In this document: positions 1-42,255 of the stretch, piece after piece
Numbering within the stretch: the first letter of the stretch is position 1
Layout of the letters: the number at the start of each line of letters is the position of its first letter
From: a virus
Length of the DNA stretch: 42,255 nt
Virus record (IMG/VR): IMGVR_UViG_3300006071_000024
Coordinates: 1 to 42,255 of that record
Direction: 5' to 3' (one strand)
Position numbers and translations under genes: made by a program
The notes under the pieces: model-generated
Told to the model about the DNA's origin: nothing
Databases searched by the model: none
The model's input: the letters and a program-made list of their open reading frames with translations, nothing else

Positions 1-1
1 A

Positions 2-577
2 TCAAGTCAAGGCGGATCAGGGGCCCCTACTGGTGGTTCCTCTTTAGCACCTCAATCTAATCCTGTCACTGGGTTTACAGGGGCTGTAGGTTCTTTAATG
101 AACGGCGCAAACAACTTTGCGTCCAACAGCGCTCCTCAACAACAAAGCTTTAATCCTAATCAGGGCTATGGTGGCATGGGTTATGGCGGTATGAACGGCG
201 GTTACCAAGGTGGTAACTATGGTCCGCCCCAGCCATGGATGCAACAAGGCGGTCGCGGTATGGGCGGCTTTGGCATGGGTAACGGCTATGGTATGCAAGG
301 CGGCTATGGTGGTGGTTACGGAATGGGTGGCGGATTTGGTATGCAGCAGCAATATCAGCAGCCCCCCTGGATGCAGCGTCAGCAATATCAACAACCCCCT
401 TGGATGCAGCAACAGCAAAACTTTGCGCCTCAACAACCAGAGCAACAGCAAAACTACCAGCAGCAACAACCCCAGCAACAACAGCCTAGTAATATGAATA
501 GCGGGCTTGGCGGTTTAGGTTACGGCGGTTACGGTATGGGCAGAGGCGGACAACAGTACGGAGGCTTCTATGGCTAA
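2..577 (+). CDS. Gly/Gln-rich virion-region protein, 5' truncated
   Basis: The reading frame is open from the first bases of the window, so the gene starts upstream; 191 codons are visible. The visible part is low complexity: a Ser/Gly/Pro stretch, then Gly-Tyr-Met-rich sequence (many GYGG and GGMG units), then Gln-rich sequence with two tandem QYQQPPWMQ units, then a Gly-Tyr-rich end. A downstream methionine codon at 98 exists, but the frame before it has the same composition, so I read it as internal. It sits just before the connector genes, where a phage normally has its capsid or scaffold region. Function is unknown; a disordered tail of a structural or assembly protein is likely. The last 8 bases overlap the next gene. 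Confidence 0.7.
   Translation, partial: SSQGGSGAPTGGSSLAPQSNPVTGFTGAVGSLMNGANNFASNSAPQQQSFNPNQGYGGMGYGGMNGGYQGGNYGPPQPWMQQGGRGMGGFGMGNGYGMQGGYGGGYGMGGGFGMQQQYQQPPWMQRQQYQQPPWMQQQQNFAPQQPEQQQNYQQQQPQQQQPSNMNSGLGGLGYGGYGMGRGGQQYGGFYG
350..415 (+). repeat. Two tandem 33-base coding repeats (QYQQPPWMQ units)
   Basis: Two adjacent 33-base units each encode QYQQPPWMQ plus two linker residues. The DNA copies differ at synonymous positions, so this is not a very recent duplication. They lie in the Gln-rich part of the truncated first gene. Confidence 0.8.
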
Positions 578-749
578 AAATTGGATTGCAGATGCTACAA
601 AAAATAAAGGCGGCTTGCATAAATCTTTGGGCGTCCCCAAGGGTGAAAAAATTCCGGCGGGAAAGCTGGCTAAAGCTGCTAAGAGTTCTGGTAAGGTTGG
701 GAAGCAAGCGCGCCTTGCTGAGACTCTTAAAGGAATGAAGAAGAAATGA
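570..749 (+). CDS. Small basic phage protein (59 aa)
   Basis: A 59-residue Lys-rich protein starting MAKNWIADATK and ending KGMKKK. It has a good GGAGG ribosome site 5 bases before its ATG and overlaps the previous gene by 8 bases and the next by 4 (ATGA), typical of coupled phage genes. I recognise this type of short protein (N-terminal tryptophan, a central Gly-Val-x-Lys-Gly-Glu segment, basic end) as a common unnamed companion of connector genes in podovirus-like metagenomic phages. No function is known to me; the high charge would fit nucleic acid or capsid-surface contact, but that is only inference. Confidence 0.75.
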   Translation: MAKNWIADATKNKGGLHKSLGVPKGEKIPAGKLAKAAKSSGKVGKQARLAETLKGMKKK

Positions 750-1711
750 CAATCTCCACGCTCAACTCAATGACGTCTGGTACGGCGTCGTTTAACCTCA
801 ATCTCACGGAAGCGTGCGAAGAGGCGTATGAGCGTGCGGGATATGAAATGCGTTCCGGCTACGACCTACGCACAGCACGCAGGTCACTCAATTTATTGTT
901 TGCTGATTGGGCGAATCGTGGCATTAACATGTGGACGATTGAGCAAGGTACGATTACTTTGCAACAAGGACTGAACACATATGCCCTTCCTAACGATACT
1001 GTTGATCTACTTGATCATGTTATTCGTACGAACCCTAACGATACGTCTACTCAAGCGGACTTAACGATCACACGTATTAGCGTCTCCACATACGCAACAG
1101 TTCCAAACAAACTCAACCAATCGCGTCCTATTCAAGTATGGGTTCAGCGTTTGGACGGACAAATTTACCCAACTGGCTACACTGTTGCAAGCGCAGTGGG
1201 CACAACAGACACAACGATCACATTAACTTCTACCGCGAACATGGCATCTGCAGGTTTTGTAAACCTTGTGTCAAGCGGAGTTACGGAAACAATTTACTAC
1301 AACAACATATCAGGGAATACCCTAGGTAATTGTTTTAGGGGGCAGAACGGCACAACGGCTGCAAGCTTTCCTGTTGGTGCGACTGTTAATGTACCTAATC
1401 TTCCAGCCATCACAGTTTGGCCCACACCAGATAACGTACAGACCTATCAGTTTGTGTACTGGCGCATGCGCAGGACGCAGGACGCGTCTCAGTACGGCAA
1501 TAACGTCATGGACGTACCTTTTAGATTTGTGCCAGCAATGGTGGCAGGCTTGGCTTATTATGTGGCGCTTAAAGTGCCAGATGGTATGGACCGTTTGCAA
1601 GTGTTGAAACAGCAGTACGATGAGTTCTGGGAACTCGCCGCTTACGAAGATCACGAAAAGGCTGCTTTGCGCTTAGTGCCGAGGCAGATGTTCATAGGTG
1701 GTGGTATCTAA
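746..1711 (+). CDS. Head-tail adaptor, P22 gp4-like, with inserted beta domain
   Basis: A 321-residue protein. Residues 20-140 hold a helical segment (AYERAGYE, then RSLNLLFADWANRG) and a beta segment, an arrangement I associate with the P22 gp4 family of adaptors that bind below the portal ring and close the DNA-filled head. P22 gp4 is about half this length. The extra length includes residues about 145-216, a Thr/Gly-rich beta segment with the pattern ITLTST, IYYNN, GNTLGNCFRGQNGTTAAS, which matches a decoration domain seen in many unrelated phage proteins. The gp4-like fold resumes at about 220 (WPTPDN, FVYWRMRR). It starts with an ATGA overlap and is followed directly by the zinc-ribbon protein. 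Assignment rests on remembered family features, not a search. Confidence 0.65.
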   Translation: MTISTLNSMTSGTASFNLNLTEACEEAYERAGYEMRSGYDLRTARRSLNLLFADWANRGINMWTIEQGTITLQQGLNTYALPNDTVDLLDHVIRTNPNDTSTQADLTITRISVSTYATVPNKLNQSRPIQVWVQRLDGQIYPTGYTVASAVGTTDTTITLTSTANMASAGFVNLVSSGVTETIYYNNISGNTLGNCFRGQNGTTAASFPVGATVNVPNLPAITVWPTPDNVQTYQFVYWRMRRTQDASQYGNNVMDVPFRFVPAMVAGLAYYVALKVPDGMDRLQVLKQQYDEFWELAAYEDHEKAALRLVPRQMFIGGGI

Positions 1712-2140
1712 ATGGGCAATCGGTTTTCATCCGGCAAGAACTCGATTGCCGAGTGTGATCGGTGCGGATTCCAATTTAAGCTGCGCTTACTTAAGAAAGA
1801 GGTCATCAAGACAAAAACGTATGATCTCAAAGTTTGTCCGCAGTGTTGGGATCCTGATCAACCACAGCTTCAATTGGGTATGTATCCGGTAGATGATCCG
1901 CAAGGCGTCAAAGATCCAAGACCGGACACAACCTACATAACTTCTGGACTTAGCGGTTTGCAGGTACAACAGGGCAACGGAACAAGCGTCTTGCAAAATG
2001 GTGAGAATGAAGGTGGTAGTCGGATCATTGAATGGGGCTGGAATCCTGTAGGTGGTTCGGAGTTTTTTGATTCACGGCTTACGCCAAACAATTTGGCTTT
2101 GACCGTTGCAATAGGTACAGTTACAATCGCTACAACTTAG
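1712..2140 (+). CDS. Zinc-ribbon virion-region protein
   Basis: A 142-residue protein with two Cys pairs, C15-x2-C18 and C42-x2-C45, separated by a basic strand (KLRLLKKE). This is the layout of a treble-clef or zinc-ribbon knuckle. The rest is hydrophilic, with a Pro/Asp-rich middle (DDPQGVKDPRP) and a beta-rich C-terminus. The ATG follows the previous stop without a gap. Similar short zinc-ribbon proteins occur next to connector genes in many phages; whether it is a virion part or an assembly factor is not known to me. Confidence 0.7.
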   Translation: MGNRFSSGKNSIAECDRCGFQFKLRLLKKEVIKTKTYDLKVCPQCWDPDQPQLQLGMYPVDDPQGVKDPRPDTTYITSGLSGLQVQQGNGTSVLQNGENEGGSRIIEWGWNPVGGSEFFDSRLTPNNLALTVAIGTVTIATT

Positions 2141-2149
2141 GAGCACACA

Positions 2150-2329
2150 ATGGCTAAGAAACATGAAGACGAAGCAGAAGACAAAAAACTAATCAAGTCT
2201 ATGCTTAAAAAAGAAGAGAAGAAACTTGGCGTCAAAAAGATGGCTAAGGGCGGCGTTACTGGTAAATCAATGCGCGCTGTTGGTCGCAATTTAGCACGTG
2301 CACAAAACCAGAAACCTGGGAGCAAGTAA
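2150..2329 (+). CDS. Small highly charged phage protein (59 aa)
   Basis: A 59-residue protein with an acidic/lysine-rich first half (KKHEDEAEDKKLIK) and a Gly/Arg-rich second half (MAKGGVTGKSMRAVGRNLAR). GGAG lies 6 bases before the ATG, and its stop overlaps the next ATG (TAATG). The second-half motif recurs in small proteins of many phages near connector genes. No function can be assigned. Confidence 0.7.
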   Translation: MAKKHEDEAEDKKLIKSMLKKEEKKLGVKKMAKGGVTGKSMRAVGRNLARAQNQKPGSK

Positions 2330-2610
2330 TGGCTAAATTTAGTATGAAAAAGGGTGGCAAAGAAGTAGGTCCAGCTTCGTTATATGCGCAAGCACATAAC
2401 ATGAAAGGTAATATTATTAATGGACAAGAGGCTGTTCATTATGCTACTGACCCAAATACAATGCGTGCAGACGAGTCTACTCCTGGGGGCATGCCCGCAA
2501 GACGCGTAAGTTTAGGCAACATTACAAATGGTCCTAAAAATACAGGGATTGAAACTCGTGGCAACGGTGCAGCAACTAAAGGCCGCATCGCTAGGGGACC
2601 AATGGCGTGA
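2329..2610 (+). CDS. Hypothetical virion-region protein (93 aa)
   Basis: A 93-residue, Gly/Asn-rich, basic protein starting MAKFSMKKGGKEVG. It is translationally coupled on both sides: TAATG at its start and GTGA at its end. A short conserved-looking stretch TPGGMPARRVSLGNITNGP is present. It has no membrane segment or enzyme motif that I recognise. Its place between connector genes suggests a role in head completion, which is inference only. Confidence 0.65.
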   Translation: MAKFSMKKGGKEVGPASLYAQAHNMKGNIINGQEAVHYATDPNTMRADESTPGGMPARRVSLGNITNGPKNTGIETRGNGAATKGRIARGPMA

Positions 2611-3602
2611 CCTACACTGAGCTTGTAACTGCAATTCAGTCTTATACGGAAAATCAATTTCCGACTGTATACCTTGCTGATGGAACGACGGAGTCTAGCA
2701 CTACGCAGCTCAATCGTTTCATCGAGCAGGCTGAGCAACGTATTTACAATACGATTCAGTTTCCAAGTCTTCGCGCTAATGTGACCGGAACAACGACAGC
2801 AGGCAACGCCTATTTGTCTTGTCCTAACGATTTCTTGTCGGTTTATTCTGTGGCGGTTTATCCAACCACAGGCGCCAATGCTAACCAGTACACATACCTT
2901 ATCAATAAGGATGTAAACTTTATACGGGAAGCATTTCCTGGTACGAACTCGGCGTACTATCAACAACCCCAGTACTATGCTTTGTTTGGTCCTCAATACA
3001 ATAATGTTGCCGAACTAAGTTTTTTACTAGGACCTACACCTGATCAGGCGTATAACGTAGAACTGCATTACTATTACTACCCGCCCACAATTATTCAAGG
3101 CGCCATTACAGGCACAGCTATTACGGCTGCGGGTACAGGCTATACAAACGGTACATATTATGATGTGCCCGTAACCTATAACGCTACACAGCCGACCAAT
3201 GCGGGCGGAGCAATTAACGGAAATTCTGCTGTTGCAACTGTTGTGGTAGCGGGCAATGTGGTCACAAGCGTCAACATTACCAATGGAGGAGCGCTTTACA
3301 CTGTTGGAGATGTTCTGACAGTATCTGGCTCTTATATTGGATCAAGCGGTTCAGGATTTACTTTTAACGTTTCTGCAGTATCTAATTCAACAGGGACTAC
3401 ATGGCTTGCAGACAACTATGACTCCGTACTTCTTTACGGCTGCTTGGTTGAAGCTTACACATTCATGAAGTCTGAGGCGGACATCATTGCGGGCATTGAT
3501 GCCAAATATAAAGAAGCGCTTATGGAAGCCAAGCGTTTGGGCGACGGTCTGGAAAGACAAGACGCCTATCGTTCTGGTCAATATCGTCAGAAGGTGACAT
3601 AA
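2607..3602 (+). CDS. Head-tail connector / tail adaptor-like protein with inserted domain
   Basis: A 331-residue protein with a GTG start (GTGA overlap with the previous stop). Residues 1-160 (ELVTAIQSYTENQF, RFIEQAEQRIYNTIQFP, LSCPNDFLSVYS, ELHYYYYPP) and 263-331 (WLADNYDSVLLYGCLVEAYTF) form the adaptor-type fold found in many podovirus-like phages, where a helical hairpin packs on the connector ring. Between them, residues about 165-259 are a Gly/Thr/Asn-rich beta segment (AAGTGYTNGTY, VTSVNITNGGALYTVGDVLTV) that looks like an insertion. It could equally be named a tail tubular protein A-like or gp11-like component; I cannot separate these without a profile search. Confidence 0.6.
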   Translation: MTYTELVTAIQSYTENQFPTVYLADGTTESSTTQLNRFIEQAEQRIYNTIQFPSLRANVTGTTTAGNAYLSCPNDFLSVYSVAVYPTTGANANQYTYLINKDVNFIREAFPGTNSAYYQQPQYYALFGPQYNNVAELSFLLGPTPDQAYNVELHYYYYPPTIIQGAITGTAITAAGTGYTNGTYYDVPVTYNATQPTNAGGAINGNSAVATVVVAGNVVTSVNITNGGALYTVGDVLTVSGSYIGSSGSGFTFNVSAVSNSTGTTWLADNYDSVLLYGCLVEAYTFMKSEADIIAGIDAKYKEALMEAKRLGDGLERQDAYRSGQYRQKVT

Positions 3603-3603
3603 A

Positions 3604-4032
3604 ATGGCATTTACTGGCAACTGGACTTGCGATGTATTTAAAACAGGAATGCTGAACGGCGTGTACAACTTCACGTCCGGTAATTTCTACATTGCACTTT
3701 ATACAAATGCGGCGACACTTAATCAGACCACACAGTCTTACACCACTGCTGGAGAGACAAGCGCTACAGGTTATACGGCAGGGGGGCAGTTGCTAACAGT
3801 GACCACTACACCGACAACAGGCGCTAGTGGGGACACGGCTTATGTTTCTTTTTCTAATGCGGTTTGGACTGGGACAATCTCTGCACGCGGGGCGCTTATT
3901 TATTTGAATAACGGCACAACAAATCCGGCAGTTTGTGTTTTAGATTTTGGTTCTGCAAAGACTTCTACAAACACTTTTACGGTGCAGTTCCCCGCTGCAA
4001 CCAACACATCAGCAATTATCAGAATTTCTTAG
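3604..4032 (+). CDS. Phage structural protein, beta-rich, unknown role
   Basis: A 142-residue protein with a recognisable layout: DVFKTGMLNGVYNF, then FYIALYTNAATL, then TTAGETSATGYTAGG, then ARGALIYLNN and VLDFGSAKTS. I have seen this pattern in many metagenomic tailed phages between connector and fibre genes, annotated only as hypothetical or structural. It is Thr/Ser/Gly-rich and has no enzyme motif. A small decoration or tail accessory protein is the most likely role. Confidence 0.65.
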   Translation: MAFTGNWTCDVFKTGMLNGVYNFTSGNFYIALYTNAATLNQTTQSYTTAGETSATGYTAGGQLLTVTTTPTTGASGDTAYVSFSNAVWTGTISARGALIYLNNGTTNPAVCVLDFGSAKTSTNTFTVQFPAATNTSAIIRIS

Positions 4033-4040
4033 GAGTCACA

Positions 4041-4652
4041 ATGGCTAACGAAGTACAAGGATGTGGAGATTACGCAGTAGCTACGCTCCATACAAATACA
4101 AAAGCAGACAACCCAGTTGGCTTAGAAGGCTTTTGGACTATGACTTGCCGTGACGCAAACGGTAATGTGAAGTGGGAAGAAGGGTTTGAGAACCAGGTTG
4201 TACAGGTTGGTAAGATTCTAATGATGAACACCACTTTGTATACTGCTTCTGGCTATACGCTTGTTGGACCTTATCTTGGTCTTATTGCTACAAGTACAGG
4301 GTATTCACCTACAGACACAATGTCTTCTCATTCAGATTGGACAGAGTTTACGAACTATACCGTTGGTGGTTCTGCCGTTCGCGGCACAGCAGTGTTTGCT
4401 ACTGCTACAGGCAATAACGTAACGACTTCAGGCTCTAACATTGTGACGAGTTCTGCAACGGCTATTACTTACACAATCACAGGTTCTGGCGGTACGATTA
4501 CAGGATGTTTCTTGGTTACAGGTACAGGCGCAAGCTCAACACAAAGCTCAACAACTGGAACTCTTTGGAGTGCAGGTGGATTTGCAGTAGCTAAGACAAC
4601 AACCGCTGGAGACACAGTCGCTGTCACTTATAGTACAACCGCTACGTCTTAA
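4041..4652 (+). CDS. Phage structural protein, unknown role (203 aa)
   Basis: I chose the ATG at 4041 because it has AGGAG just upstream and the previous gene ends at 4032; the frame extends further 5' but that part overlaps the previous gene. The 203-residue product has the pattern FWTMTCRDANGNVKWEEGFENQVVQVGKILMMN, then a Ser/Thr/Gly-rich beta region to the end. This N-terminal block recurs in phage proteins next to the preceding 142-residue type, so the pair is probably a conserved virion module. Function is unknown. Confidence 0.65.
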   Translation: MANEVQGCGDYAVATLHTNTKADNPVGLEGFWTMTCRDANGNVKWEEGFENQVVQVGKILMMNTTLYTASGYTLVGPYLGLIATSTGYSPTDTMSSHSDWTEFTNYTVGGSAVRGTAVFATATGNNVTTSGSNIVTSSATAITYTITGSGGTITGCFLVTGTGASSTQSSTTGTLWSAGGFAVAKTTTAGDTVAVTYSTTATS

Positions 4653-4661
4653 GGATTATGA

Positions 4662-5987
4662 ATGGCTTTTGTAGTTGCGGATCGCGTTCAGGAGAATGGC
4701 ACTGTAGCCACGGGCACAGGCTCGGTTAATCTATCGGGCGCAGTAAACAGCTTTCAGACATTTTCTAACGGGATTGGTAACGGCAACTCCACTTATTACA
4801 CAATCGTAGATCCTACTGCGGCTACTTGGGAAGTTGGGATTGGTTCTTATACTTCCTCTGGTAATACGCTATCTCGCACAACGGTGCTGTCTAATAGTTC
4901 AGGAAACACTTCGCTGATTAGTTTTAGCACATCAGATACACTGACGGTGTTCTGTACATACCCTGCCGAAAAAGCCGTAATTCAAAACATTAGCGGGCTT
5001 ACTACAAATCCCGCTTATACTGCTACAGCTAGTATTTCAAGTCCATCAAGTACGGGCGTATATAACTACGGCACACTAACATACCAAGATACTAATATAG
5101 TTTCCGAGTTTTCCGGCAATTTTAATGGCTATATTTATGCCGCTATACAAAATCAAAGTGCTGGCGGAATTGCTTCCACAGACTATGCTATTTATAACAA
5201 CCTTGGCTACTATGTCAACGCGGGCATTAACAGTTCTGGGTATGGAGCTTTTAGTGGAACGGGATCTACAAGTGGATCATCAACAACTCTAACCATATCT
5301 GCGGTAACAACAGGTAATTTGCTTTATGGCGCTTCGCTTACTGGCACAGGCATTACCGCAGGGACAACAATTACTACGCAATTAACATCGACTGGAACAG
5401 CATCAGCTTCTCCAACTTGGGTTAGTGGGGGAACCACAGGAACAAGCCAACTATATGTATCTTCGCTTTCTGGTATTGCAATTGGGTATCTTATTTCTGG
5501 TACAGGAATACCAGCAGGAACGTTTGTAGGCAGCTTTACTGCGACAGGCAACGGCATTAATCTTGTTACTGCAGCACTAGCTTCTGTAAACACAACAACG
5601 AATGCTTCTGGTACATATAACTTTTATGTACCTGGGGGAGTGGGCACTTACACAATGAGTGCTGCTATGACGGTATCAAGTACAACTATTACCGCACAAG
5701 TATTAGGTTCTTTTAACCAGCCTAATAATGGATACCTTTACTCGTATAGCGGTGATCTTGTTGTTGGAACATATAGCGCTAATAGTTATCGTATTGTTAC
5801 AAACAATAATGCTATTGATGCAATAACAGCAGGTATAAATAATCAAATTGCATTTAATGGATCTTACGGTACTGCAGGTCAAGTTCTTACTTCTCAAGGA
5901 CCATCTGCCGCGCCTACTTGGTCTAGCTCGGGTTATCCGCCAGCATTAAATGTAACAGTGCAACAAAATTTTGGAGGTTTCTTATAA
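4662..5987 (+). CDS. Tail fibre-like protein with repeated beta domains
   Basis: A 441-residue Ser/Thr/Gly-rich protein. The N-terminus (AFVVADRVQENGTVATGTG, then YYTIVDPTAATWEVGIGSY and TLSRTTVLSNSSGN) resembles the virion-attachment part of many phage fibre proteins. The middle carries at least two copies of a beta unit with the signature GTGITAGTTI / GTGIPAGTFV (near 5344 and 5503). The C-terminus has GTAGQVLTSQGPSAAPTW, a linker often found before receptor-binding tips. It opens a run of fibre-type genes reaching 10206. No tail-spike hydrolase motif is visible. Confidence 0.65.
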   Translation: MAFVVADRVQENGTVATGTGSVNLSGAVNSFQTFSNGIGNGNSTYYTIVDPTAATWEVGIGSYTSSGNTLSRTTVLSNSSGNTSLISFSTSDTLTVFCTYPAEKAVIQNISGLTTNPAYTATASISSPSSTGVYNYGTLTYQDTNIVSEFSGNFNGYIYAAIQNQSAGGIASTDYAIYNNLGYYVNAGINSSGYGAFSGTGSTSGSSTTLTISAVTTGNLLYGASLTGTGITAGTTITTQLTSTGTASASPTWVSGGTTGTSQLYVSSLSGIAIGYLISGTGIPAGTFVGSFTATGNGINLVTAALASVNTTTNASGTYNFYVPGGVGTYTMSAAMTVSSTTITAQVLGSFNQPNNGYLYSYSGDLVVGTYSANSYRIVTNNNAIDAITAGINNQIAFNGSYGTAGQVLTSQGPSAAPTWSSSGYPPALNVTVQQNFGGFL

Positions 5988-6398
5988 ATGGCTGCTAATA
6001 CTTCACCAATCTTTCCGGTCTTTCCTATTGTTGGGATTGCAACGCTAACTTCGGCTACTGCGATTACTTCCAGGGCTAACATTACCGGCACAACTGGCTT
6101 GGTTCAATTGACTGCAACTTCTACCAATGGAACAAAAGTAGATGCAATTACGGTCACTGCCAAGGGTACGACAGTAGCTAATATTGTAGATATTTGGATT
6201 TATAACGGCACAACTTCGTTTTTGTACGCTGAAATCCCAATATCTGCTGTTACTCCAAGCACAACAGTTCAAGCTTTTCAGACAACGGTTCCTTTTAACA
6301 ATTTAGTTTTGCCACCAACTTATCAACTATATATTTCTGAGCAGGTGGGTACTACAAGTGCAGACTTAAACATTGTTGCATTTGGAGGTCAATACTAA
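5988..6398 (+). CDS. Small beta-sandwich tail protein
   Basis: A 136-residue Thr-rich protein that starts directly after the previous stop and overlaps the next gene by one base (TAATG). Alternating beta strands (GTKVDAITVTAKGTTVANIVDIWIYNG) and the C-terminal VAFGGQY suggest a jelly-roll or Ig-like fold. Its layout resembles the 111-residue protein at 14661. Probably a fibre or tail accessory subunit; no specific function can be given. Confidence 0.6.
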   Translation: MAANTSPIFPVFPIVGIATLTSATAITSRANITGTTGLVQLTATSTNGTKVDAITVTAKGTTVANIVDIWIYNGTTSFLYAEIPISAVTPSTTVQAFQTTVPFNNLVLPPTYQLYISEQVGTTSADLNIVAFGGQY

Positions 6399-6601
6399 TG
6401 TCTTTTCCAGGTCAGTCTTTTCAATTCAATCAGACTGTGCCGGTGGTACAGGCAACGACTCCGTTTGTGGTTAACTCCCAGACGGTCTCATATAGTTATG
6501 TAATACCCCAAGGTTCTAGTGTTATGAGTACAGGGCCAGTAAGCATAGCAAGCGGTGTAACAGTTACGATCTCTAGCGGTTCTCGCTGGGTTGTTTTGTA
6601 G
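6398..6601 (+). CDS. Small fibre-tip-like protein (67 aa)
   Basis: A 67-residue protein whose last third (STGPVSIASGVTVTISSGSRWVVL) is a terminal beta-helix cap motif that I recognise from the C-termini of many phage fibre and appendage proteins. It begins with TAATG coupling. It may be a free-standing cap or the remnant of a longer fibre. The first part is a short Gln/Val/Thr-rich strand region. Confidence 0.6.
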   Translation: MSFPGQSFQFNQTVPVVQATTPFVVNSQTVSYSYVIPQGSSVMSTGPVSIASGVTVTISSGSRWVVL

Positions 6602-6608
6602 GATAAAT

Positions 6609-6977
6609 ATGGCATACGGCACATTAGCAATAGACACAATCCAGTCCAGTACAACGGGTACACCTACTCAGTTCCAGGATGGATCGGGTACGCAAATTGG
6701 TACGCTTGCAAGGGCATGGGTGCAATTTGCAGGGGCAAGTGGAACTCGTAATGGTTATTTTAATGTTAGTTCAGTTACTAGAAATTCAACAGGAAATTAC
6801 ACAGTTAATTTTACAAATGCAATGCCTAATGCTAATTATAGTGCGGTAGCCGCACTTGATAGTGGTGCTGTTGTTCGAGTTCCAACTTATGTAACAAGTT
6901 CAGTAACTGTGTTAACTTACAACACATCGTTTGCATCTTTCGATGCTACAACTGTTTCTGTTGCAGTATTTAGCTAA
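6609..6977 (+). CDS. Tail fibre-type protein, paralogue A
   Basis: I chose ATG 6609, 8 bases after the previous stop; the frame runs upstream but into the previous gene. The 122-residue product holds the block AWVQF-NVSSVTRNSTGNYTVNF-AMPNANYSAVAA, a frequently reused domain in phage fibre proteins. The next gene has the same block, so the two are paralogues. Probably structural, perhaps part of the receptor-contacting tail. Confidence 0.65.
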   Translation: MAYGTLAIDTIQSSTTGTPTQFQDGSGTQIGTLARAWVQFAGASGTRNGYFNVSSVTRNSTGNYTVNFTNAMPNANYSAVAALDSGAVVRVPTYVTSSVTVLTYNTSFASFDATTVSVAVFS

Positions 6978-6986
6978 GGACTAACA

Positions 6987-7403
6987 ATGACTTGCACAAT
7001 AAACGCATCCACTACAAACAATCTTCAAGTATCAGCGGATGGCTCAGGGATACTTAACATCCAAAGTAATGGCGTAAATACTAATGCACAGGCTTGGGTG
7101 CAATTTACTTGCCCAACTGGTACTGTAACTGTAAACCGTTCGTACAATGTTAGTTCTGTTACTAGATTAAGCCAAGGAGCTTATACAATTACTTTTTCAA
7201 ACGCATTGCCTAGTTCAAGTTATTCAGCAGTAGCTTCAAGTTCAAATCTTCAGAATAATACTAACGGTGGTTTTGCTCAAGTATTTTCTAATCCAAACGT
7301 AGGCGATGTGGCTCCAACTACAACTAGTTTTGTTGTTGGTTGCAGAGGTTTATCGGGCGCGGCTTATGATGCAGATTATTTATGCGCGGTAGTTTTTGGT
7401 TAA
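6987..7403 (+). CDS. Tail fibre-type protein, paralogue B
   Basis: A 138-residue protein sharing the AWVQF-NVSSVTRLSQGAYTITF-ALPSSSYSAVAS block with the preceding gene. The flanking N- and C-terminal sequences differ, which fits duplication followed by divergence or domain shuffling. Thr/Ser/Asn-rich throughout. Confidence 0.65.
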   Translation: MTCTINASTTNNLQVSADGSGILNIQSNGVNTNAQAWVQFTCPTGTVTVNRSYNVSSVTRLSQGAYTITFSNALPSSSYSAVASSSNLQNNTNGGFAQVFSNPNVGDVAPTTTSFVVGCRGLSGAAYDADYLCAVVFG

Positions 7404-7415
7404 AAAGGAATAAAA

Positions 7416-7844
7416 ATGAAAGTAATCATATACACAAACACAAATGGAAATGTCTCGGTATGCGTACCCACAGGCGAACTCGATATTCAGACGGTACTGA
7501 CCAAGGACTGCCCAAGCGGTGCAATTATTGTGGATGACTCTACTTTGCCACAAGGTACAGATGCCCAATTCTTTGACTCATGGAAACTAAACAGCACAAC
7601 GGTATCTGTAGATATTCCTACTGCCATAGCACACCAAACCAAAGCTTTGAATAACTTGGCTTATACAGAGGCACAGCACCGTGCGGCTAAAGTGGGAGCA
7701 GGGCTTGCTAATGTTATGTCAGATTCAGACTGGGCTACGGCGCTAACTACTGCTCGTGCGGCGGTAACGGCATCCACAACAACAGCTCAACTGGTAGCGG
7801 CAATAGCACCTATTCAATCAGCAATAACAGGTAACGCACTATGA
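7416..7844 (+). CDS. Tail fibre accessory or assembly-like protein
   Basis: A 142-residue protein with AGGA upstream of its ATG. The N-terminus (KVIIYTNTNGNVSVCVPTGE, then IQTVLTKDCPSGA) and the Asp/Trp region (FFDSWKLN) resemble small proteins that follow phage fibre genes and act in fibre assembly; the C-terminal half is an Ala/Thr-rich helix-forming region ending AITGNAL. This is one of the few non-beta-rich products in the fibre cluster, which supports an assembly rather than structural role, but that is inference. Confidence 0.5.
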   Translation: MKVIIYTNTNGNVSVCVPTGELDIQTVLTKDCPSGAIIVDDSTLPQGTDAQFFDSWKLNSTTVSVDIPTAIAHQTKALNNLAYTEAQHRAAKVGAGLANVMSDSDWATALTTARAAVTASTTTAQLVAAIAPIQSAITGNAL

Positions 7845-8350
7845 GTATTACCCTGGACGGTAGCAATATATTAACAGGCGGTCTGATTAACTCTGGCACT
7901 GCTCAGGCTAGTACGTCCGGTACGGCTATTACGTTTACTGGGATACCTAGTTATGCCAAGCGTATTACTGTGATGTTTAGCGGTGTTAGTACAAGTGGAA
8001 CATCAAATATATTAATTCAAGTTGGTTCAGGCTCTGTGATTACAACAGGATATACAGGGCAATATAATTTTTATTCTCAAGGAAGTTCAAGCTCGGGTGG
8101 AACTCTTAGTGCTGGCTTTTTAACGATTAACAATAATGCTTCAGGTTTAAATTACGGTTCTGCCGTTATTTACAACATTAGCGGTAATACTTGGGTATGT
8201 TCTACAAACATTTCATTAACTGTGAGTGGTTATGTAACAAACACAAACGGAATAATTGCTCTTTCTGGAGTTCTTGATCGAGTAGTAATTACAACCGTCA
8301 ACGGCACAGACACATTTGACGCTGGTTCAATAAATATCTTATACGAATAA
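7841..8350 (+). CDS. Tail protein, beta-rich (169 aa)
   Basis: A 169-residue Ser/Thr/Gly-rich protein coupled to its neighbours by ATGA (start) and TAATG (end). The pattern GTAITFTGIPSYAKRITVMFSGVSTSGTSNILIQVGSG is typical of small jelly-roll-like phage appendage proteins. No enzyme motif. Likely a fibre or tail tip subunit. Confidence 0.6.
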   Translation: MSITLDGSNILTGGLINSGTAQASTSGTAITFTGIPSYAKRITVMFSGVSTSGTSNILIQVGSGSVITTGYTGQYNFYSQGSSSSGGTLSAGFLTINNNASGLNYGSAVIYNISGNTWVCSTNISLTVSGYVTNTNGIIALSGVLDRVVITTVNGTDTFDAGSINILYE

Positions 8351-9078
8351 TGTTTGGCTACGCCGCATTCGCCCAACCACCCTTTGCTTCCCTAGGGTCA
8401 ACTCAGTACATCATAACGATTACTCAGAACGTTGGGTTTGCGGATACTCCGACCATTACCGCCAATTTCCCATTGGCTTTATCAGAGCCTTTAATCTTTA
8501 CTGACTTTAACAGCGAGATTGACACCTATATTGAAGGTATCGGTGAGCCAGTATCTTTTGCCGATTCAAATACTCAGCAGTCCTCATTCCTTGAGACGCG
8601 CTCAGAGAACTTCAGCTTTGCCGATTCCAATACGCAGTCTTGGGCTTTTGTTAACTCTATCTCAGAAAGCCTGATATTCGCAGACTCAAGCACCCAGACT
8701 TCAGCTTTCCTCCAGTCTATTACCCAGAACTTCAGCTTAGCAGATACTCCAACTGCAACTGTCAACACATCGGTCAGCATAACGGAGACATTCCAGTTAA
8801 GTAGCATCCAGAGCATCCAGTACAACGCGGTCTACTCCATCACGGAGAACCTGTCTTTTGCCGACAATGTGGCGCCAACATCATATTGGATTAAAATAGA
8901 TGATACTCAGATAGCGTCTTGGGCGGCGATTAATGACACGCAGTCAGGGACTTGGACAAAGATTGACAACACGCAGACTGTAGCTTGGACGCCCATTACA
9001 GACACCAACACGCCAAACTGGACAACCATCAATGACACTCAGTCCGTAATTTGGACTAAGATAAATAACTCGCAATAA
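8350..9078 (+). CDS. Repeat-built tail fibre protein
   Basis: A 242-residue protein that is almost all repeat. Residues 1-25 are a short unique N-terminus. From residue 26 there are seven units of exactly 20 residues plus a partial eighth, with the core (E/Q)(N/P)xSFADSxTQ. From about residue 179 a second array begins: six units of 11 residues with the core W-x-x-I-x-D-T-Q, the last one incomplete. The two arrays have different periods and composition. Such regular arrays suggest a stiff shaft or trimeric beta-helical stem. It sits immediately before the collar-type fibre gene, so it may form the shaft for that tip. Confidence 0.7.
   Translation: MFGYAAFAQPPFASLGSTQYIITITQNVGFADTPTITANFPLALSEPLIFTDFNSEIDTYIEGIGEPVSFADSNTQQSSFLETRSENFSFADSNTQSWAFVNSISESLIFADSSTQTSAFLQSITQNFSLADTPTATVNTSVSITETFQLSSIQSIQYNAVYSITENLSFADNVAPTSYWIKIDDTQIASWAAINDTQSGTWTKIDNTQTVAWTPITDTNTPNWTTINDTQSVIWTKINNSQ
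8425..8868 (+). repeat. 60-base coding repeat, seven copies plus a partial
   Basis: The protein reads in units of exactly 20 residues, for example EPVSFADSNTQQSSFLETRS, ENFSFADSNTQSWAFVNSIS and ESLIFADSSTQTSAFLQSIT. Copies diverge in the middle and are strongest at the SFADS core. Confidence 0.85.
8884..9075 (+). repeat. 33-base coding repeat, about six copies
   Basis: Units of 11 residues, for example SWAAINDTQSG, TWTKIDNTQTV and NWTTINDTQSV, run to the end of the gene. Trp, Ile and DTQ positions are conserved in nearly every unit. Confidence 0.85.
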
Positions 9079-9087
9079 GGACACACC

Positions 9088-10206
9088 ATGTCAAGTACGT
9101 ATTCATCAGATCTACGCATCCAGCTTATGGGTACAGGCGACCAAGCCGGTACTTGGGGTGCGACTACAAACAATAATTTCCAATACATCTTTGAGCAAGC
9201 CATTGCCGGGGTGCAAACCGTATCTGTAACTGCTACCCCCCAAGCACTGACTTACCTCAACGGCGCGACCGCTACGCTGTCTAACAACCAAGCAATTGCT
9301 GCAGCATTGATACTAACAAACGGCGGAGTGAACGCTAACTTCACAATTACAACGCCGAGTGGATCACAAAAGTTATACATTATTTACAACAACACTTCGT
9401 ATACTGCCACTATACAGGTGACAAGCTCTTCTGGGGCAACAATAGCCATTCCTGCAGGAGTGACAACAACGGTCTATACAGACGGCACAAACTTCTATGC
9501 GGCAAATACTGGTACGGTTGGGGCTTATGGTGTTAATGGCGCGCTGACTGTAACAGGTAACGCATCGGTTGGGGGCACTCTTGGAGTAACAGGCAATACA
9601 ACACTGAGCGGCACTTTAGCCGTTACAGGTACAACAACACATACAGGCGCGGTTACGCTTAGCGGAGGCGGCACAACAACCACCCCATCTACTGGGGATA
9701 ACTCTACCAAGATTGCAACAACAGCGTTTGTACAAAGTGCGGCGATATCTTTAGCTACTATCTACCCTGTGGGTTCTATCTACATGAATACCAGCAGTAG
9801 CACTAATCCTGCTACGTTGTTTGGTTTTGGTACATGGACAGCGCTTGCTCCTGGACAGATGCTACTTGGTAATGGTGGAGGATATACCGCAGGTGCGACT
9901 GGCGGTTCTGCAACGACTACGATTAGTCTCTCAAACTTACCTCCTCACGATCACAGTATTAATGACCCTGGTCATCAGCACATTACAGGAGCTTATTATG
10001 GAGGTACCATATTACCTCCTGGTCCGTCTTATAGTAATATGGGAGCGTATGACTACCAAGTTAGTGGTGCTGCTGGTTTAGCGTTATCTTCAACTACAAG
10101 TATCTCAGTAAACACCACTCAAAAGAGTGGTTCCGCTTTCCCCAACACCGCAATGACGACAATCTCCCCGTATTTGGTTGTTTACATGTGGCAACGCACA
10201 GCCTAA
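9088..10206 (+). CDS. Tail fibre with C-terminal collar (gp10/microcystin-type) domain
   Basis: A 372-residue protein with AAGGACAC before its ATG. The N-terminus (YSSDLRIQLMGTGDQAGTWGATTNNNFQYIFEQAIAG) is a widespread virion-attachment domain of phage fibres. The middle holds short repeated VTGN/GTLxVTG units (about residues 150-200), typical of a triple-helical shaft. The C-terminal third (YPVGSIYMNTSSSTNPATLFGFGTW, then LPPHDHSINDPGHQH) is a collar-type domain like the C-terminal region of T4 gp10 and related fibres; the HDH and HQH clusters may bind metal. A receptor-binding role is likely. Confidence 0.75.
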   Translation: MSSTYSSDLRIQLMGTGDQAGTWGATTNNNFQYIFEQAIAGVQTVSVTATPQALTYLNGATATLSNNQAIAAALILTNGGVNANFTITTPSGSQKLYIIYNNTSYTATIQVTSSSGATIAIPAGVTTTVYTDGTNFYAANTGTVGAYGVNGALTVTGNASVGGTLGVTGNTTLSGTLAVTGTTTHTGAVTLSGGGTTTTPSTGDNSTKIATTAFVQSAAISLATIYPVGSIYMNTSSSTNPATLFGFGTWTALAPGQMLLGNGGGYTAGATGGSATTTISLSNLPPHDHSINDPGHQHITGAYYGGTILPPGPSYSNMGAYDYQVSGAAGLALSSTTSISVNTTQKSGSAFPNTAMTTISPYLVVYMWQRTA

Positions 10207-10207
10207 G

Positions 10208-10854
10208 ATGGAACCCATAAGTATTTGCCTGGGGCTTCTCTCTGCTGTCAAGCAGGGCGTAGCTATGTACAAGGAATACAAGTCAGTAGGCAAAGAAGCT
10301 TATGGGGTTATGCAGGAGATCTCAACCGGGCTTGGATCGTTCTTTGAGCACAGTGAAAAAGCACAGGCAGAGATAAAAGAAAAGGAAAAGAACCCACCAA
10401 GGGGCAAGTCAATTCAGGCGCAGGCGCTAGAAAATATCATGGCGCGTAAACAGTTGCAACAAGCCGAGTACGATCTGCGCCAAACATTGATATACGATAC
10501 GCCCCCCGAACTGGGCGCCATGTGGGAAGAATTTCAAGTCGAACGAGCCAAGTTAACAAAAGACAAAGCCAAGTTCGATGAAGCTCAAAAAAAAAGGATC
10601 GACAAGAAGCCCTGGAGCGGCGTGTTCAGCGCGATCAACGAAACCTTCGCGTCGCCCTTGTCGGGAGTTTACTTGTCATCGTGTTGACCATTTTTGGTTT
10701 GATGTACTACATTCGGGATGACTACGAAAAGCGCAAACTGGACGACCCTTGGTACATAGAGTTTAAAAAGAAGTTTAACGACAATGGCAAAGAAATCGAG
10801 TGTTATAAAATCTTTCGTGAAACTGGGTATCTTCCTAAGTATTGTCCTGGTTAG
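10208..10854 (+). CDS. Membrane protein apparently made by -1 frameshift on an A9 run
   Basis: The zero frame (10208-10687) codes for 159 residues: a helical, charged cytoplasmic protein (ICLGLLSAVKQGVAMYKEYK, then a coiled region ending KFDEAQKK). After nine A residues (10587-10595) the zero frame reads 30 ordinary-looking residues and stops. The -1 frame opens at 10582, just before the run, and continues to 10854: KDRQEALERRVQRDQRNLR, a clear membrane helix (VALVGSLLVIVLTIFGLMYYI), then a charged tail. The -1 frame has no start codon with a ribosome site ahead of the membrane helix. Joined, it is a 215-residue protein with one C-terminal membrane anchor. It heads the lysis cassette. I believe homologues are single-frame proteins with a C-terminal membrane segment, but this is memory. 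A homopolymer assembly error is the main alternative. Confidence 0.6.
10587..10595 (+). promoter_or_regulatory. Candidate -1 slippage site (A9 run)
   Basis: Nine consecutive A residues, read in the zero frame as CAA AAA AAA AGG. Runs of this length support ribosomal -1 slippage (A-AAA-AAA type) or polymerase slippage. The -1 frame is closed by TGA at 10579 and the zero frame by TGA at 10685, so a shift is useful only within this short interval, and the run lies inside it. A weak stem (CGCGA 10630-10634 with TCGCG 10647-10651) lies about 35 bases downstream, farther than usual for a stimulator. Confidence 0.5.
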
Positions 10855-10993
10855 CGGTTGTAAAGATCGCTACCGTTATCACTGTCAAGACCCTAAGCAT
10901 TGGAATGATGAAGACTGTAAACCACCTTATTGCGTTGCTACGCAAACTTGCCCCGAGTATTTCGACAAGCCCCCGAATGCAAAAAACAACTGA
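10784..10993 (+). CDS. Small Cys-rich lipoprotein
   Basis: A 69-residue protein with a basic start, a hydrophobic helix (LGIFLSIVLVSG) and a good lipobox LVSGC with Cys at residue 26. The mature part is short and Cys-rich (HCQDPKHWNDEDCKPPYCVATQTCPEYF), which suggests disulfides in the periplasm. I recognise this type as a small lipoprotein found in lysis or late regions of many podovirus-like phages; function unknown, perhaps envelope protection or lysis modulation. It overlaps the -1 frame of the previous gene by 71 bases and the holin-like gene by 17. Confidence 0.7.
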   Translation: MAKKSSVIKSFVKLGIFLSIVLVSGCKDRYRYHCQDPKHWNDEDCKPPYCVATQTCPEYFDKPPNAKNN

Positions 10994-11315
10994 ACAATTA
11001 GATGCCGAAACCAAGCGCTTTGTTATCAGGGCGTTTAGCATTGCGTTGGTCTTTATTGTTATATTGTTTGGGTACAGTATTGTCTACACAGAACAACCCC
11101 TATTTAACGAAGCCCCTGCTGACAAGCAGATCTTTACAGTATTAACCCTAGTAGGAGGGCAACTGCTGACTATACTAGCTAACTATATTTCCAAAGGTTC
11201 TGCGCCTCCATCAATCACACCTACAACATCTTGCACGCCCACAACGTCAAAAACTTTTACGCCGACAACTTCTTCTCCACATTTTGGTAACCCCAATGAT
11301 AGGCCAGCGCTATGA
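10977..11315 (+). CDS. Holin-like membrane protein
   Basis: I chose ATG 10977, giving 112 residues; the frame extends 5' only through the lipoprotein gene. Two membrane segments are clear: FSIALVFIVILFGYSIVY (about residues 19-36) and FTVLTLVGGQLLTILANYI (about 53-72). Two helices, a short N-terminus and position just ahead of Rz/Rz1 and the endolysin match a class II-type holin that would permeabilise the inner membrane at lysis. The C-terminus is an unusual Thr/Pro/Ser tract (TPTTSCTPTTSKTFTPTTSS). Holins are assigned by topology and place, not by a conserved motif. Confidence 0.6.
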   Translation: MQKTTEQLDAETKRFVIRAFSIALVFIVILFGYSIVYTEQPLFNEAPADKQIFTVLTLVGGQLLTILANYISKGSAPPSITPTTSCTPTTSKTFTPTTSSPHFGNPNDRPAL

Positions 11316-11785
11316 AATATGTTATTGCTATTGTTCTTTTTTGTAGCTTTGTGGGTGGTGTGTATGAGTATGGACATCATCAAGGTTATGCCGAGTCCCA
11401 AGCTGAGATGATTGAAAAAATTGCAGAAAGTAACGCCAAAGCGCGGGAAACAGAAAATAAATTAAACACCCAAGTCGCCGACCTCTCAACCCAACTTGTA
11501 AAGGTACAAAATGAAGCTCAGAAACAAATTGCTAAGCGTGATGCTGACATTGCCAATGGTAAGCTGCAGCTTTATGTCCGTACCAAAGGCACAGTATGTC
11601 CCACCACAAATGCCCCCGCTACCAGCGGACCTGACACCTCAACAGCCCAACTTGACCCAGCGTTTGCTCAGTCTCTTGTCAGGGTCACCGACGACGGAGA
11701 CACCGCAATCCGCAAACTCAACGCCTGTATCGCAACCTATAATCAAGTAAAGGAATTAATCAATGGAAGCACAACAACTCGCTGA
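11312..11785 (+). CDS. Rz-like inner-membrane spanin
   Basis: A 157-residue protein with an N-terminal membrane anchor (YVIAIVLFCSFVGGVYEYG, residues 3-21), followed by a long coiled coil (residues about 30-90, ESNAKARETENKLNTQVADLSTQ) and a periplasmic C-terminal domain with two Cys. This is the layout of i-spanins, which pair with an outer-membrane lipoprotein to fuse the two membranes in the last step of lysis. The partner gene is nested in another frame inside it. It overlaps the holin-like gene by 4 bases (ATGA) and the endolysin by 23. Confidence 0.8.
   Translation: MKYVIAIVLFCSFVGGVYEYGHHQGYAESQAEMIEKIAESNAKARETENKLNTQVADLSTQLVKVQNEAQKQIAKRDADIANGKLQLYVRTKGTVCPTTNAPATSGPDTSTAQLDPAFAQSLVRVTDDGDTAIRKLNACIATYNQVKELINGSTTTR
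11511..11750 (+). CDS. Rz1-like outer-membrane spanin, nested in Rz
   Basis: A 79-residue protein fully inside the Rz gene in a different frame. It has an AAGG ribosome site 6 bases before its ATG, a lipoprotein signal (KLLSVMLTLPMVSC, lipid-bearing Cys at 19), and a Pro-rich mature part (YVPPQMPPLPADLTPQQP), all typical of o-spanins. Nested Rz/Rz1 genes are a classic phage arrangement and imply a Gram-negative host. Confidence 0.8.
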   Translation: MKLRNKLLSVMLTLPMVSCSFMSVPKAQYVPPQMPPLPADLTPQQPNLTQRLLSLLSGSPTTETPQSANSTPVSQPIIK

Positions 11786-12368
11786 AGCAGCAAATATTGA
11801 TTTAGGTCATGCTGAGGCGCTTATGCCCGGCATGGAAGCCGCCATTCAACATGCAGAACTCAATACTCCAGAACGCCTAGCGGCTTTTATTGCGCAGTGT
11901 GGGCATGAATCAGGTGGATTTAAATTCTTTGAAGAAAACTTGAACTACAAAGCTGAGTCGCTTATTCGCACTTGGCCCAGCCATTTCAATGAGGAGAATG
12001 CCAATGAATACGCGCATAACCCAGAAAAAATCGCAAACCGGGCATACGCTAACCGCGGCGGAAATGGAGATGAGGAATCGGGTGATGGCTGGGCAAATCG
12101 AGGCAGAGGCGCGATCCAGCTTACCTTTAAAAACAACTATGAAGAATGTTCCCGTGACTTGGGATACGATTTCGTATCAAATCCTGATGCTGTCTCAACG
12201 CCTGAAGGCGCGCTTATCACTGCGGCGTGGTTTTGGAAAAAGAACAATTTGAACCATCATGTTGATAACAATGATTTCACAGGATTGACGAAAGCCATAA
12301 ATGGTGCGACAATAGGGTTCGAGGATCGCATGGCCCGCTTCAATCATGCTATGACCGTTTTTGCGTAA
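11763..12368 (+). CDS. Endolysin, glycoside hydrolase family 19
   Basis: A 201-residue protein matching the GH19 chitinase-like fold used by many phage endolysins to cut the peptidoglycan glycan backbone. The catalytic acid region is HESGGF (Glu49), and the second acidic region is FFEENLNYKAESL (about 56-67). Further family features are NRGRGAIQLTFKNNY (the substrate-groove Gln/Tyr region) and TAAWFWKKNNLN. The length is that of a single-domain enzyme with no cell wall-binding or signal segment, so it depends on the holin for release. It follows Rz/Rz1 with a 23-base overlap. Confidence 0.9.
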   Translation: MEAQQLAEAANIDLGHAEALMPGMEAAIQHAELNTPERLAAFIAQCGHESGGFKFFEENLNYKAESLIRTWPSHFNEENANEYAHNPEKIANRAYANRGGNGDEESGDGWANRGRGAIQLTFKNNYEECSRDLGYDFVSNPDAVSTPEGALITAAWFWKKNNLNHHVDNNDFTGLTKAINGATIGFEDRMARFNHAMTVFA

Positions 12369-12379
12369 ACGAGGTAGTT

Positions 12380-14464
12380 GTGCCATTAACCAAACTCGAA
12401 TTTAGACCGGGCGTTAACCGAGAAGCCACGACTCTCGCTAATGAGGGTGGTTGGTACGACTGTAATAATATTCGTTTTCGTTCAGGCTATCCCGAAAAGA
12501 TTGGTGGGTGGGTAACCGATACCGGCACAGAGTCCACGACCCAAATAGCAACATACCCCGCAGCAGATCAAAACCTTCCCACCGCAACACCCCCTACCAC
12601 ATCAGGCTACAACACAGCGTCTTTCTGGGGAGTTTGCCGTAACTTATGGGCATGGTTAAACCTTGCCGGTTACAACTTATTAGGTCTTGGCACTAACCTA
12701 AAATACTATATTCAAAACGGTATTGGCGGAACTTTTTATGACGTTACACCCATACGCACAACTACAACGCACACTGCCACTTTTGCGGCGACCAACGGTT
12801 CTACAACTATTACAGTTACCGATTCGGCTAACGGTGCACAGGCTGGAGATTTTGTAACTTTTAGCGGCGCTGTGTCCTTGGGCGGTGTTATAACGGCTTC
12901 GGTGCTTAATAGAGAATACCAAGTTGTTGCCATTACAGGCGCAAATACATACACCATAACAACCAGCGTTGCAGCAAACAGTAGTGATTCAGGAAACGGC
13001 GGAACCTTAGTAGTTGCAAACTATCAAGTTAATACAGGTAGTTCAATATACACGCAAGCGCTAGGTTGGGGTGCAGGCGGATGGGGCGGAGCTACAACAG
13101 GGCTTTCTTCAACAGGTTGGGGGCAACCGGCATCTTCTGGGGTGGGCGAACAACTTCGCTTGTGGTCATCCGCTAATTATGGACAAGATTTAATCATCAA
13201 TCCAAGCGGCAGCCAGATGTATTATTGGGCGGTGAACGCGACGGCGACTACATTTGATAGGGCGCAAAACTATACCGCCAGTGCGACTATTACAACATCA
13301 ACAGGCACCTTCACTTGCGACTCTACCACGCCAAGCTTGGTTAACTATGTGATGGTGTCCGATGCGTCGGACTTTGTAATTTGTTTTGGATGTAATGATC
13401 CATCAGGCGTTGTGGGTCCGACATACCTTGATCCTATGTTTGTACGTTGGTCTGATCAACAAAACGCAGGGGTTTGGAACCCAACAGCAACGAATCAGGC
13501 GGGCAGCTACCGGTTGTCTCAAGGATCGCAAATTGTTTCTGCTATACCTGCTCAGCAAGGTATTTTAATTTTTACAGACACGACTGTTTATATCATGCAG
13601 TACGTTGGCACGCCTTATGTCTGGGGCTTCCAACCAATGGCGAGCAACACCTCTATCATGGGTCCCAATGCAGCCGCCAACATTAATAACATTGTGTACT
13701 GGATGGGGTATAACAAGTTCTATTATTACAACGGTACAGTACAAACCCTACCCTGTGCAGTTCGTGAATATGTGTTTGACAACATTAACTTGTCTCAATC
13801 TGCGCAAGTCTATGCAGGTACCAACGAAGCGTTTAACGAAGTATGGTGGTTCTACCCATCTGTTACTGGGCGCAATAGCGACGGCTCGCTGGGTACTTTT
13901 ACGCCGTCTAACCCTAACACGCTAACTGATTCTTATGTGATTTACAACTACGTAGACCAAACGTGGTACTACGGCGCTATGCAACGCACTGCGTGGCTTT
14001 ATTCGCCCCTTAGACAGACACCCGTGGCAACCAATTATTATGGGCAATTGACGTATCAAGAAAACGGTGTGAACGATGGAACGACTAACCCAGCTAGTCC
14101 TATTAATGCTTTCATCCAAAGCTCTGATTTCGATATTGGTGACGGTAATAATTTTGGTTTTGTGTGGCGTGTTGTTCCTGATATAAACTTTACGGGATCG
14201 TACAACCCCAACCCAACGGTCAATCTGACACTTCTTCCAAGACAAAATCCTGGAGCTAATTACGGCACTTCCAACAATCCAGGAATAACCAGTCAGCAAA
14301 ACTATACGCAAGAACGCGAGTACTTGATCCAGACTTTTACGCCGCAAATCTATGTCAGGGCAAGAGGACGCCAAATGGCGCTTAAGATTCAGTCTACAGG
14401 TTTGGGCGTGCAGTGGCAGTCAGGCGCGCAGCGCTTGGACATTCGTCCTGACGGGAGACGTTAA
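12380..14464 (+). CDS. P22 gp10-like tail / packaged-DNA stabilisation protein
   Basis: A 694-residue protein with a GTG start and GAGGTAG upstream. The N-terminus (LTKLEFRPGVNREATTLANEGGWYDCNNIRFRSGYPEKIGGW) is the signature of gp10-like proteins that form the tail hub or nozzle below the connector and keep DNA in. Beta-propeller-like strands follow (LWSSANYGQDLIIN, MFVRWSDQQNAGVWNPT, GILIFTDTTVYIMQYVG). Residues about 131-216 are a Thr/Gly-rich segment (NGSTTITVTDSANGAQAGDFVTF) that looks like an inserted beta domain. It is separated from the other connector genes by the fibre cluster and lysis cassette. Confidence 0.75.
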   Translation: MPLTKLEFRPGVNREATTLANEGGWYDCNNIRFRSGYPEKIGGWVTDTGTESTTQIATYPAADQNLPTATPPTTSGYNTASFWGVCRNLWAWLNLAGYNLLGLGTNLKYYIQNGIGGTFYDVTPIRTTTTHTATFAATNGSTTITVTDSANGAQAGDFVTFSGAVSLGGVITASVLNREYQVVAITGANTYTITTSVAANSSDSGNGGTLVVANYQVNTGSSIYTQALGWGAGGWGGATTGLSSTGWGQPASSGVGEQLRLWSSANYGQDLIINPSGSQMYYWAVNATATTFDRAQNYTASATITTSTGTFTCDSTTPSLVNYVMVSDASDFVICFGCNDPSGVVGPTYLDPMFVRWSDQQNAGVWNPTATNQAGSYRLSQGSQIVSAIPAQQGILIFTDTTVYIMQYVGTPYVWGFQPMASNTSIMGPNAAANINNIVYWMGYNKFYYYNGTVQTLPCAVREYVFDNINLSQSAQVYAGTNEAFNEVWWFYPSVTGRNSDGSLGTFTPSNPNTLTDSYVIYNYVDQTWYYGAMQRTAWLYSPLRQTPVATNYYGQLTYQENGVNDGTTNPASPINAFIQSSDFDIGDGNNFGFVWRVVPDINFTGSYNPNPTVNLTLLPRQNPGANYGTSNNPGITSQQNYTQEREYLIQTFTPQIYVRARGRQMALKIQSTGLGVQWQSGAQRLDIRPDGRR

Positions 14465-14664
14465 TGGCAGTTGTTCCAAAGCTAAACTCAACCCAAGTAC
14501 CGGCAGTTCCTCAACTGCCTACGCCTCCTACGGCTTACGACCAGAATCAACAGACACAGTTAACCAACGTGCTGCGTCTGTATTTCCAACAATTGAACAC
14601 AGTAGTTAGTGTAAACGCCAACAATGAAGCTTCTAACTCTGTTCTTACCTGGTTGAACCAATGA
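14464..14664 (+). CDS. Small hypothetical virion-region protein (66 aa)
   Basis: A 66-residue protein overlapping the gp10-like gene by one base (TAATG) and the next gene by 4. It has a Pro-rich start (KLNSTQVPAVPQLPTPPTAYD) and a helical end (QTQLTNVLRLYFQQLNTVV). Similar short proteins sit between gp10-like and ejection genes in related phages; function unknown. The helix could oligomerise as a small tail fibre or needle-like element, which is speculation. Confidence 0.65.
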   Translation: MAVVPKLNSTQVPAVPQLPTPPTAYDQNQQTQLTNVLRLYFQQLNTVVSVNANNEASNSVLTWLNQ

Positions 14665-14996
14665 GCTTCTATCAAAACATTATCCCTAATCAGCTTGCGC
14701 AGGCGGCGGTTACAACATCTACTACCACGGTTTACACCGTTCCTGTGTCTACAAGAACTATAATTAAAGACATCAACATCACGGCGACAAGCAGTATCAC
14801 GGTCACAATTTACTTTGTCCCAAGTGGTGGCACAGCAGGCACAGGCAATATTTTCTTGGATGTGGTGCCAGTCAATTCAGGCAGTTCTTATTTTCATTGG
14901 GTAGGCACACAAGTTTTATCAGCAGGCGCCACGATACAAGTTGTGGCATCAGGTACAGGCGGTAACATTTTTATTAGTGGTGGCGAAGCTACCTAG
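14661..14996 (+). CDS. Small beta-sandwich virion protein (111 aa)
   Basis: A 111-residue Thr/Ser/Gly-rich protein of alternating strands (TVYTVPVSTRTIIKDINITATSSITVTIYFVPSGG), the pattern of a small jelly-roll phage appendage protein. It is coupled to the previous gene by ATGA. The fold layout resembles the protein at 5988. Probably a tail or fibre accessory subunit. Confidence 0.65.
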   Translation: MSFYQNIIPNQLAQAAVTTSTTTVYTVPVSTRTIIKDINITATSSITVTIYFVPSGGTAGTGNIFLDVVPVNSGSSYFHWVGTQVLSAGATIQVVASGTGGNIFISGGEAT

Positions 14997-15005
14997 GAGT
15001 TTATT

Positions 15006-16217
15006 ATGGGTATGTTTGACAATATGTCTTTTGGTGAGAAGCTGCTTGGATTAGCAGCTTTAGGTACTGTGGGAGTGATGACAGGTGGCGCAGGAGATGC
15101 GGCAATACTTGGCGGTGCAGGAGATGCTGCAGGTGCAGATTTAGCCGCTTCTGGAACAGCAGGGGGTATGGCTAATATGGGCGGTTCTGCCTTAGCTACC
15201 GGCGATGCGGCAACTACAATTCCAAGTGGTGTAGCCAGTATGGGTACGCAAGGAGCGGGGGTTACAAATGCTGCCGCAGCTGCGGCAGATACAGGCGCTG
15301 GGGCCGGAGTGTCTTCTACTGCCAGCAACCCTTCTTACTGGGAACAGTTTAAAAATTCTAATTTTGTAAATAACATGACAACCCCCGCTGCTGGTGCAAC
15401 AGGTACATGGGGAACAGGTGCGGGATATGGCCCTGCAGGACAAGCCGCTATGATTGGCGGCGGAATAGCCGGAATAAACTATTTAAATAGAAGACCGCCT
15501 GTGCCTGGAGTTCCTGCAGATACAGGTCCGCTTAGCAAACTGTACGGCGCGCAGGGTGTGCAGTACCCTAACAATTACGGTGGATATCCAACGCAACATG
15601 CAGCAGGTGGTGGGCTGATGCAATTGACAGCTAACCCAAATCCTCCTATGGCGTATAACATGACGCCAACTTATAACAGCGCAACAAGCACGCCGGTACC
15701 TCAGTCTGTTCTTCACTACGCATCAGGCGGAGCAACACTATCAGACGTAACCGCACCTGCCCCAAGTTCTGGCGCGTACGATCAATACAGCGCTTACCTA
15801 CAAGCCGCGCAAGCTGCACAAGACCAACAAGTTGCACAACAGCAAGCACAACAAGCTGCGCAACAACAGTCCATGATGCCGGGGCCTTCTATCGCTGCAG
15901 CTAGTGGTGGTATGATGAATTTTGCACAAGGCGGCATTTCTGATCTAGGTCATTACTCAGACGGAGGGCAGTTGCTCAAAGGTCCTGGTGATGGCATGTC
16001 GGATTCCATTCCAGCTACGATTGCAAATAAGCAACCTGCACGTTTAGCTAACGATGAGTTTGTAGTTCCAGCCGATGTTGTTTCACACTTAGGAAACGGC
16101 TCATCTGATTCCGGCGCTAAGAAACTCTACGACATGATGGACAGAGTAAGGCGCGCTCGAACAGGTTCGCCTAAACAAGCCAAAGCCATTCACCCAGATC
16201 GGTATATGCCCGGATGA
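15006..16217 (+). CDS. Ala/Gly-rich internal virion protein (403 aa)
   Basis: A 403-residue protein with AGGAG before its ATG. The first 180 residues are Ala/Gly-rich and fairly hydrophobic; residues about 255-300 are Gln/Ala-rich (QAAQDQQVAQQQAQQAAQQQ). The C-terminus has a conserved block (GPGDGMSDSIPATIANKQPARLANDEFVVPADVVSHLGNGSSDSGAKKLYDMMDRVR) that I recognise from ejection-region proteins of T7-like and aquatic phages. It is the first gene of the ejection-protein group and overlaps the GNAT-like gene by 4 bases. Confidence 0.7.
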   Translation: MGMFDNMSFGEKLLGLAALGTVGVMTGGAGDAAILGGAGDAAGADLAASGTAGGMANMGGSALATGDAATTIPSGVASMGTQGAGVTNAAAAAADTGAGAGVSSTASNPSYWEQFKNSNFVNNMTTPAAGATGTWGTGAGYGPAGQAAMIGGGIAGINYLNRRPPVPGVPADTGPLSKLYGAQGVQYPNNYGGYPTQHAAGGGLMQLTANPNPPMAYNMTPTYNSATSTPVPQSVLHYASGGATLSDVTAPAPSSGAYDQYSAYLQAAQAAQDQQVAQQQAQQAAQQQSMMPGPSIAAASGGMMNFAQGGISDLGHYSDGGQLLKGPGDGMSDSIPATIANKQPARLANDEFVVPADVVSHLGNGSSDSGAKKLYDMMDRVRRARTGSPKQAKAIHPDRYMPG

Positions 16218-16618
16218 AAATTGAACTAGTCCCCCAACAATTAACCGCCCAAGTATTTCCTTTGGTGGCTAAGTTTTTTGAACGCACTATTCCTTATAGT
16301 GGCGGGGACTATTCTTTAGAACAAATTCAAATGGCAGTCAATCAAGGCGGATGGTCTTTAGTTGTTGCATCTGACGAAACAGGCATAGTTGGCGCAATGA
16401 CGCTGGTTTTTATGAACTACCCAAATGACAGAATTGCTTTTGTGACAAGCACCGGTGGTAAAAATATCTGCACTAAAGACTCACTTATGCAATTAAAAAA
16501 TATTGTTCGCGCGATGGGCGCAACAAAGCTTCAAGCAGGAGGGCGGGATTCCGTTACGCGCATGCTTGCATCATTCGGATTTAAAAAACGGTACACAGTA
16601 GTTGAGACTACTATTTAG
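16214..16618 (+). CDS. GNAT-fold protein, T7 gp13-like position
   Basis: A 134-residue protein with the strand-helix order of the GNAT acetyltransferase fold: an N-terminal helix region, WSLVVASDETGIVGAMTLVFM (central strands), and an end GATKLQAGGRDSVTRMLASFGFKKRYTVVETT. The usual acetyl-CoA loop (Q/RxxGxG/A) is not obvious, so it may be non-catalytic. T7 gp13, a small protein of the internal core, has a related fold and the same place before the large ejection proteins. A virion-assembly role therefore seems likelier than acetylation. Confidence 0.6.
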   Translation: MKIELVPQQLTAQVFPLVAKFFERTIPYSGGDYSLEQIQMAVNQGGWSLVVASDETGIVGAMTLVFMNYPNDRIAFVTSTGGKNICTKDSLMQLKNIVRAMGATKLQAGGRDSVTRMLASFGFKKRYTVVETTI

Positions 16619-16627
16619 GAGTAACTT

Positions 16628-19303
16628 GTGAATTTATTATTTAAACTACTTGACCCACGCAGTATTATTGCGCAGTTCACTTTATACGCGGGAGGCGGAG
16701 GAAGTACTCCTGCAGCTACCAGTCAAACAAATACGGTGTCAAGTATTGCTCCGTGGGCACAGCCAGGAGTTGAACAGCTTATCTCCACAGGTTTGCAAAA
16801 CGCCTATCCGAATTACAACCCCAGTACAGGACAGTTAGGCGCTCAAAACGGCTATACACCTTTTGACCCGACCAATACGTCAAATCCTGCAATGATGCAA
16901 GCCTATAGTGCAGGGCAAAATACAACCGCCGGTTTCTCACCCTTGCAACAACAGTCGTTTAATACAGCGGCTAATATGCAAGTACCCGGGCAATATAACG
17001 CGGCAACAGGACTAAATACACAAGCCGGATATGGGGCACTTGGCACAACGGGCCAAGCTAATATGTATGGGCAAATGGGCGCTATGGCTGGAAACAGCTA
17101 TGGCATGAATGCTCAAAATGTAAATGGGATGCCTTCTTCCACGGTTCAAAATTACATGAACCCCTATTTACAAAATACGTTACAGCCGTCGCTTCAATTA
17201 CTTAACCAACAGTACGGCATGCAAAATGCCGCTAACAATGCACAAGCAACACAAGCCGGAGCTTTTGGCGGTTCCCGTATGGGCGTGCAAAACGCGCTTA
17301 CTAATCAAGCACAGAACTTAGCAACAAACCAATTAGTTGGCAACGCATACAATCAAGCATATAACACCGCTAACACCAACATGCAGACTGCGGCTAACTT
17401 GGGTATCCAAGGCGCACAAGCGGGGCTTGCCGGTATCGGCGCACAACAAGCAGGATACAACTCTGCAGGTGCGGCGGGTTCTAACTTATCAAATATTGGT
17501 ACTGCACAACTGGGCGCCCAACAAAGCGTGGCAGGATTGCAAAACGCGTACGGTGCGCAACAGCAACAGCAGCAACAAAACGTTCTTAATGCTGGTGCAC
17601 AAAACTACAGCACCATGCAGGCATACCCCATGCAGCAATTGCAGCAGTTGGAAGGACTCTACACAGGAGCGCCAACAAACACAACTACACAGAATTACCA
17701 AGCGGCGCCAAGCACTGTATCTCAAGTTGCCGGTCTAGGTATGGCTGGTTATGGTTTGAGTCAATTAGGTAGTGGGTCTAACCCACAATCTGCCACACCT
17801 GCTGCCAAAGCTAAAGGTGGACGCATTAAAGAATTTGGTATTGACAAGTTGTCCGCAAAGAACCTTGAATCTTTTAAAGAAGGTGGCATTACTGGTGGGC
17901 GCATGGAAGATGGCACTCGCCGGTTTGATATTGCGGGTTCCGTAAAAACAACCGCCCCTACCAATTCAGATGATAGCGGGCTTTTCACTGCTGCTGATTA
18001 TTCTTTGGGTACGCAAGATCCACGTTTGTATAGAGACAGCACGCTTAACACGGCTCAAAAATTTAATCCCACACAACTTCAATTACTTCAGCAAAACCCC
18101 AGTTCTGGCACAAATTTTACAGGTTATCCAAATGCTAACTCAGGCGCTGTTCTTGGGGGGCAGCAGTATCCCAAACTAAGCCAAAACGTACTAGCTCAGT
18201 TTTTGCAAGCCCAACAAAACTTGCCTGATGCAAGTCCTGCCGCAAACAGTAACACAAGTATGGATAATCTTGCTGCTGCGGGAGCAAATACAGCTTCTAC
18301 AGAGACTCCACCTACCCCCTACAAGCCACCTCAAGTTGGCTTACCTTCCTTATTATCAACAAACTCTATGACTCCAGAGCAAGCTAAACAAGCAAGCTTG
18401 CAGTTTTATAATCCTGCAGACTCGCAAAAAGCATGGGAACAAGAAAAAGCGGATTTGCAGCAAGATATTTTAAATAATAAAGCGGCTAGGCAGGAGATGT
18501 ACAAAAACCGTCCTGTCCTTGGTAAAAAACAAGAAGAGCTTTTAGATAAAGCAGAGGCTAAAGACGATAAAAAATTATCAGATTTAAGAGCTTCCAGTTG
18601 GTTGGAAGCCGGTTTAGCTGTGCTTGGCGGGACGTCTCCTAACGGTCTTATTAATTTGTCTAATGCTAAAGAAGGACTCAAGTCTTACAAGGAAGGCCTT
18701 AAAGATTTGGATAAAGCTAAAGATGTTAGAGATCAAGCACGCGGACACATTGAGGATATGCGTAATGCACAGCTTATTGGCGACCAGAATGCAGAACAAA
18801 CAGCAAACGAAAATTTTTCCGATAAGCTGCATACATATAACATGCACCTGTTGAACGCACACGACAATATGTCTGGCGTTTCTGCGGGAATATCATCGGG
18901 CATCTTTGGTAGAAGTCAAGATACAGCAGCCGCTAATGCGCGAGCTAACTTAGGTGCAGCGACTGAAGTTACTAAAACAAATGCGCTACTTCAACAACCT
19001 CCAGAACAAATTCGCTCAGCTCTATATTTGGGTAATGGTGACGCACTCAAAGGTATAAACATACTACAAGAAGCTATGCGAGATAAAACAGGTGTCGGAC
19101 TTGTAACTGCGTTGGAAGGAATTAACACAAAACGCGAAGCGGCAATGCAGCCTGCGATTACAATGCAACAGCTGCTAGATGAAATTAAACAGTATCAGTC
19201 ATCAAGCGGTTTAGGTTCCTTGCCTACGGGTCAACCCAATGCAACAGCACCTAGGTCAGCTTCGACTAGTTGGGGTAAGTTTCAACAAGTTACAGGTCCT
19301 TAA
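16628..19303 (+). CDS. Large Gln/Ala-rich internal virion (ejection) protein
   Basis: An 891-residue protein with a GTG start preceded by AGGAG. Residues 1-380 are Gln/Ala/Asn/Gly-rich (TANMQVPGQYNAATGLN, AQATQAGAFGGSRMGVQNAL). A conserved-looking block at about 397-425 reads KGGRIKEFGIDKLSAKNLESFKEGG. Residues about 600-740 form charged coiled-coil helices (KAWEQEKADLQQDILNNKAARQEM). Position after the gp13-like gene and before the giant protein matches T7 gp14/gp15-type ejection proteins. No enzyme motif was seen. Confidence 0.65.
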   Translation: MNLLFKLLDPRSIIAQFTLYAGGGGSTPAATSQTNTVSSIAPWAQPGVEQLISTGLQNAYPNYNPSTGQLGAQNGYTPFDPTNTSNPAMMQAYSAGQNTTAGFSPLQQQSFNTAANMQVPGQYNAATGLNTQAGYGALGTTGQANMYGQMGAMAGNSYGMNAQNVNGMPSSTVQNYMNPYLQNTLQPSLQLLNQQYGMQNAANNAQATQAGAFGGSRMGVQNALTNQAQNLATNQLVGNAYNQAYNTANTNMQTAANLGIQGAQAGLAGIGAQQAGYNSAGAAGSNLSNIGTAQLGAQQSVAGLQNAYGAQQQQQQQNVLNAGAQNYSTMQAYPMQQLQQLEGLYTGAPTNTTTQNYQAAPSTVSQVAGLGMAGYGLSQLGSGSNPQSATPAAKAKGGRIKEFGIDKLSAKNLESFKEGGITGGRMEDGTRRFDIAGSVKTTAPTNSDDSGLFTAADYSLGTQDPRLYRDSTLNTAQKFNPTQLQLLQQNPSSGTNFTGYPNANSGAVLGGQQYPKLSQNVLAQFLQAQQNLPDASPAANSNTSMDNLAAAGANTASTETPPTPYKPPQVGLPSLLSTNSMTPEQAKQASLQFYNPADSQKAWEQEKADLQQDILNNKAARQEMYKNRPVLGKKQEELLDKAEAKDDKKLSDLRASSWLEAGLAVLGGTSPNGLINLSNAKEGLKSYKEGLKDLDKAKDVRDQARGHIEDMRNAQLIGDQNAEQTANENFSDKLHTYNMHLLNAHDNMSGVSAGISSGIFGRSQDTAAANARANLGAATEVTKTNALLQQPPEQIRSALYLGNGDALKGINILQEAMRDKTGVGLVTALEGINTKREAAMQPAITMQQLLDEIKQYQSSSGLGSLPTGQPNATAPRSASTSWGKFQQVTGP

Positions 19304-19309
19304 AACATC

Positions 19310-22300
19310 ATGCCACTCTATAGCATACAAGCCCCAAACGGGCAAACATACCAGATTAAAGGGCCCGAAGGTGCGTCACAAGATCAGGTTATCAACGAAG
19401 TACTAAGACAGCATCCCGACGCTGAAAAGGTTCCTTCATCTGGAATGATGTCTGCGCTGAGCTCAGGTTTTCGCCAGGGTGCAGGTTCTGCGGCACAAGG
19501 GTTAGGCGAGTTTGCGGGACTGGGTGGCTTGGCTGATTACGGTAAACGTATGCAAGAGTCTGCAGCTACAAGCTATAGACCTACCTCACAAGAAGATATT
19601 GAAGCCGCCAAAGCAAGGGGTTTGTTGCCAGAAGCCGGTGCATACTTAAGTAAATATTTAACTGAACCTGTCGGAGAAATGGCAGGTAGTATGGCAGGGC
19701 GTTATGGATTACCTGCACTTGCCGCTTACGCCGTTCCCGAAGCTGCTTTAGGAGGCGCTGCCGCTACAGCCGCTTTTGCTGGTGTTAATCTTCCAATGTA
19801 TGCAGGTGAGGAAATAGCTGCGCAAAAGAAACGCGGTGAAGATCCAAGCTATGCAAAAGCAATTATTTCTGGTATCGCACATACAGCCATAGACGCTGTT
19901 GCGGGACACGTGCTTGCTAAACCCCTTAGTGGATTAATAGGAAAGACTGCGCAAGAACAAGCCAAGGATTTGGCACCTGAAGTGTTAGCCGGTAAGATGA
20001 CTGCCGAACAAGCCAGCGCTAAAGTTGGTGGAGCACTCCGTAACTTTTTACAAGGCACCGCTCAAAATGCGGTTGTTGGTCCGGGCATGATGCTTGGGCA
20101 TGACATTATTTCTCGTATATCCGCCGGTGAAGATTTAACTTCCGAAGACGCACTCAATCAATACGGTCAAAGTTTAAAGTCTGGATTAGCGGCAGCGCCA
20201 TTGTTTGGTGCGTACAGCGGGTACTTAGAAGGTAAAGGCGCAGCTGGAACTTTAGAAAAAGCACGTCAAGATCGCGTGGCTATACAGCAAGAAGAAGCAA
20301 AGAAAACACAGCAACAAGAGGAAGCTGCTAAAAACTCTCCCGAGTACGCACTGGACATTGAGCAGAAGTACGCCGAAGCTGAGAAACAAAAAGCTGATCT
20401 GCTTGCGCAAAGGCGCACTATTGAGAAAGGTTCGCCTACAGAAAGCGCGGACAAAGAGTACAACCGCATCATTAGTCAAAAACTGCAAGAGCATTACAAA
20501 GAAACACTGGCACCGCTTGCAAGAGAGAAAGCCCGTCTTGAGTCTCAAGGGGTTATGCAAACAGCAAAAGAATCTGCGCGTACAGCACAAATGTCACCTG
20601 AAGACTATATGCTTGAGCAATTGACAAAAGACCAAGAAGGAATACAAGCACGAGGAAGACCTGCGCAGGGATTAGGTACAGTTGAGGAACCCGAACCTGC
20701 AGTTGATACAACTGTTCACGATTATGCTAATGGGCAAGTCGAAGCTGCTAAAAGTGTTGGCTACACAGATCTAGGTGATTATGCAGACTACATAATGGAA
20801 AAACCTGAGCTTGCTGCACAGTATGTTCAGACACGTCCAACACTACCTGGGCTTACTAAGAGTGAAAATAGCTCGCTGTTATCGGGCGTTAAATTACGGT
20901 TGCAAGACCGCGAAAAACAAGCACGTAATGCTTCTAAAAACGAATTAGAAAATCGTCAAGCAGACTTGAAAATGCAGCAGGTGTCAGCGCTTAATGATCC
21001 ATTGGAGATGCTAAAAGCTTCTCAGGAACAAGTTGAAGAACACAACCGCACAGCGGAGTCCAACTTTGATTATCTTGACCCTGTGTTTGAAAAAGCTACC
21101 AATGGGGAACCTGTTGTAGCGGTTAATCCTGATATTAAACCTGATGGCAGGCGCGTTGTAGTTGATGGCAAGCCTGTATCGCAAGTTGATTTAAAGCGTA
21201 ATCGTATTGACTCTTTGTTGACGGACGTTCAAGAGGCGGATAGAGAAGCTGTCGCAGCTAGACAGAACAAACAACCCGACGCTGTTATAAATGCTCGTCA
21301 ACGACGTGCCAAAGCTTTGTCTGAACTAGACATGTTGTCGTCTGAAGAAGGCAACCCATACGCTAAAGAATTTATCAGCGCCAGACGTTCACAAGAACAA
21401 GCTTTGGGCGTCATGGAGGACATGCTGCATCGTGTGAAGTCTAATAATGCTTTAGGCAAAGATGTTCCTATCAACGAAGAGACAGGCGAACCAGAGTATG
21501 GCAAAGGCACTGCTGCTTCTACACAAAAATCTCTTTTAAATAAAGCTGACCAGGCAAGAGCGCAATACATAACTTCTGTTCTACAGGAAGCCGCGCTGCA
21601 CAGACGTGCTAAAGGTTTAGCACCGCTTTCAACAGACGAAGCACTTAAGTCCGCTTCACAACTACACGATACTTTGTCCGAATGGATGGAGCGTGTTCAT
21701 GCTGCACCAATACGTTTAACAAAAATTGTGACTAAACCTGCAGTGTACAAAGGGCGCGCAGAAAAAAGGGTCATGGTTGCGCCCGAAGAATTTGAGATGC
21801 GTGATTTGCGTCCTACTGAGGAACGTAGATTTGGCGCATATGATAAAGCAATTCAGGTTATTAAAGAGCAACTCGATGGGTTACGCGAAGATATAAGCAA
21901 TCCTGAAAGTAAACCCAAACGTGAAGAACAGCTATTAAAACGTCAGTTTGCCACAACTGAGGCGCAAAAAGTTGCTGAGGCAAGAGGCGAAACAGCTACA
22001 ACGCTTGGTGGTGAATTGCGTAGACGTACAGAATATGTGCGGGATAAGATGACTAAGATGGGCCCTATGCGCCCTGCGGCTAGAGGTGTTCTTAATAAAG
22101 CTGCAGACCTTATGGACGAAGGCAAAGCTTCGCGTCAATTATTAGATGCCACAGAAGAATTAGTAGATCGTATTAATTCAGGTCGCCAAGTCACACAAGC
22201 AGATGTACGCGCTGTCAACGATGCGCTTGCCGCAGGTAAATCCACTGCAATGGAGCAAAAAGCTGCGGGACAAATGTCGCTGTTTCCTGAAAAAGAAGCA

Positions 22301-25300
22301 GACTTGGGATACATCCGCGCTACTCCTGCTAACTTTGCCAAAGCTCCAAAACTTGTTGCCGCACGAGCTGCTGTGGATGAAGCACGTAGAGTTGTTAGAA
22401 AAGCTGAGCTAAGCAAAAATGCCAAGACGCAAGTACAAACAGAGCGTGTAGAAGAACTTAATAAGCTTCAGGCAACAATAGAAAACATTAAGTCAGACAC
22501 CAAGTTCTCTCAAGCAGGCACAAGTCTTTGGAGTCCTAAAGATATTGCTCGCGCGTATGTGGGGCAAGCCGAGTTTGGTAAAACGCCAGAAGAAAAGAAA
22601 ATTGTTTCTAAGTATCTAAAAGGCGAAACACTGACGCCTGATGAAACTTTTGAACTTAATAGAACTTTGGCAGACTTTAATGCAGACAGAATAACAGTTA
22701 AAGCTAACACAGAAGCTGCGCAGCGTTTAGTTGCCGAAGGCAAACGTTTAGAAGATGCTAATAATAAACTTCTTAAATTTATGCAGGACTCTAATGAGTC
22801 TGTAAGAAAAGCAGCTAGAGAAAGACAACAAGAGTTAGCACTACCTCTTGCCACAATAAGACGTATTAAGAGCAACATGGTCGCAAAAAAGACCATGACA
22901 CCACAAGAAAAAGCCGTGCACGAAGTTGAAGGTGCGCTTGGTGATGCCAAAGCATATTACCAAAACGTAATAGTTTCTACGATGGAGCGGGTTGAAAAAG
23001 ACATTGAACAAGCACGCGCTGATTTATTAAACCCTCAAATTGCAAAAGCATCAGAAGCACTTAAGACCGCACAAGACAGTCTTGCCAAAGAAAGTGCAGA
23101 GCTTGAAAAAATAAACAAACGTTTAGAAGGCACGCTCACTCAAAAAGAAGGCAAAAATCGTACACAGTTGGCTACGTATCAATTGTTTAAGTACGAAGAA
23201 AAAAAGGGCATCCTTGAAGATCTACAAAAAAATGTAAAAGAACAACAAGACGCATTGAATAAAATGTTGGATGAGCGTTATTCTGAAATAGAAAGCGCTC
23301 ACATTGTTGGACAAGCTATGCTTGATGGTAACGTCAAAATAGAACGCGACTTTATTATTTCGCTTGAAAAGAAGTTAGCAAAAGCAAAAGGCGAAAATGT
23401 TGCGGACAATCCTAACGAGTACCCTTACTCTAACCAACGTATAGTATCGCGTGAAGAAAGAGCTAGGCTTAAGCGTATTCAGGAAAAAACCAAGGAGTTA
23501 AACCTTGAACCTATAAAGTTTAAGAATCCAAAGACAGGCGAGTTAGAAGAAATAAACCCAGCATCTTTGCCATCAGGCACTGAGAAGTTGCGTCAATATA
23601 TTATTGCCGCTGAGAACAGATTAGAAAACGCAGAAAGAAAATCTGAAGTCTTTAAAGAAAAAGCCGAGTCTTTAGAAATTAAATTGCAACGCGGTCTTGG
23701 TTTACCAGGTGTACGTCATGAACAAGGCAAACGCGGTACAGAAACTTTACTGTCTGCAGAAGAACTTGAAGCAGAAAAACGCCGGGAAGAAAGCTTAAAA
23801 GCTACCAAACAAATGTCTGAAGCTGAGAGGGCTGCTGAGATTAGGCGCTTGCATGAAGAGTCAATGCACGACCAGTTGTTTAAGTTGTCACAAGAAGCAG
23901 CTTCTTATAAAGGCCCAGAAGACTTAGACAAACTGGCAGATCTGGCTGCTTCTGATAATATAACCAAACAAGACCGTGCGGAATATTTATCCAAGATTAA
24001 TGCGCTCAATAAAATGAAACTTATTGAGGAGCAAATGCAGGCTATTAAAGAAGGTAAGCCACGTCGCAAAGGTCCTGCTGAAGTTGAAACTACTGCCGCA
24101 CAGTCTGCTAAGAAACCGTTTAGATCTGCATCTGAGGATGCCATTGCCGCCAGAAGACTAAAAGAACAAGGCGAAGTTGAACGCAAGGCCGATGCACTAC
24201 TTGCAAAAGAACGCGCTAAGCGTGATGCAAGTTACGAAGATTATGACCGCTTTTACTCACGCGGTGAAGCTACTGCGCCTCACACAAAAGAATCTTTGGA
24301 AGCCGAGCTTAACAAAGCTATGGGCGAACGCGTTACCGGCAGACCTGAAGAAAAAATAACGCATAAACTACAAGTATTTGATTCTGTAGACGACTACATT
24401 AAACAATCAAGACAGCCTTTACTTAACGGCAAAGGTGGTCCAAAAATAAAAATTCTCGAAGACGAAGCTATTCCTAAAGACGCAAAAGGGTTTGTTGACC
24501 CAGAGGGCAGAGCCGTTCTTTTTGCTAACAACATTAATAAAGGTCAAGGACTTAGTGTTCTTTTACACGAAGTTGGAGCGCACTTAGGTTTTAGAAACTT
24601 TTTTAATGAAGGGCAGTACAAAGCTCTTGCACAAACGGTTAAGAGCTGGGAAAAAAGAAACGACGATTCAATTGAAGCTCGCGTAGCCAAAGCTGCTCGT
24701 GCTAGGGTAGAAGCCGCCAAGACTAAAGCAAGTCAAGTTGACGATGAAATGATAGCCTACACCGTCGAAGAGGCAATTAAAGCGGGCGTAGATCCTACAG
24801 GAACTAAAAAAGGCGGGGCGCTTCAAAACTGGTTGAACATGATTGTTAACTCGTTTAAAAACGTCCTTAAGAAGTTTGGTTTAAATCCTAAAGAACTTAA
24901 CGCGCAAGACCTTGTCGATCTTGCTTATGGCGCCGCACAGCTTGAACTTAAAGGCACATGGCACGGTACCGCCGCAGATTTTGGCGAGTTTGATTTTGAT
25001 TACATGGGCAAAGGTGAAGGCGCGCAAGCATTTGGCTGGGGTAGTTACCGCGCTCAAAGCAAAGGCATAGCAAAAACTTACGAAGAAACTGCATTAAACA
25101 AAGCGCTAGGAAGAATTAACAAAGACCCCAAAATGATAGAGTGGGTTGAAAAAACCGAACCTACTTTTAACGGTGCAAAAGCAGAAGACCTTAGAGATTG
25201 GGCAATGACTCACGGCGGTAAATACGACTTGAGCAGAACACTGGCTGACGGCACTACTGAAAAAGTAAAAAATCCAGGAATTCCAGAAGATTATTTATCC

Positions 25301-28300
25301 GCTGTGCAAGAGGTTTTATCAAACGCTAAAAAAGCTTTAGTGGACGGCAACACAAAACCGGGACAAGAAGAAACAAAAAAAGAAAATCTTTACTCAGAAC
25401 TAAGATCGCTAGCTGAACAACAAAGAAATAAAGATTTATTAAAGTACAACAACGTTGTTGCAGGAAGCACAGATGTGTTTAGCAATGTTGAACGGCCCAC
25501 AGAAAAAGAATTTCATAAATTTTTAGATGAATTTGAAAATTGGGTTAATAAGCAAGAAAAAAATAACAGCGGTTTTCAACAGCCGAAGATTACACAGGCG
25601 CCGTTATCTTTGCCAGCAGGCGCAATGTATCGCACGTTACATACACGCCCTGAAGAACACTACTTAGATTTAGACGCGCATCCTAACGATCAAAACTCAT
25701 ACATTAAAGATAAGTTACGCAGTCTTTTTGAACAGTTTAGCCCAGAATATAAACGCGTTTTTAACAAGCATTTATCAGAAATTCCTGAGAACCGTCAAAA
25801 AGGTAAGCACATTGTTCACGCGATTGAAGATGCCCTAAAACAAAATGGATTTGAAGAACGTCTAGCACCTGAATTTGCTTCACGTATCATGCACGCTGAA
25901 GGTATTGCTGGTAGTAAATACTGGGATAACAGTTCACGTTTTGAAAAAAACGGATTTAAAAATTATGTTGATTTTGGCGATAAAGAAGAAGGCGCGGCTA
26001 TTCTCGGTAAAAACTTAAACCCAATAGGACCTGCACAAGAGCGCCTATACTCAAAAGGTGCTGAGTTTGACGAAGACAACGCCTTAACTAGACTGTCTGG
26101 AAAAGTAATTGCACAACCAAAGTCTTTTAAAGAAAAGTACTTTAACAATGCCGCTTTAGCAACAGAAATGAACTTGGTTGATATGCGCGCACCTCTTCGT
26201 GAAGCGTTAAAGCAAGGTGCCGAAGGTATTAACAAACCACAAGTTTATCAACAGGCTATGTACCATGTGGTTAAGGCAGATCAAAAGCTGTCTCTTGCCA
26301 TGACTACGCTTAGCAAAGGTCCTCTTGAAATCTACAAAGACGAGAAGGGTTTGTACGGCGTACGCAGTACAAATCAGAATAACGCTAAAGACGTGTTCGA
26401 TGCCATGTCTAAGATACCAGGCGCTAATGCGCAAGGCAAAGTTGATTTAGCAACCACATATATGGTTGCGCAACGTGCGCTGAACAAAGGCGCAAATCGT
26501 TTAGATAGTGGTGCATTAGGTGTAAAAGAAGAAGATCTAAAAGCCGCGCTTGCTGATGTAGAGTCTAAGCCAGAACTCAAAGCAGCATTGGAAGACGTAC
26601 GTAATAAATACAACGCATACAATAAAGGTCTTATAGAATTTAACGTACAGGCTGGCGCCATATCTAAAGAAGTCGCCGCAAAGCTCTTGCAAGACAAGGA
26701 CTATGTTCCGTTCTACCGCGTGGACAATAACGGTAATGCGAGTTTAGTGTTTAACGATAACGTGCAGATAAACATTGGTGACATCAGACGTCAACCTTAT
26801 TTGCACGCACTTAAAGGCGGCGAGACAAAGATTCTTCCGCTTAACGAATCGTTAATGCAAAACACTATGTTGTTAACTGACAAAGCCATGACAACCATGG
26901 CGCAAAAGTCGGTTGCTTACGCTCTCCAAGAAATTGGTTCGGCACGCGGCAAAGACAACGACATGCTCATTAAACGCGGATCAGGTCCTGCAGGTCCCGA
27001 CATTATTCACTTTAACGTAGCGCCCGATCCCGCAAGACCTGACGACGATGGTAAGCGTTGGATTAAAGTTGACACTAAAAACACGCTGATGGAAGGCGTC
27101 AGTCCAGAGCTCGTTGTTAAGAGCTTAGAGGGTACTAACTTAACTTTACCCGCCTTCTTAAAACTAGGGGGCGCCGCTTCTGACATGCTTCGCAGTGGGG
27201 TAACACGTACTCCGCTTTATGTTGCGCATCAGTTGTTGCGCGATCCAATGGCAGCTACTTTTACTGGTGGCGTCAGAGGCAATCCTTTAACAGCGGTGTA
27301 CAACGCAAGCAAGCATTTCCTTAGTATGCAAATGAACACCAGTAAGACTGGTGAAGCGCTCATAGAAAAAGGACTTATTCAAAGTAACATTTTCAAAGGC
27401 GACAGCAGCGACGTATCTAAGTTTGCCAAACAACTTGCTAGTGGTAAAGATGTGGGCGCAATACAAAAGCTTGTCAATTTCGCCGACAAAATGGCGATGG
27501 ATGCTGACGCCGCTACACGTGCACTAGTTTACGAAAACGCGTTAAAGAGCGGGTTGTCTGAAGTCGAAGCTGATATGATGACTATGGAGTCTATAAACTT
27601 CCATAAGCAAGGGCTGTCTTCTTCTGTTCAATACGCCAACCGTTTAGTTCCTTTTATGAACTCGCAGACACAAGCGCTTAATGTGTTTGCTAAAGCGGCT
27701 CGAGGCAATATGCCTTTTAACGAACAGTTGAATATTAAGAAGAAGTTTTTTAACAATGCGTTGATGCTGTCTGGTTTGGGTATTGCTTACGGCATGGCGC
27801 TATCAGATAACGACTACTTTAAAAACGCAAAGCCCGCAGACCGCTACGGTAATATGTTTGTGTTTTTACCCGGTATCGACGAGCCTTTTAAAATACCAGT
27901 TCCTTACGAGGTTGGCTATTTCTTCTCTATGGGTGTGGCGGCGGCTGATGGTATGCGCAACGAAGTGACAGGCGAAGAACAAGTCAAAGCTTTAAAAGGG
28001 ATGTTTTTAAATTCTGTCCCCGGTTACAGCAGTAAGTTTGTACCACAACTGCTTAAGCCAATAGCGGAAGTTGCAACCAACAAAGACTTCTATACAGGCG
28101 CACCACTTGAGTCAGCCAGACTGCAACAGCTTGATCCTGCCCAACGCTTCACTGCCAATACAACTGAGATAGCTAAGTACCTTGGAACCGTACTACCTGG
28201 TGTGTCTCCCATTCAAATCGAACATTTAGTGCGTGGGTACTTTGGGCAACTACCGCTTATGGCGGCGGCTTCAACCAATGACATGTTTAGACAAGGCAAT

Positions 28301-28678
28301 GAAAAGCCTGCGGCGCGCATCACAGAAATGCCGCTTATTGGAAGTGCTTTCCAAAAGAAATATGGCGGGGGTGACGAAAGTGAAGCCTACTCCGAAGCTC
28401 AGGACGCCATCAAAGCGCAGAATACTTTTAATGCTATGGCTAAAGAAGGTCGAACTGATGAAGCACGTCAGTTCATGAAAGACAACAAAGACCGTTTGAT
28501 ATTAGCTAAAAGCGCCAACCAGTTTCAAACTACGATGGCTAAGTTGGCAGCTAATGAACGTATGATTCAAAACATGCCAAACCTTAATGACCAACAGAAG
28601 CGTCAACGGTTGGATCAAATTGATCAGATACGACAACGTTTTTCTGCGAACTTCCGTAAGATGGCTGAGCGCGTATAA
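19310..28678 (+). CDS. Giant polyvalent ejection protein (3122 aa) with peptidase-like and ART-like domains
   Basis: A single uninterrupted 3122-codon gene, 22% of the window. Order: residues 1-42, a small beta module (YSIQAPNGQTYQIKGPEG); about 45-310, Ala/Gly-rich hydrophobic helices that could insert in membranes; about 310-1640, long Glu/Lys/Gln/Ala coiled coils; about 1690-1830, a metallopeptidase-like domain with LLHEVGAHLGF (H1753, E1754, H1758, an HExxxH form) and a downstream DDEMIAYTVEE that may give the third ligand; about 1884-2225, an ADP-ribosyltransferase-like domain (WHGTAADF, then GEGAQAFGWGSY, ending GSKYWDNSSRFE and NYVDFGD); about 2280-2480, a charged helical part; about 2600-3000, an LPD38-type ejection domain (RTPLYVAHQLLRDPMAA, LVPFMNSQTQALNVF). 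It takes the place of T7 gp15/gp16. I saw no SLT transglycosylase motif. It is probably injected with the DNA. The domain calls rest on motif memory. Confidence 0.75.
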   Translation: MPLYSIQAPNGQTYQIKGPEGASQDQVINEVLRQHPDAEKVPSSGMMSALSSGFRQGAGSAAQGLGEFAGLGGLADYGKRMQESAATSYRPTSQEDIEAAKARGLLPEAGAYLSKYLTEPVGEMAGSMAGRYGLPALAAYAVPEAALGGAAATAAFAGVNLPMYAGEEIAAQKKRGEDPSYAKAIISGIAHTAIDAVAGHVLAKPLSGLIGKTAQEQAKDLAPEVLAGKMTAEQASAKVGGALRNFLQGTAQNAVVGPGMMLGHDIISRISAGEDLTSEDALNQYGQSLKSGLAAAPLFGAYSGYLEGKGAAGTLEKARQDRVAIQQEEAKKTQQQEEAAKNSPEYALDIEQKYAEAEKQKADLLAQRRTIEKGSPTESADKEYNRIISQKLQEHYKETLAPLAREKARLESQGVMQTAKESARTAQMSPEDYMLEQLTKDQEGIQARGRPAQGLGTVEEPEPAVDTTVHDYANGQVEAAKSVGYTDLGDYADYIMEKPELAAQYVQTRPTLPGLTKSENSSLLSGVKLRLQDREKQARNASKNELENRQADLKMQQVSALNDPLEMLKASQEQVEEHNRTAESNFDYLDPVFEKATNGEPVVAVNPDIKPDGRRVVVDGKPVSQVDLKRNRIDSLLTDVQEADREAVAARQNKQPDAVINARQRRAKALSELDMLSSEEGNPYAKEFISARRSQEQALGVMEDMLHRVKSNNALGKDVPINEETGEPEYGKGTAASTQKSLLNKADQARAQYITSVLQEAALHRRAKGLAPLSTDEALKSASQLHDTLSEWMERVHAAPIRLTKIVTKPAVYKGRAEKRVMVAPEEFEMRDLRPTEERRFGAYDKAIQVIKEQLDGLREDISNPESKPKREEQLLKRQFATTEAQKVAEARGETATTLGGELRRRTEYVRDKMTKMGPMRPAARGVLNKAADLMDEGKASRQLLDATEELVDRINSGRQVTQADVRAVNDALAAGKSTAMEQKAAGQMSLFPEKEADLGYIRATPANFAKAPKLVAARAAVDEARRVVRKAELSKNAKTQVQTERVEELNKLQATIENIKSDTKFSQAGTSLWSPKDIARAYVGQAEFGKTPEEKKIVSKYLKGETLTPDETFELNRTLADFNADRITVKANTEAAQRLVAEGKRLEDANNKLLKFMQDSNESVRKAARERQQELALPLATIRRIKSNMVAKKTMTPQEKAVHEVEGALGDAKAYYQNVIVSTMERVEKDIEQARADLLNPQIAKASEALKTAQDSLAKESAELEKINKRLEGTLTQKEGKNRTQLATYQLFKYEEKKGILEDLQKNVKEQQDALNKMLDERYSEIESAHIVGQAMLDGNVKIERDFIISLEKKLAKAKGENVADNPNEYPYSNQRIVSREERARLKRIQEKTKELNLEPIKFKNPKTGELEEINPASLPSGTEKLRQYIIAAENRLENAERKSEVFKEKAESLEIKLQRGLGLPGVRHEQGKRGTETLLSAEELEAEKRREESLKATKQMSEAERAAEIRRLHEESMHDQLFKLSQEAASYKGPEDLDKLADLAASDNITKQDRAEYLSKINALNKMKLIEEQMQAIKEGKPRRKGPAEVETTAAQSAKKPFRSASEDAIAARRLKEQGEVERKADALLAKERAKRDASYEDYDRFYSRGEATAPHTKESLEAELNKAMGERVTGRPEEKITHKLQVFDSVDDYIKQSRQPLLNGKGGPKIKILEDEAIPKDAKGFVDPEGRAVLFANNINKGQGLSVLLHEVGAHLGFRNFFNEGQYKALAQTVKSWEKRNDDSIEARVAKAARARVEAAKTKASQVDDEMIAYTVEEAIKAGVDPTGTKKGGALQNWLNMIVNSFKNVLKKFGLNPKELNAQDLVDLAYGAAQLELKGTWHGTAADFGEFDFDYMGKGEGAQAFGWGSYRAQSKGIAKTYEETALNKALGRINKDPKMIEWVEKTEPTFNGAKAEDLRDWAMTHGGKYDLSRTLADGTTEKVKNPGIPEDYLSAVQEVLSNAKKALVDGNTKPGQEETKKENLYSELRSLAEQQRNKDLLKYNNVVAGSTDVFSNVERPTEKEFHKFLDEFENWVNKQEKNNSGFQQPKITQAPLSLPAGAMYRTLHTRPEEHYLDLDAHPNDQNSYIKDKLRSLFEQFSPEYKRVFNKHLSEIPENRQKGKHIVHAIEDALKQNGFEERLAPEFASRIMHAEGIAGSKYWDNSSRFEKNGFKNYVDFGDKEEGAAILGKNLNPIGPAQERLYSKGAEFDEDNALTRLSGKVIAQPKSFKEKYFNNAALATEMNLVDMRAPLREALKQGAEGINKPQVYQQAMYHVVKADQKLSLAMTTLSKGPLEIYKDEKGLYGVRSTNQNNAKDVFDAMSKIPGANAQGKVDLATTYMVAQRALNKGANRLDSGALGVKEEDLKAALADVESKPELKAALEDVRNKYNAYNKGLIEFNVQAGAISKEVAAKLLQDKDYVPFYRVDNNGNASLVFNDNVQINIGDIRRQPYLHALKGGETKILPLNESLMQNTMLLTDKAMTTMAQKSVAYALQEIGSARGKDNDMLIKRGSGPAGPDIIHFNVAPDPARPDDDGKRWIKVDTKNTLMEGVSPELVVKSLEGTNLTLPAFLKLGGAASDMLRSGVTRTPLYVAHQLLRDPMAATFTGGVRGNPLTAVYNASKHFLSMQMNTSKTGEALIEKGLIQSNIFKGDSSDVSKFAKQLASGKDVGAIQKLVNFADKMAMDADAATRALVYENALKSGLSEVEADMMTMESINFHKQGLSSSVQYANRLVPFMNSQTQALNVFAKAARGNMPFNEQLNIKKKFFNNALMLSGLGIAYGMALSDNDYFKNAKPADRYGNMFVFLPGIDEPFKIPVPYEVGYFFSMGVAAADGMRNEVTGEEQVKALKGMFLNSVPGYSSKFVPQLLKPIAEVATNKDFYTGAPLESARLQQLDPAQRFTANTTEIAKYLGTVLPGVSPIQIEHLVRGYFGQLPLMAAASTNDMFRQGNEKPAARITEMPLIGSAFQKKYGGGDESEAYSEAQDAIKAQNTFNAMAKEGRTDEARQFMKDNKDRLILAKSANQFQTTMAKLAANERMIQNMPNLNDQQKRQRLDQIDQIRQRFSANFRKMAERV

Positions 28679-28847
28679 AAAATAACACGCCAATAAGACC
28701 GTCCTTAATACCGATCTTAGCGTGTACTTGTTTGCGGGGCATGATGGCGGCGCGAAGCCCCATCTCCCTCGCTTTCATCACATCAATAGCGGGGAGGAAA
28801 ATTCCCTCACCCGGTTTTAAGCTCTCCCAGTTGAAGTTCTTCAACAT
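28584..28847 (-). CDS. Small early-region protein overlapping the giant gene's 3' end
   Basis: An 87-residue protein read from 28847, with GAGGACTGAGG before the ATG. The first 60 residues (NFNWESLKPGEGIFLPAIDV, then AKIGIKDGLIGVLFFIRAQ) look like a compact alpha/beta phage protein type that I have seen downstream of primase-helicases. The last 32 residues run antisense through the end of the giant gene and look unrelated, so the ancestral stop may have been lost. It overlaps the primase-helicase by 41 bases and is the last gene of the minus-strand block. Confidence 0.55.
   Translation of the reverse strand: MLKNFNWESLKPGEGIFLPAIDVMKAREMGLRAAIMPRKQVHAKIGIKDGLIGVLFFIRAQPSYGSSQKNVVVSDQFDPTVDASVGH
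28676..28725 (-). terminator. Weak terminator-like hairpin plus U6 (minus strand)
   Basis: On the minus strand ACACGC (28725-28720) can pair with GCGTGT (28690-28685), and the inner TAAGA with TCTTA, leaving a 3-base bulge and a 16-base loop; a run of six U (28682-28677) follows. This resembles an intrinsic terminator for the early operon. However, it lies inside the last small gene, upstream of its stop codon, and the same bases code for sensible residues, so it may be coincidence. Confidence 0.25.
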
Positions 28848-31713
28848 CCTCAGTCCTCATTGTGATGTGTAGTACATTCACCCTCATGGATGGTCCGTTA
28901 GTCTTGGCAAGCATATCTTTCTTGACATGCTTTACCGTGTACTGCTTACTGATCTGCGCCTTAAAGTCGGAATAACTAAAGCTCATAGCAATGCAATGTT
29001 GCTTAAGAAGTTGCTCCTCGATGTAGTACTCCACATTCCCGTTGGCAATAATCTCATGCTCCACACGCCCGCGAACCTTAGACCGAGTAAGCGATTTGTC
29101 GATGGTGTCTCCCGACCCCCATGCGGATAGCAGACGCCCTTCGTTCTTTTTGATAACGATAAAGCTTCCGTAGTTGTCGCCAGTATAAGAACTTAAAACA
29201 TCCTCCGCCGTCTTCACGTTCGAAGCAATTACACTTCTAGCTTTTCTCACTAAATCGTGTAACGCATCGGTAATGGCTTCCACTGGTACATCCAGTATTC
29301 CTGCATACTTGCTACCGAGAAGTATTGACGCGGCTACAACTGTCGTACAACCGGCATGCCAGTAGCGTTCGTCGTCTGCAAAATTCATTGTCTGCATTAG
29401 CCTTGCGCTAACTTTCTGAACCATTTTCTCAGCAACTTCTTGATTAGTGACAAGCCAACGAATCCACGCTTCTCCAGCTACGCCATAGTTGCGCTTAAGT
29501 TTCTTCAGAATAATACGGTCTTCTGGCTCCCATGTCAGGCGCTGAGTTGGGTTGTATTCCAGTACCCTGAAAAGCTCACCGTTTGAACTGAATTTTCTAG
29601 CCCCCGCCATATAGTCGGTCAACACCTCATTGGAAGTCAGCGTACAAGTTGCCACCCAGTTACTGTTGTTGAGACGTTCCTTATTGGCATTAGCCTCCAT
29701 ACGCTCCTTGCCTTGAGATTCGGCAAAGTCAAATATGAATGTCGGCGCCCACTCCATATCTTTACGTTGAGTCGATGTGATCTCATCAATGAGTAGCGGC
29801 AAGCTTTTTAACAGACCCGCCCTTTGTTGCATTGCAACAGGAGATGTGCCTTTACCGGTACGGTAGCGAATCGGATGTCCCCAAACCCCTGCCTTTGCGC
29901 TAAGGGTAAGTGACTTGCCAGTACCAGATGCGTTTGAACTAAGTGCCCAAGTGAAGCCTTCAAACTCAGTAAAGCGCATAAGGGGACAACCAAACGAATC
30001 CAAAGCCACCGCAAGCAACGTATTCATCTTGCGCTTAATAAAAAGATTCCAAACCTCGCGCCATTCATCCAAGTTACCCTTGTTGTTTGTGTTGCGATTG
30101 ATGTTCTCAAGCCCCGGCATAGGAATCGTAGTCTCTCGTCCGTCCTTAGTGAAAACCCTATAGTTATATACAAAAGAATTGTCTTCTTGCCAACCACATT
30201 GAAGCGGAACTTCGATTGGCTTCTTATTTACAGACGCGTCGTTGACACAAGCTCGCACATAATCAAACAAATTCTTATCGTTGCCGGAGCCGTAGGAAGC
30301 TAAAATGTTATGCGTAGCTAAGTTCTTTAATGTCTCGTCTTTACTAACAGCGGCTTTTTGTGGGAACGTGAGTGTCTTAACTCCTTCGGGGCGCACCGCC
30401 GCCATGTGCACCATGTGCTCGTTCTCTAGTTTAAGCAAGTCCACTACAAACAAATCGTAAGGCACAAGCTCGATATGGCGCAAACGCTTCTTCCCTTCTG
30501 CATCTGTCTCTTCTCTTTCACAATAGATTCCACCATTGTCCCCATAGCTGTATCCGCGTGGTGGCTCTGGGCGCACAACAGTTGGACCATGATCCTCATC
30601 TGCCTCATCTGGTACGTTTTCTTCTAAATCTGCTCCGTATTCTTTTTCCTCGTCAAACTCCTCCACAGGTTTAAGCGGTATTACTTTTGCCGTATTATCA
30701 GTAGCTAGGGTTCTCCCTAATATCAATGGATTTGTAATCTTCCCAAAGTGCGGGCACGTGCCACATACGCCGGGATTCTCACTGTCCATCTTCACGCAAG
30801 CATAAGGACCTTTGATCTCCGCCAACTTTTGGCGCATACGATCTTCGCTATATGGGTGCATAGCGCTCAAACTTAGGGCATGCTCCTCACCATCTGTGCA
30901 CACTTTTGTCCACGACAGTATGCCTCTCCACAACGGCTCCATGCCATCATCAGCCGCGTTTTTAATATAGTGCTCAACTTGTTTGCACCGGTCTAGGATA
31001 GGCGCAAAGAGACTCTTAGAATTTTCTATTAGTTTGACCGAGGATTGAGTCTTACGCTCAGGACGCTTGCCGGGGAGGGCTAACTCTGGCGCTTTGAATT
31101 CCTCTTTGATATGTCGCTCAATCCAAGTTTTAAAGTCATCAAAAGATAACGTGTCGCCAGAATTGAGCAATTTAACAGGGCGTGGTGTGCCATACTTCTT
31201 CTTAAAATTGGTTGTGCCCGGTACACGCAATATGCGTGCCGCGTCAGCAGTAACCGTCATGTCGATGTTTAAATTTTCTTGTTTGCAAAGACGCTTAAAG
31301 TTCTCAGCAACAGGTTTCCAAATACTTACGGGGATAGCTTCGGTCAGCGCCCAATAGACATGGAGTCCACCGCCAGAGCTAACAATGTAGGGGCGCCCCA
31401 ACTTGTCCATGCTAGTCTTAGCCATAAAAGCGGCAAGCGCAAAGCCTGCATCCTTCTTGGTAGTGTAGCCATCCATGTCGATAAAGAAAGCCTTAATGGT
31501 CTGAGCCGCTTCAGCTTTGCGCTCTGGCTTATCGAATGTTGATAAAGCAAAGTACACATCGCAACTGTCGGCGTGCCATTTGTCTATGTCAGGTAGGAGT
31601 TCGTCAATCGTGTTAGCGAAAGCGTGCTCGTTCCTCTTTGTTAATTCTACGGCGCAGTACAACCCATTACCCGAAGACGGTAGTACAGCCGCGAGAAAAT
31701 CTTGCGGAGTCAT
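28807..31713 (-). CDS. Primase-helicase: AEP primase plus DUF927 helicase
   Basis: A 968-residue protein. The N-terminal archaeo-eukaryotic primase domain shows FFIDMDG (D79, D81, metal ligands), SSGGGLHVYW (S113, H118) and DMTVTADAARILRVPGTTN (about 151-169). A zinc knuckle follows (C306, C317, C320, H322). After an acidic linker (350-375) comes a DUF927-type ATPase: Walker A ASGTGKS (595-601), Walker B LPLLIDE (D643, E644), and TSNEVLTDY. Such proteins unwind the origin and lay primers in phage and plasmid replication. It is the largest early gene, with AAGGA before the ATG, and is followed by a small overlapping gene. Confidence 0.85.
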   Translation of the reverse strand: MTPQDFLAAVLPSSGNGLYCAVELTKRNEHAFANTIDELLPDIDKWHADSCDVYFALSTFDKPERKAEAAQTIKAFFIDMDGYTTKKDAGFALAAFMAKTSMDKLGRPYIVSSGGGLHVYWALTEAIPVSIWKPVAENFKRLCKQENLNIDMTVTADAARILRVPGTTNFKKKYGTPRPVKLLNSGDTLSFDDFKTWIERHIKEEFKAPELALPGKRPERKTQSSVKLIENSKSLFAPILDRCKQVEHYIKNAADDGMEPLWRGILSWTKVCTDGEEHALSLSAMHPYSEDRMRQKLAEIKGPYACVKMDSENPGVCGTCPHFGKITNPLILGRTLATDNTAKVIPLKPVEEFDEEKEYGADLEENVPDEADEDHGPTVVRPEPPRGYSYGDNGGIYCEREETDAEGKKRLRHIELVPYDLFVVDLLKLENEHMVHMAAVRPEGVKTLTFPQKAAVSKDETLKNLATHNILASYGSGNDKNLFDYVRACVNDASVNKKPIEVPLQCGWQEDNSFVYNYRVFTKDGRETTIPMPGLENINRNTNNKGNLDEWREVWNLFIKRKMNTLLAVALDSFGCPLMRFTEFEGFTWALSSNASGTGKSLTLSAKAGVWGHPIRYRTGKGTSPVAMQQRAGLLKSLPLLIDEITSTQRKDMEWAPTFIFDFAESQGKERMEANANKERLNNSNWVATCTLTSNEVLTDYMAGARKFSSNGELFRVLEYNPTQRLTWEPEDRIILKKLKRNYGVAGEAWIRWLVTNQEVAEKMVQKVSARLMQTMNFADDERYWHAGCTTVVAASILLGSKYAGILDVPVEAITDALHDLVRKARSVIASNVKTAEDVLSSYTGDNYGSFIVIKKNEGRLLSAWGSGDTIDKSLTRSKVRGRVEHEIIANGNVEYYIEEQLLKQHCIAMSFSYSDFKAQISKQYTVKHVKKDMLAKTNGPSMRVNVLHITMRTEDVEELQLGELKTG

Positions 31714-31728
31714 GTAAATCCTTCGGGT

Positions 31729-31917
31729 TTATTGGGGGAACAGTTCTAGCTGATTGGGATCTTTTGGCGGAAATTCATCAGGCGGATTAAGCGCAGAAAA
31801 CCTCCTAAGCAACTCGATCTGAACACTTTGAGGTAAATCCACGTGTGAACCAAGTGCGTCAGCGGCGTACCTGATGAGTTCAGAGTTACTTAAATTTCTA
31901 GGTGGAATGACTTGCAT
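31729..31917 (-). CDS. Small early-region protein (62 aa)
   Basis: I chose the second ATG (31917), which has GGAG 6 bases upstream; an earlier in-frame ATG at 31929 lacks this. The 62-residue product (IPPRNLSNSELIRYAADALGS, then LPQSVQIELLRRFSALNPPDE, ending NQLELFPQ) is a short helical protein of a kind often located between the HTH gene and the primase-helicase in related phages. Function unknown. Confidence 0.6.
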   Translation of the reverse strand: MQVIPPRNLSNSELIRYAADALGSHVDLPQSVQIELLRRFSALNPPDEFPPKDPNQLELFPQ

Positions 31918-32168
31918 GCTTTTCTCCATGCCTCTTCTTTTGTGGGAGAGGTCTGTAAAATTTTTAAAAGGGATTCAACGACGGGGCGGTAAGCAACAAA
32001 GACTTCGCCTCCGGCAAACCAGTTATAGACAGACTGTCGGGTTGCCCCAGTAGCTTTGGCTATTTTCGTTACGGGAAATTCAAGATGGATCGCCCATCGT
32101 CCTAGCTGATTGCCAAGAGTCTTGGGCGCCTTCTTTACAGATTCAATTACTTGCGGTGAATATGCCAT
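31890..32168 (-). CDS. Small helix-turn-helix DNA-binding protein
   Basis: A 92-residue protein with a helix-turn-helix of the Cro/CI type: FPVTKIAKATGATRQSVYNWFAGG (about residues 31-54), where the second helix would sit in the DNA groove. The rest is helical and has no oligomerisation or peptidase domain, so it is more like a Cro or a replication-linked regulator than a CI repressor. Its start is unusual: the Shine-Dalgarno is separated from the ATG by a stable hairpin. It overlaps the next gene by 28 bases. Confidence 0.75.
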   Translation of the reverse strand: MAYSPQVIESVKKAPKTLGNQLGRWAIHLEFPVTKIAKATGATRQSVYNWFAGGEVFVAYRPVVESLLKILQTSPTKEEAWRKACKSFHLEI

Positions 32169-32175
32169 AGTTTTA

Positions 32176-32194
32176 GGGGCCGAAGCCCCCTCCT
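32176..32194 (-). promoter_or_regulatory. Hairpin between Shine-Dalgarno and start codon
   Basis: On the minus strand AGGAG (32194-32190) is followed at once by GGGGC-UUCG-GCCCC (32189-32176), then 7 bases, then the ATG at 32168. Unfolded, the Shine-Dalgarno is 21 bases from the ATG, too far to act; folded, the effective gap is 7 bases. C(UUCG)G is an exceptionally stable tetraloop. The only sequence between the SSB-like stop and the HTH start is this element. Confidence 0.6.
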
Positions 32195-32198
32195 TTTA

Positions 32199-33158
32199 TT
32201 AATCGTCCCAATCGTCGATAGCAGAAGCTAAACTTGCCTTGGCAGGAACTGCGGGCGCTTTCTTTTCTTGCTTAACAACTACTGGCTCATCCACATCATC
32301 CTCGGCAGGAGCTTCTACCTTAGCCTTAGCTTTCGCCTTCTTGGGTGGTGGAGGTGGCGCCTCATCCTCATCTTCCTCAATACTTGGCTCAGGTGTAGCA
32401 ACCTTAGTTGGCTTCTTGCCGTCGATAGCAATAGGAGCCGCAACCTTGTCTGTCTTGGGAACAGAGAATGTAATTGCCGCGAGTGCGTCAGGTGTTTTAC
32501 CTTGTCTAGCGGCGGCGTCATATTCCTCTTGCTCTAACCAACGCATTGCCTTAAAGAACAACTTGGGAGACTCAGCCGCTGTATCGAACTTCATACGAGT
32601 CACGACCATTTCAGGATCAACGCTTTGAGCCGCTAACCAACGAGCGTATGCTTTCAAAGGCATCTCGTTCTTCTCGCCATCACCAAAGATAGATGCGCCG
32701 GGAATAGCAACTTGCAGTACGTCGCCTTCGATGTCGTTGGCAAGCACAACCGCAATACGGTGTTGGAAACGGCAAGCCTTAGAATCGCCTTGACCAGATC
32801 CGGTTACGTTCTTGGGACACTCCATGCAACGATCCGCTTGACGATCTTTAGAATCAGGACTTGGTGTCTCACCATCGGCAGACCAACAATCAGCACGTTG
32901 TGCCTCGCCGTCATAAGGTTTTGCATACCATACACGACTTGTCTTGGGCGCCGCATTAACGAACACCACATCAAGGTAGCGCTCCTCGATGTTGGCAATC
33001 TCTTTACCGCTAGACATCAAACGGAACACGCCGCCCTTAATAGAAATGCGCTTACCGAAATCATCACCTCCAAGCGCCTGTGCAAGCGCTGACTTACCTT
33101 CGCGTTTTGCGGCAAACGCTGGGACTTTAACCCCATCAAACAGAGCAATATTACTCAT
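32199..33158 (-). CDS. Putative single-stranded DNA-binding protein
   Basis: A 319-residue protein with AAGGAGA before the ATG. Residues about 1-235 are alpha/beta with a possible metal site in CMECPKNVTGSGQGDSKAC. The C-terminal 85 residues are low complexity: acidic (EEDEDEAPPPPP), Lys/Ala-rich, then acidic again, ending ASAIDDWDD. An acidic, aromatic-containing tip is the usual partner-docking tail of phage and bacterial SSBs. Its place among replication genes supports that role, but the core is not a clear OB-fold by eye. Confidence 0.6.
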   Translation of the reverse strand: MSNIALFDGVKVPAFAAKREGKSALAQALGGDDFGKRISIKGGVFRLMSSGKEIANIEERYLDVVFVNAAPKTSRVWYAKPYDGEAQRADCWSADGETPSPDSKDRQADRCMECPKNVTGSGQGDSKACRFQHRIAVVLANDIEGDVLQVAIPGASIFGDGEKNEMPLKAYARWLAAQSVDPEMVVTRMKFDTAAESPKLFFKAMRWLEQEEYDAAARQGKTPDALAAITFSVPKTDKVAAPIAIDGKKPTKVATPEPSIEEDEDEAPPPPPKKAKAKAKVEAPAEDDVDEPVVVKQEKKAPAVPAKASLASAIDDWDD

Positions 33159-33167
33159 GTCTTCTCC

Positions 33168-33584
33168 TTATGTTGGTTTACGAACTGAAATGGCATACTC
33201 ACTGTGTGAGTTTAAGCCGGGGGGTAATAGCTTGGGATTCTCTTCAAGAAACTTTGCCATGTTAGTTTGGGCAATGCGTTTCTCAAAAAGATCGAGCGCA
33301 TCATGTTCTTTTACGAACTCTTTGAATGCGTCCCAATCTGATGCGTTGTAGCGTGTCTTGGTAGACAGCGATACTGTGCCTTGATCAGTCTTTACAGACT
33401 TAACTCCGAGTACAAGCATTTGATCTTTGAGTGCGTTCTTAACAAGTTCTTGTTGCGCTTTGATGCCCTCAACTTCGTTCTCGTATGCGGTCGTCAACTC
33501 TTGAATCTTAGCTTGCATCTTTCGATACACTTTAGCCAACTTGTCCATTGGGACAGCCGACAGATCTTCCTGCGAATCGCTCAT
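33168..33584 (-). CDS. Coiled-coil early protein next to SSB-like gene
   Basis: I chose ATG 33584, which has AAAGGAG 9 bases upstream; the frame extends 11 codons further without a ribosome site. The 138-residue product has an N-terminal coiled coil (LAKVYRKMQAKIQELTTAYENEVEGIKAQQEL) and a small C-terminal domain with KTDQGTVSLSTKTRYNASDW and FLEENPKLLPPGLNSHSEY. The KT-x-x-GTVSL pattern resembles Gp157/Gam-like phage proteins that act with SSB in recombination or end protection. It lies 9 bases before the SSB-like gene. Confidence 0.6.
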   Translation of the reverse strand: MSDSQEDLSAVPMDKLAKVYRKMQAKIQELTTAYENEVEGIKAQQELVKNALKDQMLVLGVKSVKTDQGTVSLSTKTRYNASDWDAFKEFVKEHDALDLFEKRIAQTNMAKFLEENPKLLPPGLNSHSEYAISVRKPT

Positions 33585-33616
33585 TTTACTTCTCCTTTTT
33601 TGTCTAATGTTTAACA

Positions 33617-33644
33617 ATGATACACGAAAAAAACTGCTTTGTAA
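33617..33644 (-). promoter_or_regulatory. Weak sigma70-type promoter candidate
   Basis: On the minus strand TTACAA (33644-33639) and TATCAT (33622-33617) are 16 bases apart, a loose match to -35 and -10 boxes. It lies in the 67-base gap after the SNF2-like helicase, the widest gap in the minus-strand block, and would drive the coiled-coil and SSB-like genes. Both boxes deviate from consensus. Confidence 0.3.
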
Positions 33645-33651
33645 CCTCCTT

Positions 33652-35214
33652 TTAAATATTTTTTACTTCGCTATCAAATAGACCTACAAGCAACGAGTGG
33701 TCGTTAACTTTGGTATTCATAGCGGTGAATAGTTTTTTCTCGATAGGGCTTGACTCTATATGAACCACGGTGACCTTGTCTGAGTCTTGGCCTTTACGGT
33801 CTGCGCGGGCGATACATTGTGTATACATTTCAACAGACATTAGCGGGCCAAAAAACACTACGGTGTCTGCGGCTGTCAGGGTAATCCCGTGTGCCGTAGC
33901 TTGTGGTTGCATGACAAGAACTTTGACTGCATCGGTTGTCTGAAAATCTTTAATGATTGTGCCACGCTTACCGGCTGAGACGTCACCATGAATAGTGTCC
34001 ACGCCGTAACCGGCTTTGCGTAGATGCGTCACGATAGCGTCTATGCTTGATCTAAAGAGTGCGAAGATAATGACCTTGCGATCTGTCTCTTCTAGGATCT
34101 CCTCAAGCACGTTAAGCCTTGGCTTAGCATCGAACTCGACAACTTCTTTCTCATCGGTATACGCCGCACCACAAGAGATCTGTAGTAGCTTGTTGACTGC
34201 AACCCCTGCGTTGACTGCGCTGATAACTTCCCCTGCCGCTTTGACCATGAGTTGCTCTTTGAGCATTTTGTAGTATTTGTTTTGTTGCGGAGTCATTGGG
34301 ACTTCACGCGTAACGGTAACAACTGGCGGTAGATCTAAACATTGCTTCTTGGTAAAACGTATTGCCGGTTGAAGCGCTTCAAAGACCATATCCTTAGCAT
34401 TCGACTTTGGCGCCCACTTAAACATCGTGAGCTTGTTCATCACCTTATCACGCCAAGCCGTTTGAAACTTAGGCACATTGTTTGGATTAACAAGTTTAGC
34501 TAAGCCGTACGCATCTACGGGAGATTGCGACGCCGGTGTTCCTGTCATCATCCACAAGTATGTTTCAGGTTTCAGAATAGATGCAAGCGCTTTCCATCTG
34601 CGAGTCGATGGGTTCTTGTATGCGTTAGCTTCGTCCACGATAATTAAATCAAAGCGTCCATCGTTGCGCACCTCTTGTGCAATCAACTCCAAGCCTTCGT
34701 AGTTGGTAATGACGATCTCGTAGTCTTGCTGAATCATCTCAATACGACGTGTTGCTTTCGCGTGGTGGGCTACGATAGCCGACCGATGTATCACGCTGTT
34801 GCTAATGTCCTGCATCCACGCTGACTGCATGATCGACAAGGGACTGAGCACCAAGACTCTACGCACCTCACCTTTTTGCATAAGGTAATCCGCCGCCCAC
34901 AAAGCGGAGAGTGTCTTGCCTGTACCGGGTTCGTTGAAACAAAATGCACGTCTGTTGAGCGTAAAGAAAGCGGCTGTCTCGATCTGATGCGCCATAGGTC
35001 TGAAGCGACCGGGATAGTTGTAGCGTTTGGTAATAGGTGAGGGTACATTTTTTACGCCAAGGTTCTTGAGCACGCGTGTCTCATCAAGTCCCCAGTAAAC
35101 CGCCACGCTATAGACGCCATCTTCTTCGCTAACGACTTTGTGTTTTGGAATGATGCTGTACTTGTCAGGCGTGCGTGTCCTGAACAAGAGCGCTTTGTTA
35201 TCAATTATCTCCAT
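33652..35214 (-). CDS. SNF2-like superfamily 2 helicase
   Basis: A 520-residue ATPase. N-terminal about 65 residues are unique; then motif Q region FRPMAHQIETAAFF, Walker A EPGTGKT (95-101), motif Ia VLVLSP, motif II DEAN (194-197), motif III MTGTPAS (223-229), and in the C-terminal RecA domain VIIFALFRSSIDAIV and motif VI QCIARADRKGQ. This is a compact phage SNF2/RapA-type translocase without extra domains. Such enzymes are thought to remodel protein-DNA complexes or branched DNA during phage replication. It overlaps the previous gene by 14 bases. Confidence 0.85.
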   Translation of the reverse strand: MEIIDNKALLFRTRTPDKYSIIPKHKVVSEEDGVYSVAVYWGLDETRVLKNLGVKNVPSPITKRYNYPGRFRPMAHQIETAAFFTLNRRAFCFNEPGTGKTLSALWAADYLMQKGEVRRVLVLSPLSIMQSAWMQDISNSVIHRSAIVAHHAKATRRIEMIQQDYEIVITNYEGLELIAQEVRNDGRFDLIIVDEANAYKNPSTRRWKALASILKPETYLWMMTGTPASQSPVDAYGLAKLVNPNNVPKFQTAWRDKVMNKLTMFKWAPKSNAKDMVFEALQPAIRFTKKQCLDLPPVVTVTREVPMTPQQNKYYKMLKEQLMVKAAGEVISAVNAGVAVNKLLQISCGAAYTDEKEVVEFDAKPRLNVLEEILEETDRKVIIFALFRSSIDAIVTHLRKAGYGVDTIHGDVSAGKRGTIIKDFQTTDAVKVLVMQPQATAHGITLTAADTVVFFGPLMSVEMYTQCIARADRKGQDSDKVTVVHIESSPIEKKLFTAMNTKVNDHSLLVGLFDSEVKNI

Positions 35215-35536
35215 ACTCTGCCTTTAACTTATACACTTCTACACGCCCTACTCTATCGGGAAGATTCATTACTTCATAGATAAGTTCGTCTGCATTCAAA
35301 AGCTTTTGCACAATTGACCACAATGGATCATCAAAATCTAATTTTTCTAAAATTTCTATTTCAACAGGTCCATCTCCCACACGCACAATGTACAAGTCAC
35401 GACAAGCTTTTACAGACAACTTTATGATGTCATTAGATACGGTCTTGGGAGGGTTAACGTTGATATTCGCACTATCAAATATGCCCCTTGGGTCGCTCCA
35501 ACCAAAAGAATAGCGCTCAGTTGTTTTGAATTTCAT
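35201..35536 (-). CDS. Hypothetical early protein (111 aa)
   Basis: A 111-residue alpha/beta protein (YSFGWSDPRGIFDSANINV, CRDLYIVRVGDGPVEIEIL, ending GRVEVYKLKAEYGDN). Coupled to both neighbours by short overlaps (4 bases before, 14 after). It follows the tandem family of related small proteins; its end, LNADELIYEVMN-GRVEVYKLK, has a loosely similar shape, but similarity is too weak to call it a member. Function unknown. Confidence 0.6.
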   Translation of the reverse strand: MKFKTTERYSFGWSDPRGIFDSANINVNPPKTVSNDIIKLSVKACRDLYIVRVGDGPVEIEILEKLDFDDPLWSIVQKLLNADELIYEVMNLPDRVGRVEVYKLKAEYGDN

Positions 35537-35865
35537 CTGAACTTCTTTGCAATGTAGTACATGTAAGTATTGTGGTTAAACTTCAAGATGCCTTCATCTC
35601 TTAACACACGACCAACATCTCGCATATCTTCGGATATAGATTCAACGTCTTTTAACTCTGCAAAACCGGTAGGAAAAATCGACATCCAAAGTCCCAACAA
35701 CGTATCCACAGAAACATTTATAAACGCCTTGTTCTTAACATCACTGTGTTTTTTGTTCTTGAATGTGTCCATATCAATCGGTTTCCACTTAGCATACTCA
35801 TCACCAAACAGCTTATTTAATCCCGGCAGTAACTCTTTGACTATTTGTTGTCTACTGATTGCCAT
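35533..35865 (-). CDS. Small early protein, tandem family member C
   Basis: A 110-residue protein. The N-terminus (ISRQQIVKELLPGLNKLFGDEYAKW) is a motif that I recall from several phage hypothetical proteins. The second half (VSVDTLLGLWMSIFPTGF, then RVLRDEGILKFNHNTYMYY) lines up with the C-terminal halves of the two genes upstream: a hydrophobic helix ending in Leu-Trp, an aromatic position, then a helix and a terminal strand. This is winged-helix-like in layout. Start and stop overlap its neighbours by 1-4 bases. Confidence 0.6.
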   Translation of the reverse strand: MAISRQQIVKELLPGLNKLFGDEYAKWKPIDMDTFKNKKHSDVKNKAFINVSVDTLLGLWMSIFPTGFAELKDVESISEDMRDVGRVLRDEGILKFNHNTYMYYIAKKFR

Positions 35866-36248
35866 TACGCATTTTCCTTAAGGCGATACCAACCGTCATC
35901 AGCTTCTTCCATTAAATCATTTCTTCTTAAGCGCCAATACGCATCTTGAAAAAATTGTGCGGACTCTTGAACGATGGGTAAAAGATCTTTTTGAATCCAC
36001 TGATCTCCATACTTAGCTTGCCAAATAGTAACGAGTTGAGACAAAGGCATCACGTACGCTTCTCGTTTATTAGGATCAAAACTAAACTGTTGCTGTAATA
36101 TTCCGCTTGCTATTGTGTCTTGAGTTTGCCTCATAGACTTCGCTAGTTTTGTTGCGTAGTCCTGCGCAATCGTGGGATTGTCTTCGAATAGATTGTTGTA
36201 TATTTTTGCTTGCGTCGAGTTCATTGTTACTGTTTTTATTTTTGCCAT
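35865..36248 (-). CDS. Small early protein, tandem family member A
   Basis: A 127-residue protein with AAAGGAG before the ATG. The N-terminal half is helical and polar (NPTIAQDYATKLAKSMRQTQDTIASG). The C-terminal half PLSQLVTIWQAKYGDQWIQ-YWRLRRNDLMEEADDGWYRL aligns with member B at 36265 (LWLAKYGNEWVD-YARLKAVSELEQ). It may be a small winged-helix adaptor, but no function is known. Confidence 0.6.
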   Translation of the reverse strand: MAKIKTVTMNSTQAKIYNNLFEDNPTIAQDYATKLAKSMRQTQDTIASGILQQQFSFDPNKREAYVMPLSQLVTIWQAKYGDQWIQKDLLPIVQESAQFFQDAYWRLRRNDLMEEADDGWYRLKENA

Positions 36249-36264
36249 TTACTTCTCCTTTGTT

Positions 36265-36585
36265 TTAATCTGGTTTCCTACATACAAACTTCGAGCGGTC
36301 TGTTAAGTAGTGTTGTTCTAGTTCGCTTACTGCTTTAAGTCTTGCGTAAACATATTTGTAATAACTGTCATGCTTAACTTCAAAAACATCTACCCATTCG
36401 TTGCCGTATTTAGCTAACCACAAGTTAATCACATCATCTATCTTCATTTCAAATAGTGAACCCGCAAGCTCATGTTCTTGTAGACAACTTGCGGTTTCAT
36501 TTATCTGATACGGATGTATAGATACGTCACTTGCAAAAGTATAAACGGGCGTTACATTGTTAACTGTCGTACCTATTTTTATCAC
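36265..36585 (-). CDS. Small early protein, tandem family member B
   Basis: A 106-residue protein with a GTG start in a GTGA overlap with the HNH gene. It has a short beta N-terminus (GTTVNNVTPVYTF), then IDDVINLWLAKYGNEWVDVFEV and YVYARLKAVSELEQHYLTDRSKFVCR. The YG-x-x-W core and following helix match member A. I recognise this block from hypothetical proteins of freshwater phages. Function unknown. Confidence 0.6.
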   Translation of the reverse strand: MIKIGTTVNNVTPVYTFASDVSIHPYQINETASCLQEHELAGSLFEMKIDDVINLWLAKYGNEWVDVFEVKHDSYYKYVYARLKAVSELEQHYLTDRSKFVCRKPD

Positions 36586-36821
36586 TTGTTGTCACCTTGA
36601 TTGTTACTCCTTGAACGCAGTCTTAAGTTACCCTTGGTTGACTTACCGCCTTTGCGTAGTGGTTTAACGTGATCAATGTCTTTGCCTGTTCTGTCGATGC
36701 CTTCCTTGTCGTACATCCTGCGTGCACGTTGGCGCTCATGTTGGTCAGAACCCGGCCCGGACTTGCCGGTTTCCAAATCACGTTTGTATTCTTTTTTGTA
36801 ATCACGTTTGCGTGTAACCAT
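36582..36821 (-). CDS. HNH endonuclease-like protein
   Basis: I chose ATG 36821, which has AAAGGA upstream; a TTG five codons earlier is less likely. The 79-residue product is very basic (RKRDYKKEYKRD) and carries a compact HNH core: DIDHVKPLRKGGKSTKGNLRLRSRSNNQ, where DH, the first N and the last N are the metal and catalytic positions. It lacks the CxxC zinc pairs of longer HNH enzymes. Similar minimal HNH proteins are common in podovirus-like phages; a DNA-nicking or junction-processing role is possible. Confidence 0.7.
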   Translation of the reverse strand: MVTRKRDYKKEYKRDLETGKSGPGSDQHERQRARRMYDKEGIDRTGKDIDHVKPLRKGGKSTKGNLRLRSRSNNQGDNK

Positions 36822-36842
36822 TTTGTTTCCTTTCAACGGGTG

Positions 36843-37532
36843 TCAATCTTTTCGTTTAGTATTAAATTCACATGTCTTGACCGGGCACCATCCACAAAGC
36901 GGGGTCTGTGTGGGGTTCCATACATCTGCGGTTACGCAGTCAAGCAACTTGCGGTAGCGCTCACGAAACTCCCACCACTTCGCACCTGATTCCTCATGCG
37001 TCATAGACATCTTAACCATATCATCTTTCAACACAAACATCAAGGCGGCGTTTACTTTCCTGATGTGCGGATGTAGCTTAAACACCATGCACGCCATAAG
37101 CGCCAACTGATCCCTATCGGGGTACTTGTTGTTGCCAGTCTTCCAGTCAACTACCCATGCGGTTAGATCTTCATCGTCAATGATTAGCATGTCCGCAATC
37201 CCTCTTACCCAAACACGTTTATCAAACCAATCACAAGGTTCAAGGTTAGCGGTGAGCGCCATCTTAGTCTCGGCTGACACGCGTCCTTTCTTAGCCTTTA
37301 GCTTGTCCACAATGGGGCGCATGAACGCAAACCTCTCGTCCAAATCCGCTGAGCCTTTGATGTAGTTCTCCACCGCTTTGTGCAGTAGGTTTCCATACTT
37401 CATTTCCTCGGACTCTACGAACGGATACTTCTTCAGTATCTTAGTTTCATGGTAGCGCCTTGCGCATCCTTCAAAGTCTTTGAGGGCGGAGTGTGACCAA
37501 GCGATTGGTTTGACGTTAGGGTTCGAGTGCAT
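36843..37532 (-). CDS. Cas4/RecB-type PD-(D/E)XK nuclease with four Cys
   Basis: A 229-residue protein. Motifs: YGNLLHKAVENY (the GxxxH helix), RGIADMLIIDD (D of motif II), VVDWKTGN (D-x-K, motif III) and DQLALMACM (the Q-x-x-L/Y motif). Four Cys (C23 and the trio C213, C216, C221) match the iron-sulfur cluster of Cas4/AddB-type exonucleases. Phage Cas4-like proteins usually act in end resection or recombination; there is no CRISPR array here. AGGA lies before the ATG. Confidence 0.85.
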   Translation of the reverse strand: MHSNPNVKPIAWSHSALKDFEGCARRYHETKILKKYPFVESEEMKYGNLLHKAVENYIKGSADLDERFAFMRPIVDKLKAKKGRVSAETKMALTANLEPCDWFDKRVWVRGIADMLIIDDEDLTAWVVDWKTGNNKYPDRDQLALMACMVFKLHPHIRKVNAALMFVLKDDMVKMSMTHEESGAKWWEFRERYRKLLDCVTADVWNPTQTPLCGWCPVKTCEFNTKRKD

Positions 37533-37546
37533 AGTTTTCCTAGTTG

Positions 37547-37822
37547 TTAACGATAACTTACATCAGCATGCAAGTACATAAACATTTTAAAAGCTTCACG
37601 TACACGCATAAAATCAGGGCAAGAGGGTAGTAGATAGTTCATGTTATTAGGTGCTGGCGCACTTAAAGCCCACGATGTTGACACGTTGCTGATATAGTTT
37701 GGTGTTCCTTGCTCTACAAGTTTATAACCCGCCGACTCCATGAGCATCAACATCTCCTCGTCGCCAAGGTGTGCGAAGTCATCCTCATCGGGGAACTTAA
37801 AGTTTTGCTGAGACGATGACAT
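37547..37822 (-). CDS. Hypothetical early protein (91 aa)
   Basis: A 91-residue acidic protein (KFPDEDDFAHLGDEEMLMLMESAGYKLVEQG, ending FKMFMYLHADVSYR). It overlaps the HExxH gene by 26 bases. No domain that I recognise. The acidic helix at the N-terminus might bind a basic partner, but this is speculative. Confidence 0.6.
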   Translation of the reverse strand: MSSSQQNFKFPDEDDFAHLGDEEMLMLMESAGYKLVEQGTPNYISNVSTSWALSAPAPNNMNYLLPSCPDFMRVREAFKMFMYLHADVSYR

Positions 37823-38096
37823 CTGTTAACCTATCTGCAAACGCATTGACGAAACGCTCATTGCTCTCTAAGTCGTGCCCCATATCTTTGAGGATAGCGT
37901 GTGTGACCTCATGCCAAAACGTATCAATGACCTCACGTTTGGGGTGCGCCTTAAGATCATACGAACTGTGCGTTGCTATCTGAACGAGTCGTTGGTTGTA
38001 TTTAATCTGGCCCATCGAGTCTGTACCCGGTATGTGCTTGTGCACCTCAACCTTGTACGCGTGCTTGCCGATTGTGAATGTTTTTGGTATCTCCAT
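37797..38096 (-). CDS. Small HExxH metallopeptidase-like protein
   Basis: A 99-residue protein with AGGAGAAG before the ATG. It has a clear zincin motif FWHEVTHAILKDMGHDL: H-E-x-x-H with a following GH that could be the third ligand region, in the order of minimal metallopeptidases (SprT or ImmA/IrrE-like). The N-terminal half is beta (YKVEVHKHIPG, MGQIKYNQRLVQIA). It lies between the DNA polymerase and the nuclease, an unusual neighbourhood for a peptidase; a repressor- or DNA-protein-crosslink-cleaving role is possible but unproven. Confidence 0.7.
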   Translation of the reverse strand: MEIPKTFTIGKHAYKVEVHKHIPGTDSMGQIKYNQRLVQIATHSSYDLKAHPKREVIDTFWHEVTHAILKDMGHDLESNERFVNAFADRLTDVIVSAKL

Positions 38097-38105
38097 ATGC
38101 TTCTC

Positions 38106-40076
38106 CTAGTTCTTTGCTAACCCATATCTACGGTGAACGCCACCGTCAGCGTTGAGGGGTATGCCCGGTAAATACCGTGGCTCCATAGTCATCTGCGCCA
38201 AGACCCAAGTCTTAGCGTCATTTGCTTCCTCATCCGGCACAACGCAGATTAACTCGTCGTGCACAGTTCCCTTGACGGGGTATCTCTTTTGTACCCTGAG
38301 CATACCGTCCGTCATCACAATACGCGCAACACCTTGAATGATGTTGTTCGTAATCTTACCCGCATACAGCTTAGTCGCATCCTCGCCGTACACCCAGTGT
38401 GTCTTCTTATCCTCGTCCTTGATCTGACGTAGATCAGGATACAAGAGCTTCATACCGTTGGGTAATTCTATCTCACCTTTGCGGAAAATTATACACTTAT
38501 AAGACATCTCCTCGCCATTGATTAGACAACGCGCCATCATCTCCTGACACATCTCCCAGAAACTTACTACTGGTTGAGCAGTACGTCTGTATATATCAAT
38601 GATTGCTTTAGACGCCACGCAATGAATCAGCAGTTCACCATCTGTACATGTGTGCGGGATGTCCGCCATCTTCTCTAGGTTTTCTTTGTTGTCCAAGAAC
38701 TTCTCAACGTACTCTTTATCAACGCCTAACTTCTTTGCGAAATCTTTTGTGTATCTGACTGGCGGAGCACCAAGAAAGCCCACGAGTAACTGCGTAGCAA
38801 ACGATGCCCAACCTAAACCATACCCGCAACCCAAGAGCGCGCTTTTCGCAGACTGCCGTAGATCGGGATGAGTTTCTTTAGTGAGTCCGGGTATGTTAAA
38901 CATCTGAGCGCCGAACGAGGCGTAAGCGTCAGCACCGCTCCTGAAAATTTCGAGCATGTCTCCGTAATCCGAAAACCATGCGAGTACTCTCGGTTCAATC
39001 TGCGAGAGATCCCCGACGACAAGTTGATAACCTTCGGGCGCCATAATAGCTTTACGTAAGAACGACCCTCGTTTGAGGTTTTGCATATTGATAGCGGAGC
39101 CTTTGGACGCCGTCCAACGTCCCGACTTCGCTCCGTAGTACGATAGCGGAACCGGTAATGCACCGCGTTGGCTGATATCGAGGAATCGTTGCGCTCGAGT
39201 TCTTTCAGTAGTCGACTTAACCTTAAGGCGAGCTTCACAAACGAGGGCAACGTCTTCATTCTCCCCATTGAGAAGGGCTTGGAAATGTGCATCGTTTTTA
39301 GCAAGTGCAAGGGTTTGCTTATCCGTGGTTTTACTAATCTTTGTCGGAGGGTCAACTCCCAGTGATTTAAGTAAGTCTGCAAACTGCTTGTTCGAAGCGA
39401 GTGCAGTCTCATCCACGCCGAGCCTTTGTAGTAGTCCTTCACGTTTATCCCTTTCATCTGTAAGCGCTTCAATCAGCATGCGTTTATCTAATTCCAACAC
39501 AGGCTCCGTATACATACGAAGTGTCATGTCTATCAGTCGGAGTTCTTTAGTAGGGTAACCTTGTATAAACCGTCCGAAAATTTGTTCACATAGGTATACG
39601 TCGTGTTTGCAATATTCTGCCAACTCTCGCTCAATAGCGATTTCACTAAGTTGTTCGAGTCCATCCGTTGAATGTACTGCCTTTCCCTTGGGAGGGAGTC
39701 CAAATGCTTCAGCCAATCTTGCAAGTGAGTTTCCAACTTCCACGCCACGTAGAGCGCGCGCCATTGATAAGGTGTCGAAGATAAAAGCGGGTTTGATTCC
39801 GTATTTCCACGAGATGATCGAGACGTCGAACTGTGCGTTGTGGGCAAGAATGGCAGTCTTTTTCCAGTCGTACGTAGATAAGATGCGTGGTAGTTCATCT
39901 CCTCTGTACCACTGGGTGACTTTGTCTGTTCCGTACTCATGTATACAGGCTCCGAAAGCTTTGAATCGTGCATCTCTTATGTACTCCTCAGTTGTCATCT
40001 TCGATAGCGTGTACCCTTTACTGTCCCAACGTGTTTCGAAATCAATCGTCAGGATTGTTTTGTATGGTGCGCTCAT
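38106..40076 (-). CDS. Family A DNA polymerase with 3'-5' exonuclease
   Basis: A 656-residue protein. Exonuclease: ILTIDFETRW (D12, E14), HNAQFDVS (D84) and AEYCKHDVYL. Polymerase: motif A VVGDLSQIEPR (D356), motif B RQSAKSALLGCGYG (R407, K411, Y419) and motif C VHDELICV (H606, D607). There is no 5'-3' exonuclease domain, as in T7-type phage enzymes. The residue equivalent to E. coli Pol I Phe762 is Leu (L415 by count). It starts with an ATGA overlap with the upstream gene. Confidence 0.9.
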   Translation of the reverse strand: MSAPYKTILTIDFETRWDSKGYTLSKMTTEEYIRDARFKAFGACIHEYGTDKVTQWYRGDELPRILSTYDWKKTAILAHNAQFDVSIISWKYGIKPAFIFDTLSMARALRGVEVGNSLARLAEAFGLPPKGKAVHSTDGLEQLSEIAIERELAEYCKHDVYLCEQIFGRFIQGYPTKELRLIDMTLRMYTEPVLELDKRMLIEALTDERDKREGLLQRLGVDETALASNKQFADLLKSLGVDPPTKISKTTDKQTLALAKNDAHFQALLNGENEDVALVCEARLKVKSTTERTRAQRFLDISQRGALPVPLSYYGAKSGRWTASKGSAINMQNLKRGSFLRKAIMAPEGYQLVVGDLSQIEPRVLAWFSDYGDMLEIFRSGADAYASFGAQMFNIPGLTKETHPDLRQSAKSALLGCGYGLGWASFATQLLVGFLGAPPVRYTKDFAKKLGVDKEYVEKFLDNKENLEKMADIPHTCTDGELLIHCVASKAIIDIYRRTAQPVVSFWEMCQEMMARCLINGEEMSYKCIIFRKGEIELPNGMKLLYPDLRQIKDEDKKTHWVYGEDATKLYAGKITNNIIQGVARIVMTDGMLRVQKRYPVKGTVHDELICVVPDEEANDAKTWVLAQMTMEPRYLPGIPLNADGGVHRRYGLAKN

Positions 40077-40309
40077 TTGTCGAGTTCCAATTGTTTATTA
40101 ATCCACTCATCCAACTTCTCATGCAACCATTCAATATTGCGCTGACCAATGGATTTGTTGTTATCAGTCATCAATGGATCTGTTAAGGTTTGTTTAACAG
40201 CACCGCCTGCGCTGAACTTGATAAATTTATCCTCCTGATCTACCGATACGCCGATCACATCGTGCTGAACGTCTGACATACCAAACCTCGTTAATAAAAT
40301 TTCATTCAT
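40073..40309 (-). CDS. Hypothetical early protein (78 aa)
   Basis: I chose ATG 40309 because AAAGGA lies 7 bases upstream; an in-frame TTG two codons earlier is less likely. The 78-residue product (VQHDVIGVSVDQEDKFIKFSAGGAVKQTL, then NIEWLHEKLDEWINKQLELDK) has a small beta part and a charged C-terminal helix. Coupled to the polymerase gene by ATGA, so it may be co-expressed with it. Function unknown. Confidence 0.6.
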   Translation of the reverse strand: MNEILLTRFGMSDVQHDVIGVSVDQEDKFIKFSAGGAVKQTLTDPLMTDNNKSIGQRNIEWLHEKLDEWINKQLELDK

Positions 40310-40619
40310 TTTCAATCCTTTCTACTTTTTGTCTCGTGCACGCTTTGCCACAAGACTCTGAGTAATGGCGCTCGGTTACTGTATGGTTACCACACCTTGT
40401 AACGTAATGTGTGTTTTCAAATATCCATACCTCACAGTCTTCAAACTTGTAGGCAATCCTTGGTTTGTTCAACTCAGCCTTTTGCTCGGGCGTTGGACCA
40501 AATACTGCGTAAAGCGCCAAAATTATTGACCCTATTACTGTACCAAACAAAATAACAAAAAGCGTTGCCCCGCCAATAGGTACTACTATGTCTTCCCAAA
40601 TTTCTTTTCTAGTCATCAT
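40302..40619 (-). CDS. Small membrane-anchored early protein
   Basis: A 105-residue protein with one N-terminal membrane helix (GGATLFVILFGTVIGSIILALYAVF, about residues 17-41) and a C-terminal Cys-rich domain (FEDCEVWIFENTHYVTRCGNHTV, ESCGKACTRQ). The start is either 40619 or 40616; the second ATG has better spacing to GGAGG. The Cys-rich part is a type that I recall from freshwater phage proteins; it would face the periplasm if the anchor is a signal anchor. Possibly an envelope or superinfection function, which is inference. Confidence 0.6.
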   Translation of the reverse strand: MMTRKEIWEDIVVPIGGATLFVILFGTVIGSIILALYAVFGPTPEQKAELNKPRIAYKFEDCEVWIFENTHYVTRCGNHTVTERHYSESCGKACTRQKVERIENE

Positions 40620-40770
40620 CTTCCTCCATAGCTTCGTTAATTAACTGTTGTTTCACCAACTCCAAGCAACCAATTGCAGTTGCCATGTAAAGCGTCTCAT
40701 CGTATTTGTGTATCACTTCTAGCAGTTCTTCAACAAGACCCTCTGCCAATTTGCCTTGATTAAGATTCAT
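40609..40770 (-). CDS. Small acidic early protein (53 aa)
   Basis: A 53-residue helical acidic protein (NLNQGKLAEGLVEELLEVIHKYDE, ending NEAMEEDDD). It is tightly packed: its stop overlaps the next gene's start by 11 bases and its start overlaps the preceding small gene by 11. The ribosome site of the next gene (GGAGG) lies in its last codons. Function unknown. Confidence 0.55.
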   Translation of the reverse strand: MNLNQGKLAEGLVEELLEVIHKYDETLYMATAIGCLELVKQQLINEAMEEDDD

Positions 40771-40891
40771 AAGCTAATCCTATAGCAAGACCAAGCCATG
40801 CAAGCTCAATCCAAAAGTCATCCTCAATACTGAACGCTAATGCGGGCCATACGAAAACAGCACTTTGACTAAAGCGTGTATAAATTACCAT
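40760..40891 (-). CDS. Tiny membrane-type early protein (43 aa)
   Basis: A 43-residue protein with GGAG before its ATG. It is hydrophobic, with a likely membrane segment (FWIELAWLGLAIGLA). It overlaps the next gene by 11 bases. Small membrane proteins of this kind are common in early phage operons. No function can be assigned. Confidence 0.45.
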   Translation of the reverse strand: MVIYTRFSQSAVFVWPALAFSIEDDFWIELAWLGLAIGLAYES

Positions 40892-40900
40892 GCGCTACTC

Positions 40901-41185
40901 CTAGTTAAACATCTCCTTGGGGGGCGCGTCCTTCATCAAGTTCTCTTGTGCATAGTCGTTACCAAACCGAAGTAGCTCCGCCGCAAACATGGAGTTCGCA
41001 TTAGCAGAGGCAAGTGCAATCGAACCGTCGTTGCCATCTGAGAATACTATGACTGCGCTGAACGGACTGTCCTTGCCGTAGCACGCGATAAGTTTGGTAG
41101 TGATGAACTGCAAGTGTTTCTTCTCATCGTCATCCATACCGCCCACAATTTTTTCTACAAAGTCTTTATAGTTATCTGATTTCAT
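40901..41185 (-). CDS. Hypothetical early protein (94 aa)
   Basis: A 94-residue protein with a strong GAGGAGG site before its ATG, overlapping the VRR-NUC gene by 14 bases. Sequence: an acidic helix (MDDDEKKHLQFITTKLIACYG), a beta segment (PFSAVIVFSDGNDGSIALASAN) and a helix (FAAELLRFGNDYAQE). The layout is compact alpha/beta and globular. Function unknown. Confidence 0.6.
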   Translation of the reverse strand: MKSDNYKDFVEKIVGGMDDDEKKHLQFITTKLIACYGKDSPFSAVIVFSDGNDGSIALASANANSMFAAELLRFGNDYAQENLMKDAPPKEMFN

Positions 41186-41465
41186 TTAATACCTCCTCTA
41201 GTTGATCAATATTCTTATCATTGATAATAAACGCTTCACCTCCGGCTTGCATAATTTTGCCAAGCTGATGCCCTTGTAATGCTGTTACTTTACCTTTACC
41301 TGCCTTTGCTTCAATAGCAATGAACTTACCTTTGTAGCACACCAGAAAATCCGGCGTGCCCGCATTACCAAACCCACTACCAATTGGCATTGAATAGTAG
41401 GCGCCTACTCGGTCTAGGATTGCCCTGATTTGTTTCTTGACCTTAGCCTCTGGCGTCATTCCCAT
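41172..41465 (-). CDS. VRR-NUC domain nuclease
   Basis: A 97-residue stand-alone VRR-NUC protein: PEAKVKKQIRAILDRVGAYYSMP, then GNAGTPDFLVCYKGKFIAIEAKAGKGKVTALQGHQ. The PD...E-x-K arrangement (D in GTPDFL, E and K in IEAKAG) is the restriction-fold active site. Phage VRR-NUC proteins are structure-specific nucleases that cut branched DNA or Holliday-type junctions. GAGGAGG lies 11 bases before the ATG; the frame of a possible nested gene ends at this start (TAATG). Confidence 0.85.
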   Translation of the reverse strand: MGMTPEAKVKKQIRAILDRVGAYYSMPIGSGFGNAGTPDFLVCYKGKFIAIEAKAGKGKVTALQGHQLGKIMQAGGEAFIINDKNIDQLEEVLNEIR

Positions 41466-41608
41466 TAGAAAGTTGCCTCCTCTAATTTTGTTGTATCTAC
41501 TTTCTTACGCTTAACTCGTTTTGGTTCTTGAGTAAGGAGCCTCGTGGGGAAAGGCCAAGTTGAATTTTTTCTGACCTGATCTGTCTGTTTATGTAATTTC
41601 TTAACCAT
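41465..41608 (-). CDS. Possible overlapping small gene (47 aa)
   Basis: A 47-codon frame starts at ATG 41608 with a near-perfect AGGAGG site 6 bases upstream and ends in TAATG at the VRR-NUC start. The product is short and basic (KLHKQTDQVRKN, KRVKRKKVDTTKL). Most of it overlaps the gene at 41497 in another frame, and the AGGAGG is also forced in part by that gene's Gly-Gly-Ile codons. Either it is a real small gene or a reading that couples VRR-NUC translation. Confidence 0.35.
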   Translation of the reverse strand: MVKKLHKQTDQVRKNSTWPFPTRLLTQEPKRVKRKKVDTTKLEEATF

Positions 41609-41706
41609 TCTATTCCTCCTATTGCATTAAACATTTCTTTCTGTTCTTTGCTCATGCGTATGCTGACATACACACCGCCTGTAATTTCACTTTTGGGTCG
41701 AGGCAT
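41497..41706 (-). CDS. Small ribbon-helix-helix-like protein
   Basis: A 69-residue protein with GGGAGG before its ATG. Residues about 10-45 (GGVYVSIRMSKEQKEMFNAIGGIEWLRNYINRQI) show a strand, a helix and a second helix, the order of ribbon-helix-helix DNA-binding proteins or a related phage type. The C-terminal 25 residues are basic and probably disordered; they overlap another possible frame. A regulatory role is plausible only. Confidence 0.6.
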   Translation of the reverse strand: MPRPKSEITGGVYVSIRMSKEQKEMFNAIGGIEWLRNYINRQIRSEKIQLGLSPRGSLLKNQNELSVRK

Positions 41707-42015
41707 TTAACACCTCCCGTCCATGTCAACAGTTTTGGCTTTGTACTGACGTATTGCTTCCATCTTGGCGTAGAACTTCTGCACATGTACAAGCGCATCG
41801 CCGTAACGCCCACTGTCCACATCATCACACACCACCCACGCCTCATCTATTGCGTCTTTGTATAATGCAAGTTCTGCTAGTGCGTCGCCCAGTTGTAAAT
41901 CTATTTCTCTTGTTTGTTCATCCATTTGTTTGCTCCTAAAAATTAAATCAAAGTTGTCTGCAAATTTATTGTAGTCTGTTGGTCTTTGCGTTGATCCTTT
42001 ACCACTATCACTCAT
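41707..42015 (-). CDS. Early protein with possible internal start (102 aa)
   Basis: A 102-residue frame. The first 26 residues (SDSGKGSTQRPTDYNKFADNFDLIF) match a short phage protein type that is normally separate and ends near this point. The rest (MDEQTREIDLQLGDALAELALYKDAIDEAW) begins with a methionine at 41925 that has its own AGGAGC site 7 bases upstream. The gene may therefore make a full-length and a 72-residue product, or represent two genes fused by loss of a stop. Overlaps the preceding gene by 8 bases. Confidence 0.6.
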   Translation of the reverse strand: MSDSGKGSTQRPTDYNKFADNFDLIFRSKQMDEQTREIDLQLGDALAELALYKDAIDEAWVVCDDVDSGRYGDALVHVQKFYAKMEAIRQYKAKTVDMDGRC

Positions 42016-42121
42016 CGTAACCCCCTAGTATCATAACTACAAAACAAAACACCGCCGTTATCCACACAGACGCTAAACCAAGTATAGCAATTAACAATAG
42101 TATATCTAGTATGTCATTCAT
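42008..42121 (-). CDS. Tiny membrane protein (37 aa)
   Basis: A 37-residue protein with AAGGAG before its ATG. Nearly all of it is one membrane segment (ILLLIAILGLASVWITAVF). It is coupled on both sides by overlaps. Small hydrophobic proteins like this occur at the heads of early operons. No function can be assigned. Confidence 0.5.
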   Translation of the reverse strand: MNDILDILLLIAILGLASVWITAVFCFVVMILGGYDE

Positions 42122-42255
42122 TTCTTACTCCTTGGGTGTGATATGTTTTCCAAAAATACTCCAGAATCTTCCTTTGCTACAACTCTCCTAAGCGCGTTGT
42201 TAATTTGAGTGTTGTGCTTTGTCAACCACGTGGCACTAAAACCTTTACCAAAAGA
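42118..42255 (-). CDS. Partial early gene, 3' end only
   Basis: The frame is open to the window's right edge; the last 45 codons are visible (KGFSATWLTKHNTQINNALRRV, ending NISHPRSKK). It ends in an ATGA overlap with the tiny membrane gene. I do not recognise the family from this fragment. It shows that the minus-strand block continues to the right. Confidence 0.5.
   Translation of the reverse strand, partial: SFGKGFSATWLTKHNTQINNALRRVVAKEDSGVFLENISHPRSKK

What the first reader, a model, noticed from the sequence alone, without database searches (positions are those of the whole stretch)
19310..28678. 3122-residue ejection protein carrying peptidase-like and ADP-ribosyltransferase-like domains
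Seen: one open frame of 3122 codons with an HExxxH motif (H1753-H1758), a downstream WHGT...GEGAQAFGWGSY block with a matching end (KYWDNSSR, NYVDFGD), and a C-terminal block typical of phage polyvalent ejection proteins (LPD38). Known: polyvalent proteins combine enzymatic domains delivered with phage DNA, and ART domains modify host proteins or nucleic acids. Inference: this phage may inject an ADP-ribosyltransferase and a peptidase within its core protein, with host takeover or defence-blocking as the purpose. The HExxxH spacing is unusual for zincins and could be a diverged site.
Basis: partly seen in the sequence, partly recalled or inferred. Interest (0 to 1): 0.75.

Follow-up and report, generated by a model that had tools for sequence, protein, structure and literature searches.

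The report
Phage ejection protein with enzyme cassette
A phage encodes a 3122-residue protein, probably packaged in the virus and ejected into the bacterium, that carries a protease-like domain next to a swappable ADP-ribosylating enzyme; the kind is known, but the fixed-protease-plus-exchangeable-effector layout and the conserved 'FSR' motifs on either side are new, testable details.

Summary
In detail: one 3122-codon frame at 19310-28678 with HEVGAH (1753-1758), WHGT...GEGAQAFGWGSY (1884-1913), NYVDFGD (2218-2224) and LPD38 (2848-3010, Pfam E 2.4e-28). The reading is mostly right. A confident model of residues 1700-2244 (pLDDT 88.6) puts H1753/H1758 on one helix and E1813/E1820 on a later one; its best PDB match is a solved phage pre-ejectosome protein (cyanophage A4 gp27, Z 11.2) that carries a YHGT...GSGTYF motif; next is an ART-fold RES toxin (weak). 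HExGxH is invariant in 72 distinct relatives and not a curiosity: HEXXXH peptidases and H-Y-D ARTs in polyvalent proteins were described in 2017. New here: (i) the ART is an exchangeable cassette behind a fixed zincin (47 of 72 chains carry this ART type, 14 another, the rest LPD23, a Tat-like segment, an unidentified one or none); (ii) [FL]SRG lies just upstream of the zincin in 55 of 72 chains and nowhere else in 144,692 residues, with xFS[RK] after the cassette in most, suggesting processing sites. Catalysis, zinc binding, cleavage and injection are unproven.

The parts
19310..28678 (+). 3122-aa polyvalent ejection-type protein
19310..19429 (+). short N-terminal region (residues 1-40, YSIQAPNGQTYQIKGPEGASQDQVINEVL); most relatives start with a comparable short segment of one of several types
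24251..24265 (+). FYSRG (1648-1652): upstream junction motif; S1650 R1651 G1652 are the only invariant residues between 682 and 1665 in a 15-chain alignment
24461..24949 (+). HExxxH zincin-like peptidase domain (about residues 1718-1880)
24566..24583 (+). HEVGAH 1753-1758 on helix 1747-1764
24746..24748 (+). E1813, invariant, on helix 1807-1824; most likely third zinc ligand (E1820 the alternative)
24950..26044 (+). ADP-ribosyltransferase-like cassette (residues 1881-2245), exchangeable between relatives
24953..24970 (+). ART strand 1, GTWHGT (1882-1887), H1885
25013..25048 (+). GEGAQAFGWGSY (1902-1913), Y1913 on the next strand
25061..25561 (+). mostly helical insert inside the ART fold (about 1918-2084), variable in length between relatives
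25961..25981 (+). ART strand 5, NYVDFGD (2218-2224), N2218 invariant
26045..26056 (+). LYSK (2246-2249): the window's version of the post-cassette L-[FLY]-S-[RK] junction motif
27851..28339 (+). LPD38 domain (2848-3010)
16628..19303 (+). neighbouring gene, 891 aa, PHROG 'DNA ejection protein' (E 3.3e-10), directly upstream

Best explanation
This is a phage-type polyvalent ejection protein. Shown by sequence and model: LPD38 at the C-terminus, an HExxxH zincin-like domain upstream of it, and between them an ART-like cassette that related phages exchange for other modules. Inferred from relatives: the chain is packaged in the virion and expelled with the DNA. Inferred from motifs and fold: the ART uses NAD+ to ADP-ribosylate a host macromolecule (or consumes NAD+) early in infection. 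Most speculative step: the zincin cuts the chain at the FSR-type junctions on either side, releasing the zincin-ART module (about 600 residues) from the part that stays with the ejection machinery.
For: LPD38 E 2.4e-28; adjacent 'DNA ejection protein' gene. Model of 1700-2244, pLDDT 88.6, pTM 0.79, with zincin-like helices and ART-like strands carrying the invariant residues. Best PDB match is cyanophage A4 pre-ejectosome chain 9k3a_B, Z 11.2 over 176 residues; then a RES (ART-fold) toxin, Z 5.2, on the ART half, and a lethal factor N-terminal region, Z 4.9, on the zincin half. 9k3a_B is A4L_27, which has YHGT...GEWGSGTYF at 1425-1450. Named phages with LPD38 and HExxxH but no ART between them have 708-735 residues from H to LPD38; the window has 1095, longer by about the cassette length of 364. 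Cassette exchange on the zincin tree: 10 changes, with at least 2 each for A and B forced by well-supported branches. L044 (ART-A) and L184 (ART-B): about 20-32% identity in the cassette, about 90% after it. A giant LPD38 protein, Burkholderia phage JC1 gp69, was found in purified virions by mass spectrometry with 51 unique peptides (PMC9144972). [FL]SRG in 55 of 72 chains just upstream, none in the other 144,692 residues; xFS[RK] or xLS[RK] downstream in 63 of 72. FS[RK] beside the zincin in 3 of 6 unrelated named phage families, chance about 8e-4.
Against: No activity, zinc, cleavage or packaging was measured for this family. The ART is below the Pfam cut-off, and plain Foldseek against the PDB found nothing significant. 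The RES and lethal-factor matches are at a level where unrelated folds also appear, and the range of the A4 match is so wide that its assignment to the ART part is inferred. N4 vRNAP, which also carries a zincin, is packaged unprocessed (PMC5512222). The motif test was post hoc; three of the six named families lack the motif. Sharing of the motif within the 72 chains is partly common descent.
Confidence: 0.68

Rival explanations
1. The zincin-like domain is structural (needed for packaging or for building the ejection channel) and never cuts; the FSR motifs are only linkers or recombination boundaries that let cassettes be exchanged.
For: N4 vRNAP carries a zincin-like domain in a region needed for encapsidation, yet the protein is packaged unprocessed. 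Cassette exchange itself favours conserved sequence at junctions. L184 carries FSRGAPAD on both sides of its module.
Against: HE, the second H and the helix-2 Glu are invariant in diverged relatives, which a purely structural role would not demand. SRG is kept while the linker around it is hypervariable.
Confidence: 0.4
2. The ART-fold cassette does not modify a protein: it degrades NAD+ (as RES toxins do) or modifies nucleic acid, as a fast shut-down or anti-defence effector.
For: Second-best fold match of the ART half is a RES-type toxin (Z 5.2); ART-fold enzymes that modify RNA or DNA are known (abstracts; PMC9503650).
Against: Closest described relatives (polyvalent ART, H-Y-D clade) were predicted to act on proteins; the RES match is weak.
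Confidence: 0.25
3. The ART cassette is dead or decaying.
For: Third catalytic residue cannot be assigned; D2221 is not conserved outside the close family.
Against: H1885, Y1913, Y1924 and N2218 are invariant in 45 diverse sequences; the cassette is kept as an open frame in dozens of phages.
Confidence: 0.08

Closest known systems
Phage-type polyvalent proteins (Iyer et al. 2017, PMC5512222)
   Same: Giant chain in phages, LPD38, zincin-like MPTase including an HEXXXH class, ART with H and Y on strands 1 and 2.
   Different: The paper, as searched here, mentions cassette-like recombination for kinase loci and predicts autoproteolysis, but a linker or cleavage-site motif was not found in it; nor was a fixed zincin with an exchangeable internal effector.
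Cyanophage A4 (A-4L) gp27, pre-ejectosome protein, PDB 9k3a
   Same: Protein of a solved pre-ejectosome with a YHGT...GSGTYF motif; best structural match.
   Different: 1717 aa, no HExxH or HExxxH, no LPD38 hit, ART-like motif near the C-terminus; too far for profile detection.
Burkholderia phage JC1 gp69 / Bcep22 DarB-like giant proteins (PMC9144972)
   Same: LPD38 about 115 residues from the C-terminus; giant virion protein downstream of head-closure and acetyltransferase genes.
   Different: 4515 aa with methylase/helicase-like and LPD3 regions; no ART reported in that table.
Escherichia phage PTXU04 gp25, Vibrio phage 1.232.O gp28, Aeromonas phage phiARM81mr p69
   Same: C-terminal region homologous to the window protein and an HExxxH zincin upstream of it (LPD38 scanned and found in 1.232.O and phiARM81mr).
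   Different: No ART found between zincin and C-terminal region; other N-terminal enzymes in 1.232.O and phiARM81mr.
Phage T4 Alt
   Same: ART carried in the head and injected with DNA (from the literature, PMC5512222).
   Different: R-S-E class, separate smaller protein, no peptidase.

Membership tests
Phage-type polyvalent protein with LPD38 | LPD38 domain above the curated cut-off | tested here: met
   99.9 bits against 27, residues 2848-3010
Phage-type polyvalent protein with LPD38 | Several unrelated domains in one chain, gene beside virion/ejection genes | tested here: met
   zincin-like, ART-like and LPD38 regions; upstream gene is PHROG 'DNA ejection protein'
Phage-type polyvalent protein with LPD38 | Present in the virion and delivered to the host | not testable with these tools
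   only by analogy with JC1 gp69 mass spectrometry (PMC9144972)
HEXXXH class of zincin-like MPTases of polyvalent proteins | HEXXXH motif on a helix | tested here: met
   H1753-H1758 on helix 1747-1764; motif in all 72 relatives
HEXXXH class of zincin-like MPTases of polyvalent proteins | Glutamate on a second conserved helix | tested here: met
   E1813 and E1820 invariant on helix 1807-1824
HEXXXH class of zincin-like MPTases of polyvalent proteins | Zincin fold | tested here: inconclusive
   weak match to lethal factor's N-terminal region (zincin-like by my own knowledge), Z 4.9, not above unrelated rows
HEXXXH class of zincin-like MPTases of polyvalent proteins | Zinc bound, peptidase activity | not testable with these tools
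   no coordinates of the model, no experiment
ART-PolyVal (PF18760) | Score above Pfam's cut-off | tested here: not met
   13.6 bits, E 0.12; 5 of 29 relatives match at E 0.01 or better, best E 0.0023. Formal PF18760 membership is not claimed
ART fold, H-Y clade | His on strand 1 and Tyr on strand 2 | tested here: met
   H1885 on strand 1882-1887, Y1913 on strand 1912-1915, invariant in 45 rows
ART fold, H-Y-D clade | Asp on strand 5 | tested here: inconclusive
   D2221 only in the close family; N2218 invariant in 45 rows; D2224 invariant in the 29-row alignment A4
ART fold | Structural match to an ART-fold protein | tested here: inconclusive
   9k3a_B Z 11.2 (chain carries an ART-like motif) and 9r35_D RES Z 5.2 on the ART half; supportive, but the range of the first match is wide and the second is weak

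The most novel reading that the evidence does not exclude
The HExxxH zincin is a built-in processing protease with conserved F-S-[R/K] target sites on either side, and phages use this fixed protease-plus-sites frame as a loading bay: any effector cassette placed between zincin and the downstream site (two ART types, LPD23 region, Tat-like segment, others) is ejected and then cut free.
Probability: 0.3. Interest if true: 0.75.

Novelty: new member of a known kind. Interest (0 to 1): 0.48.

Why it matters
How giant ejected phage proteins deliver enzyme activities, and whether they are cut after delivery, has been an open prediction since 2017. This family offers a compact test: two candidate cut sites, a protease-like domain between them, natural variants that differ mainly in the cassette, and a solved ejectosome protein with an ART-like motif for comparison.

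Tried and rejected
First AlphaFold2 model from a shallow alignment (29 close rows) had pLDDT 68.8 and gave no PDB match, though it matched viral models named ART-PolyVal-like; replaced by the diverse 45-row alignment. Foldseek against the PDB with the better model: nothing at E<=0.001. Profile search of PDB sequences with A4 and A9: only chance-level hits. Full-chain profile A6 hit moesin and kinesin, which I read as coiled-coil composition. Relatives in GTDB genomes: none. Direct profile comparison of the window ART with the ART-like region of A4L_27: probability 1.3, so that link rests on fold and motif only. D2221 as the third catalytic residue: not accepted as the sole candidate because it varies in distant relatives. 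Chance alone for the junction motif: rejected for the family, but common descent cannot be separated from constraint there, hence the separate test on named phages. Promoter and terminator scans of the region: not above shuffles. Literature search for proteolytic processing of polyvalent proteins found no experimental mapping.

Full report
Observation. The 3122-codon frame and all quoted motifs are present at the stated coordinates. Pfam gives LPD38 at 2848-3010 (E 2.4e-28); ART-PolyVal appears only below its cut-off. The gene directly upstream (16628-19303) matches a PHROG 'DNA ejection protein'; the window also holds SU10-adaptor-like proteins, a virion structural protein, a GH19 endolysin, and on the other strand primase, helicase and DNA polymerase A genes. 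G000 is a virus record of 42,255 bases.

Relatives. The first IMG/VR scan with residues 1690-2249 found 18 loci, and profile scans found more; GTDB genomes gave none. In 72 distinct chains the motif is always HE[VIL]G[AVTGS]H. The diverse zincin alignment A8 keeps H1753, E1754, G1756, H1758, E1813, A1816, Y1817, E1820 and E1821. Zincins of five named phages (Vibrio 1.232.O, PTXU04, phiARM81mr, Y11, Y7) align by profile at E 2.8e-15. Iyer et al. [quoted passage not shown]), so the spacing is a known variant.

Structure. With a diverse 45-row alignment AlphaFold2 gave pLDDT 88.6, pTM 0.79 for residues 1700-2244. HEVGAH lies on helix 1747-1764, E1813 and E1820 on helix 1807-1824, preceded by short strands. 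The ART half has strands at 1882-1887 (H1885), 1912-1915 (Y1913), 2105-2110, 2201-2205, 2217-2221 (N2218) and 2230-2234, with a long helical insert. VIA-align put cyanophage A4 pre-ejectosome chain 9k3a_B first (Z 11.2, 176 residues), then a RES toxin on the ART half (Z 5.2) and the N-terminal region of lethal factor on the zincin half (Z 4.9). 9k3a_B is A4L_27, and its sequence holds YHGT...GEWGSGTYF at 1425-1450; that motif was looked for after the structural match. No coordinates are returned, so residue clustering was not measured.

Cassette exchange. Behind the zincin, 47 of 72 chains carry ART type A (as here) and 14 type B, in which the H and Y motifs are kept (profile match to type A at E 2.3e-12 over its first part) and the end reads YVERAFI or YIERAYI. 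The rest carry an LPD23-containing segment, a Tat-like segment, an unidentified one, or nothing. The zincin tree needs 10 changes of type (shuffles 23.6); starred branches alone force at least 2 each for A and B, and two nearly identical zincins (L222, L223) are followed by different modules. L044 and L184 are about 90% identical after the cassette and about 20-32% inside it. In two LPD38 phages without an ART there the spacing from H to LPD38 is 708 and 735; here it is 1095, longer by about the cassette's 364 residues.

Junction motifs. In the 15-chain alignment the only invariant residues between 682 and 1665 are S1650, R1651, G1652. [FL]SRG occurs 65-120 residues before the HExxxH in 55 of 72 chains and nowhere else in 144,692 residues; [LIMFYPT][FL]S[RK] occurs after the zincin in 63 of 72, a looser count, and LFSR follows the cassette whatever its type. 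In named phages of other families FS[RK] lies beside the zincin in 3 of 6, chance about 8e-4 by composition shuffles. The motif was chosen after seeing the family, the stretch tested was loosely set, and shared descent inflates the family counts. Cleavage there is a hypothesis.

Delivery. Not tested here. Support is by analogy: JC1 gp69, a giant LPD38 protein, was found in purified virions with 51 unique peptides (PMC9144972), and the A4 protein is part of a solved pre-ejectosome.

Verdict. A new member of a known kind: a polyvalent ejection protein with a zincin-like and an ART-like domain. The fixed zincin with exchangeable cassette and flanking FSR motifs is the part worth following.

Noticed in passing
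L203, L206, L207, L209, L223 (just after the zincin): A twin-arginine-like segment (MSRRxFLRGAxAA) follows the zincin directly; Pfam TAT_signal E 9.7e-4 for L207, below cut-off. If the zincin cuts nearby, it would sit near a new N-terminus.
   Followed up: partly
L003 about 8360-10170; L019 about 12110-14140: In these two relatives the giant frame ends early and the C-terminal part continues in another frame from a similar place; split gene, frameshift or sequencing error.
   Followed up: partly
window 16214-16618: Small GNAT-like ORF (my reading; no Pfam hit) between virion and ejection genes, at a position like the acetyltransferase-like genes of phiGT1 and JC1.
   Followed up: no
L123-L145: Other polyvalent proteins carry the same ART, sometimes in two copies, often followed by a [KR]F[SF]-type segment after the last strand.
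   Followed up: partly
L191, L198: Cassette holding LPD23 (PF18838, E 1.8e-20 in L198) and, in L198, a further HEVQH motif: a possible second peptidase in the ART position.
   Followed up: no
window 98-577: Gly/Gln/Met-rich low-complexity ORF of 159 aa at the start of the window, with a 33-nt imperfect tandem repeat.
   Followed up: no
L065:4918-6081 (Sulfitobacter phage phiGT1 gp5): Separate ART-PolyVal-like gene (30.0 bits, cut-off 31.2) near the portal gene: a related ART outside a giant protein.
   Followed up: no
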